Position numbers and translations under genes: made by a program. Source: Methylophaga sp. (GTDB lineage Bacteria > Pseudomonadota > Gammaproteobacteria > Nitrosococcales > Methylophagaceae). From it: DNA of 45,940 nt. The notes under the pieces are model-generated. The model was not told the DNA's origin and made no database searches. It worked only from the letters and a program-made list of their open reading frames with translations. Below, one piece after another: positions 1 through 45,940 of the stretch (position 1 is its first letter; every line of letters starts with the position of its first letter). The DNA is taken from assembly GCA_024636315.1 (NCBI GenBank), contig JAGXHJ010000075.1:1-45940 (forward strand). Direction: 5' to 3'.

Positions 1-64
1 GCGGATTGCTCTACAGAGCAATGTGCAAGTCGACATGGACGCAGGACGGCTGGTGAATTATTAA
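1..64 (+). CDS. 3' end of an unidentified protein (partial)
   Basis: Reading from position 2, the frame is open to a TAA at 62-64 and gives 20 residues ending in LVNY. No competing frame is needed, and a perfect hairpin follows about 80 bases later, as expected at a gene end. Too little is present to name a family, and I do not recognise it. The call rests only on the open frame, its position at the window edge and the downstream hairpin. Confidence 0.4.
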   Translation, partial: RIALQSNVQVDMDAGRLVNY

Positions 65-145
65 CCGTCACGTACTCCTCAGCAAAAAGGGCGACTTGGA
101 TGTCCCGTTTTTGTATCCTGGGGATCGTGACTCGCTTGTAATTAA

Positions 146-174
146 CTAAACCCATATTTTAGATATGGGTTTAG
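146..174 (+). terminator. Perfect 12-bp hairpin, probable terminator
   Basis: CTAAACCCATAT (146-157) and ATATGGGTTTAG (163-174) are exact reverse complements around a 5-base loop. Only a weak T-rich stretch (about 178-181) follows, so termination would be moderate. It separates the gene ending at 64 from the broken diguanylate cyclase gene starting at 236. Confidence 0.5.
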
Positions 175-235
175 CACTTTTGGACTTAAAAACATATAAT
201 ACTTTGAATCTATAGTATTTAAAGGCAATTATGTA

Positions 236-2533
236 ATGAACTGTTCATTGTACAAAAAACAAATGATTAGTCTCATTGCCATCTTACTTGCTACATTTTC
301 AATAATATCGCATGCCGAAGAGACCCTTGAAAAGGTCTCTTTACAGCTTAATTGGAAATATCAATTTGAATTTTCCGGCTTCATCATGGCAAAAGAAAAA
401 GGTTTCTATAAAGATGTCGGGTTAGATGTCGAATTACGCGAATATGAAGAAGGTATTGATATTGTTGAAAGCGTACTTTCAGAACAAAGTAATTTCGGCA
501 TATACAGTTCCAGCGTTGCCATAAGTGGTGGTAAATTAAAACCAACTATCTTAATGGCGACTTATTTTTAAAAGTCCCCCCTAGTTTTTGTCACCTCTAA
601 AGATATTAAACAGCCCAGCGATCTTGTCGGTAAGGCGATTATGGGGACAACGAATGAACTTAAATACAGCTCATTAGCTTTGATGCTTGACCATTTCTCT
701 GTAAATCGAAAAAACGCTAAATTCCTAGAGCATTCATTTAATATTAATGACTTCATGGAGCACAAAGTCGATGCAGTAAGCGTATTTAGAACTAACCAGC
801 TTTTTGAACTAGACCAACGAAATATTGAATATAACATCATTGACCCAGCTGAATATGGCTTTTCAATGAGTGCCGTTAATCTATTTACCTCATATTCAGA
901 AGCGCTAAGCCACACCGATAGAAGTCGAAATTTTATAAAGGCATCAAAGAAAGGCTGGGCTTATGCATTGGCCCACACAGAAGAAACAATAGCGGTTATT
1001 TATAACCATTATTCGAAACAAAAAAGTCTTGATGCACTAGCGTATGAAGCTGAAATATCGAAAAAAATGATGTTATTAGATTTTTTTGATATCGGCGCCA
1101 CCAATAAAGAACTGACCATGCGTGCCATCAAGCAACTTAAACACAGTGGTTTGCTAGCTGATGGCGAAAAATTGAATACATTCATTTTTGAAGATGCGCT
1201 GCGTGAATTAGGCCATGGTGTTATGTTTACCAATGAACAAATGGACTATTTGAAAAATAAAAAAGAACTCCACCTGTGCGTTGATCCTGACTGGATGCCC
1301 TTCGAAGCCATTAGAGATGGCAAGCATATTGGTATTACTGCTGATGTAATAAGTAAGTTCAACAAGCAGCTTCCCATTCCAATTACATTGATTCCAACAA
1401 AAAATTGGACTGAGACGCTTTTAAAAGGACAGTCACGGGAATGTGATATTTTTGCCCTTGCCGCCGAGACTCCTGAACGTGCCACATATATGGATTTTAC
1501 GCGGCCCTATATCGATCTTCCTGTTGTGCTGGCAACAAAGCTGGATACGTTTTATATTAATAATATTGTTGAAGTAAAAGATAAAAAATTGGGTGTCGTT
1601 AAGGGCTATGTGATAGCAGAACAACTTCGTAATAAAATGCCTGATATCAATATTGTCGACGTGGCATCCATAACTGATGGCCTTGCCCGAGTCGAAAGTG
1701 GTGAATTATATGGCTACATCGATAATTTAATGGTTATTGCCAATTCAATTCAAAGAGATTTTACAGGGGGGTTGAAAATTTCATCACGTCTAGATGAAAA
1801 TGTGAAATTAGCGATCGCATCTCGTAATGACGAACCGCAGCTCAATGAAATACTTGAGGAACTAGTTAGTAATTTCAGCGAGGCTGAGCTTCAAGCTAGC
1901 TATAACAAATGGGTTGCAGCTATTGCACATGAGCAACCCTTTGATTATAGCTTCGCATGGAAATTATTAGCAGCTATATTTTTAATCCTATCAGCCTACA
2001 TTTTTCATTATATTAAGCTGAAAAAATTAAACAATTCGCTTTTAACATTATCTATAACGGATAAATTGACCGGGCTTTATAATCGCGTAAAAACAGATGA
2101 AGTACTTATTGAGAAAAAAGCGGAGCTTGATAGGTATGGCACAGAATTGTCAGTTATTTTGTTAGACATCGACTTTTTTAAAAGCATTAATGACAACTAT
2201 GGTCATCTGAGGGGCGATAGTGTATTAATTGAATTTTCTCAGATTATTAAACAGAATATAAGAAAGACAGACTATGTAGGTCGCTGGGGTGGGGAAGAGT
2301 TTTTGATCGTTTGTCCTAATATCGGGGTCAAAGAGGCTATGGCACTTGCAAATAAGCTACTAGATAAAATCAGAAATCATACTTTCTTAGAAGTAAAAAA
2401 TGTCACTGCTAGTGCTGGCGTAAACTGTTTTTCTAAAGGTGAGTCGATTAATGCCACGATACATAATGCGGATCAAGCTCTTTACCAGGCTAAAGAAAAT
2501 GGCCGAGATCGCGTTACCGCATTTAAAAAATAA
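236..2533 (+). pseudogene. Periplasmic-sensor diguanylate cyclase, split by an in-frame stop
   Basis: One continuous reading frame runs from ATG 236 to the stop at 2531-2533, interrupted only by TAA at 569-571. The first 111 codons give a signal peptide (cut near SHA|EE) and the start of an NMT1/SsuA-type substrate-binding domain (LQLNWKYQFEFSGF). After the stop the same frame continues with the rest of that domain, a second periplasmic binding domain (SBP_bac_3-like, from about 1260), one membrane helix (about 1960-2020) and a GGDEF domain with intact GGEEF and an RxxD inhibitory site (RKTD) five residues upstream. In homologues a Gln would fit at the stop (CAA to TAA). As read, the 5' piece makes a truncated export product. 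An internal ATG at 641 would give 630 aa without a signal peptide. It would otherwise make c-di-GMP in response to a periplasmic ligand. It is either a recent nonsense allele or a base-call error. Confidence 0.85.
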
Positions 2534-2630
2534 GATTACTCAATTAGCTGGCAAGGCATACTCGATCTATCATAAAGTAAGGCAAAAATACGCTAGCTTA
2601 GACATGTTTTAGACTAATAATCTCACCGTT

Positions 2631-3242
2631 CTAGAGCATACCTTCCTTAACGATAAACTCAATAATATCAGGTAGGCCTTGGCCAATTTTAAGATTAGTA
2701 AAAACGTAGGGTCTATCAATTCGCATTCTTTTCGTATCACTGTCCATTACATCAAGTGAGGCTCCGACATAAGGTGCTAAATCTATTTTGTTAATCACCA
2801 GTAGATCAGAGCGTGTTATTCCTGGACCGCCTTTCCTTGGGATCTTCTCGCCTTCAGCAACGTCAATCACGTAAATCGTAATGTCAGCTAACTCAGGGCT
2901 AAAGGTGGCTGATAAATTATCCCCACCACTTTCAATAAAGATTAAATCTAAATCAGGGAAGGTATCACTGAGATCTTCAACGGCTGCTAAGTTCATCGAA
3001 GCATCTTCACGAATCGCAGTATGTGGGCAACCGCCAGTTTCTACACCAACAATGCGGTCTGCAGAAAGTGCTTCACTTTTTACCAAAAACTGAGCATCTT
3101 CTTTGGTATAAATATCGTTTGTTACCACCGCTAATTGATAGTCATCACGCATCGCTTTGCACAAGGCATCAAGTAACGCTGTTTTACCTGAGCCTACTGG
3201 CCCACCGACGCCGATGCGTAAGGGTGCTTTTTTTGCATTCAT
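2631..3242 (-). CDS. ureG: Urease accessory GTPase UreG
   Basis: 203 aa, the normal family length. A P-loop ([15 protein letters not shown]) lies near residue 12. Also visible are the switch-region motif [10 protein letters not shown], the CPH nickel-binding motif inside [36 protein letters not shown], and the G4 motif NKID. UreG hydrolyses GTP in the UreDFG complex to deliver nickel into the UreC active site. It is the last gene of the urease operon, 14 bases after ureF, and converges on the broken diguanylate cyclase gene. Identification is secure. Confidence 0.97.
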
Positions 3243-3256
3243 ATTTTTTTCTCTTA

Positions 3257-3931
3257 TCAGGATCTAAATAAACGGGTGTACTGAGTTTCATGACGGGCGC
3301 TAGCATAAGCTAAGGCGGGAGCAGAGCTACCAATATTGTCATCGCTTACGCTTAACCCCCTCTCGACTGCTAATGCTAACGGTTGGGCTAGATCGCGTAA
3401 AATTCGCTGTCCAGCCATTTGCCCTAAGGGGATTAATTTCACCCCAGAGATCACAATGTTTTCTAACCATGACCATGCAAAACCCTGTGCACCTAGATGT
3501 ATCGGTATATTCCACTGGCTCAATGCCAATGCAAAGCCTGCTGTTTGAGATTTTGCCAATAACAGTTTCCATTGTTCAGCAAGATCCATATCTAAATCTT
3601 GTAACAATCTCACCATCGCCCTGCCTCGGTTCTTCTCTTCCAGTCTAAGCTCACTGGTTTCTCGATGAGCGAGTAGGATATCTATCCACCGCGATAAACT
3701 TAATTCATCTTGAGTTTGACAGGCTTGGAGCATTCTCACGAGTAAGGGTATTTCAAGATATTGCAGATTGGTCTCAATCAGATCGGCTAACCAATCATGT
3801 AACTCTTGCTCAGTATTAACCCATTGGCATTCAACCGCCCATTCGAGCCCTTGTGAATAGGTAAATCCACCCACAGGTAAGGCACTGCTTGATAGCTGCA
3901 TCAAGCGTATCAGACTAATATCGGCCATCAT
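3257..3931 (-). CDS. ureF: Urease accessory protein UreF
   Basis: 224 aa, typical for UreF. It is all-helical in character, with the family signatures [20 protein letters not shown] near the N-terminus and a [16 protein letters not shown] tail that in this family contacts UreD/UreG. UreF bridges UreD and UreG and acts as a fidelity checkpoint for nickel insertion. It sits between the 60-aa peptide gene (18 bases upstream) and ureG, in the canonical E-F-G order apart from that insertion. Confidence 0.96.
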
Positions 3932-3949
3932 CTTGTTGAAATAGCGTGT

Positions 3950-4132
3950 TTAAGAGCGTTGTTTTACAAATATTCCAATCACCACTAAAACGACGGCGAT
4001 CGTTAATGGCCATGCATGTTCAGGACTAGCTAAAACATGCCAGATATTTTCCATGAACGATGTGCCATGATCATCGTGAGCTGAGGCTAGAGTAGGAAAC
4101 AGTGTGATGAGTAATAAAATAATTTTGTTCAT
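3950..4132 (-). CDS. 60-aa exported/membrane peptide with N-terminal HDDH, in urease operon
   Basis: The sequence starts with a hydrophobic signal-like segment (MNKIILLLITLFPTLASA) ending in an ASA cleavage motif. Cleavage would expose HDDHG as a new N-terminus. Then comes a short amphipathic stretch with two more histidines (NIWHVLASPEHAW) and one C-terminal membrane helix (PLTIAVVLVVIGIFVKQRS). It lies tightly between ureE (18 bases) and ureF (18 bases), so it is surely co-transcribed. The His/Asp head and location suggest a role in nickel handling at the membrane. HupE/UreJ nickel permeases begin with a similar His-rich head after the signal peptide, but they have six or more helices and this has one. 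The function is inferred, not known. A GTG or other upstream start is not needed, because ATG 4132 follows a GGAGAATACAC-type ribosome site. Confidence 0.8.
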   Translation of the reverse strand: MNKIILLLITLFPTLASAHDDHGTSFMENIWHVLASPEHAWPLTIAVVLVVIGIFVKQRS

Positions 4133-4150
4133 GTGTATTCTCCGTTCATT

Positions 4151-4609
4151 TTAATGATGATGGCCGTGGTCATGGCCACTACTTATATTACTACCGTAAG
4201 CGCCTGCTTCTGGTTCAAAGGGTACATTTTCAACTCGCACGGCCAATCCTAATCCTACCAACATGTCATCTAAGACATGATCATGAAGATATTGGATGCG
4301 CCCAGGATTAATCTGTAGTGCGACATGGCGATTACCGAGATGGTAGCAAGCTCGTGCCATCAACCACGCATCGTCACAGCTCACTGTGGAAACGCTTTCA
4401 TTGGCTGCAATGATTTTGACAATGATGCCATCTTCACTCGCCAATACATCACCATTTTGTAGCACTTGACCTCGTTCTAGAAACAAGCCGACATCACGAC
4501 CATCATCCAAAACTGCACGTAGTCGGCTTTTAACTCGACTCGCCAGTGGTAGCGTCAACGTGGCATTTTCTGCTGTTTTAGTACTTAGTTTTTTTATTAA
4601 GTTAATCAT
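4151..4609 (-). CDS. ureE: Urease accessory nickel metallochaperone UreE
   Basis: 152 aa. The N-terminal peptide-binding domain is followed by the metal-binding domain (LGLAVRVENVPFEPEAGAYG) and a His-rich tail GHDHGHHH that binds nickel. The GNRH segment (YHLGNRH, about residue 90) is the conserved core of the dimer metal site. It starts two bases after the ureC stop. UreE delivers Ni(II) to the UreDFG-apoprotein complex. The His tail is moderate in size compared with enteric forms. Confidence 0.96.
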   Translation of the reverse strand: MINLIKKLSTKTAENATLTLPLASRVKSRLRAVLDDGRDVGLFLERGQVLQNGDVLASEDGIIVKIIAANESVSTVSCDDAWLMARACYHLGNRHVALQINPGRIQYLHDHVLDDMLVGLGLAVRVENVPFEPEAGAYGSNISSGHDHGHHH

Positions 4610-4611
4610 AT

Positions 4612-6318
4612 TTAAAATAGGAAATAGCGTTGTGCCAGTGGTAATTCCACCGCGGGCTCGCAGGTTAATAATTCGCCATCAGCAAACACTTGGTAAGTTT
4701 GCGAATCGACTTCGATATTAGGTTGATAATCATTTAAAATCATATCGGCTTTTTTAATATTTCGGCAATTTTTTACTACGCCGATCATGCTTTTCAAATC
4801 GAGTTTTTCGGCGATGCCATCCTCTTTTGCTGCTTGAGATACAAAGGTCATTCGTGTTGCATGACGTGCGCCACCAAGATTAGCAAACATCATCCGATAA
4901 TGAACGGGTTGTGGTGTTGGGATCGATGCGTTTGGATCGCCCATCGGTGCCGCAACAATCATACCGCCTTTAATAATTAAATTAGGTTTGGTGGCAAAAA
5001 ATGCTGGTGACCATAACACTAAATCGGCTAATTTACCGACCTCAACCGAGCCAACTTCATGTGAAATGCCGTGAGCAATGGCTGGGTTAATGGTGTACTT
5101 AGCAATGTAGCGTCTAGCTCGAAAATTATCAGCATCGGTATCTGCATCACTTGCCAATGGACCACGCTGTACTTTCATTTTATGAGCCGTTTGCCATGTG
5201 CGAATGATTACTTCGCCTACACGTCCCATCGCTTGGGAGTCTGACGCTATCATAGAGAAAGCACCTAAGTCATGCAGAATATCTTCTGCGGCAATTGTTT
5301 CGCGTCTGATGCGTGATTCAGCAAAGGCGACATCTTCGGCAATATTGGGGTCGAGATGATGACAAACCATCAACATATCTAAATGTTCATCGACGGTATT
5401 GATTGTATAAGGACGCGTTGGATTGGTCGATGAAGGCAAAACAAAAGATTCGCCACATGCTTTTATAATATCCGGCGCATGTCCACCGCCGGCACCTTCT
5501 GTATGATAGGTGTGAATTGTTCTACCTTTCATGGCCGCTAAGGTATGTTCAACAAAGCCAGATTCATTAAGTGTGTCAGTATGAATGGCCACCTGAATAT
5601 CCATTTTCTCAGCGACGGATAAACAATTATCTATCGACGCGGGTGTTGTTCCCCAATCTTCATGTAATTTGAGGCCGATCGCCCCAGCACGTACTTGTTC
5701 TTCTAAAGGTTCAGGCAAACTTGCGTTCCCCTTACCTAAAAAACCTATATTCATTGGCAATTCTTCCGCCGCTTGCAACATGCGATGCATATTCCAGATG
5801 CCAGGTGTACACGTTGTGGCATTGGTGCCAGTAGCAGGGCCTGTTCCACCGCCTATCATGGTGGTGACACCGGACATTAATGCTTCTTCGATCTGTTGTG
5901 GGCATATGAAATGAATATGTGAGTCTATGCCACCTGCCGTTAGAATTTGACCTTCACCAGCGATGACTTCTGTACCGGGGCCAACCACAATATCAACACC
6001 TGGTTGCACATCAGGGTTACCTGCTTTGCCAATGGCAACGATACGACCATGTTTGATGCCTACATCAGCCTTGATAATCCCCCAATGATCCATAATTAAA
6101 GCATTGGTGATCAGTACATCGACGACTTCGGCATCACAGCGTTGGCTTTGCCCCATGCCGTCACGAATAACCTTGCCACCGCCAAATTTAACTTCATCGC
6201 CATAAATCGTACGATCGTCTTCGACTTTTATCCACAGTTCTGTATCACCAAGACGGACACGATCGCCAGTCGTTGGCCCATACATCTCCATATAAGCTTG
6301 TCTGCTAATGGTGGTCAT
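4612..6318 (-). CDS. ureC: Urease catalytic subunit alpha UreC
   Basis: 568 aa, full length. The nickel-bridging carbamylated lysine is residue 217 in GLKLHEDWG. Also present are HIHFICPQQ (His ligands), [29 protein letters not shown], and the mobile-flap Cys/His segment [19 protein letters not shown]. It hydrolyses urea to ammonia and carbamate in the cytoplasm. Its ATG overlaps the ureB stop (ATGA), indicating translational coupling. All catalytic residues I can check are intact, so the enzyme should be active if nickel is supplied. Confidence 0.98.
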
Positions 6319-6632
6319 GCTTTATTCTCCAAAACGCCCATTACTTCGGCATTAAAGCCATAAACCTTGCGATCTCCTGCATAAGCAACTAGCTCTACTT
6401 CACGTGTTTGTCCTGGCTCAAAGCGTACTGCGGTACCTGCTGCAATATTAAGTCTGAATCCATAGGTGTTATCGCGCTCAAAGTCCAAGGCGGGGTTGGT
6501 CTCAAAAAAGTGATAATGCGACCCTACTTGAATCGGCCGATCACCTTTATTGGCGACTTCAACTACCACTGTGGCACGCCCTTCATTGAGCGTTATTTCA
6601 CCTTCGGCAACGATTATTTCACCTGGAATCAT
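6315..6632 (-). CDS. ureB: Urease subunit beta UreB
   Basis: 105 aa. The start [19 protein letters not shown] and the conserved [16 protein letters not shown] and [17 protein letters not shown] segments are diagnostic. It is a separate subunit, not fused to UreA, as in most proteobacteria. It lies 24 bases after ureA and overlaps ureC by four bases. Confidence 0.97.
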
Positions 6633-6656
6633 GATTTATTCTCCTGTAGCACGCAA

Positions 6657-6959
6657 TTAAACGATGGGATCATGAACGGTCACTAACTTAGTACCATCAG
6701 GAAAAGTCCCTTCTACTTGTATCTCATGAATCATTTCGGCAATACCCGTCATCACATCATCACGGGTTAATAACGTACGACCATAATCCATTAACTCTGC
6801 AACGCTACGGCCATCACGAGCACCTTCTAAAATAGCCGCACTGATATAGGCTATGGCTTCAGGGTGATTGAGTTTTACGCCACGTAGCTTTCGACGTTCA
6901 GCTAACAAGCCAGCGGTAAATATTAGTAATTTATCTTTTTCTCTTGGGGTCAAATTCAT
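6657..6959 (-). CDS. ureA: Urease subunit gamma UreA
   Basis: 100 aa, exact family length. [14 protein letters not shown], the [20 protein letters not shown] helix and the [18 protein letters not shown] tail are characteristic. It is the first structural subunit gene, 17 bases downstream of ureD. With UreB and UreC it forms the (alpha-beta-gamma)3 holoenzyme. Confidence 0.97.
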
Positions 6960-6976
6960 CTGTATAACCTAGTTAT

Positions 6977-7822
6977 TTATGTGGTCCATATTCTTGGTGG
7001 ACAAGCTTTACGTTCTAAGATGGCGGGTCTTAATACCATCCATATTTGTGCAAATAATCGTCGACACTTAGCGGTGGAGTTTCCCTGATAACGGACAACT
7101 ACACAGTCATCTATTAAGGTGGCGGCAATTAAATGTGTATCTTCATCAGGTAATATAGCTCTTACCCTTTCTAGTAAATCATTATCAGCCGGAGTAGCTA
7201 CTAACATTGCCATCACGGGGTGGCCACGTAAGCCTGTGGGGGCGTTTAATCTAGCTGCATTTACCTGCATGCGTTCCATTAATAAGGGCACACCATCACG
7301 GCTGATCGAAAAATCTAAGCTTAACTGGCCTGTTGTAAACGTTTCATTATTGGCAGGCAAACCCAGACAATGTGTTTCCCAACCAATAAAACGTGCTTTT
7401 GCCGCTAAATTAATGTGCGTACTCATACCGGCTTGGGCGCCAGGGAAATAGATGTTTTCTTGGGGAAGCCACTCTAATGAAGCGTTGTCGGCAATATGTA
7501 AATTCTGCTGTTGGTGAGCTGTTGCGCCTTGGCTACGATAAAACTTGGTCGCGCCAGGCGTGGTTAATAATGTACTCGCATTGGCATGAACGGTCGCGTT
7601 GATAGTTAAGGTATCACCGCCGACAACACCACCTGGCGGATGAAGGATATATAAATGGCAGACATCACCTTCAGGGTAAAAAGCTCTTTGAACTGTTAAT
7701 GGCCCACGTTGACTGCGATGCGACAACACGGTTTTATCACTGCGATAGGAAAACTCCAAGTCGAGTTGTGCTTTCCAGCCTGACGGAAGGACTTGCGCCG
7801 CCAAGCTGTTGCTTGAATTCAT
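6977..7822 (-). CDS. ureD: Urease accessory protein UreD
   Basis: 281 aa. Family marks are HPPGGVVGGDTL, LTTPGATKFYRS (the STQAxxKVYR-like core) and a C-terminal RIWTT. UreD binds apo-urease and forms the nickel tunnel with UreF. The start ATG (7820-7822) overlaps the urtE stop in an ATGA junction, so the urea transporter and urease genes are translationally coupled into one operon. This physical fusion of transport and catalysis is useful evidence that the ABC system carries urea. Confidence 0.95.
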   Translation of the reverse strand: MNSSNSLAAQVLPSGWKAQLDLEFSYRSDKTVLSHRSQRGPLTVQRAFYPEGDVCHLYILHPPGGVVGGDTLTINATVHANASTLLTTPGATKFYRSQGATAHQQQNLHIADNASLEWLPQENIYFPGAQAGMSTHINLAAKARFIGWETHCLGLPANNETFTTGQLSLDFSISRDGVPLLMERMQVNAARLNAPTGLRGHPVMAMLVATPADNDLLERVRAILPDEDTHLIAATLIDDCVVVRYQGNSTAKCRRLFAQIWMVLRPAILERKACPPRIWTT

Positions 7823-8517
7823 ACCGTTAAATACTCACTCACTAAGTCATTACTTAATTCTAAAATATCGCCTTTAGCGACCGCATGGCCACGATCCATA
7901 ATGATAAATTGATCGGCTACTTTTCGTGTTATAGGTAATTTTTGTTCTACAAGTAGCACGGTTAAGCCAATTTCTTTATTTAATCGATTAATGATGTCAC
8001 CAATTTCTTGCACAATATTAGGTTGAATACCTTCTGTTGGCTCATCGAGAATTAACATAGTGGGATCTAAAACTAATGCCCGACCAATTGCCAGCTGCTG
8101 CTGCTGCCCACCTGACAAATCACCACCACGTCGTCCCGACATTTCTTTTAATACTGGAAACATATCATAAATAGACTCTGGAATGGTTCGTACTTTATCA
8201 CGGCGTGACGTTAAGCCAATTTTCAAGTTTTCTTCAACGGTCAGTAATGGAAAAATTTGACGCCCTTGGGGCACATAACCGATACCCAAACCCGCTCGCT
8301 TTTCAGCAGACAATTTAGATAAGTCTTGACCGTCAAATATCATGCTACCTGATTGTGTTGGCAAAATCCCCATCACACTTTGTACTAAGGTTGTTTTACC
8401 GACGCCATTGCGGCCCATTAAACAGGTACATTTGCCTTTCGGTATGTCTAAGTCTAAATCCCATAAGGTATGACTTTTACCATAAAATTGGTTTAATTTT
8501 TCAATTTTTAACATCAT
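7819..8517 (-). CDS. urtE: Urea ABC transporter ATPase UrtE
   Basis: 232 aa. Walker A GRNGVGKTTLV, signature LSGGQQQQLAIGRAL, Walker B LILDEPTEGIQP and the H-loop-equivalent region VEQKL place it in the LivF-like branch of branched-chain-amino-acid-type ABC transporters. Context (urtABCDE followed directly by ure genes) assigns urea. ATG overlaps the urtD TAA. With UrtD it powers UrtBC. Confidence 0.95.
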   Translation of the reverse strand: MMLKIEKLNQFYGKSHTLWDLDLDIPKGKCTCLMGRNGVGKTTLVQSVMGILPTQSGSMIFDGQDLSKLSAEKRAGLGIGYVPQGRQIFPLLTVEENLKIGLTSRRDKVRTIPESIYDMFPVLKEMSGRRGGDLSGGQQQQLAIGRALVLDPTMLILDEPTEGIQPNIVQEIGDIINRLNKEIGLTVLLVEQKLPITRKVADQFIIMDRGHAVAKGDILELSNDLVSEYLTV

Positions 8518-9347
8518 TAACTACCTAAATAGACTTCAACAACACGAGGATCATTCTGCACTTCATCCATCGTCCCTTCAGAAAGTACGGAACCTTGATG
8601 TAATACTGTCACCGTACGAGCAATCGAACGAACAAAATCCATATCATGTTCAACCACTACCACAGAATGTTCGCCTGCTAGGGAGGTGAGTAGTTCACCT
8701 GTTTTTTCCATTTCTTGATGCGTCATCCCTGCTACGGGTTCATCGACTAATAATAAACGTGGACGTTGTATTAATAACATGCCAATTTCTAACCATTGTT
8801 TTTGTCCATGCGATAATGAACCCGCTCGTAACATCACATTTTCTTGCAAACCGATTTTAACAAGCACTTGTTCAATATTGTCTCGTTGCTCACCAGTTAA
8901 TTTGGCAAATAACGTCGCCCAAACACCTTTGTCACACTTCATGGAGAGTTCAAGGTTTTCAAACACGGTGTGGTTTTCAAATACGGTCGGCTTCTGGAAT
9001 TTTCGTCCAATACCAGCGTTGGATATTTCTGGCTCAGTCATTCTAAGTAAGTTCATGGTTTGACCAAAATAGACGGTACCAGTGTCGGCTCTTGTTCTAC
9101 CGGTAATTATATCCATCATCGTTGTTTTACCCGCACCATTAGGGCCGATAATACAACGTAATTCGCCATCATTGATATATAAATTCAAGTTATTGATAGC
9201 CTTAAAACCATCAAAGCTAACGCTAACATCATCCAAATATAAAATAATATCTTTACTGACATTTAGATTGGGATTGATATCTGGTTTTAATGACTCAAAT
9301 ACCTCATCACGACGCATAGCGCTACGCACGGTATCTAGTGTACTCAT
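8517..9347 (-). CDS. urtD: Urea ABC transporter ATPase UrtD
   Basis: 276 aa, LivG-like. It has Walker A GPNGAGKTTMMDI, a signature SHGQKQWLEIGMLL (a variant of LSGGQ, as usual in UrtD), Walker B LLLVDEPVAGM, and H-loop VVVEHDMDFVR. The N-terminal extension of about 40 residues before the core is longer than in LivG and is normal for UrtD. ATG overlaps the urtC stop by four bases. Confidence 0.95.
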   Translation of the reverse strand: MSTLDTVRSAMRRDEVFESLKPDINPNLNVSKDIILYLDDVSVSFDGFKAINNLNLYINDGELRCIIGPNGAGKTTMMDIITGRTRADTGTVYFGQTMNLLRMTEPEISNAGIGRKFQKPTVFENHTVFENLELSMKCDKGVWATLFAKLTGEQRDNIEQVLVKIGLQENVMLRAGSLSHGQKQWLEIGMLLIQRPRLLLVDEPVAGMTHQEMEKTGELLTSLAGEHSVVVVEHDMDFVRSIARTVTVLHQGSVLSEGTMDEVQNDPRVVEVYLGS

Positions 9348-10453
9348 GCTTGAGCCGCCTCATTTTTTTTAAACAGTCCTGCTACGCCCCGAGGTAAAAA
9401 CATAGTTGCAAAGATAAATAGGCCACCTAATGCATATAGCCAAATTTCAGGAAATGCACCTGTAAAATAGGTTTTGGAAAAGTTGACAAGAATGGCTCCT
9501 ATAACTGCACCATAGAGTGTTGAACGTCCACCAATGGCAACCCAAATAACCATTTCGATAGATAATAATGGAGAAAACTCACCAGGATTAATAATCGCCA
9601 CTTGCGGAACATACAAGGCACCCGCGATACCCGCAAGAATTGCTGAAAAAGTGAAGATCCATAACTTAACATTTTCTACGCGATAGCCAATGAAACGTAG
9701 GCGATCTTCTGAATCTCGAACAGCAATGGCAACACGTCCTAACTTTGATTGCACGATCGCTCGACACGATAAATAGCCAAATGCCAAGGCGACTGCTGAA
9801 GCAATGAATAAACCGACTCTGGTCGCATCACTTTGAAGTGAAAAACCGAGAATATCTTTAAAGTCCGTTAGACCATTATTGCCACCAAAACCCAACTCAT
9901 TTCTAAAAAACGCCAACATTAAGGCATAGGTCAAGGCTTGAGTCATAATAGATAAATATACCCCAGTCACACGAGAACGAAATGCTAACCAACCAAACAC
10001 GAAGGCCAATAAACCAGGTATTAATACCACCATTACGGCTGCAAACCAGAACTGATCAAAGCCCTGCCAGAACCAAGGTAGCTCAGACCAGTTAAGGAAA
10101 ACCATAAAATCGGGTAATTCAGGATTACCATATACGCCTCGATCGCCAATTTGACGCATTAGATACATGCCCATCGCATAACCACCCAAAGCGAAGAAGG
10201 CGCCATGTCCTAAGCTAAGGATGCCTAAAATACCCCACACTAAATCTACCGCTATCGCCAATAAGGCATAGGTAAGATATTTACCCAATAAAGTAACGGT
10301 ATAGGTGCTTAAATGAAAAGTACTGCCCTCCGGTACTAGCAAGTTTGATAAAGGCACGAGAATGCTTACCACTAATAAGATAGTAAGGAATACTTGGCCC
10401 CCACGGTCATCTTTGAGTATTTTCTTTAAAAACATATTATTTAGTCCCATCAT
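9344..10453 (-). CDS. urtC: Urea ABC transporter permease UrtC
   Basis: 369 aa with about nine or ten hydrophobic helices. The segments SLGHGAFFALGGYAMGMYLMR, AIRDSEDRLRFIGYRVENVK-like (AVRDSEDRLRFIGYRVEN) and WVAIGGRSTLYGAVIGAILVN are UrtC/LivM family marks. It is the inner-membrane half of the UrtBC channel. Translation may start at either of two adjacent ATGs (10453 or 10450). A third, Met-7 (10435), is also possible. The gene lies 25 bases after urtB. Confidence 0.93.
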   Translation of the reverse strand: MMGLNNMFLKKILKDDRGGQVFLTILLVVSILVPLSNLLVPEGSTFHLSTYTVTLLGKYLTYALLAIAVDLVWGILGILSLGHGAFFALGGYAMGMYLMRQIGDRGVYGNPELPDFMVFLNWSELPWFWQGFDQFWFAAVMVVLIPGLLAFVFGWLAFRSRVTGVYLSIMTQALTYALMLAFFRNELGFGGNNGLTDFKDILGFSLQSDATRVGLFIASAVALAFGYLSCRAIVQSKLGRVAIAVRDSEDRLRFIGYRVENVKLWIFTFSAILAGIAGALYVPQVAIINPGEFSPLLSIEMVIWVAIGGRSTLYGAVIGAILVNFSKTYFTGAFPEIWLYALGGLFIFATMFLPRGVAGLFKKNEAAQA

Positions 10454-10478
10454 TATTATTTTTATTCACAGATTCACC

Positions 10479-12089
10479 CTAGGTTGCAGCTCGACCTTTT
10501 TGTGGAAATAGCCCATTAGGTCGTTTCTGAATAAATAAAATGATGAATATCAGTACCAATATTTTAGCTAACACAGCCCCTGCCCAAGGCTCGAGTAATT
10601 TATTGGTAATGCCCAAACTTAATCCAGCCACTAAGGTTCCCCACAAATTACCTACACCACCAAATACAACCACCATAAATGAGTCGATAATATAAGCTTG
10701 GCCAAGATTTGGACCTACATTGGTGAGTTGGCTAAGTGCCACGCCGGCTACACCCGCAATACCTGAGCCTAGACCAAAAGTCATCGCATCAACCCAATTA
10801 GCTTTAACCCCCATTGATCTCGCCATAGCACGATTTTGGGAAACGGCTCTTACCTTCAGCCCAAGCGTTGTTTTCTTCAATATAAACAATAGTATGGAAA
10901 AAACGATTAAAGCGAAAGCAATGATATAGAGGCGATTTAAGGTCAACGCTAATGCGTCATTAATCTGCCATACCCCGCTCATCCATGACGGTGTTTCTAC
11001 GGCACGATTCAATGGACTGAATATTGTGCGGACAAGCTGTTGCAAGACTAAGCTGACACCAAATGTGGCTAATAAAGTCTCAAGTGGTCTGCCATACAAG
11101 AAGCGAATAATGCCACGTTCTATTAAGATGCCAACCGATCCAGAAACGATAAATGCGAGAGGGATAGCAATCAAAACAGAGTATTCGATTAAGTTTGGCA
11201 ACCAAAGTTGAACAACATAGGTGGTATATGCACCCAGCATAATCAATTCGCCATGGGCCATATTGATAACGCCCATTACACCAAAGGTTATCGCCAATCC
11301 AATTGCCGCGAGTACCAATACCGAACCAAGACTTAAACCAAAAAATAATGTTTCAATTTTGGCATATCGACTAACTCGTTGATCTATCTTCGCTAATGTT
11401 TTTGTCGCTAGTTGTTTGATTTCTGGATCTTTTGCATTTTCGATGACTTCTGCAAGTACTTGACGGACACTGGGGTTAACACTGTCCTTCACTTTTGCTA
11501 TTAAACTAAGGGTATCGCCTTCATTCTTCTTAAGCAGTAAGGTTGAAATAGCAATATTCAATTGTGCTTTGACTTCATCGTCCTGTTCTAATTCAAAGCG
11601 CTTTTGTAAAAAAGCTAATTGTCCAACATCTATTTGACTTAATACTTGAGCAACAGCTGTTTTTCTTACGTCTGCATCTTCATCATTGAGTTCAATCATT
11701 GCCAGCGAATCACGTAATGTAGTGCGCAGGCTATTGCTGATAATAACTTTTTTCCATTCTGATGACTTAATCACCTCCAGCTTTTCGCCCGTTAATACCG
11801 CGACGGCATATTCTTTACTATTCTTCTCTGATAAGACGGCGATTAATTTATCTGATTTGCGATAGTGGAGTTGACTATTAAGTAAGGCATTTATCACCAT
11901 TGCCAAACGTTTGTCTTTGCTTTGAGCAAGCTTATCTATAGCCTGAGTTCGTGTTTTAAAATTAGACGATGTTAAACCTGAAAGCGTAGCGACAAAATCA
12001 GATGGCGTCTCATCATTGGCAAAGGATGAAGAATTAAAAGGCAGTATTACCATCAGCATTACTACGAACAATCTAGTTATGTATGTCAT
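10479..12089 (-). CDS. urtB: Urea ABC transporter permease UrtB (long form with periplasmic N-domain)
   Basis: 536 aa. A signal peptide (about residues 1-25) and a periplasmic helical repeat domain of about 220 residues precede the LivH-like membrane part, which begins near FGLSLGSVLVLAAIGLAIT and contains MGVINMAHGELIMLGAYTTY and FGGVGNLWGTLVAG. The long N-domain is typical of proteobacterial UrtB and absent from LivH. The 160 bases upstream contain two hairpins (see separate entries), so its expression is probably uncoupled from and lower than that of urtA. Confidence 0.93.
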   Translation of the reverse strand: MTYITRLFVVMLMVILPFNSSSFANDETPSDFVATLSGLTSSNFKTRTQAIDKLAQSKDKRLAMVINALLNSQLHYRKSDKLIAVLSEKNSKEYAVAVLTGEKLEVIKSSEWKKVIISNSLRTTLRDSLAMIELNDEDADVRKTAVAQVLSQIDVGQLAFLQKRFELEQDDEVKAQLNIAISTLLLKKNEGDTLSLIAKVKDSVNPSVRQVLAEVIENAKDPEIKQLATKTLAKIDQRVSRYAKIETLFFGLSLGSVLVLAAIGLAITFGVMGVINMAHGELIMLGAYTTYVVQLWLPNLIEYSVLIAIPLAFIVSGSVGILIERGIIRFLYGRPLETLLATFGVSLVLQQLVRTIFSPLNRAVETPSWMSGVWQINDALALTLNRLYIIAFALIVFSILLFILKKTTLGLKVRAVSQNRAMARSMGVKANWVDAMTFGLGSGIAGVAGVALSQLTNVGPNLGQAYIIDSFMVVVFGGVGNLWGTLVAGLSLGITNKLLEPWAGAVLAKILVLIFIILFIQKRPNGLFPQKGRAAT

Positions 12090-12115
12090 TACTCACACTC
12101 TTAAAAATTATGGGA

Positions 12116-12145
12116 TTTTTGAATAAAGCGGTCTTTATTCAAAAA
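12116..12145 (-). promoter_or_regulatory. Perfect 13-bp inverted repeat in the urtB leader
   Basis: TTTTTGAATAAAG (12116-12128) and CTTTATTCAAAAA (12133-12145) are exact reverse complements with a 4-base spacer, 27 bases upstream of the urtB ATG. It is AT-rich. It could be an RNA stem protecting the processed urtB mRNA, or a protein operator. No T-run distinct from the stem follows. Confidence 0.45.
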
Positions 12146-12188
12146 TGACTCAATCTTAGATCAAATTAGCGGTGATCTATATAATTCC

Positions 12189-12226
12189 AAAAAAAAAGAG
12201 GCCAGACACAAAAGCGGTGTCTGGCC
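12189..12226 (-). terminator. Intrinsic terminator between urtA and urtB
   Basis: On the minus strand GGCCAGACAC and GTGTCTGGCC (+ coordinates 12200-12209 and 12217-12226) form a 10-bp GC-rich stem with a 7-base loop. It is followed after CTC by a run of nine T (12189-12197 on +). It lies just after the urtA stop (12250). It should stop most transcripts there and leave the binding protein in excess over the permease, the usual arrangement for ABC importers. Confidence 0.8.
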
Positions 12227-12249
12227 CACGCATCAAACGCTTCTAGTCA

Positions 12250-13536
12250 TTAGAAGTTCTGACCTGAACATTTCGCTGTTTTCACATTGTAGCTACCGCA
12301 AGACAATGGCGCACGCCAGTCAGAAATAATGTCTTTAGAGCCTTCTAAATAGTCAGACCATGCATCACCCGCTACTAAGCCAGATGTTTCCCAAACAGTA
12401 CCAAACTGACCATCATCTTGAATTTCACCAATAATGACAGGTTTAGTAATGTGATGATTTGGCATCATCGCCGCGTAACCACCCGTTAGATTTGGAACTG
12501 AAATACCAATGATGGCATCTTGTACCGCAGTAGGATCCGTTGTACCTGCTTTTTCTACCGCTTTAACCCACATATTGAAACCAATATACGTTGCTTCCAT
12601 CGGATCATTCGTTACACGTTTGTCATCTTTAGTGAATTTGTGCCATTCAGTAATGAACTTAGAGTTAGCATCTGCATCAATGCTCATGAAGTAGTTCCAT
12701 GCCGCTAAGTGACCCACTAACGGTTTAGTGTCCATACCAGATAGTTCTTCTTCACCCACTGAGAATGCAATAACTGGAATATCTTCAGCAGAAATACCTT
12801 GGTTACCTAGTTCTTTGTAGAAAGGCACGTTAGCATCACCATTGATCGTCGAAACGACGGCTGTTTTTTTGCCTTTAGAACCAAATTTTTTGATATCAGA
12901 TACAATTGATTGCCAGTCAGAATGACCAAATGGTGTGTAGTTGATCATGATATCTTCAGCGGCAACCCCTTTAGATTTCAAATACGCTTCAAGAATTTTG
13001 TTCGTTGTACGTGGGTAAACATAGTCCGTCCCCGCTAATACCCAACGCTTAACACCACTATTATTCATCAAATAATCAACTGCCGGTATAGCTTGTTGGT
13101 TTGGCGCAGCACCGGTGTAGAACACATTTTTCGATGATTCTTCACCTTCATACTGAACTGGGTAGAAAAGGATGCTGTTTGATTCTTCGAACACTGGCAA
13201 TACAGATTTACGTGAAACAGACGTCCAACAACCGAAAACCGCTGCCACTTTTTCTTTATCTACTAATTCTTTCGCTTTTTCAGCAAATAAAGGCCAGTTA
13301 GAGGCAGGGTCAACAACAACAGGTTCTAATTTTTTACCTAAGAGGCCACCTTTTTTATTTTGTTCCTCAATCAACATCAACACCGTATCTTTCAATGTTG
13401 TTTCACTGATCGCCATAGTGCCTGATAATGAATGTAAGACACCGACTTTGATTGTGTCATCAGCGGCATAGGCGCTGCTTGCCATTAATACGCCAACTGA
13501 AACTAATGATGTTAGTAATTTACGTTTGAGACTCAT
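12250..13536 (-). CDS. urtA: Urea ABC transporter substrate-binding protein UrtA
   Basis: 428 aa. A signal peptide (cut near AYA|ADDTIKVG) precedes a type I periplasmic binding protein fold: VGVLHSLSGTMAISETTLKD, VAAVFGCWTSVSRKSVLPVFE, LFYPVQYEGEESSKN, NYFMSIDADANSKFI and the tail LSCGSYNVKTAKCSGQNF. These match UrtA (TIGR03407-type) rather than amino-acid-binding LivK or amide-binding FmdD/AmiC. It captures urea in the periplasm for UrtBCDE. It lies 38 bases downstream of the porin gene with no room for a strong promoter, so the two are probably co-transcribed. Confidence 0.95.
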   Translation of the reverse strand: MSLKRKLLTSLVSVGVLMASSAYAADDTIKVGVLHSLSGTMAISETTLKDTVLMLIEEQNKKGGLLGKKLEPVVVDPASNWPLFAEKAKELVDKEKVAAVFGCWTSVSRKSVLPVFEESNSILFYPVQYEGEESSKNVFYTGAAPNQQAIPAVDYLMNNSGVKRWVLAGTDYVYPRTTNKILEAYLKSKGVAAEDIMINYTPFGHSDWQSIVSDIKKFGSKGKKTAVVSTINGDANVPFYKELGNQGISAEDIPVIAFSVGEEELSGMDTKPLVGHLAAWNYFMSIDADANSKFITEWHKFTKDDKRVTNDPMEATYIGFNMWVKAVEKAGTTDPTAVQDAIIGISVPNLTGGYAAMMPNHHITKPVIIGEIQDDGQFGTVWETSGLVAGDAWSDYLEGSKDIISDWRAPLSCGSYNVKTAKCSGQNF

Positions 13537-13574
13537 GTTTTATTTCTCCGAAATTTATAGCGTTAAGATGTTGA

Positions 13575-14735
13575 TTAATATTGGAATTGGTAACCGATAA
13601 CAAAAGCATCAGTCTCCGTACCACCATCAGTGTCAGAATTTGTATAAGCGACCATCACTCTTGAATTAACACCATCAATAAGATAGTTAAAGCCTACGTC
13701 GATTGTTTCAGTGTCAGCGCCACCTTCTGGACTTACTTCTGAATAGGCAAAGTAAGGTTGAATTTTGCCAATACCCATTTTTCTAGGCATTAGATATAAG
13801 GCTGTTGCTTTCCAAGAATCACCTTCAAACAAACCAAAAGAGTTTGTTTTGCCATCTAGGTCGAAATCTTTATATGCAGCTTCAACAGTGATGACACCTT
13901 TATTCTCTAGAACAGTTTCATAAAGGACATCGGCATATAAACCAGTAAAGTCACCTAAATCACCGACTGTACCTGCTGCATCTTCTTCCATTTGCGCTGC
14001 TACAGATACTGTTAATACATCACCTGCGCCACCGTAATATGTACTGCTCGTATAATATCCGGGATTACTTTCAACATTTAAGAAGTTGTAGCTGAAGCGG
14101 CCAGAATATAAAAAGTTATCATCTGGATCAGCATCTGTACCACCTGTACTTTCATAACCTTCGAAAACACCTACAGCATAAGTGAAGCGTTTTTCTTCGC
14201 CTAAAGCACCCCATACCGTCACACCTTCATCACGACCGTATAAACCGGCATTACCAGCACCATGATCTTCACCCCAATCGGCTGGACCAAATGGTGTTTT
14301 AGCCCAATTCCAGATATTCGCATAATATGGACCACTCATTTCCTCGCGATCTGCTGGTACCAACATACGTCCAACCCAAACATTAAATTCAGGGCTAATT
14401 GTAAACTTACCTATAGCATCTAAAATGCCATACTCCGTATCAAATGGGGCGTTTGAACTACTCCAAAAAGCTTCAGTATTAAATTCAAAGCCAACATTTT
14501 TTGTGATTTGACCATTGACGTAGATACGAGCACTATCTAGATTAAAATCATTAGACCAGTCGTCACCACTAGGTGATGCATCTTCAACTGCTGCAAAGCT
14601 TGTTCTTGCACCGATGCCAACACTTATCCATTTGCCGTTGTCACCCTCAATCTTTGCACCCGCCATCGCTGATGTAGCGACCATAAGGGTGCTTGCCACA
14701 GCGACCAAGCCAGTTAGTTTTTTCAATTTACTCAT
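13575..14735 (-). CDS. Outer-membrane porin of the urea operon
   Basis: 386 aa with a signal peptide (cut near AMA|GAKIEGDN) and a beta-barrel pattern ending in the outer-membrane signature VIGYQFQY with a terminal aromatic. It resembles porins encoded beside amide/urea ABC transporters, such as FmdC of Methylophilus, where an outer-membrane protein is induced with short-chain amide and urea uptake. Its place directly before urtA suggests it widens outer-membrane entry of urea when urea is scarce. Substrate preference is inferred from context only. It is headed by its own 267-base regulatory gap carrying a tandem TACGTA site. Confidence 0.85.
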   Translation of the reverse strand: MSKLKKLTGLVAVASTLMVATSAMAGAKIEGDNGKWISVGIGARTSFAAVEDASPSGDDWSNDFNLDSARIYVNGQITKNVGFEFNTEAFWSSSNAPFDTEYGILDAIGKFTISPEFNVWVGRMLVPADREEMSGPYYANIWNWAKTPFGPADWGEDHGAGNAGLYGRDEGVTVWGALGEEKRFTYAVGVFEGYESTGGTDADPDDNFLYSGRFSYNFLNVESNPGYYTSSTYYGGAGDVLTVSVAAQMEEDAAGTVGDLGDFTGLYADVLYETVLENKGVITVEAAYKDFDLDGKTNSFGLFEGDSWKATALYLMPRKMGIGKIQPYFAYSEVSPEGGADTETIDVGFNYLIDGVNSRVMVAYTNSDTDGGTETDAFVIGYQFQY

Positions 14736-14789
14736 TTGCCTTACCCCTATTACTATCTAAAAGTCATATGAAAACCGTGTTCGAAAGTA

Positions 14790-14834
14790 ATACTAATGAG
14801 GGAGGGGTAATTTCTATATACGTAAACCTACGTA
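14790..14834 (-). promoter_or_regulatory. Candidate promoter and tandem TACGTA operator for porin-urt operon
   Basis: Two TACGTA hexamers (14819-14824 and 14829-14834), each a palindrome, are spaced exactly 10 bases apart, one helical turn. On the minus strand a -10-like TAGTAT (+ 14790-14795) follows about 25 bases downstream, placing the pair near -45 where an activator would replace a -35 box. The rest of the 14736-15002 gap shows no gene. The natural candidate to bind is the LuxR-type regulator encoded immediately upstream. Its binding here is inference. Confidence 0.55.
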
Positions 14835-15002
14835 CAAAATCCTAAGCTATTGTTTTTAAATGTGAATAAATGGGGGGTGAAACTACGCAATTGCCATTTA
14901 TTAGCTGAACTAATTGCTAGAGAAAATTGTCAGCGGCTTTATTGCGGCAATTGTTATCGCTACTTAGTGAATTCGCCGTTGTGGCAACTGCGTTAATGTT
15001 TT

Positions 15003-15926
15003 TCAAGAAGAAACGGGTGAACCACGAAGCTTATTAACGGCCATTGCAGCTGCTGCTGTCCGACTTTCGGCACCCAATTTAATTAATACGTGCTCCATGT
15101 GCTTACTGACTGTTCTTGGGCTTGTACCTAATATTTCACCAATCAATTTATCGGTTTTACCTAATGTCGCCCAGTGAAGCACTTCTGCTTCACGATTGGT
15201 CAGCTTGAATATCGCTTTCAAAGCCTGAATTTGATTCGATTCTGACTCTTCACGTAGTAAAAAAAGCCATTGTTCATCACTATCGATATCGTTAGCTGTG
15301 AAAACAAGACGGCCATGACTGTTCTCGTGTTTAAACGGTGTAGATTTCGCTTTATTGTTTGAAAGTTGCTGAACCCATGGTGATAAAACAGAAAGATCAT
15401 ACTCACCAGTGAGGTCATTTTTGGCAAAATAATTATGGATCAGCTGCTTTGATAAAGGTGATTGCCAAATAATTTTTGTTGTACCTGGTAAAAAAGCAAT
15501 CGCCGCCTGACCAAAGGCATCGAGAGCACTTTGTGTTTGGCTCATCCTTCGAGCAGTACCCAAGTGGGTTTCCAATCGAGCAATGACTTCAGTTGGATTC
15601 AAAGGTTTAGTGACATAATCAATACCTCCGGCAGAGAACCCAGCGACAACATGCTCAGACTCAGTCAGACCTGTCATAAAAATAACGGGGATATGACGAG
15701 TATTTAGATCTTGTTTAAGTCGTTTACAAACCTCGAAACCATCCATTCCCGGCATAACACCATCAAGTAAAACAATGTCTGGGGCCAATTCATGACAGAT
15801 TTTTATGGCGGAAGCACCATTGGTCGCGACTAAAACAGTATAACCAGACTCATCTAGACTATCGTGCAACAATGCGAGTGTATCTGGCGTATCATCAACG
15901 ACTAAAACAAGTGCACTTTCCTTCAT
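15003..15926 (-). CDS. LuxR-family response regulator (REC-PAS-like-HTH)
   Basis: 307 aa from ATG 15926, which overlaps the end of the kinase gene region (its stop is at 15928-15930) and has a GGAG ribosome site. A longer start at 15953 is possible but would overlap the kinase gene by 26 bases. The receiver domain has VVDDT, phospho-acceptor Asp55 in LLDGVMPG, Thr in FMTG and Lys in VTKPLNP. A middle segment (about 135-235) looks PAS-like. The C-terminal HTH is LTNREAEVLHWATLGKTD followed by GTSPRTVSKHMEHVLIKLG. It is the obvious partner of the adjacent hybrid kinase and the likely activator of the downstream porin/urea operon. Confidence 0.9.
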   Translation of the reverse strand: MKESALVLVVDDTPDTLALLHDSLDESGYTVLVATNGASAIKICHELAPDIVLLDGVMPGMDGFEVCKRLKQDLNTRHIPVIFMTGLTESEHVVAGFSAGGIDYVTKPLNPTEVIARLETHLGTARRMSQTQSALDAFGQAAIAFLPGTTKIIWQSPLSKQLIHNYFAKNDLTGEYDLSVLSPWVQQLSNNKAKSTPFKHENSHGRLVFTANDIDSDEQWLFLLREESESNQIQALKAIFKLTNREAEVLHWATLGKTDKLIGEILGTSPRTVSKHMEHVLIKLGAESRTAAAAMAVNKLRGSPVSS

Positions 15927-15927
15927 A

Positions 15928-18900
15928 TCACTTGTTCTCCAAGGCGGTTTCAATAAACTGTTTCAATGCATCTAAATCGAAGGATTGAGTCATATCTTTC
16001 ATGTTATGAATAAATTCAGGATTAGCCTGCTCTTGTTGCTCAATCTCATTAAGTAGATTTTTAACTCCAGCCATATAACCAAGATCAATGAAGTTCAGAA
16101 GTGATTCTAATTGTTCCGTGGGTGGAAATTGATATACCGGTTCCTGAACAATAACTTTCTCATTACTTTTCTGTGAGTAGATCCACTCTAAAGGTAACTG
16201 CGTACCAATCCAATTGATCAAATCAATTAAATTAACAGGCTTCACTATAAAGTCATCAGCCGTCATGTGCGATGTATTTTCTAAATTTCTATCGAATGCA
16301 TTGGCAGATATGATTGCAATATTAACCTCTGAATGATGAATATTCCGAATAATATTAATCGTTTCCCAACCATCCATTTGAGGCATAGCAAGATCCATAA
16401 AAATAATATCAGGGTTAAACGATTGGTAGACTTGTAAACAAGCGATTCCAGATTCAGCTGCTTTGACTTCAAATCCTAATGGCTTGAGTACATTAATCAA
16501 TAGTTCTCTATCAAGAGGCTCATTGTCGACGACGAGTATCTTATAACGTGGACCTTTATAAGCTATTGGCATTTGATGAACAGGCAATGGTGGGAAGTCA
16601 CCATCAACTCGAATACTAGGTAGGAACAGACGTAGATTAAAACATGTCCCCTTTCCCAGTTCGCTGCGAATTTTCATATCCCCGCCCATCAGTTCAGTTA
16701 ACAATTTACTGATTGTTAAACCCAGACCAGTACCACCGGTACCCTGAACAGAGCTTCCTCTGACAAACGGTTCAAAAATTGTTTCCAGCTCCTCATCGCT
16801 GATACCTGGTCCAGTATCTCTAACTTCCGCCAGCAATAGCGTATGCGCATAGCTAAAGTGAATATACACACTGCCTTTTACCGTATATTTGACCGCATTA
16901 CCTAATATATTAATCAAGATCTGCGTTAGTCTTTTTTGATCTGCTTTTACAACTGCAGGCAAGTTTGAATCGATGATGTATTTGAAATCCAGACCTTTAT
17001 TTCTAGCTTGAATTTCAAACATGCTAATAATTTGCTGTAGAAATTCTGGTAGTCGTAAAGGCTTGATATCAAACTGTAACTTGCCACTTTCTATTCTAGC
17101 GATATCCAAAGTGCCATCGATTAATGACAATAGGTGATCACCACTACGCAGAATAACTTCCGTCGCATAACGATTTGATGAAATAATTTTTTCATCATTA
17201 TTTAATAGTTGCGCATAGCCAAGAATACTATTTAAAGGTGTTCTTAACTCATGGCTAATTCCGGTTATATAACGGCTTTTAGCATCATTGGCCAGTTCAG
17301 CAGCCATTTTGGCCTTCTGTAACTCGACATCAGTTTGCATATGTAATGTGATTTCGCGTTGCAATAATTGATTCTGATTATTCGACTCTTGTTGTGCCAC
17401 TTTTCTGCTTTGCGACGTTAATACCAACCACCAAACAATCACCGTACCCACTAAAATAAGTGCATAAAAAACCTTTAGAAAACCATCTTGGATCAGGGGT
17501 AAAACCATGTCTGAAAATTCTGTCACCGTCAACGATACGTTAATGTAAATCAAGCCAAGAATCGAAGCGAGTACAACGATAGTTAAGAACATAAGTAGTA
17601 AATAATGACCAACACCGCTATGTATATTATCAGACCATGAGCGAGGAAGTAGTGAAATGACAATCCGCTGCCACTGAGAGCCTAATGTAGCATCAGGTTT
17701 GCAGGCATCATGGCACCTTACATCTAAGCAACAACACAGTGAGCAAATGGGTCCCTGATATGCTGGACAGTGTGCGACATCATCAATTTCATACTCGCGA
17801 TCACAGACACAGCACGTTGCATGAGTTTGCTTGGCTTTAAATTGATAGGGCGTACGCGCTAAATAATATTTTCCTTTAGTTATCCAGGCAATCAATGGGC
17901 TCATTACAAAAGCCGTTATCATGGCAATAAAAGATGAAAATGACTGAGCCTCCTTACCAAACACACCTAAAAAGGCGGCAACTGATATTAGGGATGCGAG
18001 TCCCATTGCACCCACACCAACAGGATTGATGTCATATAAATAAGCGCGTCTGAACTCAATACCCTTGGGACTTAAACCTAAAGGTTTATTAATAACAAGA
18101 TCGGCGACTACTGCTGCAATCCAGGAGATAGCGATATTGGAGTAAAGGCCAAGCACTTGCTCAAGCGCTTGAAACACGTCAAGCAACATCAGTAATGTTG
18201 CGATAAATACATTAAATACCAACCATACAACCCGACCAGGATGGCTGTGTGTGAGTCGTGCAAAAAAGTTTGACCACGCCAAGGAACCAGCATAAGCATT
18301 CGTTATATTAATTTTTACCTGACAAAGGACGACAAAAAACACCGTGACCGCTAAAATGACATTTACATTTGAGAATACATAACCAAATGCCACGTAATAC
18401 ATATTGGTGGGGTTTTCAGCTTCAGTAAATGACATGCCTGCTCTAATGGCTAAATACGCTAATAACGCACCAATAAATAACTTCAGCATACCGATAATTA
18501 TCCAGCCTGGACCAGCAGCAAGGACGCCGAGATTCCATGCTAGTTTATTTTCACTATTTTTTTGTGGCATAAACCGCAGATAATCTACCTGCTCACCAAT
18601 CTGTGGCACTAACGCTAAAGCGACAGCAATCGCACTTCCAAACATATAAATATTAAAAGTACTCGCATTATCCGTTGATCCAGAAAAAGACCAAAGTTCA
18701 CTGAGAATCGTGGGTTCTTTTAACAGAATAAAGCTGACCGATCCAAACATAAGTAATAACCAGATTGGCTGGGTAAACATTTGAATAGCACTAATTAAGG
18801 TAACGCCATGAGTCACTAACGGTATAACGACAATCGCACATATTAGATAACTAACATAGAGCGGTATATCGAAATATAAGGTCAGAGCATAGGCCATTAT

Positions 18901-19341
18901 TGCCGCCTCTAGGGCAAACAAGATGAAGGTGAAGGTAGCATAAACAAAGGACGAAATCGTGGAGCCTATATAACCAAACCCGGCTCCTCGAGTAAGTAAG
19001 TCCATGTCTAGGCCATACTTAGCAGCATAAAAACTAATTGGCATACTAATTAAAAAGATAATGATGCTGACGGCTAAAATTGCCCAAAAGGCATTATAAA
19101 AGCCATAGTTGACCGCAAGTGTACCGCCAATAGCTTCCTGTACTAAAAATGCAATAGCACCTAATGCGGTATTAGAAACACGAAATATTGACCATTTTCT
19201 AAATGAATGGGGTGTAAAGCGTAATGCATAATCTTCTAGCGTCTCGTTACCTACCCAAGTGTTGTAGTCACGACGACTTTTAATGATACGCATTGGCGCA
19301 TTGTGTTCAGGAGGATCTAGCAATGCATCATTCGTATTCAA
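15928..19341 (-). CDS. NCS1-type permease fused to hybrid histidine kinase (putative transceptor)
   Basis: 1137 aa. Residues about 30-500 are a full NCS1 (cytosine/allantoin/hydantoin permease-like) domain: TPHSFRKWSIFRVSNTALGA, GAGFGYIGSTISSF, about 12 helices. Residues about 507-547 form a Cys-rich patch with ten Cys and several His (CCVCDREYE, HCPAYQGPICSLCCC, RCHDACKP), a plausible metal site. Then come two more helices (about 570-650), a HisKA domain with His697 in GISHELRTPLN, an ATPase domain with N-box NILGNAVKYT and DTGPGIS, GTGLGL, and a receiver with Asp983 in FMDLAMPQMDGW. A C-terminal Hpt-like helical tail is possible but unproven. The start is TTG (19341) with AAGG 7 bases upstream; the next in-frame Met is residue 17. 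It probably senses a nitrogen compound at the inner membrane and controls the adjacent regulator. Whether it also transports is unknown. Confidence 0.9.
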   Translation of the reverse strand: MNTNDALLDPPEHNAPMRIIKSRRDYNTWVGNETLEDYALRFTPHSFRKWSIFRVSNTALGAIAFLVQEAIGGTLAVNYGFYNAFWAILAVSIIIFLISMPISFYAAKYGLDMDLLTRGAGFGYIGSTISSFVYATFTFILFALEAAIMAYALTLYFDIPLYVSYLICAIVVIPLVTHGVTLISAIQMFTQPIWLLLMFGSVSFILLKEPTILSELWSFSGSTDNASTFNIYMFGSAIAVALALVPQIGEQVDYLRFMPQKNSENKLAWNLGVLAAGPGWIIIGMLKLFIGALLAYLAIRAGMSFTEAENPTNMYYVAFGYVFSNVNVILAVTVFFVVLCQVKINITNAYAGSLAWSNFFARLTHSHPGRVVWLVFNVFIATLLMLLDVFQALEQVLGLYSNIAISWIAAVVADLVINKPLGLSPKGIEFRRAYLYDINPVGVGAMGLASLISVAAFLGVFGKEAQSFSSFIAMITAFVMSPLIAWITKGKYYLARTPYQFKAKQTHATCCVCDREYEIDDVAHCPAYQGPICSLCCCLDVRCHDACKPDATLGSQWQRIVISLLPRSWSDNIHSGVGHYLLLMFLTIVVLASILGLIYINVSLTVTEFSDMVLPLIQDGFLKVFYALILVGTVIVWWLVLTSQSRKVAQQESNNQNQLLQREITLHMQTDVELQKAKMAAELANDAKSRYITGISHELRTPLNSILGYAQLLNNDEKIISSNRYATEVILRSGDHLLSLIDGTLDIARIESGKLQFDIKPLRLPEFLQQIISMFEIQARNKGLDFKYIIDSNLPAVVKADQKRLTQILINILGNAVKYTVKGSVYIHFSYAHTLLLAEVRDTGPGISDEELETIFEPFVRGSSVQGTGGTGLGLTISKLLTELMGGDMKIRSELGKGTCFNLRLFLPSIRVDGDFPPLPVHQMPIAYKGPRYKILVVDNEPLDRELLINVLKPLGFEVKAAESGIACLQVYQSFNPDIIFMDLAMPQMDGWETINIIRNIHHSEVNIAIISANAFDRNLENTSHMTADDFIVKPVNLIDLINWIGTQLPLEWIYSQKSNEKVIVQEPVYQFPPTEQLESLLNFIDLGYMAGVKNLLNEIEQQEQANPEFIHNMKDMTQSFDLDALKQFIETALENK

Positions 19342-19604
19342 CTTATTGCCTTGATATATTTAGAGGGAATTTATTTAGAATGTATCAACAATGGATACAG
19401 CTAGTCGTAATTTCATACATATATCATGCCCGAATATAATGGACTGATTTATATGCTGTTTTATTGGCTTCGTTGTTTGGCGAAAAATTTTTCGCACCAA
19501 AATGGCGCCCAAGAAAGATTGTCGATTATAAATAGTGCAGGCAACGAGCAATGATATTTTATTAGCTATGCGAGGATTTACTGATTCCGGATTTTTTCGG
19601 CACC
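19342..19604. promoter_or_regulatory. Divergent intergenic region with NtrC-like site and 16-bp palindrome
   Basis: No gene is seen between the kinase start (19341) and the Fur site (19605). GCACCAAAATGGCGC (19494-19508) matches the NtrC-site pattern GCACYAnnnTGGTGC with one mismatch. The perfect palindrome GCGAAAAATTTTTCGC (19480-19495) overlaps its left edge by two bases. I found no convincing sigma-54 promoter (GG-N10-GC) in either direction. A TATATT-like -10 for the kinase gene is possible around 19433-19440. Confidence 0.45.
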
Positions 19605-19655
19605 AGTTAAATGCAAATGAGAATGATTTGCATTTAACTGTGAATCATCTATAAT
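19605..19655 (+). promoter_or_regulatory. Fur box overlapping a sigma-70 promoter
   Basis: AGTTAAATGCAAAT (19605-19618) and ATTTGCATTTAACT (19626-19639) are perfect inverted arms around GAGAATG. The centre, AAATGAGAATGATTTGC, is close to the Fur consensus GATAATGATAATCATTATC. TATAAT at 19650-19655 with TTTGCA (19628-19633) 16 bases upstream makes a promoter inside the site, so Fur with iron would block it. It drives the apbE locus. Confidence 0.75.
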
Positions 19656-19690
19656 CCTTATTAAATTATTTACACAAAAGGGTTACAGGC

Positions 19691-19792
19691 ATGCCTCAAA
19701 AATTACGTATTAGTGCTTCTGGTGCTGAAGTTTCACCTGAAGGTGTGAAGCGTTTATTAGCGTTACATCAAGTGGTGATATCAAATGAATAA
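19691..19792 (+). CDS. 33-aa leader-like ORF upstream of apbE
   Basis: ATG 19691 follows AGGGTTACAGG and reads 33 residues (MPQKLRISASGAEVSPEG...), ending at TAA 19790-19792. Its end overlaps the apbE ATG (19785) by eight bases, a strong coupling geometry. It has no signal peptide or helix I recognise. It could be a coupling peptide, or the 5' remnant of a longer gene lost by deletion, which would fit the decay seen further downstream. Low certainty that a product matters. Confidence 0.4.
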   Translation: MPQKLRISASGAEVSPEGVKRLLALHQVVISNE

Positions 19793-20612
19793 ATTAAAAC
19801 GTATGCAGCCATTATTGGGTACGTTTGTAGAAGTAGGCGTCATCACGGAAATGGATAACGGTGGTGATGCCATTACTGCTGCATTTAAAGGTATTGCAAA
19901 GGTTCAGGATTTATTGAGCTTACATAATGCCGACAGCGATATATCCCGACTTAATAAGTCAGGACACCATGGTATTGAATTACATCCAATGACTGCGGAT
20001 GTGCTTCGCATCGCTTTGCATATGACCGGTGTTACTGACGGCGACTTTAACTGTACTATTGGTGGAGCACTAATTGAAAAAGGTATGCTACCGGATCATG
20101 GCGGAATACGCCCTGTTAGCATTGGTACGGTGGACGATGTCATCCTAAATGGTTGTCACGCTAGATTATTACGCCCTATTCGTATCACGCTGGATGGCAT
20201 TGCCAAAGGTTATGCGGTTGATCATGCTGTGAATATTCTACAACAACAGGGTATTCATTCTGGGTGGATTAATGCTGGTGGTGATTTACGCGTTTTTGGT
20301 GATATGACCATTCCTGTCTATCGACGGGAAATGGATGAGTCACACACTTTTCTTGGAACGTTTGCCAATACTGCGATTTCAATATCAAGTGCTCAGTTTG
20401 ATTATGACAGTCGTTTTCCCAGCATGATTCTGAATAGTCACACTCATGCTTACAAAGCCGGTATCTGGACAGTTAAAGCCGGATTATCTTGGTTAGCAGA
20501 TGCTTTAACCAAGGTAGCTGGTGTTGCTACTGACAATACCGTCAATAACAAAATAGCGTTACTGGGTGGCGAGTTGCTGGTGGGCTCTTATCGTTATAAC
20601 GGCCTATCCTAA
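19785..20612 (+). CDS. apbE: FAD:protein FMN transferase (ApbE family)
   Basis: 275 aa. N-terminal MQPLLGTFVEVGV, then LHNADSDISRLN, LDGIAKGYAVDHAVNIL and GWINAGGDLRVFG are the flavin-transferase signatures. SWLADALTKVAGVA holds the C-terminal metal-binding Asp/Thr. It transfers FMN from FAD onto a Thr of target flavoproteins. It lacks the lipoprotein signal common in this family and is shorter than the usual 300-350 aa, so it may act in the cytoplasm or the start may differ. It is Fur-controlled (site at 19605-19639) and followed by a broken membrane cytochrome gene, an arrangement typical of iron-responsive flavinylation/electron-transfer loci. Confidence 0.88.
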   Translation: MNKLKRMQPLLGTFVEVGVITEMDNGGDAITAAFKGIAKVQDLLSLHNADSDISRLNKSGHHGIELHPMTADVLRIALHMTGVTDGDFNCTIGGALIEKGMLPDHGGIRPVSIGTVDDVILNGCHARLLRPIRITLDGIAKGYAVDHAVNILQQQGIHSGWINAGGDLRVFGDMTIPVYRREMDESHTFLGTFANTAISISSAQFDYDSRFPSMILNSHTHAYKAGIWTVKAGLSWLADALTKVAGVATDNTVNNKIALLGGELLVGSYRYNGLS

Positions 20613-21047
20613 CTGGCTTTATCTAGTACTTTTAACAAGTTTAATTACGCTGGTGATGACAGGATGATTGCTTATTCCAGCTACCCTGACTATGCGGTTT
20701 GAATGGGATGTTCTTTGGCAATTGAGCGGCGGTGATCGCCTTGTAACAATGGCTGGTCATAGCCTAAGCTCTTACCTTATGGTGGGAACTTTATCTGCTA
20801 TTCACATGCGAGCAAGTATTCGTAGCTAAAAAACCAGCGTAGTGGTGTTAGTTTGAACGCGATATTTTTCACCTTAACGCTGACCGGCCTTGGTTTATTA
20901 TATCTCGCCAGTAACCCATTAATTTTATTAGCCAGCACCATCCACATTATTATTGGTATAGCACTTGTCGTGTTGTTCACTGTACATTTTGTCAAAAATA
21001 AACGGACAATAAGGTTAATCTGGATAGCTGGCCCAAACCATAGATGA
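20611..21047 (+). pseudogene. Decayed di-haem cytochrome-b-like membrane protein
   Basis: From 20611 one frame reads NWLYLVLLTSLITLVMTG, hits TGA at 20665-20667 (a Trp codon would fit), continues LLIPATLTMRFEWDVLWQ... to TAA 20827-20829, and then the protein resumes in another frame (20853-21047, SLNAIFFTLTLTGLGLLYL...). The shift lies in an A-run (20828-20833). The pieces make about four helices with two His pairs: H-x14-H (HSLSS...SAIH) and H-x13-H (HIIIG...FTVH), the spacing of bis-haem b helices. It was probably the electron-transfer partner of the apbE product. As read, it cannot make an intact protein. Confidence 0.65.
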
Positions 21048-21112
21048 TATTGAAAAGTCGAATACTATGCTTTCTTAAGGATAAATAGCCTATTTCTTAT
21101 GATGTTATTTTT

Positions 21113-21140
21113 ATGTAAACACATGTAAACATATGTAAAC
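21113..21140 (+). repeat. Three 10-bp-phased ATGTAAAC repeats
   Basis: ATGTAAAC occurs at 21113-21120, 21123-21130 and 21133-21140, each starting exactly 10 bases after the last, with two variable bases between. They lie 41-68 bases upstream of the GGDEF-EAL gene start. One-turn phasing suggests a regulator site on one DNA face. No matching factor is evident. Confidence 0.6.
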
Positions 21141-21180
21141 TATAAGCAGATTTCTGAGATGAGTATTCCTAACCGACTCC

Positions 21181-24100
21181 ATGGCTAATACAAAATTTAA
21201 ATTCTATATGCTTATGGCAGTCATTGCTACAATGTTGCTTACAGCATTAGTGGTTATAAATAACTACGTTATCCAGAAATATATGGCTCAAACAGAGAAC
21301 CAAGTTCAAGCTGATTTACTACCTATTGCCAATAATCTTACTTTTAACCTGTATAACAATATTCAGGTCGTTAAAGGGTTACCCGCACTATTTGCTATTA
21401 ATCCATCATTGTCCCAACAGGATTTTATAATAGGCGCTAAGAAAACATTCGATGGTTCTGTTCAGCTTAGAAATATTGCCGCGGCACCCAATCTGATTAT
21501 TAAATATATGTATCCCGTTGAGGGTAATGAAGCGGCGATAGGTATTGATTATAGAATGCTACCTAAGCAGTTTGATTCGGTCAGCCGAGCGATAAAATCT
21601 AAACAATTGGTACTGGCGGGGCCTTTGGAGCTTGTACAAGGAGGCTTGGCTTTAATTTCCAGGATCCCAGTGTTTTTGGAAAGTTCCGGTGGTGATGAGT
21701 ATTTATGGGGCATGATCTCAGCCGTTATTGATGCAGAGAGCTTTTATAGGGAAAGTGGTCTCCTTGATACTGCGTTACCGATAGATATCGCGATTAGAGG
21801 TCAAGATGGCTTAGGTGAACATGGCGCTGTGTTTTTTGGCGATCCCCAATTATTTGAGCAAAAAAATATAGCCTCGGTTATTACCGTACCCAATGGATCA
21901 TGGTTAATAGTGGCAAGCCCGAAAGGGGGGTGGAAAGCACTACCCGATGATATATGGCTAACTCGCTTATATCTTGTTGCTGGTGCGTTGACACCGTTTT
22001 TTATGTTGTTTTTATTTTTAAAGGCTTCGATGAAGGCATCGCTTGCTAACCTTAAATTTAAAAACCTTATCGAAAGCTCGCCTATTCCCTATGTTTTAAT
22101 GAATGGCAAACAAGAAATTACCTTTGTTAATTTTGCCTTTATTAAGACTTATGGTTATACCGTCGAAGACATACCCACCGTCGATGATTGGCGGATTAAA
22201 GCCTATCCCAATCCAGAATATAGAGAACATATCATCTCCATATGGAAAGCATATGTTAAGGAATTCCAGTCTTCAACTGATATTGTTGCGCCAGTGGAAA
22301 TTAACATTCAGAGTAAAAATGGCTCGAGTCATACAGCCTTAGCAAGTCTTACAAATAATCAGGTCACTATCAATAGCAATGCAGAATACACGGTGGTGCT
22401 TTATGACATCACGGAACGAAAGCTAGCAGAAGAACAAAGTCAAATTTCGAAACATCAGTTAGAAAATGTTATTGAAGGTGCTCAGTTAGGCTATTGGGAT
22501 TGGAATTATAAAACAGGCGAGCATATTGTTAATGACCGATGGCTATCAATGCTCGGTCTATCACGAGATAAGTTGACGAATACCTTAAGTGACTGGGAAG
22601 CGCTTATTCATCCAGATGATAAGCAATCGGTCATCGAAACAGTTCAGGCGCATATAACGTCAAATGAAGCCTATGTTGCTGATTTTAGAATGAAACATGT
22701 CGATGGACATTGGGTGTGGATACAGGGCGCTGGTGCGGTTGTTGAATACGATGAGACTACTCATGAACCGCTCAGGCTCTGTGGGACGCATCAAGACATT
22801 ACGGCTAGGAAAAAAATTGAAGAAAAACTGATGTTATCTGCTCGGGTATTTTCTGATACTTATGAAGGTATCCTTATTACGGATGCCAATAATATAATTA
22901 TTGATGTTAACCCAGCATATTGCGACATTACAGGATACGAGCTTGAGGATGTTATTGGCAAAAAACCAAGCGTACTTAACTCAGGAAGACAATCTTCAGC
23001 GTTTTATGAAGAAATGTGGCAGGAACTTCAACGACATGGTCACTGGCAAGGAGAGGTCTGGAATCGTAAAAAAGGCGGAGAACTCTATGTCGAAATGTTG
23101 ACGATCTCCAAACTGTTAGATAACCATGGTCAGGTTATTAACTATATCGGTGTTTTTACGGATATAACAGACCGTAAACAACAACAAGAAAAACTTAGTC
23201 TGATGGCACATTATGACTTGCTGACAGGTTTGCCTAATCGTGCTTTATTTACTGATCGTTTTCATCAAGCGATTGCTCATAGTAAACGCACCAAAGCTCA
23301 ACTGGCTGTTTGTTTTCTTGATTTAGATAATTTCAAACCCGTCAATGATAACTATGGTCATGAGGTGGGGGACCAGTTACTGATTGAAGTGGCAGCGCGA
23401 ATTAAGGCCGGCCTTAGAGAAGAAGATACCGTCTCTCGTCAAGGGGGCGATGAATTTGCTTGTTTGCTTAATGATATTGATTCCTATGAGCACTGCAAGC
23501 AAACCTTGGATCGTATACATCTCTCATTGGCGGCACCTTATATAATTGATGGCTATGCCCATAATATATCAGCATCTACCGGCGTCACCCTATTCCCAGC
23601 AGATAAGAGTGATATTGACACTTTATTGCGTCATGCCGATCAGGCGATGTATCAAGCGAAGCAGGCGGGGCGAAATCGTTATCAACTATTCGATACTCAA
23701 GATGATCAGGACGCCGTTAATAAGCACCATCGCTTAGCTGAAATTAAGCAGGGTTTAATCAATAATGAGTTCACTTTATACTACCAGCCTAAAGTCAATA
23801 TGGTGACAGGCGAGGTATTTGGTGTTGAGGCCCTTATTCGTTGGCTTCATCCAGAAAAAGGGCTTATTCCACCGCTGTCTTTTCTACCCTTCATTGATGG
23901 TACCGATGTAGAAATTATGATTGGTAACTGGGTTATTAATCAGGCTTTAGGCCAGTTACAGAAATGGAATCAGCAAGGTATCGAGCTTGAAGTCAGTGTC
24001 AATATTGCTTCACATCATCTTCGGTCTGAACCATTCTTCACGCAACTTTCTGAGGCTTTAGCCGCACATTCAACGGTGAATGCTCACTCATTGCAACTAG

Positions 24101-24876
24101 AAATATTGGAAAGTAGTGCTTTAGGTGATCTTGATGCCATCAGCAATATTATTAAGACGGTTCAACATAAACTCGGTGTTAATGTCGCGTTAGATGATTT
24201 TGGTACTGGTTATTCATCATTAACACATTTACGAAATCTATCTGCTAACACGCTCAAGATAGACCAGAGTTTTGTTAGAGATATACTTGACGATTCAAGT
24301 GACTACGCCATCATTGAAGGTGTTATTGGCTTGGCTAACGCCTTTAATCGGAAGGTTATTGCTGAAGGTGTCGAGTCTCATGAGCATGGTGTGATGTTAA
24401 TTATGATGGGCTGTGAGCAAGCTCAAGGTTATGGAATCGCTAAACCCATGCCCGCTAATGAATTGGCTGATTGGCTGGGCCATTATGAGCCGAATCAGGA
24501 ATGGATACACTTTAGTAAGCAACAACGAAGTGTTAAAGAAGATAAAGTGAAACTATTTCAACTGGTGGCAACATGCTGGATGAACCGTTTTTCAAGTAAT
24601 ATCCAAGCGTCAGCCGGTGATGCGAAGGATTGGCCTCTGATGTCGAGCAAACATGACCATTGTGGCAAATGGCTAAGACGCGAACAGCAAGAGCTGTTAT
24701 TTTCACACGAGGGCTTAGCTGGACTCGATATGGTATACCAAGAATTTCACCAAATTGCCCAAAGCCTATTCCTCAGATATCAAGCTGACGATATCGAGGG
24801 AGCAAAAGCGGGGCTTGTCGAATTCTATACGGCTTTTGATAAGGTTTTGCAGAATGCTAAAATGCTTTTGACATGA
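21181..24876 (+). CDS. CHASE-PAS-PAS-PAS-GGDEF-EAL-CZB c-di-GMP signalling protein
   Basis: 1231 aa. An N-terminal helix (about 10-30), a periplasmic CHASE-like domain and a second helix (about 260-285) are followed by three PAS domains (about 290-415, 425-545, 550-665). The GGDEF domain has intact RQGGDEF and an RxxD inhibitory site (REED). The EAL domain has EALIRW, VNIASHHL, DDFGTGYSS, LKIDQSF and AEGVES, so both cyclase and phosphodiesterase look competent. The C-terminal 110 residues are a CZB-type domain (HDHCGKWL with Cys1161, then EFHQIAQ), rarely seen behind an EAL. Two of its four usual zinc ligands appear replaced. The start codon has only a weak ribosome site; ATG 21181 fits the signal-anchor. 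Confidence 0.9.
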   Translation: MANTKFKFYMLMAVIATMLLTALVVINNYVIQKYMAQTENQVQADLLPIANNLTFNLYNNIQVVKGLPALFAINPSLSQQDFIIGAKKTFDGSVQLRNIAAAPNLIIKYMYPVEGNEAAIGIDYRMLPKQFDSVSRAIKSKQLVLAGPLELVQGGLALISRIPVFLESSGGDEYLWGMISAVIDAESFYRESGLLDTALPIDIAIRGQDGLGEHGAVFFGDPQLFEQKNIASVITVPNGSWLIVASPKGGWKALPDDIWLTRLYLVAGALTPFFMLFLFLKASMKASLANLKFKNLIESSPIPYVLMNGKQEITFVNFAFIKTYGYTVEDIPTVDDWRIKAYPNPEYREHIISIWKAYVKEFQSSTDIVAPVEINIQSKNGSSHTALASLTNNQVTINSNAEYTVVLYDITERKLAEEQSQISKHQLENVIEGAQLGYWDWNYKTGEHIVNDRWLSMLGLSRDKLTNTLSDWEALIHPDDKQSVIETVQAHITSNEAYVADFRMKHVDGHWVWIQGAGAVVEYDETTHEPLRLCGTHQDITARKKIEEKLMLSARVFSDTYEGILITDANNIIIDVNPAYCDITGYELEDVIGKKPSVLNSGRQSSAFYEEMWQELQRHGHWQGEVWNRKKGGELYVEMLTISKLLDNHGQVINYIGVFTDITDRKQQQEKLSLMAHYDLLTGLPNRALFTDRFHQAIAHSKRTKAQLAVCFLDLDNFKPVNDNYGHEVGDQLLIEVAARIKAGLREEDTVSRQGGDEFACLLNDIDSYEHCKQTLDRIHLSLAAPYIIDGYAHNISASTGVTLFPADKSDIDTLLRHADQAMYQAKQAGRNRYQLFDTQDDQDAVNKHHRLAEIKQGLINNEFTLYYQPKVNMVTGEVFGVEALIRWLHPEKGLIPPLSFLPFIDGTDVEIMIGNWVINQALGQLQKWNQQGIELEVSVNIASHHLRSEPFFTQLSEALAAHSTVNAHSLQLEILESSALGDLDAISNIIKTVQHKLGVNVALDDFGTGYSSLTHLRNLSANTLKIDQSFVRDILDDSSDYAIIEGVIGLANAFNRKVIAEGVESHEHGVMLIMMGCEQAQGYGIAKPMPANELADWLGHYEPNQEWIHFSKQQRSVKEDKVKLFQLVATCWMNRFSSNIQASAGDAKDWPLMSSKHDHCGKWLRREQQELLFSHEGLAGLDMVYQEFHQIAQSLFLRYQADDIEGAKAGLVEFYTAFDKVLQNAKMLLT

Positions 24877-24888
24877 ACCAAGCGTTAT

Positions 24889-24918
24889 ACCCTAAGCCGC
24901 TATCTAAGGACTTAGGGT
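24889..24918. terminator. Hairpin between convergent genes
   Basis: ACCCTAAG (24889-24896) and CTTAGGGT (24911-24918) pair around a 14-base loop. The right arm overlaps the last codons of the SRPBCC gene. It sits where the c-di-GMP gene (+) and the SRPBCC gene (-) converge. No clear T-run follows on either strand, so it is a weak terminator call. Confidence 0.3.
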
Positions 24919-25364
24919 CTTCTCCAACGTTTATTGAAGTGTTTGTCTAAATTGTTCAGCCCTGCATCGTAAATGCCTGCAATTGCATTAACGGCATCTT
25001 GATCACTTGCATCTTTGGCATCAAAACCAGAGCTCCATGTGACTGTAGATTTGCCATCAGCAGCAGGTGCAACGGAGATAGTTGAAATATAATCTGCAAC
25101 AGGTAATGGTGACTCTACGATTGCATAGGTGTAGCTTCTTTCAGCGTCATTACGAGAGACTTGTTTTTCAGTAATTGTCGCGCCATTACCTAAGGTTAAC
25201 AAGCGTGTATCATTTGTTTTACCATGTGTTAATTCACTGCTAACTACAACTGGATGCCAAGCATCAAGATGATTGAAATCACCAATCATTTTCCATGTTG
25301 TGTCAGGGCTAGCATTGACCGTTACTTCTTTACTGACGTTTAAACTTCCAGCAAAACTAGTCAT
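24912..25364 (-). CDS. SRPBCC (START/Bet v1-like) protein, signal peptide frame without a normal start
   Basis: From ATG 25364 the product is 150 aa: VSKEVTVNASPDTTWKMIGDFNHLDAWHP, GNGATITEKQV and a C-terminal helix (AIAGIYDAGLNNLDKHF) mark the SRPBCC hydrophobic-pocket fold, similar in outline to MxaD-type periplasmic proteins. The first Met lies inside what looks like a signal peptide: the same frame upstream reads VKTTLSVALLATAMTSFA|GS, to about 25403. No ATG, GTG or TTG is found at its head before a stop near 25446; only ATT or CTG are available. So either a rare start is used, or the start codon was lost and only a cytoplasmic form is made. The ligand is unknown. Confidence 0.7.
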   Translation of the reverse strand: MTSFAGSLNVSKEVTVNASPDTTWKMIGDFNHLDAWHPVVVSSELTHGKTNDTRLLTLGNGATITEKQVSRNDAERSYTYAIVESPLPVADYISTISVAPAADGKSTVTWSSGFDAKDASDQDAVNAIAGIYDAGLNNLDKHFNKRWRRP

Positions 25365-25465
25365 TGCTGTGGCTAATAATGCTACTGATAACGTTGTTTT
25401 TACCAGACTTAAATAAATACTTCTGAGGGATATAGCTCTTAAGGATTACATCAAATAATCATTGT

Positions 25466-25671
25466 TTATAGTTGTAGTAGTCGGGAGTTAAGGCCCTCAG
25501 GTTTGACGGGTTTCATCATAAACTGACAGCCTTGTCTTTCGATAGCTTCACGAATTTTCAGATCGCTAGTACCAGTGATGATAATGATAGGAATAGCGTG
25601 TTGAAAATGCTTTTGTATTTGCAGTGCGAGTTCAAGCCCCGTCTCATTGATCAATTGATAATGAACTGAAC
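25466..25671 (-). pseudogene. C-terminal receiver-domain stump cut by the IS element
   Basis: On the minus strand, reading out of the IS element, the residues VHYQLINETGLELALQIQ, PIIIITGTSD, CQFMMKPVKP and a final RLLQL are the last two-thirds of a response-regulator receiver domain, of the kind that ends hybrid histidine kinases (LVDYQL-type). The phospho-acceptor Asp of DYQL is His here (GAT to CAT would explain it), so the domain was already dead or mutated later. All upstream coding sequence is absent: on the far side of the IS (26926 onward) there is no matching N-terminal part. Confidence 0.75.
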
Positions 25672-25754
25672 TGTACCCCATCCATCGGACAGCTAATCTG
25701 AAAACTAAGGAGTTATTTTCTGTTTTATAATTATTGAAAAATGAGGAACAGAAA

Positions 25755-26036
25755 ATGAGTCAAAAACGTAGAAATCATTCCCCAGACTTTAAAGCTAAAG
25801 TCGCACTGGCAGCCATCAAAGGCGATCAAACATTAAGCGAAATAGCCAGCCGTTATGCTATCAATGCCAATCTAGTCGTGAAATGGAAAAAGCAATTACT
25901 GGAACAATCAGCAGAAGTCTTTGCATCAGGCAAAGGCTTAGCGCCAGACAGAGAGTCAGAAATAAAATCATTACAAGCCAAAATAGGTGAGATCACCATG
26001 GAGAATGATTTTTTGTCCAAAGCGCTCGGTCGCTAA
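25755..26036 (+). CDS. IS3-family transposase OrfA
   Basis: 93 aa from ATG 25755, preferred over the in-frame ATG 25734 because GAGGA sits 7 bases upstream. It has the HTH of OrfA (SPDFKAKVALAAIKGDQTLSE, ASRYAINANLVVKWKK) and a C-terminal leucine-zipper-like coil ending ENDFLSKALGR. OrfB lies in the -1 frame. A U-UUU-UUG heptamer (26009-26015) is a possible slip site, although the OrfB-type frame that looks homologous resumes only near the orfA stop. Confidence 0.9.
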   Translation: MSQKRRNHSPDFKAKVALAAIKGDQTLSEIASRYAINANLVVKWKKQLLEQSAEVFASGKGLAPDRESEIKSLQAKIGEITMENDFLSKALGR

Positions 26037-26056
26037 ATGTAGCTGAGCGCAAACAC

Positions 26057-26878
26057 ATGGTTTCAAAAAAGAATAAGCTGTCCATTGTTCAACAATGCCG
26101 TCTTCTCAAGGTAAGTCGTTCAAGTATTTATCATCGTGTAGCACCACCATCGGATGATGATTTAAAACTAATGCAACTGATTGACCAAATACATCTGAGT
26201 AGACCTTACCTTGGTGTGAGACGCATCACCGACAGTTTGTGTGATAGTGGCGAAGCCACTAATCACAAGCGTGTTTATCGGCTGATGAAGCAAATGGGCA
26301 TTCAAGCTATTTATCCCAAACCCAATACCAGTAAGAAACACCCAAAGAATAAGATTTATCCTTATCTGCTGCGTGGCTTAACAATTAATCAACCCAATCA
26401 CGTATGGGCTACCGATATAACGTATGTGCCGATGAGTTCGGGCTTTGTCTATTTAACGGTGATAATGGACTGGTACAGCCGTAAGGTACTGTCTTGGCGA
26501 GTATCTAACAGCATGGACAGTCAGTTTTGTGTTGATGCGTTGGAAGAGGCGATTCATCACTATGGCAAACCCGCTATTTTCAATAGCGACCAAGGGTCAC
26601 AATTTACCAGTGATATTTTCACTCAAGTACTGAAAGAAAATGACATCAGAATCAGTATGGACGGTAAAGCCGCTTGGCGTGACAATGTCTTTGTAGAACG
26701 CCTCTGGCGTAGTATTAAATATGAAGAAATTTATTTAAACGCCTATGATTCAGTCACCGAAGCTAAAGCAGGAATTAAAGCCTGGCTCAACTTTTACAAC
26801 GAGGAAAGAAAACATCAAACCTTGGGTACAACACCGAGCTTGATGTATGATAATTTGAGCGGTCAATTGGCGGCTTAA
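26057..26878 (+). CDS. IS3-family transposase OrfB (DDE integrase)
   Basis: 273 aa from ATG 26057. HTH_21-like segment (KLSIVQQCRLLKVSRSSIYH), then the rve catalytic core: first Asp in WATDITYVPM, second in FNSDQGSQFTS, Glu in NVFVERLWRSIKYEEIYL, with the usual YNEERKHQTLGTTPS tail. All three catalytic residues are present, so the element may still move. The same frame extends upstream past the orfA stop (LNVAERKHMV), consistent with an OrfAB fusion made by -1 frameshifting. Confidence 0.92.
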   Translation: MVSKKNKLSIVQQCRLLKVSRSSIYHRVAPPSDDDLKLMQLIDQIHLSRPYLGVRRITDSLCDSGEATNHKRVYRLMKQMGIQAIYPKPNTSKKHPKNKIYPYLLRGLTINQPNHVWATDITYVPMSSGFVYLTVIMDWYSRKVLSWRVSNSMDSQFCVDALEEAIHHYGKPAIFNSDQGSQFTSDIFTQVLKENDIRISMDGKAAWRDNVFVERLWRSIKYEEIYLNAYDSVTEAKAGIKAWLNFYNEERKHQTLGTTPSLMYDNLSGQLAA

Positions 26879-26925
26879 TTGAAGGAAAATAGCTCCTAAG
26901 GGTGCTGTCCGAAAATTGGGGTACA

Positions 26926-27224
26926 TTTCTGTCGGCCTAAAAGGTTAAAGTAGGGCATGGAATTTAACATGCTTGATTTAGATATGCTCAATAAAGAAAA
27001 GCTGAGGGTTTAAATTTAGCTAAGGTATAGTAATCGTTACTATTTTTTGTTCAATAATATTTAATTAAATAGTAGTTACATTCAATCGCTTTTGCCACTT
27101 ATAGTTATAGAAATAAGTCGTTTTACCTTGTGTATGGTTTTATGGATAATGAGTCTCAATCAAGCAACGCACATAAGCGTTGCTTTAGATGAATCAATCA
27201 CTTTCAAACAAAAAGGAAATGCAA
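26926..27224. other. Intergenic region right of the IS element
   Basis: About 300 bases between the IS right end and the peroxiredoxin gene. I see no gene beyond an 18-codon open stretch (26958-27014, MEFNMLDLDMLNKEKLRV) that resembles nothing I know and may be the leftover of a deleted gene. The promoter of the peroxiredoxin gene must lie here. No N-terminal half of the interrupted receiver gene is found. Confidence 0.5.
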
Positions 27225-27749
27225 ATGGAAAATAATAAGACAGTACCAGACGTTACATTTAAAACCCGTGTACGAGATGAAAGCCTTGGCGGTGACAACC
27301 CGTTCCGCTGGCAGGATGTGACAAGCAATGATGTTTTTAAAGGCAAAAACGTTATTATTGTTGCTTTGCCAGGTGCGTTCACACCAACATGTTCTAGCAC
27401 TCACCTTCCTGGTTTTGAAGCTAAATATGATCAACTTAAAGCTAAGGGTATTGATGACGTCTATTGTGTAAGTGTCAACGATGCGTTCACTATGTTCCAA
27501 TGGTCTAAAAATCTAGGCCTAAAAAACGTAAAAATGTTACCAGATGGTAACGGCGAATTTACTCGCAAAATGGGTATGTTAGTGAAGAAAGAAAACTTAG
27601 GTTTTGGTGATCGTTCATGGCGTTATGCTATGCATGTTGTTGATGGCCAAATCCAGCAAATCTTTGCTGAAGAAGGTCAAATGGATAATTGCCCAGAAGA
27701 CCCATTTGAGCGCAGTGATGTTGACACAATGTTGAAATATTTAGCTTAA
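27225..27749 (+). CDS. Peroxiredoxin (Prx5/type II family)
   Basis: 174 aa from ATG 27225, chosen because AAGGA (27213-27217) is 7 bases upstream. ATG 27219 would be too close, and 27189 has no site. Peroxidatic Cys in PGAFTPTCSSTHLP (PxxxTxxC), and VNDAFTMFQWSK and RYAMHVVDGQI are Prx5 marks. It reduces peroxides with glutathione/glutaredoxin in this family, which fits the glutathione reductase gene just downstream. It ends in a terminator at 27782-27814, so the two genes are adjacent but can be separately expressed. Confidence 0.93.
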   Translation: MENNKTVPDVTFKTRVRDESLGGDNPFRWQDVTSNDVFKGKNVIIVALPGAFTPTCSSTHLPGFEAKYDQLKAKGIDDVYCVSVNDAFTMFQWSKNLGLKNVKMLPDGNGEFTRKMGMLVKKENLGFGDRSWRYAMHVVDGQIQQIFAEEGQMDNCPEDPFERSDVDTMLKYLA

Positions 27750-27781
27750 GATATACAACTTAATAAATAGCTAGTCTAAAC

Positions 27782-27814
27782 AAGGCATCAGATAAATATA
27801 TCTGGTGCCTTTTT
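27782..27814 (+). terminator. Terminator after the peroxiredoxin gene
   Basis: AAGGCATCAGATA (27782-27794) pairs with TATCTGGTGCCTT (27799-27811) with one G-U wobble and a 4-base loop, followed by a T-run (27810-27814). It is a standard intrinsic terminator. Read-through into gor remains possible. Confidence 0.8.
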
Positions 27815-27840
27815 ACAGTGATAGCGAAAAGGTAAAAACT

Positions 27841-29196
27841 ATGAAATATGATTATGATCTTTTTGTGATTGGTGCCGGTTCAGGTGGTGTACGTGCTAGT
27901 CGTATGGCTTCGTCATTTGGTGCCAAAGTCGCTGTGTGTGAAGACCGTTACATGGGCGGAACGTGTGTCAATGTAGGCTGTGTGCCCAAAAAATTGTATG
28001 TTTATGCCTCTGAATACTCACGCCATTTCAGCGATAGCAAAAATTTTGGTTGGAGTACCGGTGAAATAGTCTTTGATTGGGCTACGTTACGCGACAATAA
28101 AACCGAAGAAATTAGTCGATTAAATGGCATTTATGATGGCATTTTAGATAAAGCAAATGTTGAAGTAATGAAAGGTCGTGGCAAGATCGTTGATCAGCAT
28201 ACTGTTGAAGTCAATGGTAAAAAATATACCACTGAACGCATTTTATTGGCGGTAGGTGGATGGCCGTCTATACCTGAAATTAAGGGACGTGAATACGTTG
28301 TTAATTCCAATGATGTGTTTGATTTAGAAACATTTCCTAAGCGTTTAGTCATTGTTGGCGGCGGTTATATCGGGGTTGAATTTGCTGGCATTTTTAATGG
28401 CCTTGGTTCACAAGTGACATTATTGCATCGTGGTGAATTATTCTTAAAAGGATTTGATAATGAAATCCGTAACTTTGCTGCACAAGAAATGCCTAAAAAA
28501 GGCGTTAATTTACGCTTTAATACCGATGTGACCTCAATTGAAAAACAAGCCGATCAATCATTAAAGGTGAATCTTAAAGATGGCACATTTATCATCGCTG
28601 ATACCGTGCTTTATGCAACAGGTCGTAAACCACAGTTAGATGATTTAGGCATTGAGAACGTTAATATTACCGTGACGGACAAAGGTTATATTAAGGTTAA
28701 TGAGCAGTTTCAAACCAGTGAGCCCAGTATCTATGCACTAGGTGATGCTACTGGTGGCATGGAATTAACGCCTGTTGCACTTGAAGAAGGTATGACATTG
28801 GCGCGTGCACTTTATAATAATCAGTCCTACAAATTGGACTATAGCAATATCGCGACAACGGTCTTTTGTCAGCCGAATATTGGTACGGTGGGTATGACGG
28901 AAGAACAAGCAAAGGCAGACTATTCTAATGTAATGAAATATCGATCTAGTTTTCGGGCAATGAAACATACTATTAGTGGTTCAGACGAACGAACTTTAAT
29001 GAAATTATTGGTTGATGGTGACACCGATAAGATACTCGGCGTACATATGGTAGGACCTGATGCGGGTGAAATTATGCAGGGTATCGCGATTGCTATTAAA
29101 GCGGGTGCAACTAAGGCTGATTTCGATGCTACGATTGGCATTCACCCTACGGCAGCAGAAGAATTTGTAACGATGAGGAAGCCTGTAACCGACTGA
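27841..29196 (+). CDS. gor: Glutathione reductase
   Basis: 451 aa from ATG 27841, with AAAAGG 7 bases upstream; an upstream in-frame ATG at 27805 lies in the preceding terminator and is not credible. FAD-binding GAGSGGVRASRMAS, the redox disulfide GGTCVNVGCVPKK, NADP site GGGYIGVEFAGIF, the second FAD segment ALGDATG and C-terminal catalytic HPTAAEEFVTMR are all intact. It is an NADPH-dependent cytoplasmic enzyme keeping glutathione reduced, pairing with the peroxiredoxin upstream. Glutathione also serves formaldehyde detoxification in many methylotrophs. Confidence 0.95.
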   Translation: MKYDYDLFVIGAGSGGVRASRMASSFGAKVAVCEDRYMGGTCVNVGCVPKKLYVYASEYSRHFSDSKNFGWSTGEIVFDWATLRDNKTEEISRLNGIYDGILDKANVEVMKGRGKIVDQHTVEVNGKKYTTERILLAVGGWPSIPEIKGREYVVNSNDVFDLETFPKRLVIVGGGYIGVEFAGIFNGLGSQVTLLHRGELFLKGFDNEIRNFAAQEMPKKGVNLRFNTDVTSIEKQADQSLKVNLKDGTFIIADTVLYATGRKPQLDDLGIENVNITVTDKGYIKVNEQFQTSEPSIYALGDATGGMELTPVALEEGMTLARALYNNQSYKLDYSNIATTVFCQPNIGTVGMTEEQAKADYSNVMKYRSSFRAMKHTISGSDERTLMKLLVDGDTDKILGVHMVGPDAGEIMQGIAIAIKAGATKADFDATIGIHPTAAEEFVTMRKPVTD

Positions 29197-29210
29197 TTTA
29201 TACTAAGAAA

Positions 29211-29236
29211 TTTCCTGAGTAACATCAGGGGTTTTC
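29211..29236 (+). terminator. Weak hairpin after gor
   Basis: CCTGA and TCAGG pair across GTAACA about 15 bases after the gor stop, followed by a GGGTTTTCC stretch. The stem is only about 5 bp, so any termination is partial and some transcription of pqqA from gor is possible. Confidence 0.3.
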
Positions 29237-29334
29237 CTCTAACACTATCTTTATAACCTGAGTATAGTATGAATCATGGTGACCAGAGTGGATTCGGAAA
29301 CCTACTAAATATTAATTTTTGAGAGGTATTTATC

Positions 29335-29406
29335 ATGTGGACTAAACCAGAATATTCAGACATGCGTTTCGGTTTCGAAGTAACAATGTACATCTGCAAC
29401 CGTTAA
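29335..29406 (+). CDS. pqqA: PQQ precursor peptide PqqA (orphan copy)
   Basis: 23 aa: MWTKPEYSDMRFGFEVTMYI then CNR. The start MWTKP, the FEVTMY core with Glu15 and Tyr19 spaced ExxxY, and the NR end are the PqqA hallmarks. PqqE (with PqqD) cross-links this Glu and Tyr on the way to pyrroloquinoline quinone, cofactor of methanol and alcohol dehydrogenases. A GAGAGG ribosome site lies 8 bases upstream. No pqqBCDE follows: the next gene is tpiA on the other strand, and a strong terminator ends the transcript, so this is a monocistronic copy. Cys at residue 21, where Ala is common, is a small peculiarity. Confidence 0.95.
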   Translation: MWTKPEYSDMRFGFEVTMYICNR

Positions 29407-29422
29407 GCAAATCTTAAAAACG

Positions 29423-29460
29423 AAAAAGCCCCAAGATCGAAAGATCTTGGGGCTTTTTTT
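29423..29460. terminator. Strong bidirectional terminator (pqqA / tpiA)
   Basis: AAAAAGCCCCAAGATC (29423-29438), GAAA tetraloop, GATCTTGGGGCTTTTT (29443-29458), then more T to 29460. A 16-bp perfect stem with a GNRA loop. On the minus strand the loop is TTTC and the 3' side ends in five T, so it also serves tpiA, which ends at 29476. Confidence 0.95.
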
Positions 29461-29475
29461 CATCTGAATACCGCG

Positions 29476-30297
29476 CTAGTTTGTATTGGGTTTCAGTGCT
29501 GCGGCAAAGCAAATTTGAATAAACTTATCTACATCTAATGATGCTCCACCGATTAAGCCGCCATCGACATCTGGTTTTGAGAAAATGGCAGCGGCATTAT
29601 TGGTATTAACACTACCACCATAAATGATCCGTAATGATTCTGCTGTTGCCGCATCATGCTTGGCGATACGTTGACGCATAAATGAATGAACTTCTTGGGC
29701 CCATTCCGGTGTGGCAGATTGTCCGGTACCAATAGCCCAAACGGGTTCATATGCAAAAACTGTCTGACTGAGTGCTTTTGGTCCTTTATATTCGATAAGA
29801 ACATCAAGTAAGCGAGCAATCACTTCCTCAGTTTTTCCCTTAGCATAATCTTCCTCTGTTTCACCGATGCAAATGATAGGCGTTAAGCCATGACTGGTGG
29901 CCATTTGATATTTTTGTGCCACAATCTTATCTAGAACAAATTGATCTAATTCTAATGTTTCGTATAAACAGCGTCGTTCAGAGTGGCCAATTAAAACATA
30001 GTCACAACCAAAACCTTGTAACATGGATGCTGATATCTCACCAGTGTAAGCACCCTCATCGTAGGCCGATACGTTCTGAGTGCCCCAGTGTAATGATGAT
30101 CCGGTTAAAATTTCCTGGGTTTCTTTCAAATACACCGACGGTGGAAATATAGCGATATCTACTGCTGAAGCTTTTCCATCTTTGGCGAGTATGCTCTCGA
30201 GTAGTTCTGCCTGATGTAAAATATTTTCTAGTAGTATTTTTGAGCTTTCAATTGGATTATTCATTTTCCAATTTCCGGCAACGAGCGGCTTACGCAT
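29476..30297 (-). CDS. tpiA: Triosephosphate isomerase
   Basis: 273 aa from ATG 30297 (MRKPLVAGNWKMN), with CGAGG 8 bases upstream; the longer open frame to 30357 adds 20 residues before the conserved start and overlaps fbp's end. Catalytic Lys in GNWKMN, His in IGHSERR, Glu in FAYEPVWAIGTG, phosphate loop IYGGSVN. Slightly longer than the usual 250 aa because of loops around residues 30-45 and 135-150. It interconverts DHAP and GAP; with the adjacent fba and fbp it forms the FBP branch that recycles triose phosphates in formaldehyde assimilation. Confidence 0.95.
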   Translation of the reverse strand: MRKPLVAGNWKMNNPIESSKILLENILHQAELLESILAKDGKASAVDIAIFPPSVYLKETQEILTGSSLHWGTQNVSAYDEGAYTGEISASMLQGFGCDYVLIGHSERRCLYETLELDQFVLDKIVAQKYQMATSHGLTPIICIGETEEDYAKGKTEEVIARLLDVLIEYKGPKALSQTVFAYEPVWAIGTGQSATPEWAQEVHSFMRQRIAKHDAATAESLRIIYGGSVNTNNAAAIFSKPDVDGGLIGGASLDVDKFIQICFAAALKPNTN

Positions 30298-30356
30298 AAT
30301 AGTAACCTCGTGAGTATTTTGGTCTTTTAAATAACGGACTGATGGCGATTCCGTCA

Positions 30357-31358
30357 TTAATCAAGATGGTAAGACACAACTCTTTCGACTTCATTTTTTG
30401 AACCCAGAATAACCGGAACTCGTTGATGAATGGAGTCAGGAACAATCTCAAGGATACGTTCACGACCAGTAGAGCATTGGCCGCCAGCCTGTTCGACAAT
30501 ATAGCCCATTGGGTTGGCTTCATACATTAGACGAAGCTTGCCTGATTTAGAGGTATCTCGAGTATCTTGCGAGTAGATGAAAATGCCGCCTCGTGTCAGA
30601 ATGCGATAGACTTCTGCCACCATTGAAGCCACCCAACGCATATTGAAATTAATACCACGCGGCCCTTCTTCGCCTTGCATACACTCATCAATATAGCGCT
30701 GTACAGGTGTTTCCCAAAAACGATGGTTCGACATGTTGATAGAAAACTCTTTGGTATCTTCAGGAATGGTCATATTAGGATGTGTAAGTACAAATTCGCC
30801 CACGTCCTGATCAAGCGTGAAGCCGTTAACACCTTGCCCTGTGGTCAGGATCATCATGGTTGAAGGCCCGTACAATACAAAACCGGCACAGACTTGCTCA
30901 GCTCCTGTTTGTAAGAAATCTTCAAGGGTCGCATCAACACCCTCTGTACCACTGAGAATTGAGAAAATGGTGCCGACAGTCAGGTTAACATCGATATTTG
31001 ATGAACCGTCTAGTGGGTCGAACAGTGCCAAATATTTACCCTTAGGGTATTGCTCTGGAATGGCAATAAAGTCGTCTACTTCTTCTGAAACCATACCTGA
31101 TAAGTGGCCGGTCCACTCTAATGCATCCACCATAATGTCATTGGTGATGATGTCGAGTTTTTTCTGCGTTTCACCCTGAACATTTTCAGTACCAGCACTG
31201 CCCAGCATGCCGGTCATCGCACCACGACTGACGGTATGTGAAATTCGTTTACAGGCATTAGCAATATCGACAAGTAGCAAGGTTAAATCACCCGTTGCAT
31301 TTGGCAATGCCCTTTGCTGTTCAATCATGAACTGGGTAAATGTTTTTTGTATACTCAT
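30357..31358 (-). CDS. fbp: Fructose-1,6-bisphosphatase class I
   Basis: 333 aa from ATG 31358 ([10 protein letters not shown]), with GGAG 10 bases upstream; the open frame continues to 31439 but overlaps the fba stop. Metal-site residues in [19 protein letters not shown], substrate site in [14 protein letters not shown] and [19 protein letters not shown]. It hydrolyses FBP to fructose 6-phosphate. It lies between fba (68 bases) and tpiA (59 bases), so the three are probably one operon. Confidence 0.95.
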
Positions 31359-31425
31359 GCAATCGTTTCTCCAATTAATGTTCAGCCGTGCTCCATCGCT
31401 TGCACTCGCCGCGTAGATTAAATTG

Positions 31426-32499
31426 TTACTTATAGACAACTGTCGTTAATTCACCACTGGCATAACGTTCCATCATGTGGTTCAGTGAAACAACTTTGAT
31501 TTTACTGGCATGACCTGCACTACCAAAAGCTTCATAACGAGCCTGACAAATGGCTTGCATTGCTACCGTGGCTGCCTTATAGAATTTACGAGGATCAAAG
31601 TTTGAGGCATTTTCTTTTTCAGCTAAATAACGACGAATGGCGCCTGTTGATGCCATACGCAGATCGGTATCAATATTAACCTTACGCACACCAAATTTAA
31701 TGCCGGCAACAATCTCGTCGACGGGTACACCATAAGTTTGGCCGATATCGCCACCATAAGTATTGATGATTTCTAACCAATCTTGGGGCACGGAGCTAGA
31801 GCCATGCATTACAAAATGGGTATTAGGTAGGCGTTGCTGTAGCGTCTGCAAATGACTAATTGCTAAGACGTCACCAGTAGGTGGCTTGGTAAATTTGTAT
31901 GCGCCATGACTAGTACCAATGGCTACTGCTAAGGCATCAACTTGAGTTTGTTTAATGAACTCAACCGCTTCATCAGGATCAGTAAGTAATTGACTGTGAT
32001 CGAGTTTTTCGATTGCGCCATGGCCGTCTTCTTCCCCCATCATCCCGGTTTCCAATGAACCTAAACAGCCGAGTTCACCCTCAACAGATACACCACAGGC
32101 ATGTGCCATCTCAGAAACTTTCCGTGTGACATCAATGTTGTAGTCTAAAGATGAAGGTGTTTTCATGTCCGCCATTAATGAGCCATCCATCATGACTGAA
32201 CTAAAGCCTGATTGAATTGAGCGTGCACATACTGCTGGTGCCGAACCATGGTCTTGATGCATCACTACCGGAATATGTGGATACTCTTCGATAGCGGCCA
32301 AAATTAAGTGGCGTAAAAAAGGTTCGCCTGCATATTGGCGTGATCCCGCTGAACCTTGCAATATAACGGGGCTATCGACTGCATTAGCCGCTTGCATGAT
32401 TGCTTGGACTTGCTCCATATTGCTGACATTAAATGCAGGAATGGCAAACTCATGCTCTGCTGCATAATCCAATAATTGTCGCATTGATATTAAAGCCAT
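31426..32499 (-). CDS. fba: Class II fructose-bisphosphate aldolase (Calvin-cycle subtype)
   Basis: 357 aa from ATG 32499 ([20 protein letters not shown]), with AAGGTGG 5 bases upstream; the frame upstream to 32544 lacks a ribosome site. Zinc/catalytic segments [38 protein letters not shown] and [15 protein letters not shown] are intact. The length and [20 protein letters not shown] start match the CbbA-type subfamily used in Calvin and ribulose-monophosphate cycles. It is the first gene of fba-fbp-tpiA. I see no RuBisCO or phosphoribulokinase gene in the window, so Calvin-cycle use is not implied. Confidence 0.94.
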
Positions 32500-33072
32500 A
32501 TAATCCACCTTCGATTGATAAATGTTATTTAAAATTAAGCACATGATTGAATAGCTTGTATTTTTGAGTACGAGTTTTCAAGAATGCATGATTAATCTCC
32601 AGTCTAATTGAGTTTACTCATAATTAGTATGTAGAGATTGTTATGTTTACTATAAATATCCCTTATGACTTATGTTGTTAACCTATTTAAAATCTCACTA
32701 TTTCAATAGTCGTCTTCAAGGCATGATGCAAAATACATATAGATTTTCTATATCGAATACCTCTATTGATATAGGACCCGCTACAACACCACAAGAATAA
32801 CGATGGGTTAACAAGGTGACGATAACTTCTGAGGCATAAATAGTCATCGTCAAACGGAGTTAAATTAAGTCATGGAGGGGGTGATTTTGTATGCCAATTG
32901 TCCAGTAATAAAAAATACAACTAAATTGTATATTGATCCTTTTACTCAGTAGTAATTACAAGGTGGCGTTAATCAAGCACGCCACCTCGTACTATAAGGA
33001 AAATTACTTTGGCATTTATCTAAATCTATAGCACCCGATAATTCAGGTTAACTATTTCTAAACCCATCAGGC
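32500..33072. other. 573-bp intergenic region upstream of fba
   Basis: It must hold the fba promoter on the minus strand. Visible structures are a 9-bp perfect hairpin AGGTGGCGT / ACGCCACCT (32961-32969 and 32979-32987), a probable end signal for the aldehyde dehydrogenase gene though without a T-run, and inverted TGACGAT / ATCGTCA arms near 32820-32860. A 26-codon open stretch starting near the GGAGGGGG at about 32875 (+) is too short and unlike anything known, so I do not call it a gene. Confidence 0.5.
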
Positions 33073-34593
33073 TTAGAAGAACCCGAGTGGACTGGTGCTG
33101 TAACTCACTAATAGGTTCTTAGTTTGTTGGTAGTGATCCATCATCATTTTATGTGTTTCACGACCGACGCCTGATTTTTTATAGCCACCAAAAGCAGCAT
33201 GAGCAGGGTAAAGGTGATAACAGTTTGTCCAAACACGACCTGCTTGAATACCGCGACCCATGCGATAAGCACGGTTCATATCGCGAGTCCATAAACCAGA
33301 ACCTAGACCAAACTCAGAATCATTAGCAATAGCCAGTGCTTCAGCTTCATCTTTAAACGTTGTTACTGCCAGTACAGGACCAAAAATTTCTTCTTGGAAA
33401 ATACGCATGTCGTTGGTGCCTTTCATGATGGTCGGTTCAATGTAAAACCCGTTATCAAATTCAGCGCCTACTTGAGCAATATTACCGCCAGTTAATAATT
33501 CAGCCCCTTCTTTTTTTCCTACTTCAATGTAATTAAGAATGATGTCATATTGTTGTTTTGAAGCTTGAGCACCGACTTGTGTATTGGTATCAAGCGGATT
33601 ACCGCGAATGATTTTTTTAACACGCTCAAGGACGATAGCGATGAATTCGTCATAGATACTTTCTTGAATCAATGCACGAGATGGACATGAACAAATTTCG
33701 CCTTGGTTAAAGAAGGCAAGGGCCATACCTTCGGCACATTTGCTGATGTAATCATCTTCGTGTTGCATGATATCTTCAAAGAAGATGTTAGGTGATTTAC
33801 CACCTAATTCAACAGTAGAAGGAATGATATTCTCAGCGGCAAATTTCATAATAAGTTTGCCGACAGGTGTTGAACCTGTAAATGCAATTTTAGCGATACG
33901 CGGGCTAGTTGCTAGCACTTGCCCTGCTTCAGTACCAAAACCATTGACGATGTTTAATACGCCAGGTGGTAATAGGTCACCGATTATTTCCATCAATTTA
34001 AGAATTGAAAATGGTGTCTGCTGGGCAGGCTTCATGACGATACAGTTACCCGTCACTAAGGCCGGTGCTAATTTCCATGCCGCCATTAATAATGGGAAGT
34101 TCCAAGGGATGATTTGTCCTACAACGCCTAGTGGTTCGTGAAATTGATAAGAAACCGTTGTTTCATCAATCTCACCCATAGTGCCTTCTTGGGCGCGGAT
34201 ACAACCTGCATAATACCGAAAGTGATCGATAGCTAAAGGTACATCGGCATTCAATGTTTCACGGATGGCTTTACCGTTGTCCCATGTTTCAGCGACCGCA
34301 AGCATTTCTAGATTTTGTTCCATACGATCGGCTATTTTTAACAAAATATTTGATCGTTGGGTGACCGATGTTTTGCCCCAAGCATCTTTGGCGGCATGCG
34401 CGGCATCTAAGGCTAAATTAACGTCTTCTTCGCTTGAGCGTGGGATTTCGCAAAAGTCTTCACCTGTTACTGGCGTGGAGTTAGTGAAATATACCCCTTT
34501 AACTGGCGCTAGCCACTGGCCATTAATATAATTGCCATATCGTTCTTTATAAGAAACAAGAGAGCCTTCTGTATTTGGGTTTACATAAATCAT
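33073..34593 (-). CDS. NAD-dependent aldehyde dehydrogenase (AldB/ExaC-like)
   Basis: 506 aa from ATG 34593 ([10 protein letters not shown]), with AAGGA 9 bases upstream; the longer frame to 34674 is not supported. [18 protein letters not shown] (cofactor site), [23 protein letters not shown] (general base Glu) and catalytic Cys in [13 protein letters not shown] are intact. Closest in feel to acetaldehyde/aliphatic aldehyde dehydrogenases ExaC and AldB, which act after PQQ alcohol dehydrogenases. Likely oxidises short aldehydes to acids in the cytoplasm. The exact substrate cannot be set from sequence alone. It stands alone, with its own flanking intergenic regions. Confidence 0.9.
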
Positions 34594-34967
34594 ACTTTTT
34601 CCTTCATGCCATGGTTTTTTTCGAATTGGACACAGAGCATATGCCAGCCTTAATGAAATGGACTTGCCTGTCACTCTGTTCCGTTTGACTTAAAATCCAT
34701 AACAGACCCAAAGTAGAGCCAGCAGTGGCTTATTGATAGTAGATATTAAACAGGTTGTTTCCAGCCTAGAGTGATTAACAATGCGGTTTATTAAGGTGAT
34801 CGCTAGGTACGAGGTGAGCCGCCGCAATACCAAGCTAAGGCTTTTGCTCGGCAATCATTGCCTGATTAATAACGATCTTAATGAAAAGTCAGTGCCTAAC
34901 CCAACTCAAGCCTATAGCCGGAGCGTACCGATAAAAACTTGAGTTAGTGCCTTTTGCAGCACTTAAA
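34594..34967. other. 374-bp intergenic region upstream of the aldehyde dehydrogenase
   Basis: No gene seen. It should contain the aldehyde dehydrogenase promoter (-) and the end signal of the lipoprotein gene. The only clear structure is an inverted repeat AACTCAAG (34903-34910) / CTTGAGTT (34938-34945) 27 bases apart. I looked for a sigma-54 promoter and found only a poor match (GG-N10-GC with a non-consensus -12). Confidence 0.4.
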
Positions 34968-35528
34968 TTAGGGCTGATTAGCAATGGGAAATTGTGTAAA
35001 CATTTGTGATACTGTTTTTTGCAATGCGGTTTGCAGATTGTTGAGATGCTCTTCGTTTATTCGTTCTACCGCTTCGCCTTGCCAGATTACTTTGTTTGAT
35101 CGACTGTCGACGATATCAATACTAAGTTTTCCTTCTTGATAATTATCTATATACGTTCTATATCCCACCCACGAATCATAGTAAACATGGCCTCGATATT
35201 CACGATAACCACCATAACCTGTTATTGGTATTTCATTGATATGTTGTTTGTTCTCTATATCACGATGAAAATTGATCAATAAATCCGGTTTATTTTTACT
35301 CAACACAAAACCTCGTCGCGTCATTTCAACAACCGTGGCTTGTTTTAGATATTGACTGGTTAGTGATTCATAGCGAGAATCGGTATCCAGCGGTTGAAAA
35401 AAACCAAACGTTTTGTATTGGTTAAAATCAATCGACTGATTGTAACTTGACCGTATTGTTGGGCTAACTGTGCATGCCGCGGTTAAAAAAACGATACAGA
35501 GTGTCATTAATACATACTTAAACTTCAT
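34968..35528 (-). CDS. DUF4136-type lipoprotein
   Basis: 186 aa from ATG 35528, with GAGGA 8 bases upstream. The lipoprotein signal peptide has lipobox LTAAC (Cys near residue 19). The body (YNQSIDFNQYKTFGFFQP, RGFVLSKNKPDLLINFH, GKLSIDIVDSRSNKVIWQGEA) follows the DUF4136 pattern of periplasmic/outer-membrane-anchored proteins of unknown function. Tyr/Gly-rich middle (GYGGYREYRGHVYYDSW). Single gene; role unknown. Confidence 0.85.
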   Translation of the reverse strand: MKFKYVLMTLCIVFLTAACTVSPTIRSSYNQSIDFNQYKTFGFFQPLDTDSRYESLTSQYLKQATVVEMTRRGFVLSKNKPDLLINFHRDIENKQHINEIPITGYGGYREYRGHVYYDSWVGYRTYIDNYQEGKLSIDIVDSRSNKVIWQGEAVERINEEHLNNLQTALQKTVSQMFTQFPIANQP

Positions 35529-35748
35529 AACGGGTCCTCTATTAAAAATATGTGTCACCTTAGGATCAACTTTGAATCAATTACACCAATAGACAACTCG
35601 AAAAGCTAAAAGTCACCATCACGCACTACAGACTTATTATTTAGGTATGACGACATAACAAACGGCTTGAAAGATTGGGGCTACTAAAACACGTAACTAG
35701 ATCACCATATTGATGTTCACACATTGACCTGTTGACTAATATTTCCGT

Positions 35749-36646
35749 TTATTCATTCGTTTTCTTGAAATGTTCGGAGAGAAAGTTGATTAAGCTACTG
35801 ACGCGTTGAGATAGGTGGCGTGTTTGTGGATAGACGGCATAAGCACCTATTTCATTGTTATCCATATATTCTGCAAGAATAGGTATCAATGTGCCCTCTT
35901 CGAGTGCTGGTGAACATATAAAATCAGGTAAATAAGCAATGCCCCAACCGCTCATCGCTGCCTGACAAGCAAAATCACCATTATTGACCGTGAGGCTTTT
36001 AGGTACCTTAATACTGTAATGTTTTCCAAGTTCACCTTTGAAATGCCAGTTATCTTGGGCGGCATGATAATGGAGTTTGATATGTCCATTCAGAAGATCT
36101 TCAGGTACTAAAGGGTGGCCGTGTTGTTGGAGATATTGTGGGCTGGCACAGTGGATCAACTTCACCGTGGTAAGCCGTCTAGCAATCAGTGATGAATCTG
36201 TTAAATGGGCAATTCGAATAGCAAGATCAAATCCTTCGTCAATAAGATCGACTCGGCGATCGTTAAAATCAATATCAAAAATAATGTCAGGATAGAGGTC
36301 ATGGAATTGCTTTAAAACAGGACATAATTTGGCTATGCCAAATGATAGTGGTGCTGCAATTTTTATACGGCCAGTCAGTGCTTTATGTTCATTGCCAATC
36401 GATGATTCAACTTCATTAATATCATCGACAATCCTAATGCACTGCCTATAAAACTGCTCCCCCAGAATCAGTCAGTGTTTGGCGTCGCGTTGTTCGCGTT
36501 AACAGGCTAATGCCCAGACGAGTTTCTAGTTCAGATAAGCGGCGGCTGATAGCTGATTTAACCGTATTCATTTGTTCGGCGGCTTTAGTAATACTGCCCG
36601 CTTCGACTATACGAATGAACGTCTGCATTTCTTCTAACTGACTCAT
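35749..36646 (-). pseudogene. LysR-family regulator, frameshifted in a homopolymer
   Basis: The N-terminal HTH (MSQLEEMQTFIRIVEAGSIT, KSAISRRLSELETRLG) runs from 36646 and stops at 36446. The substrate-binding half continues in another frame to 35749 (ARRLTTVKLIHCASPQYLQQ...). The switch is at CCCCC 36459-36463 (+). With four instead of five bases the protein reads through as TDSGEQFYRQCIRIVDDINE, a normal LysR linker. It lies divergent from the cytochrome b561-YceI-pirin-CDGSH genes, which it would be expected to regulate. A real +1 mutation and a base-call error are equally compatible. Confidence 0.85.
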
Positions 36647-36681
36647 CTTGACTCCTGTGGCATGTGCATGTCCGCAATAAC

Positions 36682-36741
36682 TGTTCTGTATTAGAGAACA
36701 TAATGTTCTTAATTAGCTTGTTTATTTATCATACAAGAACA
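36682..36741. promoter_or_regulatory. Repeated TGTTC/GAACA half-sites between LysR gene and cytochrome b561 gene
   Basis: TGTTC (36682-36686) faces GAACA (36696-36700), spaced 9 bases, and TGTTCTT (36704-36710) faces AAGAACA (36735-36741), spaced 24. Two nested inverted pairs in the divergent gap fit the long double footprint of LysR proteins. The binder would be the (broken) LysR protein. The rest of 36647-36944 shows no gene. Confidence 0.5.
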
Positions 36742-36944
36742 GTAGAATAGACTCATCTTAGTTAAAAAACAAAGAGGCAAGATGATTTATATATCAAAAA
36801 CAAACAGTTTTATTGGTCGATGAATAATTAGCACGATTTTTTAATAGCTAGGTGGGGTATCGTAGGCGGATAAAAGCAAGCCAACTTTAATATATGCCGG
36901 CAACGGTATTAATCCATCAATATTTATTTATAAAGAGTAGCGAC

Positions 36945-37496
36945 ATGTTAAAAAATAGCAGTAAGTCTTACGGATGGATCAGTATTGTTATACATTGGCT
37001 GATGGCTATCGCCATTTTTTTTATGTTCGGACTAGGTCTCTATATGGTAGATCTGACCTATTACGATGCATGGTATAAAGGTTCACTGGATTTACACAAG
37101 AGCTTAGGGATGGCGGTATTAGGATTCTTTATATTTCGTGTCTTTTGGCGTGTTATTACTACTCAGCCTACGGCTTTAGCCGGTCCTAAATGGCAGCAAC
37201 TTCTGGCACATTGGATGCATCAGAGTTTATATGTCGTTATGTTATTACTGATGGTTAGTGGTTACTTAATATCGACTGCCGATGGACGCGCTATTGCCGT
37301 TTTTGATCTGCTAAATATACCTGCATTACCATGGCACGTTGAAAATCAAGAAGATATAGCAGGAGAAATACATGCCATTTTGTCATGGCTATTAATTGCC
37401 TTATCAGTAGCTCATGCATTAGCCGCCCTCAAACATCACTTTATAAATAAAGATCGCACGCTTAAACGTATGCTAAAAGTCGACAACGTCAATTAA
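36945..37496 (+). CDS. Cytochrome b561
   Basis: 183 aa from ATG 36945 (MLKNSSKSYGWISIVIHWLM), the normal start; the open frame upstream to 36894 adds an unlikely hydrophobic tail. Four helices, with haem-ligand histidines in IVIHWLMA, DLHKSLGM, HWMHQSLYV and EIHAILSW/VAHALAALKHH. It is a di-haem inner-membrane protein that passes electrons to or from quinones, here probably for the exported YceI-type lipocalin next to it. It is first in a + strand run with yceI, pirin and CDGSH genes. Confidence 0.9.
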   Translation: MLKNSSKSYGWISIVIHWLMAIAIFFMFGLGLYMVDLTYYDAWYKGSLDLHKSLGMAVLGFFIFRVFWRVITTQPTALAGPKWQQLLAHWMHQSLYVVMLLLMVSGYLISTADGRAIAVFDLLNIPALPWHVENQEDIAGEIHAILSWLLIALSVAHALAALKHHFINKDRTLKRMLKVDNVN

Positions 37497-37532
37497 TGCT
37501 CAATACTTAAATAACGCTATATCAGGTATCTT

Positions 37533-38108
37533 ATGAAAAATTTCTTATTAGCTAGTACTCTTACCGCTGCAACACTGTTCTCAGGATTCACTTATGCCGC
37601 CGACTACAACATAGATAGAGAAGGCACTCACGCCTCTATTATCTTTAAAATTAAACATTTAGGTTATAGCTGGCTGACAGGTCGCTTTAATGATTTTGAT
37701 GGTAAGTTTAGCTACGATCAAGAAACAGCAGATGCATCAAAGATAAATGTGATCATTCAAACAGCGAGTCTTGACTCTAACCATGCTGAACGTGACAAAC
37801 ATTTAAAAGGCGAAGAATTTTTAGATGTTAGCAAATATCCTACTTCAACGTTTACAAGCACAAAATACACTGCCATTAATGAAAGTAGTGGCACCCTAAC
37901 GGGCGAATTTACATTGCATGGTGTGACCAAGACGATTAGCTTCCCGATCGAAAAAATAGGTGAAGGTACTGATCCATGGGGTGGATACCGAGCTGGATTC
38001 AGCGGTAAAACCACACTAAAACTTACAGACTATGGCATTGATTACAATTTGGGCCCGGCATCAACACATGTCGACCTTGAGCTTTTTATCGAAGGTGTTC
38101 GCCAGTAA
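37533..38108 (+). CDS. YceI-family periplasmic protein
   Basis: 191 aa. Signal peptide cut near TYA|ADYNID, then the lipocalin-like YceI fold: HASIIFKIKHLGYSWLTGRFNDFDG, ASLDSNHAERDKHLKGEEFLDV, LTGEFTLHGVTKTISFP. The family binds isoprenoids/quinone-like lipids. Pairing with cytochrome b561 is common and suggests a shared periplasmic electron or lipid role. It starts 36 bases after the cytochrome gene. Confidence 0.93.
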   Translation: MKNFLLASTLTAATLFSGFTYAADYNIDREGTHASIIFKIKHLGYSWLTGRFNDFDGKFSYDQETADASKINVIIQTASLDSNHAERDKHLKGEEFLDVSKYPTSTFTSTKYTAINESSGTLTGEFTLHGVTKTISFPIEKIGEGTDPWGGYRAGFSGKTTLKLTDYGIDYNLGPASTHVDLELFIEGVRQ

Positions 38109-38193
38109 TTTAAATCCATACTTACCTCAGAGCGACTTTAATTAAGTCGATCTGAGGGGTATCGAGCTAACGCTACAAATCAAGGAGATCAAC

Positions 38194-39081
38194 ATGCCTC
38201 CACTAAAGCTTAATGATATACAGCAAGCCGAGCCATCTGTGGGTTCAACACAAAGAGTGAGACAAGTAGAGCGTATTGTAAATGGCATTGAGTCAACCGA
38301 TGGTGATGGTGTTCAACTAACACGCGTTATTGGTTCGCATGAATTGTCGATGCTTGATCCCTTTTTGCTGTTTGATGCCTTTGAATCTAATGAAGCTCAG
38401 GATTATATCGGTGGCTTTCCTAGCCACCCTCATCGAGGATTTGAGACGGTAACCTACTTATTAGCCGGTCGTATGCGCCATAAAGATAGTGAAGGTCGTG
38501 AAGGTGTTATTGAGCCTGGTGGCGTGCAATGGATGACGGCTGGTCGAGGCATTATTCATTCAGAAATGCCTGAGCAAGAAAATGGCCTATTACATGGCTT
38601 TCAATTATGGGTGAATTTACCAGCAAGTGACAAGATGACGGCGCCAGCATATCAAGAGTTTTCTGCCGATAAAGTCACGCTTGAACGACATGACAATGGC
38701 ACTGAGATTCGTATCATTGCTGGCAAAACAAATATTGGTGCCACAGGCCCTGTTAAGAATAGTTATGTAAACCCACTTTATATGGATGTGTCTTTACCTG
38801 CAGGTCAAGTATTTGAGCAAGCGGTTGATTATGATGACAATACTTTCATCTACGTTATTGACGGCGAACTAACGGTTGGCAAGCAAGCAGAGATAATTAA
38901 AAAGCATCAATTAGCCGTTATGAGCACGGGTAATCTTGTTCATTTTCATGCAAATGAGAATACACGGTTCATGTTTGCATCTGCACAGCCTTTGAAGGAG
39001 CCTGTTGCTCGCGGAGGGCCATTTGTAATGAATACCAAAGAAGAGATAGCGCAAGCATTTATTGATTTTAGAAGAGTGTAA
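38194..39081 (+). CDS. Pirin-family protein
   Basis: 295 aa. The two-cupin pirin fold shows the metal-binding His/Glu set HPHRGFETVTYLLAG, HKDSEG and GVQWMTAGRGIIHSEMP in the N-terminal cupin, and YDDNTFIYVIDGELTVG in the second. Bacterial pirins act as quercetinase-like dioxygenases or redox-sensitive modulators; the substrate cannot be told here. AAGGAG ribosome site. Commonly found beside LysR regulators and YceI/b561 genes, as here. Confidence 0.92.
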   Translation: MPPLKLNDIQQAEPSVGSTQRVRQVERIVNGIESTDGDGVQLTRVIGSHELSMLDPFLLFDAFESNEAQDYIGGFPSHPHRGFETVTYLLAGRMRHKDSEGREGVIEPGGVQWMTAGRGIIHSEMPEQENGLLHGFQLWVNLPASDKMTAPAYQEFSADKVTLERHDNGTEIRIIAGKTNIGATGPVKNSYVNPLYMDVSLPAGQVFEQAVDYDDNTFIYVIDGELTVGKQAEIIKKHQLAVMSTGNLVHFHANENTRFMFASAQPLKEPVARGGPFVMNTKEEIAQAFIDFRRV

Positions 39082-39099
39082 ATCATTAAGGACAGTATT

Positions 39100-39357
39100 A
39101 TGACTAAACCAACTGTAGCCGATAATAAGCCTGTAGGTGTTGAGTTAGAAAAAGGCAAAGAATATTATTTTTGCACTTGCGGGCAATCAGCAAGCCAGCC
39201 ATATTGTGATGGGGCACATCAGGGGAGTTTGTTTGCTCCGAAACCCTTCATTGCAGACAAAACAGGCACGGCTTATTTATGTGCCTGCAAACAAACTTCA
39301 AACGCACCATTTTGTGATGGTAAACATACTACCGTAGAAGCCTTTGTAGCTTGCTGA
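39100..39357 (+). CDS. Double CDGSH iron-sulfur protein
   Basis: 85 aa with two CDGSH-type motifs: CTCGQSASQPYCDGAH (about residues 26-41) and CACKQTSNAPFCDGKH (about 65-80). Each C-x-C...C-D-G-x-H holds a 2Fe-2S cluster with three Cys and one His. Soluble. It starts 18 bases after the pirin gene, so co-transcribed. Role in redox/iron is general to the family; its partner is unknown. Confidence 0.92.
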   Translation: MTKPTVADNKPVGVELEKGKEYYFCTCGQSASQPYCDGAHQGSLFAPKPFIADKTGTAYLCACKQTSNAPFCDGKHTTVEAFVAC

Positions 39358-39414
39358 ATATATTATTCAATATAAAGTCTTGTTATAAATGTATGTGGGT
39401 GTTTACCAACAATA

Positions 39415-39450
39415 AAAAGGGCCGAGTTAAATTATCAACTCGGCCCTTTT
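39415..39450. terminator. Bidirectional terminator between CDGSH and amylosucrase genes
   Basis: AAAAGGGCCGAGTT (39415-39428) and AACTCGGCCCTTTT (39437-39450), perfect 14-bp arms with an 8-base loop, T-run on both strands. It ends the CDGSH operon (+) and the sucrose operon (-). Confidence 0.92.
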
Positions 39451-39480
39451 AGTTTCTTCGACATGCACCGCTTACAAGGA

Positions 39481-41436
39481 TTACATTTCATATAACCAGT
39501 AAAAACTAAAGCCTGGTACGACTAAGGTGTTTTTAAATATTTCTGGGCGTTGACCAGTGTATAAATCAACCAGCTGTCCATAATGCGGTGCCCCCCAAGA
39601 GACCAGTGAATCTAGATCTAAATTCTGTGATTTACCATCAAAGTTAGCAACGACTAAAACTCTTTCACTTACCCTATTAATGTCATAGCGTTCAAAAACA
39701 AATAAATGTGGGTTTTCCACTTCGATCAAATCACGATTATTAAAGTCAGCAAAAATCCCTGTCTCTTTATGGACGGCAATCATGCGTTTTAATGCGGTGA
39801 ATATGGAATATTCGACAGTGCCGCTGGTGTGGCGTAATTCTGCTTTTTCCCAATCAATAACATGACGATGCACCCAGCGTGAGTCACTTGCTTTAATAGG
39901 ATCATTGACATAGGAATCATCATTAATAGTCCCTATTTCATCACCATAATAGAGTAATGGAATACCGCCAAACGACAGAATCATACTGTGAAACAATAAT
40001 ATCAGTTTTATCGAATTTTCAGTGGCGACGGGATCGCCCGTTTCAATAGCGTATTGCAGACCGACTAGTGATGCTAAGGTGCCGGATATTCTAGCGTCAC
40101 CTGTTTTTTCATTTTCCCCAAATAATACGCCGCGCGCATGTGAATCCTCAAATTTACCAGAGTAATAATCAATAAGGAACTTGCGATGATTAGCAGGTTC
40201 ATAGCCGGCTAAGGCGATGTCTTTATCATCAAAACCTAAGCCGATATCATCATGACAACGTGCATAATTTAGCCATGTTGCACGTTCAAGTTTAACGGGG
40301 ACATTTTTGATGCCTTGATTCAGTAATTTAGCATTTTTAGTAGCGACAGCATCCCATAACAGCGCCATATACGTTGCGTTATAGGCTATTTCACACTCTT
40401 TGGCGATAATGGCATCTTCACCAAAATATTTGGTTACCTCAAGCGGCGCGACTATTGCCTCAGCAATAAATAACACACCGGGTGCAACTACTTGGCAACA
40501 ATCTTTCAATAATTGCAGGATTAAATGTGCTTCACGTTCATTCTGGCAGGTGCTACCTATTTTCTTCCATAAAAACGCTACGGCATCGAGACGAAGAATA
40601 TCTGTGCCCTTATTAGCCCAGTACAAAATGACATCAAGCATTTCAATGAAAACGGCAGGATTACTATAGTTTAGATCCCACTGATAATTATTAAATACGG
40701 TCATCACCCAGCGTTGCATCTCCTCGTTCCAAGTAAAATTCCCTGGTGCTGTTTCTGGGAATACTTCAAGCATATTTTGTTCAAACATATCTGGCACGGT
40801 TCGCGAGCCAAATGTGTAGAAATAATCTTGATATTTTTTATCACCAGCACGGGCCTTTTTTGCCCATTCATGTTCATCTGAGGTATGGTTCAGTACCACA
40901 TCGAGCGTTAATAAGATGTCACGTTGTTGCATGTCATCCGAAAGATTTTCTAAATCTTCTAATGTGCCGACACGCGGATCAATTTTTCTAAAATCACTGA
41001 CCGCATAACCACCATCACTCTTACCTTCTGGACAACGTAAAATGGGCATTATATGAACAAGGTTAATGCCTAGCTCTTGAAAATAGTGAAGATTCTCACG
41101 CATACCTTTGAGGTTACGAGCAAAGCCATTGCAGTATAAGGTCATACCCACCCATTTTTGACTCAGAAACCAGTTGTAATCTAACTCTCGTTCGATATCT
41201 AGGGTTCTAAGTTTATCTGGGCGACTAATGTATTGTTTGGCCATCCTTTCAACAAGCTGTTGTGCTTGTTCTTCAAAGTCTTCTCGACCACCATACAATT
41301 TTTCAAATAATGAATGAATGGCATAGAAATTAGCCCCCAATCGAGTATAAAAATAACGTAAGTCTTGCTTAGCAATTTTTGGCTCAATTTTATTGAGAAT
41401 ATCGTTAAGTAATGAATGGGATAGCTGTTCGTACAT
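39481..41436 (-). CDS. ams: Amylosucrase (GH13)
   Basis: 651 aa, full length. The helical N-domain (about 1-90) is followed by the (beta/alpha)8 barrel: DVVLNHTSDEHEW, nucleophile Asp in DILRLDAVAFLWK, acid/base Glu in FIAEAIVAP and the HDD pair in YARCHDDIGLGF; C-terminal beta domain ending GFSFYWLYEM. It cleaves sucrose and builds alpha-1,4-glucan with release of fructose, which the fructokinase one gene upstream can phosphorylate. It is the last gene of the sps-spp-fructokinase-ams operon, the sucrose turnover arm. Confidence 0.94.
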   Translation of the reverse strand: MYEQLSHSLLNDILNKIEPKIAKQDLRYFYTRLGANFYAIHSLFEKLYGGREDFEEQAQQLVERMAKQYISRPDKLRTLDIERELDYNWFLSQKWVGMTLYCNGFARNLKGMRENLHYFQELGINLVHIMPILRCPEGKSDGGYAVSDFRKIDPRVGTLEDLENLSDDMQQRDILLTLDVVLNHTSDEHEWAKKARAGDKKYQDYFYTFGSRTVPDMFEQNMLEVFPETAPGNFTWNEEMQRWVMTVFNNYQWDLNYSNPAVFIEMLDVILYWANKGTDILRLDAVAFLWKKIGSTCQNEREAHLILQLLKDCCQVVAPGVLFIAEAIVAPLEVTKYFGEDAIIAKECEIAYNATYMALLWDAVATKNAKLLNQGIKNVPVKLERATWLNYARCHDDIGLGFDDKDIALAGYEPANHRKFLIDYYSGKFEDSHARGVLFGENEKTGDARISGTLASLVGLQYAIETGDPVATENSIKLILLFHSMILSFGGIPLLYYGDEIGTINDDSYVNDPIKASDSRWVHRHVIDWEKAELRHTSGTVEYSIFTALKRMIAVHKETGIFADFNNRDLIEVENPHLFVFERYDINRVSERVLVVANFDGKSQNLDLDSLVSWGAPHYGQLVDLYTGQRPEIFKNTLVVPGFSFYWLYEM

Positions 41437-41492
41437 GCCTTTCCTTAATTGTTATGAATAATAGATACTGAAAATAAACTCAAAACGATGTT

Positions 41493-42371
41493 TTAATTTA
41501 TAAACGCCTTATAAAACTCAGGATCTTTTGACGTTGCCCCACGAATTGATAATGCTTGACTGGCAAACTGCTGTGCCAAGGATAATATTTTAGGGATAGG
41601 CCAACTTGATGCTAATCCGTGGATATACAACGCTGTAAAGGCATCGCCAGCGCCGACAGTATCGATAATATCAGACACTTTGTCTGGGATACATTCATGA
41701 AATTGTTCATTTTGGTCACACACTATGGCACCCGCTTCACCGCGTGTCACAATAAGGTGATCTAAGCTGAATCTAGTGCGTAGTCTAAGCATGTCCTGTT
41801 TCATATCAGCTGAATCATAACCCAGAGCAATAAGCTCATGATGATTAACTTTAGCCCATCGTGCATTATGTAAGCAGTGATGAGTCTCGTCTATAGACCA
41901 CCAAGGATCACGAAAATTAACATCGAGAAAAACAGATAAATTAGCACGGGAAGATAATTCGGCCAGTGTTTGACGGGATACGTCGTTTCGTAACGCTAAT
42001 GTTCCGTGATAGAGCAGTGCCTCGCCCGACCATTCACTCAATTCATCATCAGCTTCAATAAAGTCATAAGCAACATTTGGCGCTATGCTGTAGCTAGGCT
42101 CATTATCAATAATCTTAACATCTACTCGTCCCGTTGGATGATCATCATCAACTTGGACCGAGCTTATATTCATTCCCCAATCAGACATTGCTTCAATGAT
42201 GGTATCGCCGAGTTCGTCATTGCCCACTCTAGACAGAAAACAAACATCATCTTTTAATGCCTGTAAATGCCAAGCAATATTAAAGGGAGCTCCGCCTAAT
42301 ACTTGTACATTAGACGAAAAACAATCAAATAATGCTTCACCAAAAATTAAGAGCTTAGTCTGAGCTGTCAT
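41493..42371 (-). CDS. scrK: Fructokinase (PfkB family)
   Basis: 292 aa. LIFGEALFDCF start, LGGAPFNIAWHLQAL (substrate side), PTGRVDVKIIDNEPSY, VTRGEAGAIVC and the catalytic DTVGAGDAFTALYIHGL (Asp base). It returns fructose, released by amylosucrase, to fructose 6-phosphate. Its ATG overlaps the spp stop (TAATG), so translation is coupled. In methylotroph sucrose clusters it has been named fruK; that name also means 1-phosphofructokinase elsewhere. Confidence 0.92.
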   Translation of the reverse strand: MTAQTKLLIFGEALFDCFSSNVQVLGGAPFNIAWHLQALKDDVCFLSRVGNDELGDTIIEAMSDWGMNISSVQVDDDHPTGRVDVKIIDNEPSYSIAPNVAYDFIEADDELSEWSGEALLYHGTLALRNDVSRQTLAELSSRANLSVFLDVNFRDPWWSIDETHHCLHNARWAKVNHHELIALGYDSADMKQDMLRLRTRFSLDHLIVTRGEAGAIVCDQNEQFHECIPDKVSDIIDTVGAGDAFTALYIHGLASSWPIPKILSLAQQFASQALSIRGATSKDPEFYKAFIN

Positions 42372-43225
42372 TATTTTTCCTTAATATTTAGCATATCTCG
42401 AAATTGTGGCGCGTAATGCCATACACCCTGCAAAACACCGGCAGAATAATTACCATCGATATTAAAATCAGTGCTGTTAGCGATATAAAGCGCCTGTGAA
42501 TTACTGTTTTCTAGTGATAATTGCTGTGCTTCAACTTTAATGTCATTTGAGGCATTGGCGACCAAAACCGCATTAATTTGACTAGTCAAAACGGGGAGGT
42601 CATTACCACTGTCTCCTGCAAAAATCACTTGTTCATGCGCATATTTGAGCTTGTTTTGTAAAAATTCTATGGCATGTAATTTGGTGGCATGTCGAGGTAA
42701 TACATCAATTAAACCGGTATTTTTAGGTTCATCAAGACTCCAGATAATACTCACATCAATATCGGCTTTTGCTAATGCACTTTCCATTCGACGGATGACG
42801 GCTTGGTTATCAATATAAAGTGGTAAGTAATAACTTAATTTATGGGTATTTTGCTTGCGACTTTCTTGCAAAATTAACTCGCTAATAGGGGCAAGTATCT
42901 GTTTTATATCTTCTGGGGTTTTGCCCTTCCAGTCTTTATCAATCTCGACTTGCCATTCGGGCATTTCTAACCATTGATCTTCGACCATTCGATAAATTTT
43001 TGTACCCACATCGCTAATAATAAAGTTAGGTTCTGGCAAGGCATAGTTATATATTGCATGCTTGACGAGCGCTATGTGGCGGCCAGTGACATAGGCCAAC
43101 GTTACGCCATCAACAGAACAAAACTCACTAAATAGTTTACGGGCATCGGGGTGTTCGGGCTGAAAACCATTTGGAATAACAGTGCGGTCCAGATCTGTAC
43201 AGAGCAGTAATTTTGGTAAATTCAT
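42371..43225 (-). CDS. spp: Sucrose-6-phosphate phosphatase (HAD)
   Basis: 284 aa. HAD motif I CTDLDRTVIPNG (DxDxT), motif II YVTGR, conserved Lys in TKLHAIEFLQNK and motif IV AGDSGNDLP are all intact, matching SPP. It releases sucrose from sucrose 6-phosphate made by the synthase encoded 16 bases upstream. The intact motifs contrast with the degenerate HAD domain at the end of that synthase. Confidence 0.92.
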   Translation of the reverse strand: MNLPKLLLCTDLDRTVIPNGFQPEHPDARKLFSEFCSVDGVTLAYVTGRHIALVKHAIYNYALPEPNFIISDVGTKIYRMVEDQWLEMPEWQVEIDKDWKGKTPEDIKQILAPISELILQESRKQNTHKLSYYLPLYIDNQAVIRRMESALAKADIDVSIIWSLDEPKNTGLIDVLPRHATKLHAIEFLQNKLKYAHEQVIFAGDSGNDLPVLTSQINAVLVANASNDIKVEAQQLSLENSNSQALYIANSTDFNIDGNYSAGVLQGVWHYAPQFRDMLNIKEK

Positions 43226-43241
43226 ATATTGGTCATTGATC

Positions 43242-45392
43242 CTAAGACTGTTTGGTTTTATTAAAAAAGTCGTAATGCTCCAAGGCTTCTAAAATACCCT
43301 CGGCATAAGCTTTACTTGCAAAATAAATGTGTTCTATATCTATTAATTGAGACAACTCTTCATGATGACGATTTGCGACGACAGCAGCCAGCGTGTTGCC
43401 ACGCATCATGTCCTCATCAGCTCCCGAACCACCAGCAACAAACACATGTTCGAGTGGAATTTGCCAGCGATCAGCGACATATCGAAGAGCCATGCCCTTT
43501 GATGCCCGTAACGGCGTGATATCAAGGTATTGTCCAAAGGCGACTTGAATGTGTACTGCCTGTTCTTCTCTGTGCAACATGCTCTTCATGTCTTCAATAT
43601 CTGCTACCTGAGGGTCAATAAAGTAGCTCAATTTAAAACGGCTCTGCTCAGATTTAGGCTGTCTTGTTAAGCCTGGATAATCATCTAATAACCGTCTGAT
43701 AGCATGAGGTGACCACAAATGATCAATATGCTTATTCCAAGCCGTATCTGGAGTTAATTTAGGTGCGTAGTAAATTTCTGTACCGGCACTAGTTATCAAT
43801 ATATCGGGTTCTGGAATCTTATGTTTTTTCAATAATTTTAACGCGATATCAAATCGCCTGCCGGTGGCAACAGCAAATTTAACCATCTTACGATTCTGGC
43901 GTAACAATGTGATCAGGCGTTGCAATGCTTGATCATCACCGTCATCACCAATCAAATTTAGATCGAGATCGGTTATTACAACATACTCATTTTTGTGAGA
44001 TGAACGTCGGGTTACCGGCTGACGAATTAAATATTCTGAACGTTGAGCTATCGGCATGATGATTCTAAGATACCTTTTTACATGGGCATCCCATGAATAA
44101 TGCTGTTTCACACCTTTTAAGCCTTTATCGACTAAGTCCTGCCAGTGTTCCTTGTCTTGAAGCAATGATATTAGAGCCTGTGTAATAGTCGAACTTTCCA
44201 ATGGATCGATCAAATAGCCATTTTCACAGTTACCGATAATGTCTCTTGGTCCACCATCTTCTGTTGCAACCAGTGGCAAGCCAGATGCAGCGGCTTCAAT
44301 TAATGTTAAGCCAAACGGTTCTGTTAATGCTGGGTTTACAAATACCCCACCTGATGCAGCGGCAATTCGGTAAATCAATGACACTTGATTACGCCGATGA
44401 TGCTTGGGCATCGTCACTTTGCCGTAAAGGTCATATCGATCAATCGCCACTAATAAGGTATGAAATACTTCTTGTGCACCCTCTTCAAGATCATCTATAT
44501 CATCACGGTTGCCAGCAATTATGACTAAATTAGCTAATGACTGTAATGTCTTTGACTGGCCAAATGCTTCTATTAGAGCGCCTATATTTTTACGCATATC
44601 AGGCCGAGATAAAGCTAAAATAATCGGCTTGTTCGGTTCGATTAAATGATCAGTTAATTCAGCAAATAATGGCGATTCAAGCTCTTGGCCAGTAGGCGGT
44701 GTAAATTGTTTGAGGTTAGTACCTGGTGGAACAACACGCATCTGATCAGGCTGGTAGTGATCGTAGATTTCATATTGCTCTTCGATTTCTTGATGAGTAC
44801 TGGTAATGACTCGTTCTGCTGTCGCTAAGGTTAACTCTTCAGCTTCAATACGTCGCGACATGTGATAGATGCGTTCTACTTGTTCTGCCGTCAAACCACT
44901 TGCTAACAAACGACTTCGTTTTACTCTACCCAGCGAATGTCCAGTATGAATCAGTGGAATACCCAGCAAATTAGCAAGATGTACGCCGACAATGCCGCCA
45001 TCAGCATAGTGGCTATGAATGATATCGGGAAATTTTCCAGCATTACGCATAAAATCGGTAACGTTATCGGAAAAAATATCGAGATAATCCCATAACTGTT
45101 CTTTTGGGACATATTGGTCTGGGCCTGCATCAATTCGAATAACGCGTAATTTATCGGTGATGATTTCGATAGGTTTGGCATAATCATCATCAACTAGCTC
45201 ATCAACGACACGTCGTGTAAACAAATCAACACGTGCCACGTTTGGCTCTAAAGCCAGTGCTTGAGCAAGTTCTAGCACATAGAGTGTTTGTCCGCCGGTA
45301 TCTGCATCGCGGCCTAGCTCTAAATCATGACCACGTATTAAGCCATGAATACTGAGCAATGCAATATACAACTTACCTGATTCTTCGCGCAT
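43242..45392 (-). CDS. sps: Sucrose-phosphate synthase with degenerate phosphatase-like C-domain
   Basis: 716 aa. Residues about 1-465 are a GT4 (GT-B) synthase: GRDADTGGQTLYVLELAQAL, HSHYADGGIVGVHLA, ALSRPDMRKNIGALIEAF, TEPFGLTLIEAAASGLPLVA. It joins UDP/ADP-glucose and fructose 6-phosphate. Residues about 475-716 are an SPP-like HAD domain, but motif I reads DLDLN (Thr replaced) and motif IV reads GGSGAD (Asp of GD lost), so it is probably not catalytic. It is the first gene of the sucrose operon, with its promoter in the 45393-45560 region. Sucrose serves as compatible solute and carbon store in halotolerant methylotrophs. Confidence 0.93.
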   Translation of the reverse strand: MREESGKLYIALLSIHGLIRGHDLELGRDADTGGQTLYVLELAQALALEPNVARVDLFTRRVVDELVDDDYAKPIEIITDKLRVIRIDAGPDQYVPKEQLWDYLDIFSDNVTDFMRNAGKFPDIIHSHYADGGIVGVHLANLLGIPLIHTGHSLGRVKRSRLLASGLTAEQVERIYHMSRRIEAEELTLATAERVITSTHQEIEEQYEIYDHYQPDQMRVVPPGTNLKQFTPPTGQELESPLFAELTDHLIEPNKPIILALSRPDMRKNIGALIEAFGQSKTLQSLANLVIIAGNRDDIDDLEEGAQEVFHTLLVAIDRYDLYGKVTMPKHHRRNQVSLIYRIAAASGGVFVNPALTEPFGLTLIEAAASGLPLVATEDGGPRDIIGNCENGYLIDPLESSTITQALISLLQDKEHWQDLVDKGLKGVKQHYSWDAHVKRYLRIIMPIAQRSEYLIRQPVTRRSSHKNEYVVITDLDLNLIGDDGDDQALQRLITLLRQNRKMVKFAVATGRRFDIALKLLKKHKIPEPDILITSAGTEIYYAPKLTPDTAWNKHIDHLWSPHAIRRLLDDYPGLTRQPKSEQSRFKLSYFIDPQVADIEDMKSMLHREEQAVHIQVAFGQYLDITPLRASKGMALRYVADRWQIPLEHVFVAGGSGADEDMMRGNTLAAVVANRHHEELSQLIDIEHIYFASKAYAEGILEALEHYDFFNKTKQS

Positions 45393-45586
45393 ATTCTTGT
45401 TACCAAATGAGGTGAATGAGCATGTTTCACGGTGTTTCGTACTGCTTTAGGATAACAGGATCTGACCTGCTTCTGCTTGAACCATCGGCAAAATGGTGGC
45501 TTTTGCTTTGATTCCCATAGCGTTAGCTCACGATTAAGGACGCTAGACGATCGCAATCAGCAGTTGTGTAATAAATACGCTGTAGA
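45393..45586. promoter_or_regulatory. Region upstream of sps
   Basis: About 190 bases with no supported gene, which should contain the promoter of the sucrose operon (-). I see no clear -35/-10 pair to single out and no riboswitch-like fold. The ribosome site before ATG 45392 is weak (AACAAGAAT). Confidence 0.4.
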
Positions 45587-45940
45587 TTAATGTGTAGCTG
45601 ACACTTTCGCTACAAAACAGCTTTGTTTGTTATTTTCTAACTGCTGACACAGTTTACTTGCGTCATTCTGGTTATTAAACGCGCCTAACTGTAATCGGTA
45701 AACGCCGGTTTGGTTGAGTTATGCTCTGGCTGAGTGATGGTCGATATCTGTTGCGACAGCAGTTGAGGGAATTTTTTAGTGAGCTCAGCTAATACCGTAG
45801 TCGCCCGCTGATCGACATGGAGAGCGAAGCGAGGTCGATTAGTCGCCAGTAGGCAACGCGTTTTTGCATTTTCGTAATAGAGAGCGTTAGCGAACAGTGG
45901 AGAATAATGTTAGAAAAGGCTTTTTGTTGCCGTAGAGTCA
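45587..45940 (-). pseudogene. Remnant of a SPOR-domain protein gene
   Basis: On the minus strand the frame ending at 45587-45589 (TAA) reads NQTGVYRLQLGAFNNQNDAS then KLCQQLENNKQSCFVAKVSA, the C-terminal peptidoglycan-binding SPOR domain (YRLQLGAF, repeated helices). Upstream it meets a stop near 45720, and the likely continuation (VDQRATTVLAELTKKFPQLL) is in another frame, itself stopped near 45915. At least two frame or stop lesions separate the parts, so this is a broken gene; it may extend beyond the window. Confidence 0.5.

Follow-up and report, generated by a model that had tools for sequence, protein, structure and literature searches.

An NCS1-type permease fused to a hybrid histidine kinase as a candidate urea and short-chain amide sensor beside the urea uptake genes of Methylophaga sp.

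Transceptor kinases join a transporter to a signalling module. In the available excerpts of two papers (PMC5715377, PMC13022988), CbrA and CrbS are SLC5/STAC proteins in which a secondary transporter is fused to a (hybrid) histidine kinase, and CrbS acts via a LuxR-type regulator and an inverted repeat; an excerpt of a third describes an Amt-fused ammonium sensor kinase in Kuenenia (PMC5764959). The sensor described here resembles CbrA and CrbS, as far as these excerpts go, in the fusion of a secondary transporter to a hybrid histidine kinase, and CrbS in its LuxR-type partner and candidate inverted-repeat site. It differs from both in having an NCS1 rather than an SLC5 permease, a Cys-rich domain and two helices apparently in place of STAC, and a ligand that would be urea or an amide rather than histidine or acetate, and its candidate operator differs from the ACTU sites, such as TACTACCATCGTCGAAT, given for the CrbS system in the excerpt of PMC5715377. 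Like the Kuenenia kinase, as excerpted (PMC5764959), it joins a transporter domain for nitrogen compounds to a kinase, whereas domain and ligand there are an ammonium transporter domain and ammonium. For the fmd cluster of Methylophilus methylotrophus (fmdCABDEF), partial sources report induction by formamide and urea and repression by ammonia, and the available part of a review on the cluster mentions no sensor pair, just "a putative positive regulator" inside it. The same fmdCABDEF order stands 3' of the sensor pair at loci L134, L136, L137, L138 and L139, where, in contrast to the M. methylotrophus cluster as described in those sources, the pair precedes the genes; fmdA and fmdB were identified with Pfam. 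Among the papers listed by our searches of an open-access library, judged by title and abstract opening, none describes an NCS1-kinase fusion or this kinase-regulator pair.

The window, the whole 45,940-nt stretch of Methylophaga sp. DNA that we analysed, carries the sensor and its neighbours on the reverse strand (-), to which all gene and domain coordinates below refer. The sensor gene (15928-19341, from ORF, Pfam, alignment and model) starts with TTG and encodes a 1137-aa hybrid kinase with the order NCS1-Cys-HisKA-HATPase-REC. Pfam places HisKA at aa 687-753 (17083-17283, with His697), HATPase_c at 801-907 (16621-16941) and Response_reg at 935-1043 (16213-16539, with Asp983), and both phosphorylatable residues are conserved in 90% or more of the sequences in our 42-row homologue alignment, A2. 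Overlapping the kinase ORF by 26 nt is a gene (15003-15953) for a 316-aa response regulator, in which Pfam finds REC (16-127) and LuxR-type GerE (251-305) domains; among the loci of the best 80 of at least 586 sensor homologues, 75 have a regulator gene directly 3' of the kinase. HisKA, HATPase, REC, the conserved His and Asp and the adjoining REC-GerE gene together identify a hybrid histidine kinase with a LuxR-type partner.

Downstream lies an FmdC-like outer-membrane porin (13575-14735), 36% identical to the porin encoded ahead of fmdA at L134 and below the cut-off for the ExtI family, followed by urtA (12250-13536, over the TIGR03407 cut-off) and, from family profiles, urtB (10479-12089), urtC (9344-10453), urtD (8517-9347) and urtE (7819-8517). 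The urease genes comprise ureD (6977-7822, PF01774), ureA (6657-6959, PF00547), ureB (6315-6632, PF00699), ureC (4612-6318, family profile), ureE (4151-4609, Pfam), ureF (3257-3931, Pfam) and ureG (2631-3242), the last a CobW/HypB/UreG domain protein (PF02492) named by its place. An earlier note on this DNA had read this one-strand layout from the letters, along with His697, the ATPase, Asp983, a ten-Cys patch and two extra helices; ORFs, Pfam and family profiles confirm the genes and kinase residues, the Cys patch is at aa 510-547, and our model of the sensor predicts helices at 576-605 and 610-715, after the patch.

The same note had called the N-terminal half a complete NCS1 transporter domain. 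Homology to NCS1 holds up, but the domain is invisible to routine searches: the protein's N-terminal 537 aa have no Pfam match to PF02133, the NCS1 model, at E<=10, PF02133 matches nothing in the sensor's own genome, and neither phmmer nor a profile of alignment A5 found NCS1 among PDB sequences. Profile comparison by hhalign to members of PF02133 gave 98.3% (E 1.8e-14, 354 columns), placing the domain at about aa 44-496 (17854-19212, borders approximate) and yielding, via NCS1 members, a collinear match to Mhp1 and CodB. When the N-terminal part was folded alone (pLDDT 84.2, pTM 0.86), chains of CodB (7qoa) and Mhp1 (2jln/4d1a) were the top five of 130 PDB matches at E<=0.001, and the best non-NCS1 fold, a sialic-acid symporter, ranked sixth; the 50 matches listed for the full-length model were all kinases or signalling proteins. 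Pfam finds no SLC5 symporter domain in the N-terminal part and, in the linker after the permease, only a weak Voltage_CLC match (E 0.023). Based on the profile comparison and the fold search, the N-terminal half is a divergent NCS1 homologue that falls below Pfam's threshold. It shares the NCS1 fold with Mhp1 and CodB and differs from them in its Cys tail, its added kinase and, as far as a remote alignment tells, its sodium site: the columns of Mhp1 Ser312/Thr313, which we take to be the TM8 Na+-site pair, hold Lys343/Ile344 in the sensor, and Lys343 is invariant in A2.

Close relatives of this domain also occur without a kinase. One stand-alone permease, 53-55% identical to the sensors, lies between a sensor and fmdA-fmdB; another belongs to a kinase-regulator-permease array flanked by formamidase and amidase, a third precedes an amidase gene and a fourth heads urease genes. 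These sister proteins, some of which now carry the label "allantoin permease" or "hypothetical protein", bear on an alternative in which the sensor responds to nitrogen or ammonium status, or to traffic through the ABC transporter, and does not itself bind urea or amide, with the NCS1 domain as a degenerate scaffold. The substituted sodium-site pair, with its invariant Lys, and the ammonia repression of the fmd cluster would fit such a scaffold. However, the stand-alone permeases, which presumably transport, carry the same Lys (QIKINVTN), and aligned versions of the domain keep 50-80% identity to that of the window, so that we regard this alternative as unlikely.

We tabulated the co-occurrence of sensor homologues with urt, ure and amide genes, a check proposed in the earlier note. 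Within about 10 kb of the sensor, urt, fmd or ure genes were found in 63 of the best 80 loci, and in 43 of the 53 with full flanks; the remaining 17 of the 80 have no urea or amide gene nearby, and 13 of those 17 genomes still encode UrtA over the cut-off. The neighbours vary among relatives: some pairs adjoin fmd (genes for formamidase and an ABC transporter of amides or urea), others urt-amiF or just urease, and others a sister permease of the stand-alone kind. Among 274 evenly sampled genomes, the 15 with the sensor were enriched over the 259 without it for UrtA (12/15 versus 60/259, Fisher 1e-5), UreC (13/15 versus 57/259, 5e-7) and full-length FmdA (5/15 versus 10/259, 5e-4). Ten of these 15 have a UrtA/UreC/FmdA-type gene or porin within 10 kb of the sensor and five have no urea or amide gene nearby; all five full-length FmdA genes lie within 9 kb of it, and one genome with two sensors has no UrtA or UreC match.

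The neighbouring genes also share a DNA site. A 16-bp inverted repeat, TACGTN6ACGTA, was first spotted by eye in upstream contexts and then tested by site searches. In the window its single copy, TACGTAAACCTACGTA (14819-14834, strand not assigned), lies 83 bp before the porin start and is the only one in the 2.36-Mb genome; between 14600 and 15200 one sigma-70-like promoter was found against 1.3 expected by chance, and a terminator search returned none. Across 110 loci, 25 of 27 sites precede sensor, uptake or formamidase genes; 13 of the 27 come from the discovery set, and outside it the count is 12 of 14. Among loci added afterwards, 5 of 11 carry the site, every one in the predicted gap. 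The stricter TACGTYANNTRACGTA, which the window's own site does not fit, was found in 4 of the 15 genomes with the sensor and in 2 of the 259 without it. Of seven Methylophaga-family relatives searched, only G034 has the site by these genes, before the kinase; four (G001, G005, G013, G024) have sites elsewhere and two (G006, G020) none, and the fmd porin promoters of this family carry the variant TACGCAATTTRACGTA in four of five cases. An earlier promoter motif, AAGACAAGCAGCTTGTCTT, was rejected as the coding start of ureA.

We consider TACGTN6ACGTA a probable operator, defined from sequence, to which the regulator would bind. The palindrome might instead serve another regulator of urea and amide genes, with the kinase pair a mere passenger in the cluster. 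The exact site is absent from all 34 ureA-kinase gaps, which speaks for such a regulator and means that this branch must differ, and it occurs nowhere in four sensor genomes (G049, G105, G127, G164) despite adjoining urea genes. Against a passenger role stands the excess of TACGTYANNTRACGTA in sensor genomes. In addition, a hand-picked set of 20 genomes that encode UrtA or FmdA and lack the sensor holds 11 TACGTN6ACGTA sites, none of them on a contig with UrtA, UreC or FmdA; in G253, moreover, sites precede porin-urt and ureD though the sensor lies on another contig. We judge it distinctly improbable that the pair is a passenger. The proposal that it switches on uptake is supported by the candidate operator before porin-urt and by the regulator directly 3' of the kinase.

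As for the signal, the stand-alone permeases adjoin formamidase, amidase or urease genes, and urea and short-chain amides are therefore the likely ligands as judged from gene context. The earlier note had proposed urea or a urea-yielding compound such as allantoin or hydantoin; urea is upheld by the 63 of 80 loci, allantoin and hydantoin are not, and formamide and other short-chain amides join the list. In a rival reading the NCS1 domain senses a product of purine breakdown, be it allantoin, hydantoin or a nucleobase, and the urea genes respond because that compound yields urea. Structurally characterised NCS1 permeases do carry cytosine or hydantoins, to judge by molecule names, and one of 16 annotated sensor loci, that of A. 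lipoferum, has xanthine-dehydrogenase-family genes and lacks urea genes. Yet 14 of these 16 plasmid loci adjoin urea or amide genes, formamidase and aliphatic amidase recur among them, and the products listed in their incomplete gene tables include no allantoin or hydantoin gene; with the company kept by the sister permeases, this makes purine sensing very unlikely.

Ten Cys lie in the tail between permease and kinase (17701-17814, from the homologue alignment), eight of them in columns invariant in A2 (CxxC-x11-C-x7-CxxCC-x5-C-x3-C), and a loose eight-Cys pattern is present in 81 of 81 homologues. Despite this conservation, the idea, once suggested, that the patch gates the kinase by nickel or redox state is extremely unlikely and in kinase-specific form not supported: kinase-free permeases end in the same tail, which is down to four Cys in one from Acinetobacter and has lost the pattern in one from Arthrobacter, the tail's only profile matches are non-significant ones to zinc-finger-type proteins (best E 2.4), and a ureC search at E<=1e-100 draws a blank in G227, a genome with the sensor. 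On these patterns the tail would more likely hold a structural zinc.

Gene neighbours, the stand-alone sister transporter and the common DNA site together suggest that the sensor detects external urea or small amides and switches on genes for their import and breakdown. Our preferred reading, which we think probably correct, is a transceptor kinase whose NCS1 domain serves urea or a short-chain amide and whose REC-LuxR partner activates a porin and uptake operon via TACGT-N6-ACGTA; ligand binding, transport and regulation by this system are what we infer. The ligand of the NCS1 domain would be urea or a short-chain amide (formamide, for example), and the ligand state of the domain would pass through the Cys domain and the two extra helices to the attached hybrid kinase. 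Phosphate may then move from His697 to Asp983 and on to the REC-LuxR partner, or directly to the partner, which would bind the inverted repeat and activate the porin and uptake operon (porin-urtABCDE-ureDABCEFG in the window). The targets of the pair in relatives would be fmd, urt-amiF, just urease, or a sister permease of the stand-alone kind.

We give even weight to a broader proposal, a bacterial NCS1-type permease family for urea and short-chain amides that lacks the NCS1 sodium site and exists as stand-alone transporter and kinase-fused receptor. The stand-alone clade nests inside the receptors on our tree, so a receptor may have reverted to a transporter; the root is unreliable because the NCS1 outgroup branches have length 10.

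Our finding names a widespread candidate sensor through which external urea or amides may induce urt, fmd and urease genes, together with its partner and a DNA site, and the reported induction of the Methylophilus fmd cluster by formamide and urea thereby becomes testable. It also suggests that proteins annotated today as allantoin permeases or hypothetical proteins may include a bacterial secondary permease for urea and amides.

The 1137-aa kinase, read from a TTG start on the minus strand (15928-19341), and its REC-LuxR partner (15003-15953; receiver and GerE domains) overlap by 26 nt and are followed on the same strand by a porin, urtABCDE (urea ABC transporter) and ureDABCEFG (urease). The kinase matches HisKA at aa 687-753, HATPase_c at aa 801-907 and a receiver at aa 935-1043, and these reading frames and domain matches bear out the kinase-regulator-porin-urt-ure order given in the earlier note. 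Divergent from the kinase, on the plus strand (19785-24876), lie an ApbE-family gene and a gene for a 1231-aa CHASE-PAS-GGDEF-EAL protein.

The N-terminal part had been called an NCS1 domain, a name that stands for homology and fold and fails at the Pfam threshold: residues 1-537 have no Pfam match at E<=10. In a profile-profile comparison this domain aligned with seven PF02133-matching stretches from other genomes at 98.3% (E 1.8e-14, 354 columns). We searched with a predicted model of residues 1-562 (pLDDT 84.2, pTM 0.86) and found two CodB chains and three Mhp1 entries as the five best PDB matches, with TM scores on target length of 0.78-0.79 for CodB and 0.67-0.72 for Mhp1, and of 0.56-0.60 on query length. 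Because both the profile comparison and the fold matches point to it, we regard the predicted domain as a divergent NCS1 homologue, too distant for Pfam. Ten Cys fall within aa 510-547, eight of them in invariant columns, and a loose eight-Cys pattern is present in 81 of 81 homologues. This tail, once proposed as a metal or redox gate of the kinase, is best read instead as a predicted zinc-binding domain of the permease family. When the sensors were aligned to NCS1 members, and those to Mhp1 and CodB, Lys343-Ile344-Asn345 faced Mhp1 Ser312-Thr313-Asn314, which we take to be the sodium site. Lys343 is invariant across a 42-row alignment and also occurs in stand-alone permeases; this remote alignment suggests that the permease domain likely has a sodium-independent mechanism.

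A collection scan returned at least 586 relatives among the matches listed, and the best 80, a set biased towards near relatives, were kept; the organisms named in the record titles are presumably beta- or gamma-proteobacteria. Among these best 80 of at least 586, a REC-LuxR gene immediately follows the kinase in 75 and lies farther away in two, and the three without a match are on loci ending shortly after the kinase. The proposed association of this architecture with urea genes held when neighbours were tabulated: urt, ure or fmd-like (formamidase and amide/urea ABC transporter) genes lie within ~10 kb in 63 of the best 80, and in 43 of the 53 with full flanks. The other 17 loci have no such genes within about 10 kb, and in 13 of the 17 genomes UrtA scores above its curated cut-off; by eye, no common context was found among 16 of the 17 except between close relatives (e.g. 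three Zoogloea loci). One homologue (L010, G026:C77) has PAS domains inserted between the NCS1-Cys half and HisKA, which argues that the kinase part has been exchanged within the family.

The genes headed by the pair vary. In five Methylophaga-type loci (L134, L136, L137, L138 and L139), kinase and regulator precede a small opposite-strand gene (in L136 also one extra gene) and a porin (FmdC), then FmdA, FmdB, UrtA-E-like ABC genes (FmdD, E, F and two ATPases) and ureD onwards. L138 is the contig of L012, whose FmdA matches PF03069 and FmdB PF09723. L135 has ureG before the kinase and other genes after the pair, and L133 stops inside the kinase. The window pair heads true urt genes, not fmd, and FmdA found no match in its 88%-complete genome. 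Urea or amide genes also adjoin the sensor in 14 of 16 annotated plasmid loci, chosen non-randomly as annotated and diverse: urt with FmdA, urt with AmiF, ure, ure with urt, urt alone, or formamidase with a stand-alone permease. They do not adjoin it in the Tistrella and A. lipoferum loci. At a 17th, unannotated locus (L172) the pair's neighbour is a stand-alone permease gene, with neither urt nor ure genes recognised within 7 kb. A match is present in 342 Klebsiella plasmid records; in the one examined, K. oxytoca CP026716 (L177), the kinase-regulator pair and amiF-urtEDCBA are divergently arranged, and the palindrome described below lies between them.

We also drew 274 genomes evenly from the class and found the sensor (E<=1e-60) in 15. 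UrtA (E<=1e-60) is present in 12 of these 15 versus 60 of the 259 others, UreC (E<=1e-100) in 13 versus 57, and full-length FmdA (E<=1e-70) in five versus 10. UrtA/FmdD, porin, UreC or FmdA lies within 10 kb of the sensor in 10 of the 15 (G000, G049, G105, G109, G127, G164, G195, G227, G305 and G319). Five lack such a neighbour within 10 kb (G089, G185, G194, G253 and G296); the G185 contig stops 10 bp past the regulator, and G194, with two sensor copies (L116, G194:C3; L117, G194:C11), has no UrtA or UreC match. A RuBisCO large-subunit gene and a gene of CbbQ type lie close to one of the two G194 sensors.

A candidate binding site of the REC-LuxR partner emerged as an inverted repeat, TACGTCA-NN-TGACGTA, in a set of 66 intergenic regions; a first promoter motif had been discarded as a coding artefact. 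As TACGTN6ACGTA, the site occurs once in the 2.36-Mb window genome (control pattern, three times); this copy occupies 14819-14834 and precedes the porin start by 83 bp, and no exact copy lies between the kinase and the divergent ApbE-family and CHASE-PAS-GGDEF-EAL genes. Across 110 loci (2.10 Mb) we counted 27 sites, 25 of them no more than 600 bp before the start of a sensor, porin, urtA/fmdD, fmdA or stand-alone permease gene, zones covering 7.0% of the bases; 13 lie inside the discovery regions, and 12 of the remaining 14 are in these zones. One off-zone site (L119:19774) is ~126 bp before an fmdA placed at G227:C16:65900. The other, a perfect TACGTCATCTGACGTA at L047:15549-15564, is 1.9 kb before urtA and upstream of no recognised gene. 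In 11 plasmid loci fetched once the motif was fixed (193,661 bases), the exact site appears in five, always in the urtA-kinase gap (five of eight having one) and nowhere else; L186, L187 and L191 have the gap without it.

Genome-wide, 22 sensor genomes hold 25 sites, 10 before genes of the kinds just listed (several already counted in the loci), and 20 hand-picked sensor-less UrtA/FmdA genomes hold 11, none on a UrtA, UreC or FmdA contig. A stricter form, TACGTYANNTRACGTA, which does not cover the window's own site, occurs eight times in the 274 genomes: six in four of the 15 sensor genomes and two in two of the 259 others. G253 carries the sensor on contig C88 and has sites 109 bp before a porin-urt operon (C52) and 227 bp before ureD (C99), with a third copy on C2 within a duplicated segment; C2 (L181) and C99 (L180) share blocks of 173 and 201 bp round the ureD promoter site at 91-95% identity. 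The exact site is in none of 34 ureA-kinase gaps and is missing from 20 of the other 32 discovery regions, including L170, L173, L176, L109, L111, L113 and all five fmd porin promoters. Four of those five promoters carry TACGCAATTTRACGTA, and in L176 a site does precede urtA, by 103 bp. G049, G105, G127 and G164 lack it despite adjoining urea genes.

Separate permease genes related to the N-domain bear on its substrate. G319 encodes one with eight Cys and 53-55% identity to sensor N-domains, between the divergent sensor and fmdA-fmdB-amidase, and Methylovirgula has the order fmdB-formamidase, kinase-regulator-permease, aliphatic amidase. An Acinetobacter johnsonii "allantoin permease" (L171:5663-7270), its Cys reduced to CxxC...CSLC, heads a plasmid urease operon; it is a stand-alone relative of the sensor's permease domain, and its name is probably wrong. 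An 87% relative diverges from the kinase-regulator pair in L172. The Arthrobacter stand-alone form, without the Cys pattern, lies upstream of an aliphatic amidase. In a tree whose root is unreliable, the five stand-alone rows group as a single clade (bootstrap 100) within sensor diversity, and the two G194 sensors are the ones nearest to it. In a phylum-wide draw, a stand-alone permease query matched in 49 of 349 genomes, some weakly, and all matches below E 1e-130 were kinase-sized open frames of at least 894 aa. A PF02133 permease ~6 kb from the second ureC of G112 (C37) is another possible NCS1-urea link. From the placement of stand-alone permeases by formamidase, amidase and urease genes, we infer that the permease domain handles urea and/or short-chain amides.

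The sensor would work like the CbrA/CrbS transceptors as described in PMC5715377 and PMC13022988. It is not a member of that group; permease family and operator differ, and no STAC was detected in the Pfam comparison of the linker. The model we propose alongside the observed domains, conservation, co-occurrence, gene order and site position is one in which periplasmic urea or amide would engage the NCS1 domain of the kinase, the kinase would pass the signal by phosphotransfer to its LuxR partner, and the partner would bind DNA to switch on the porin and uptake operon.
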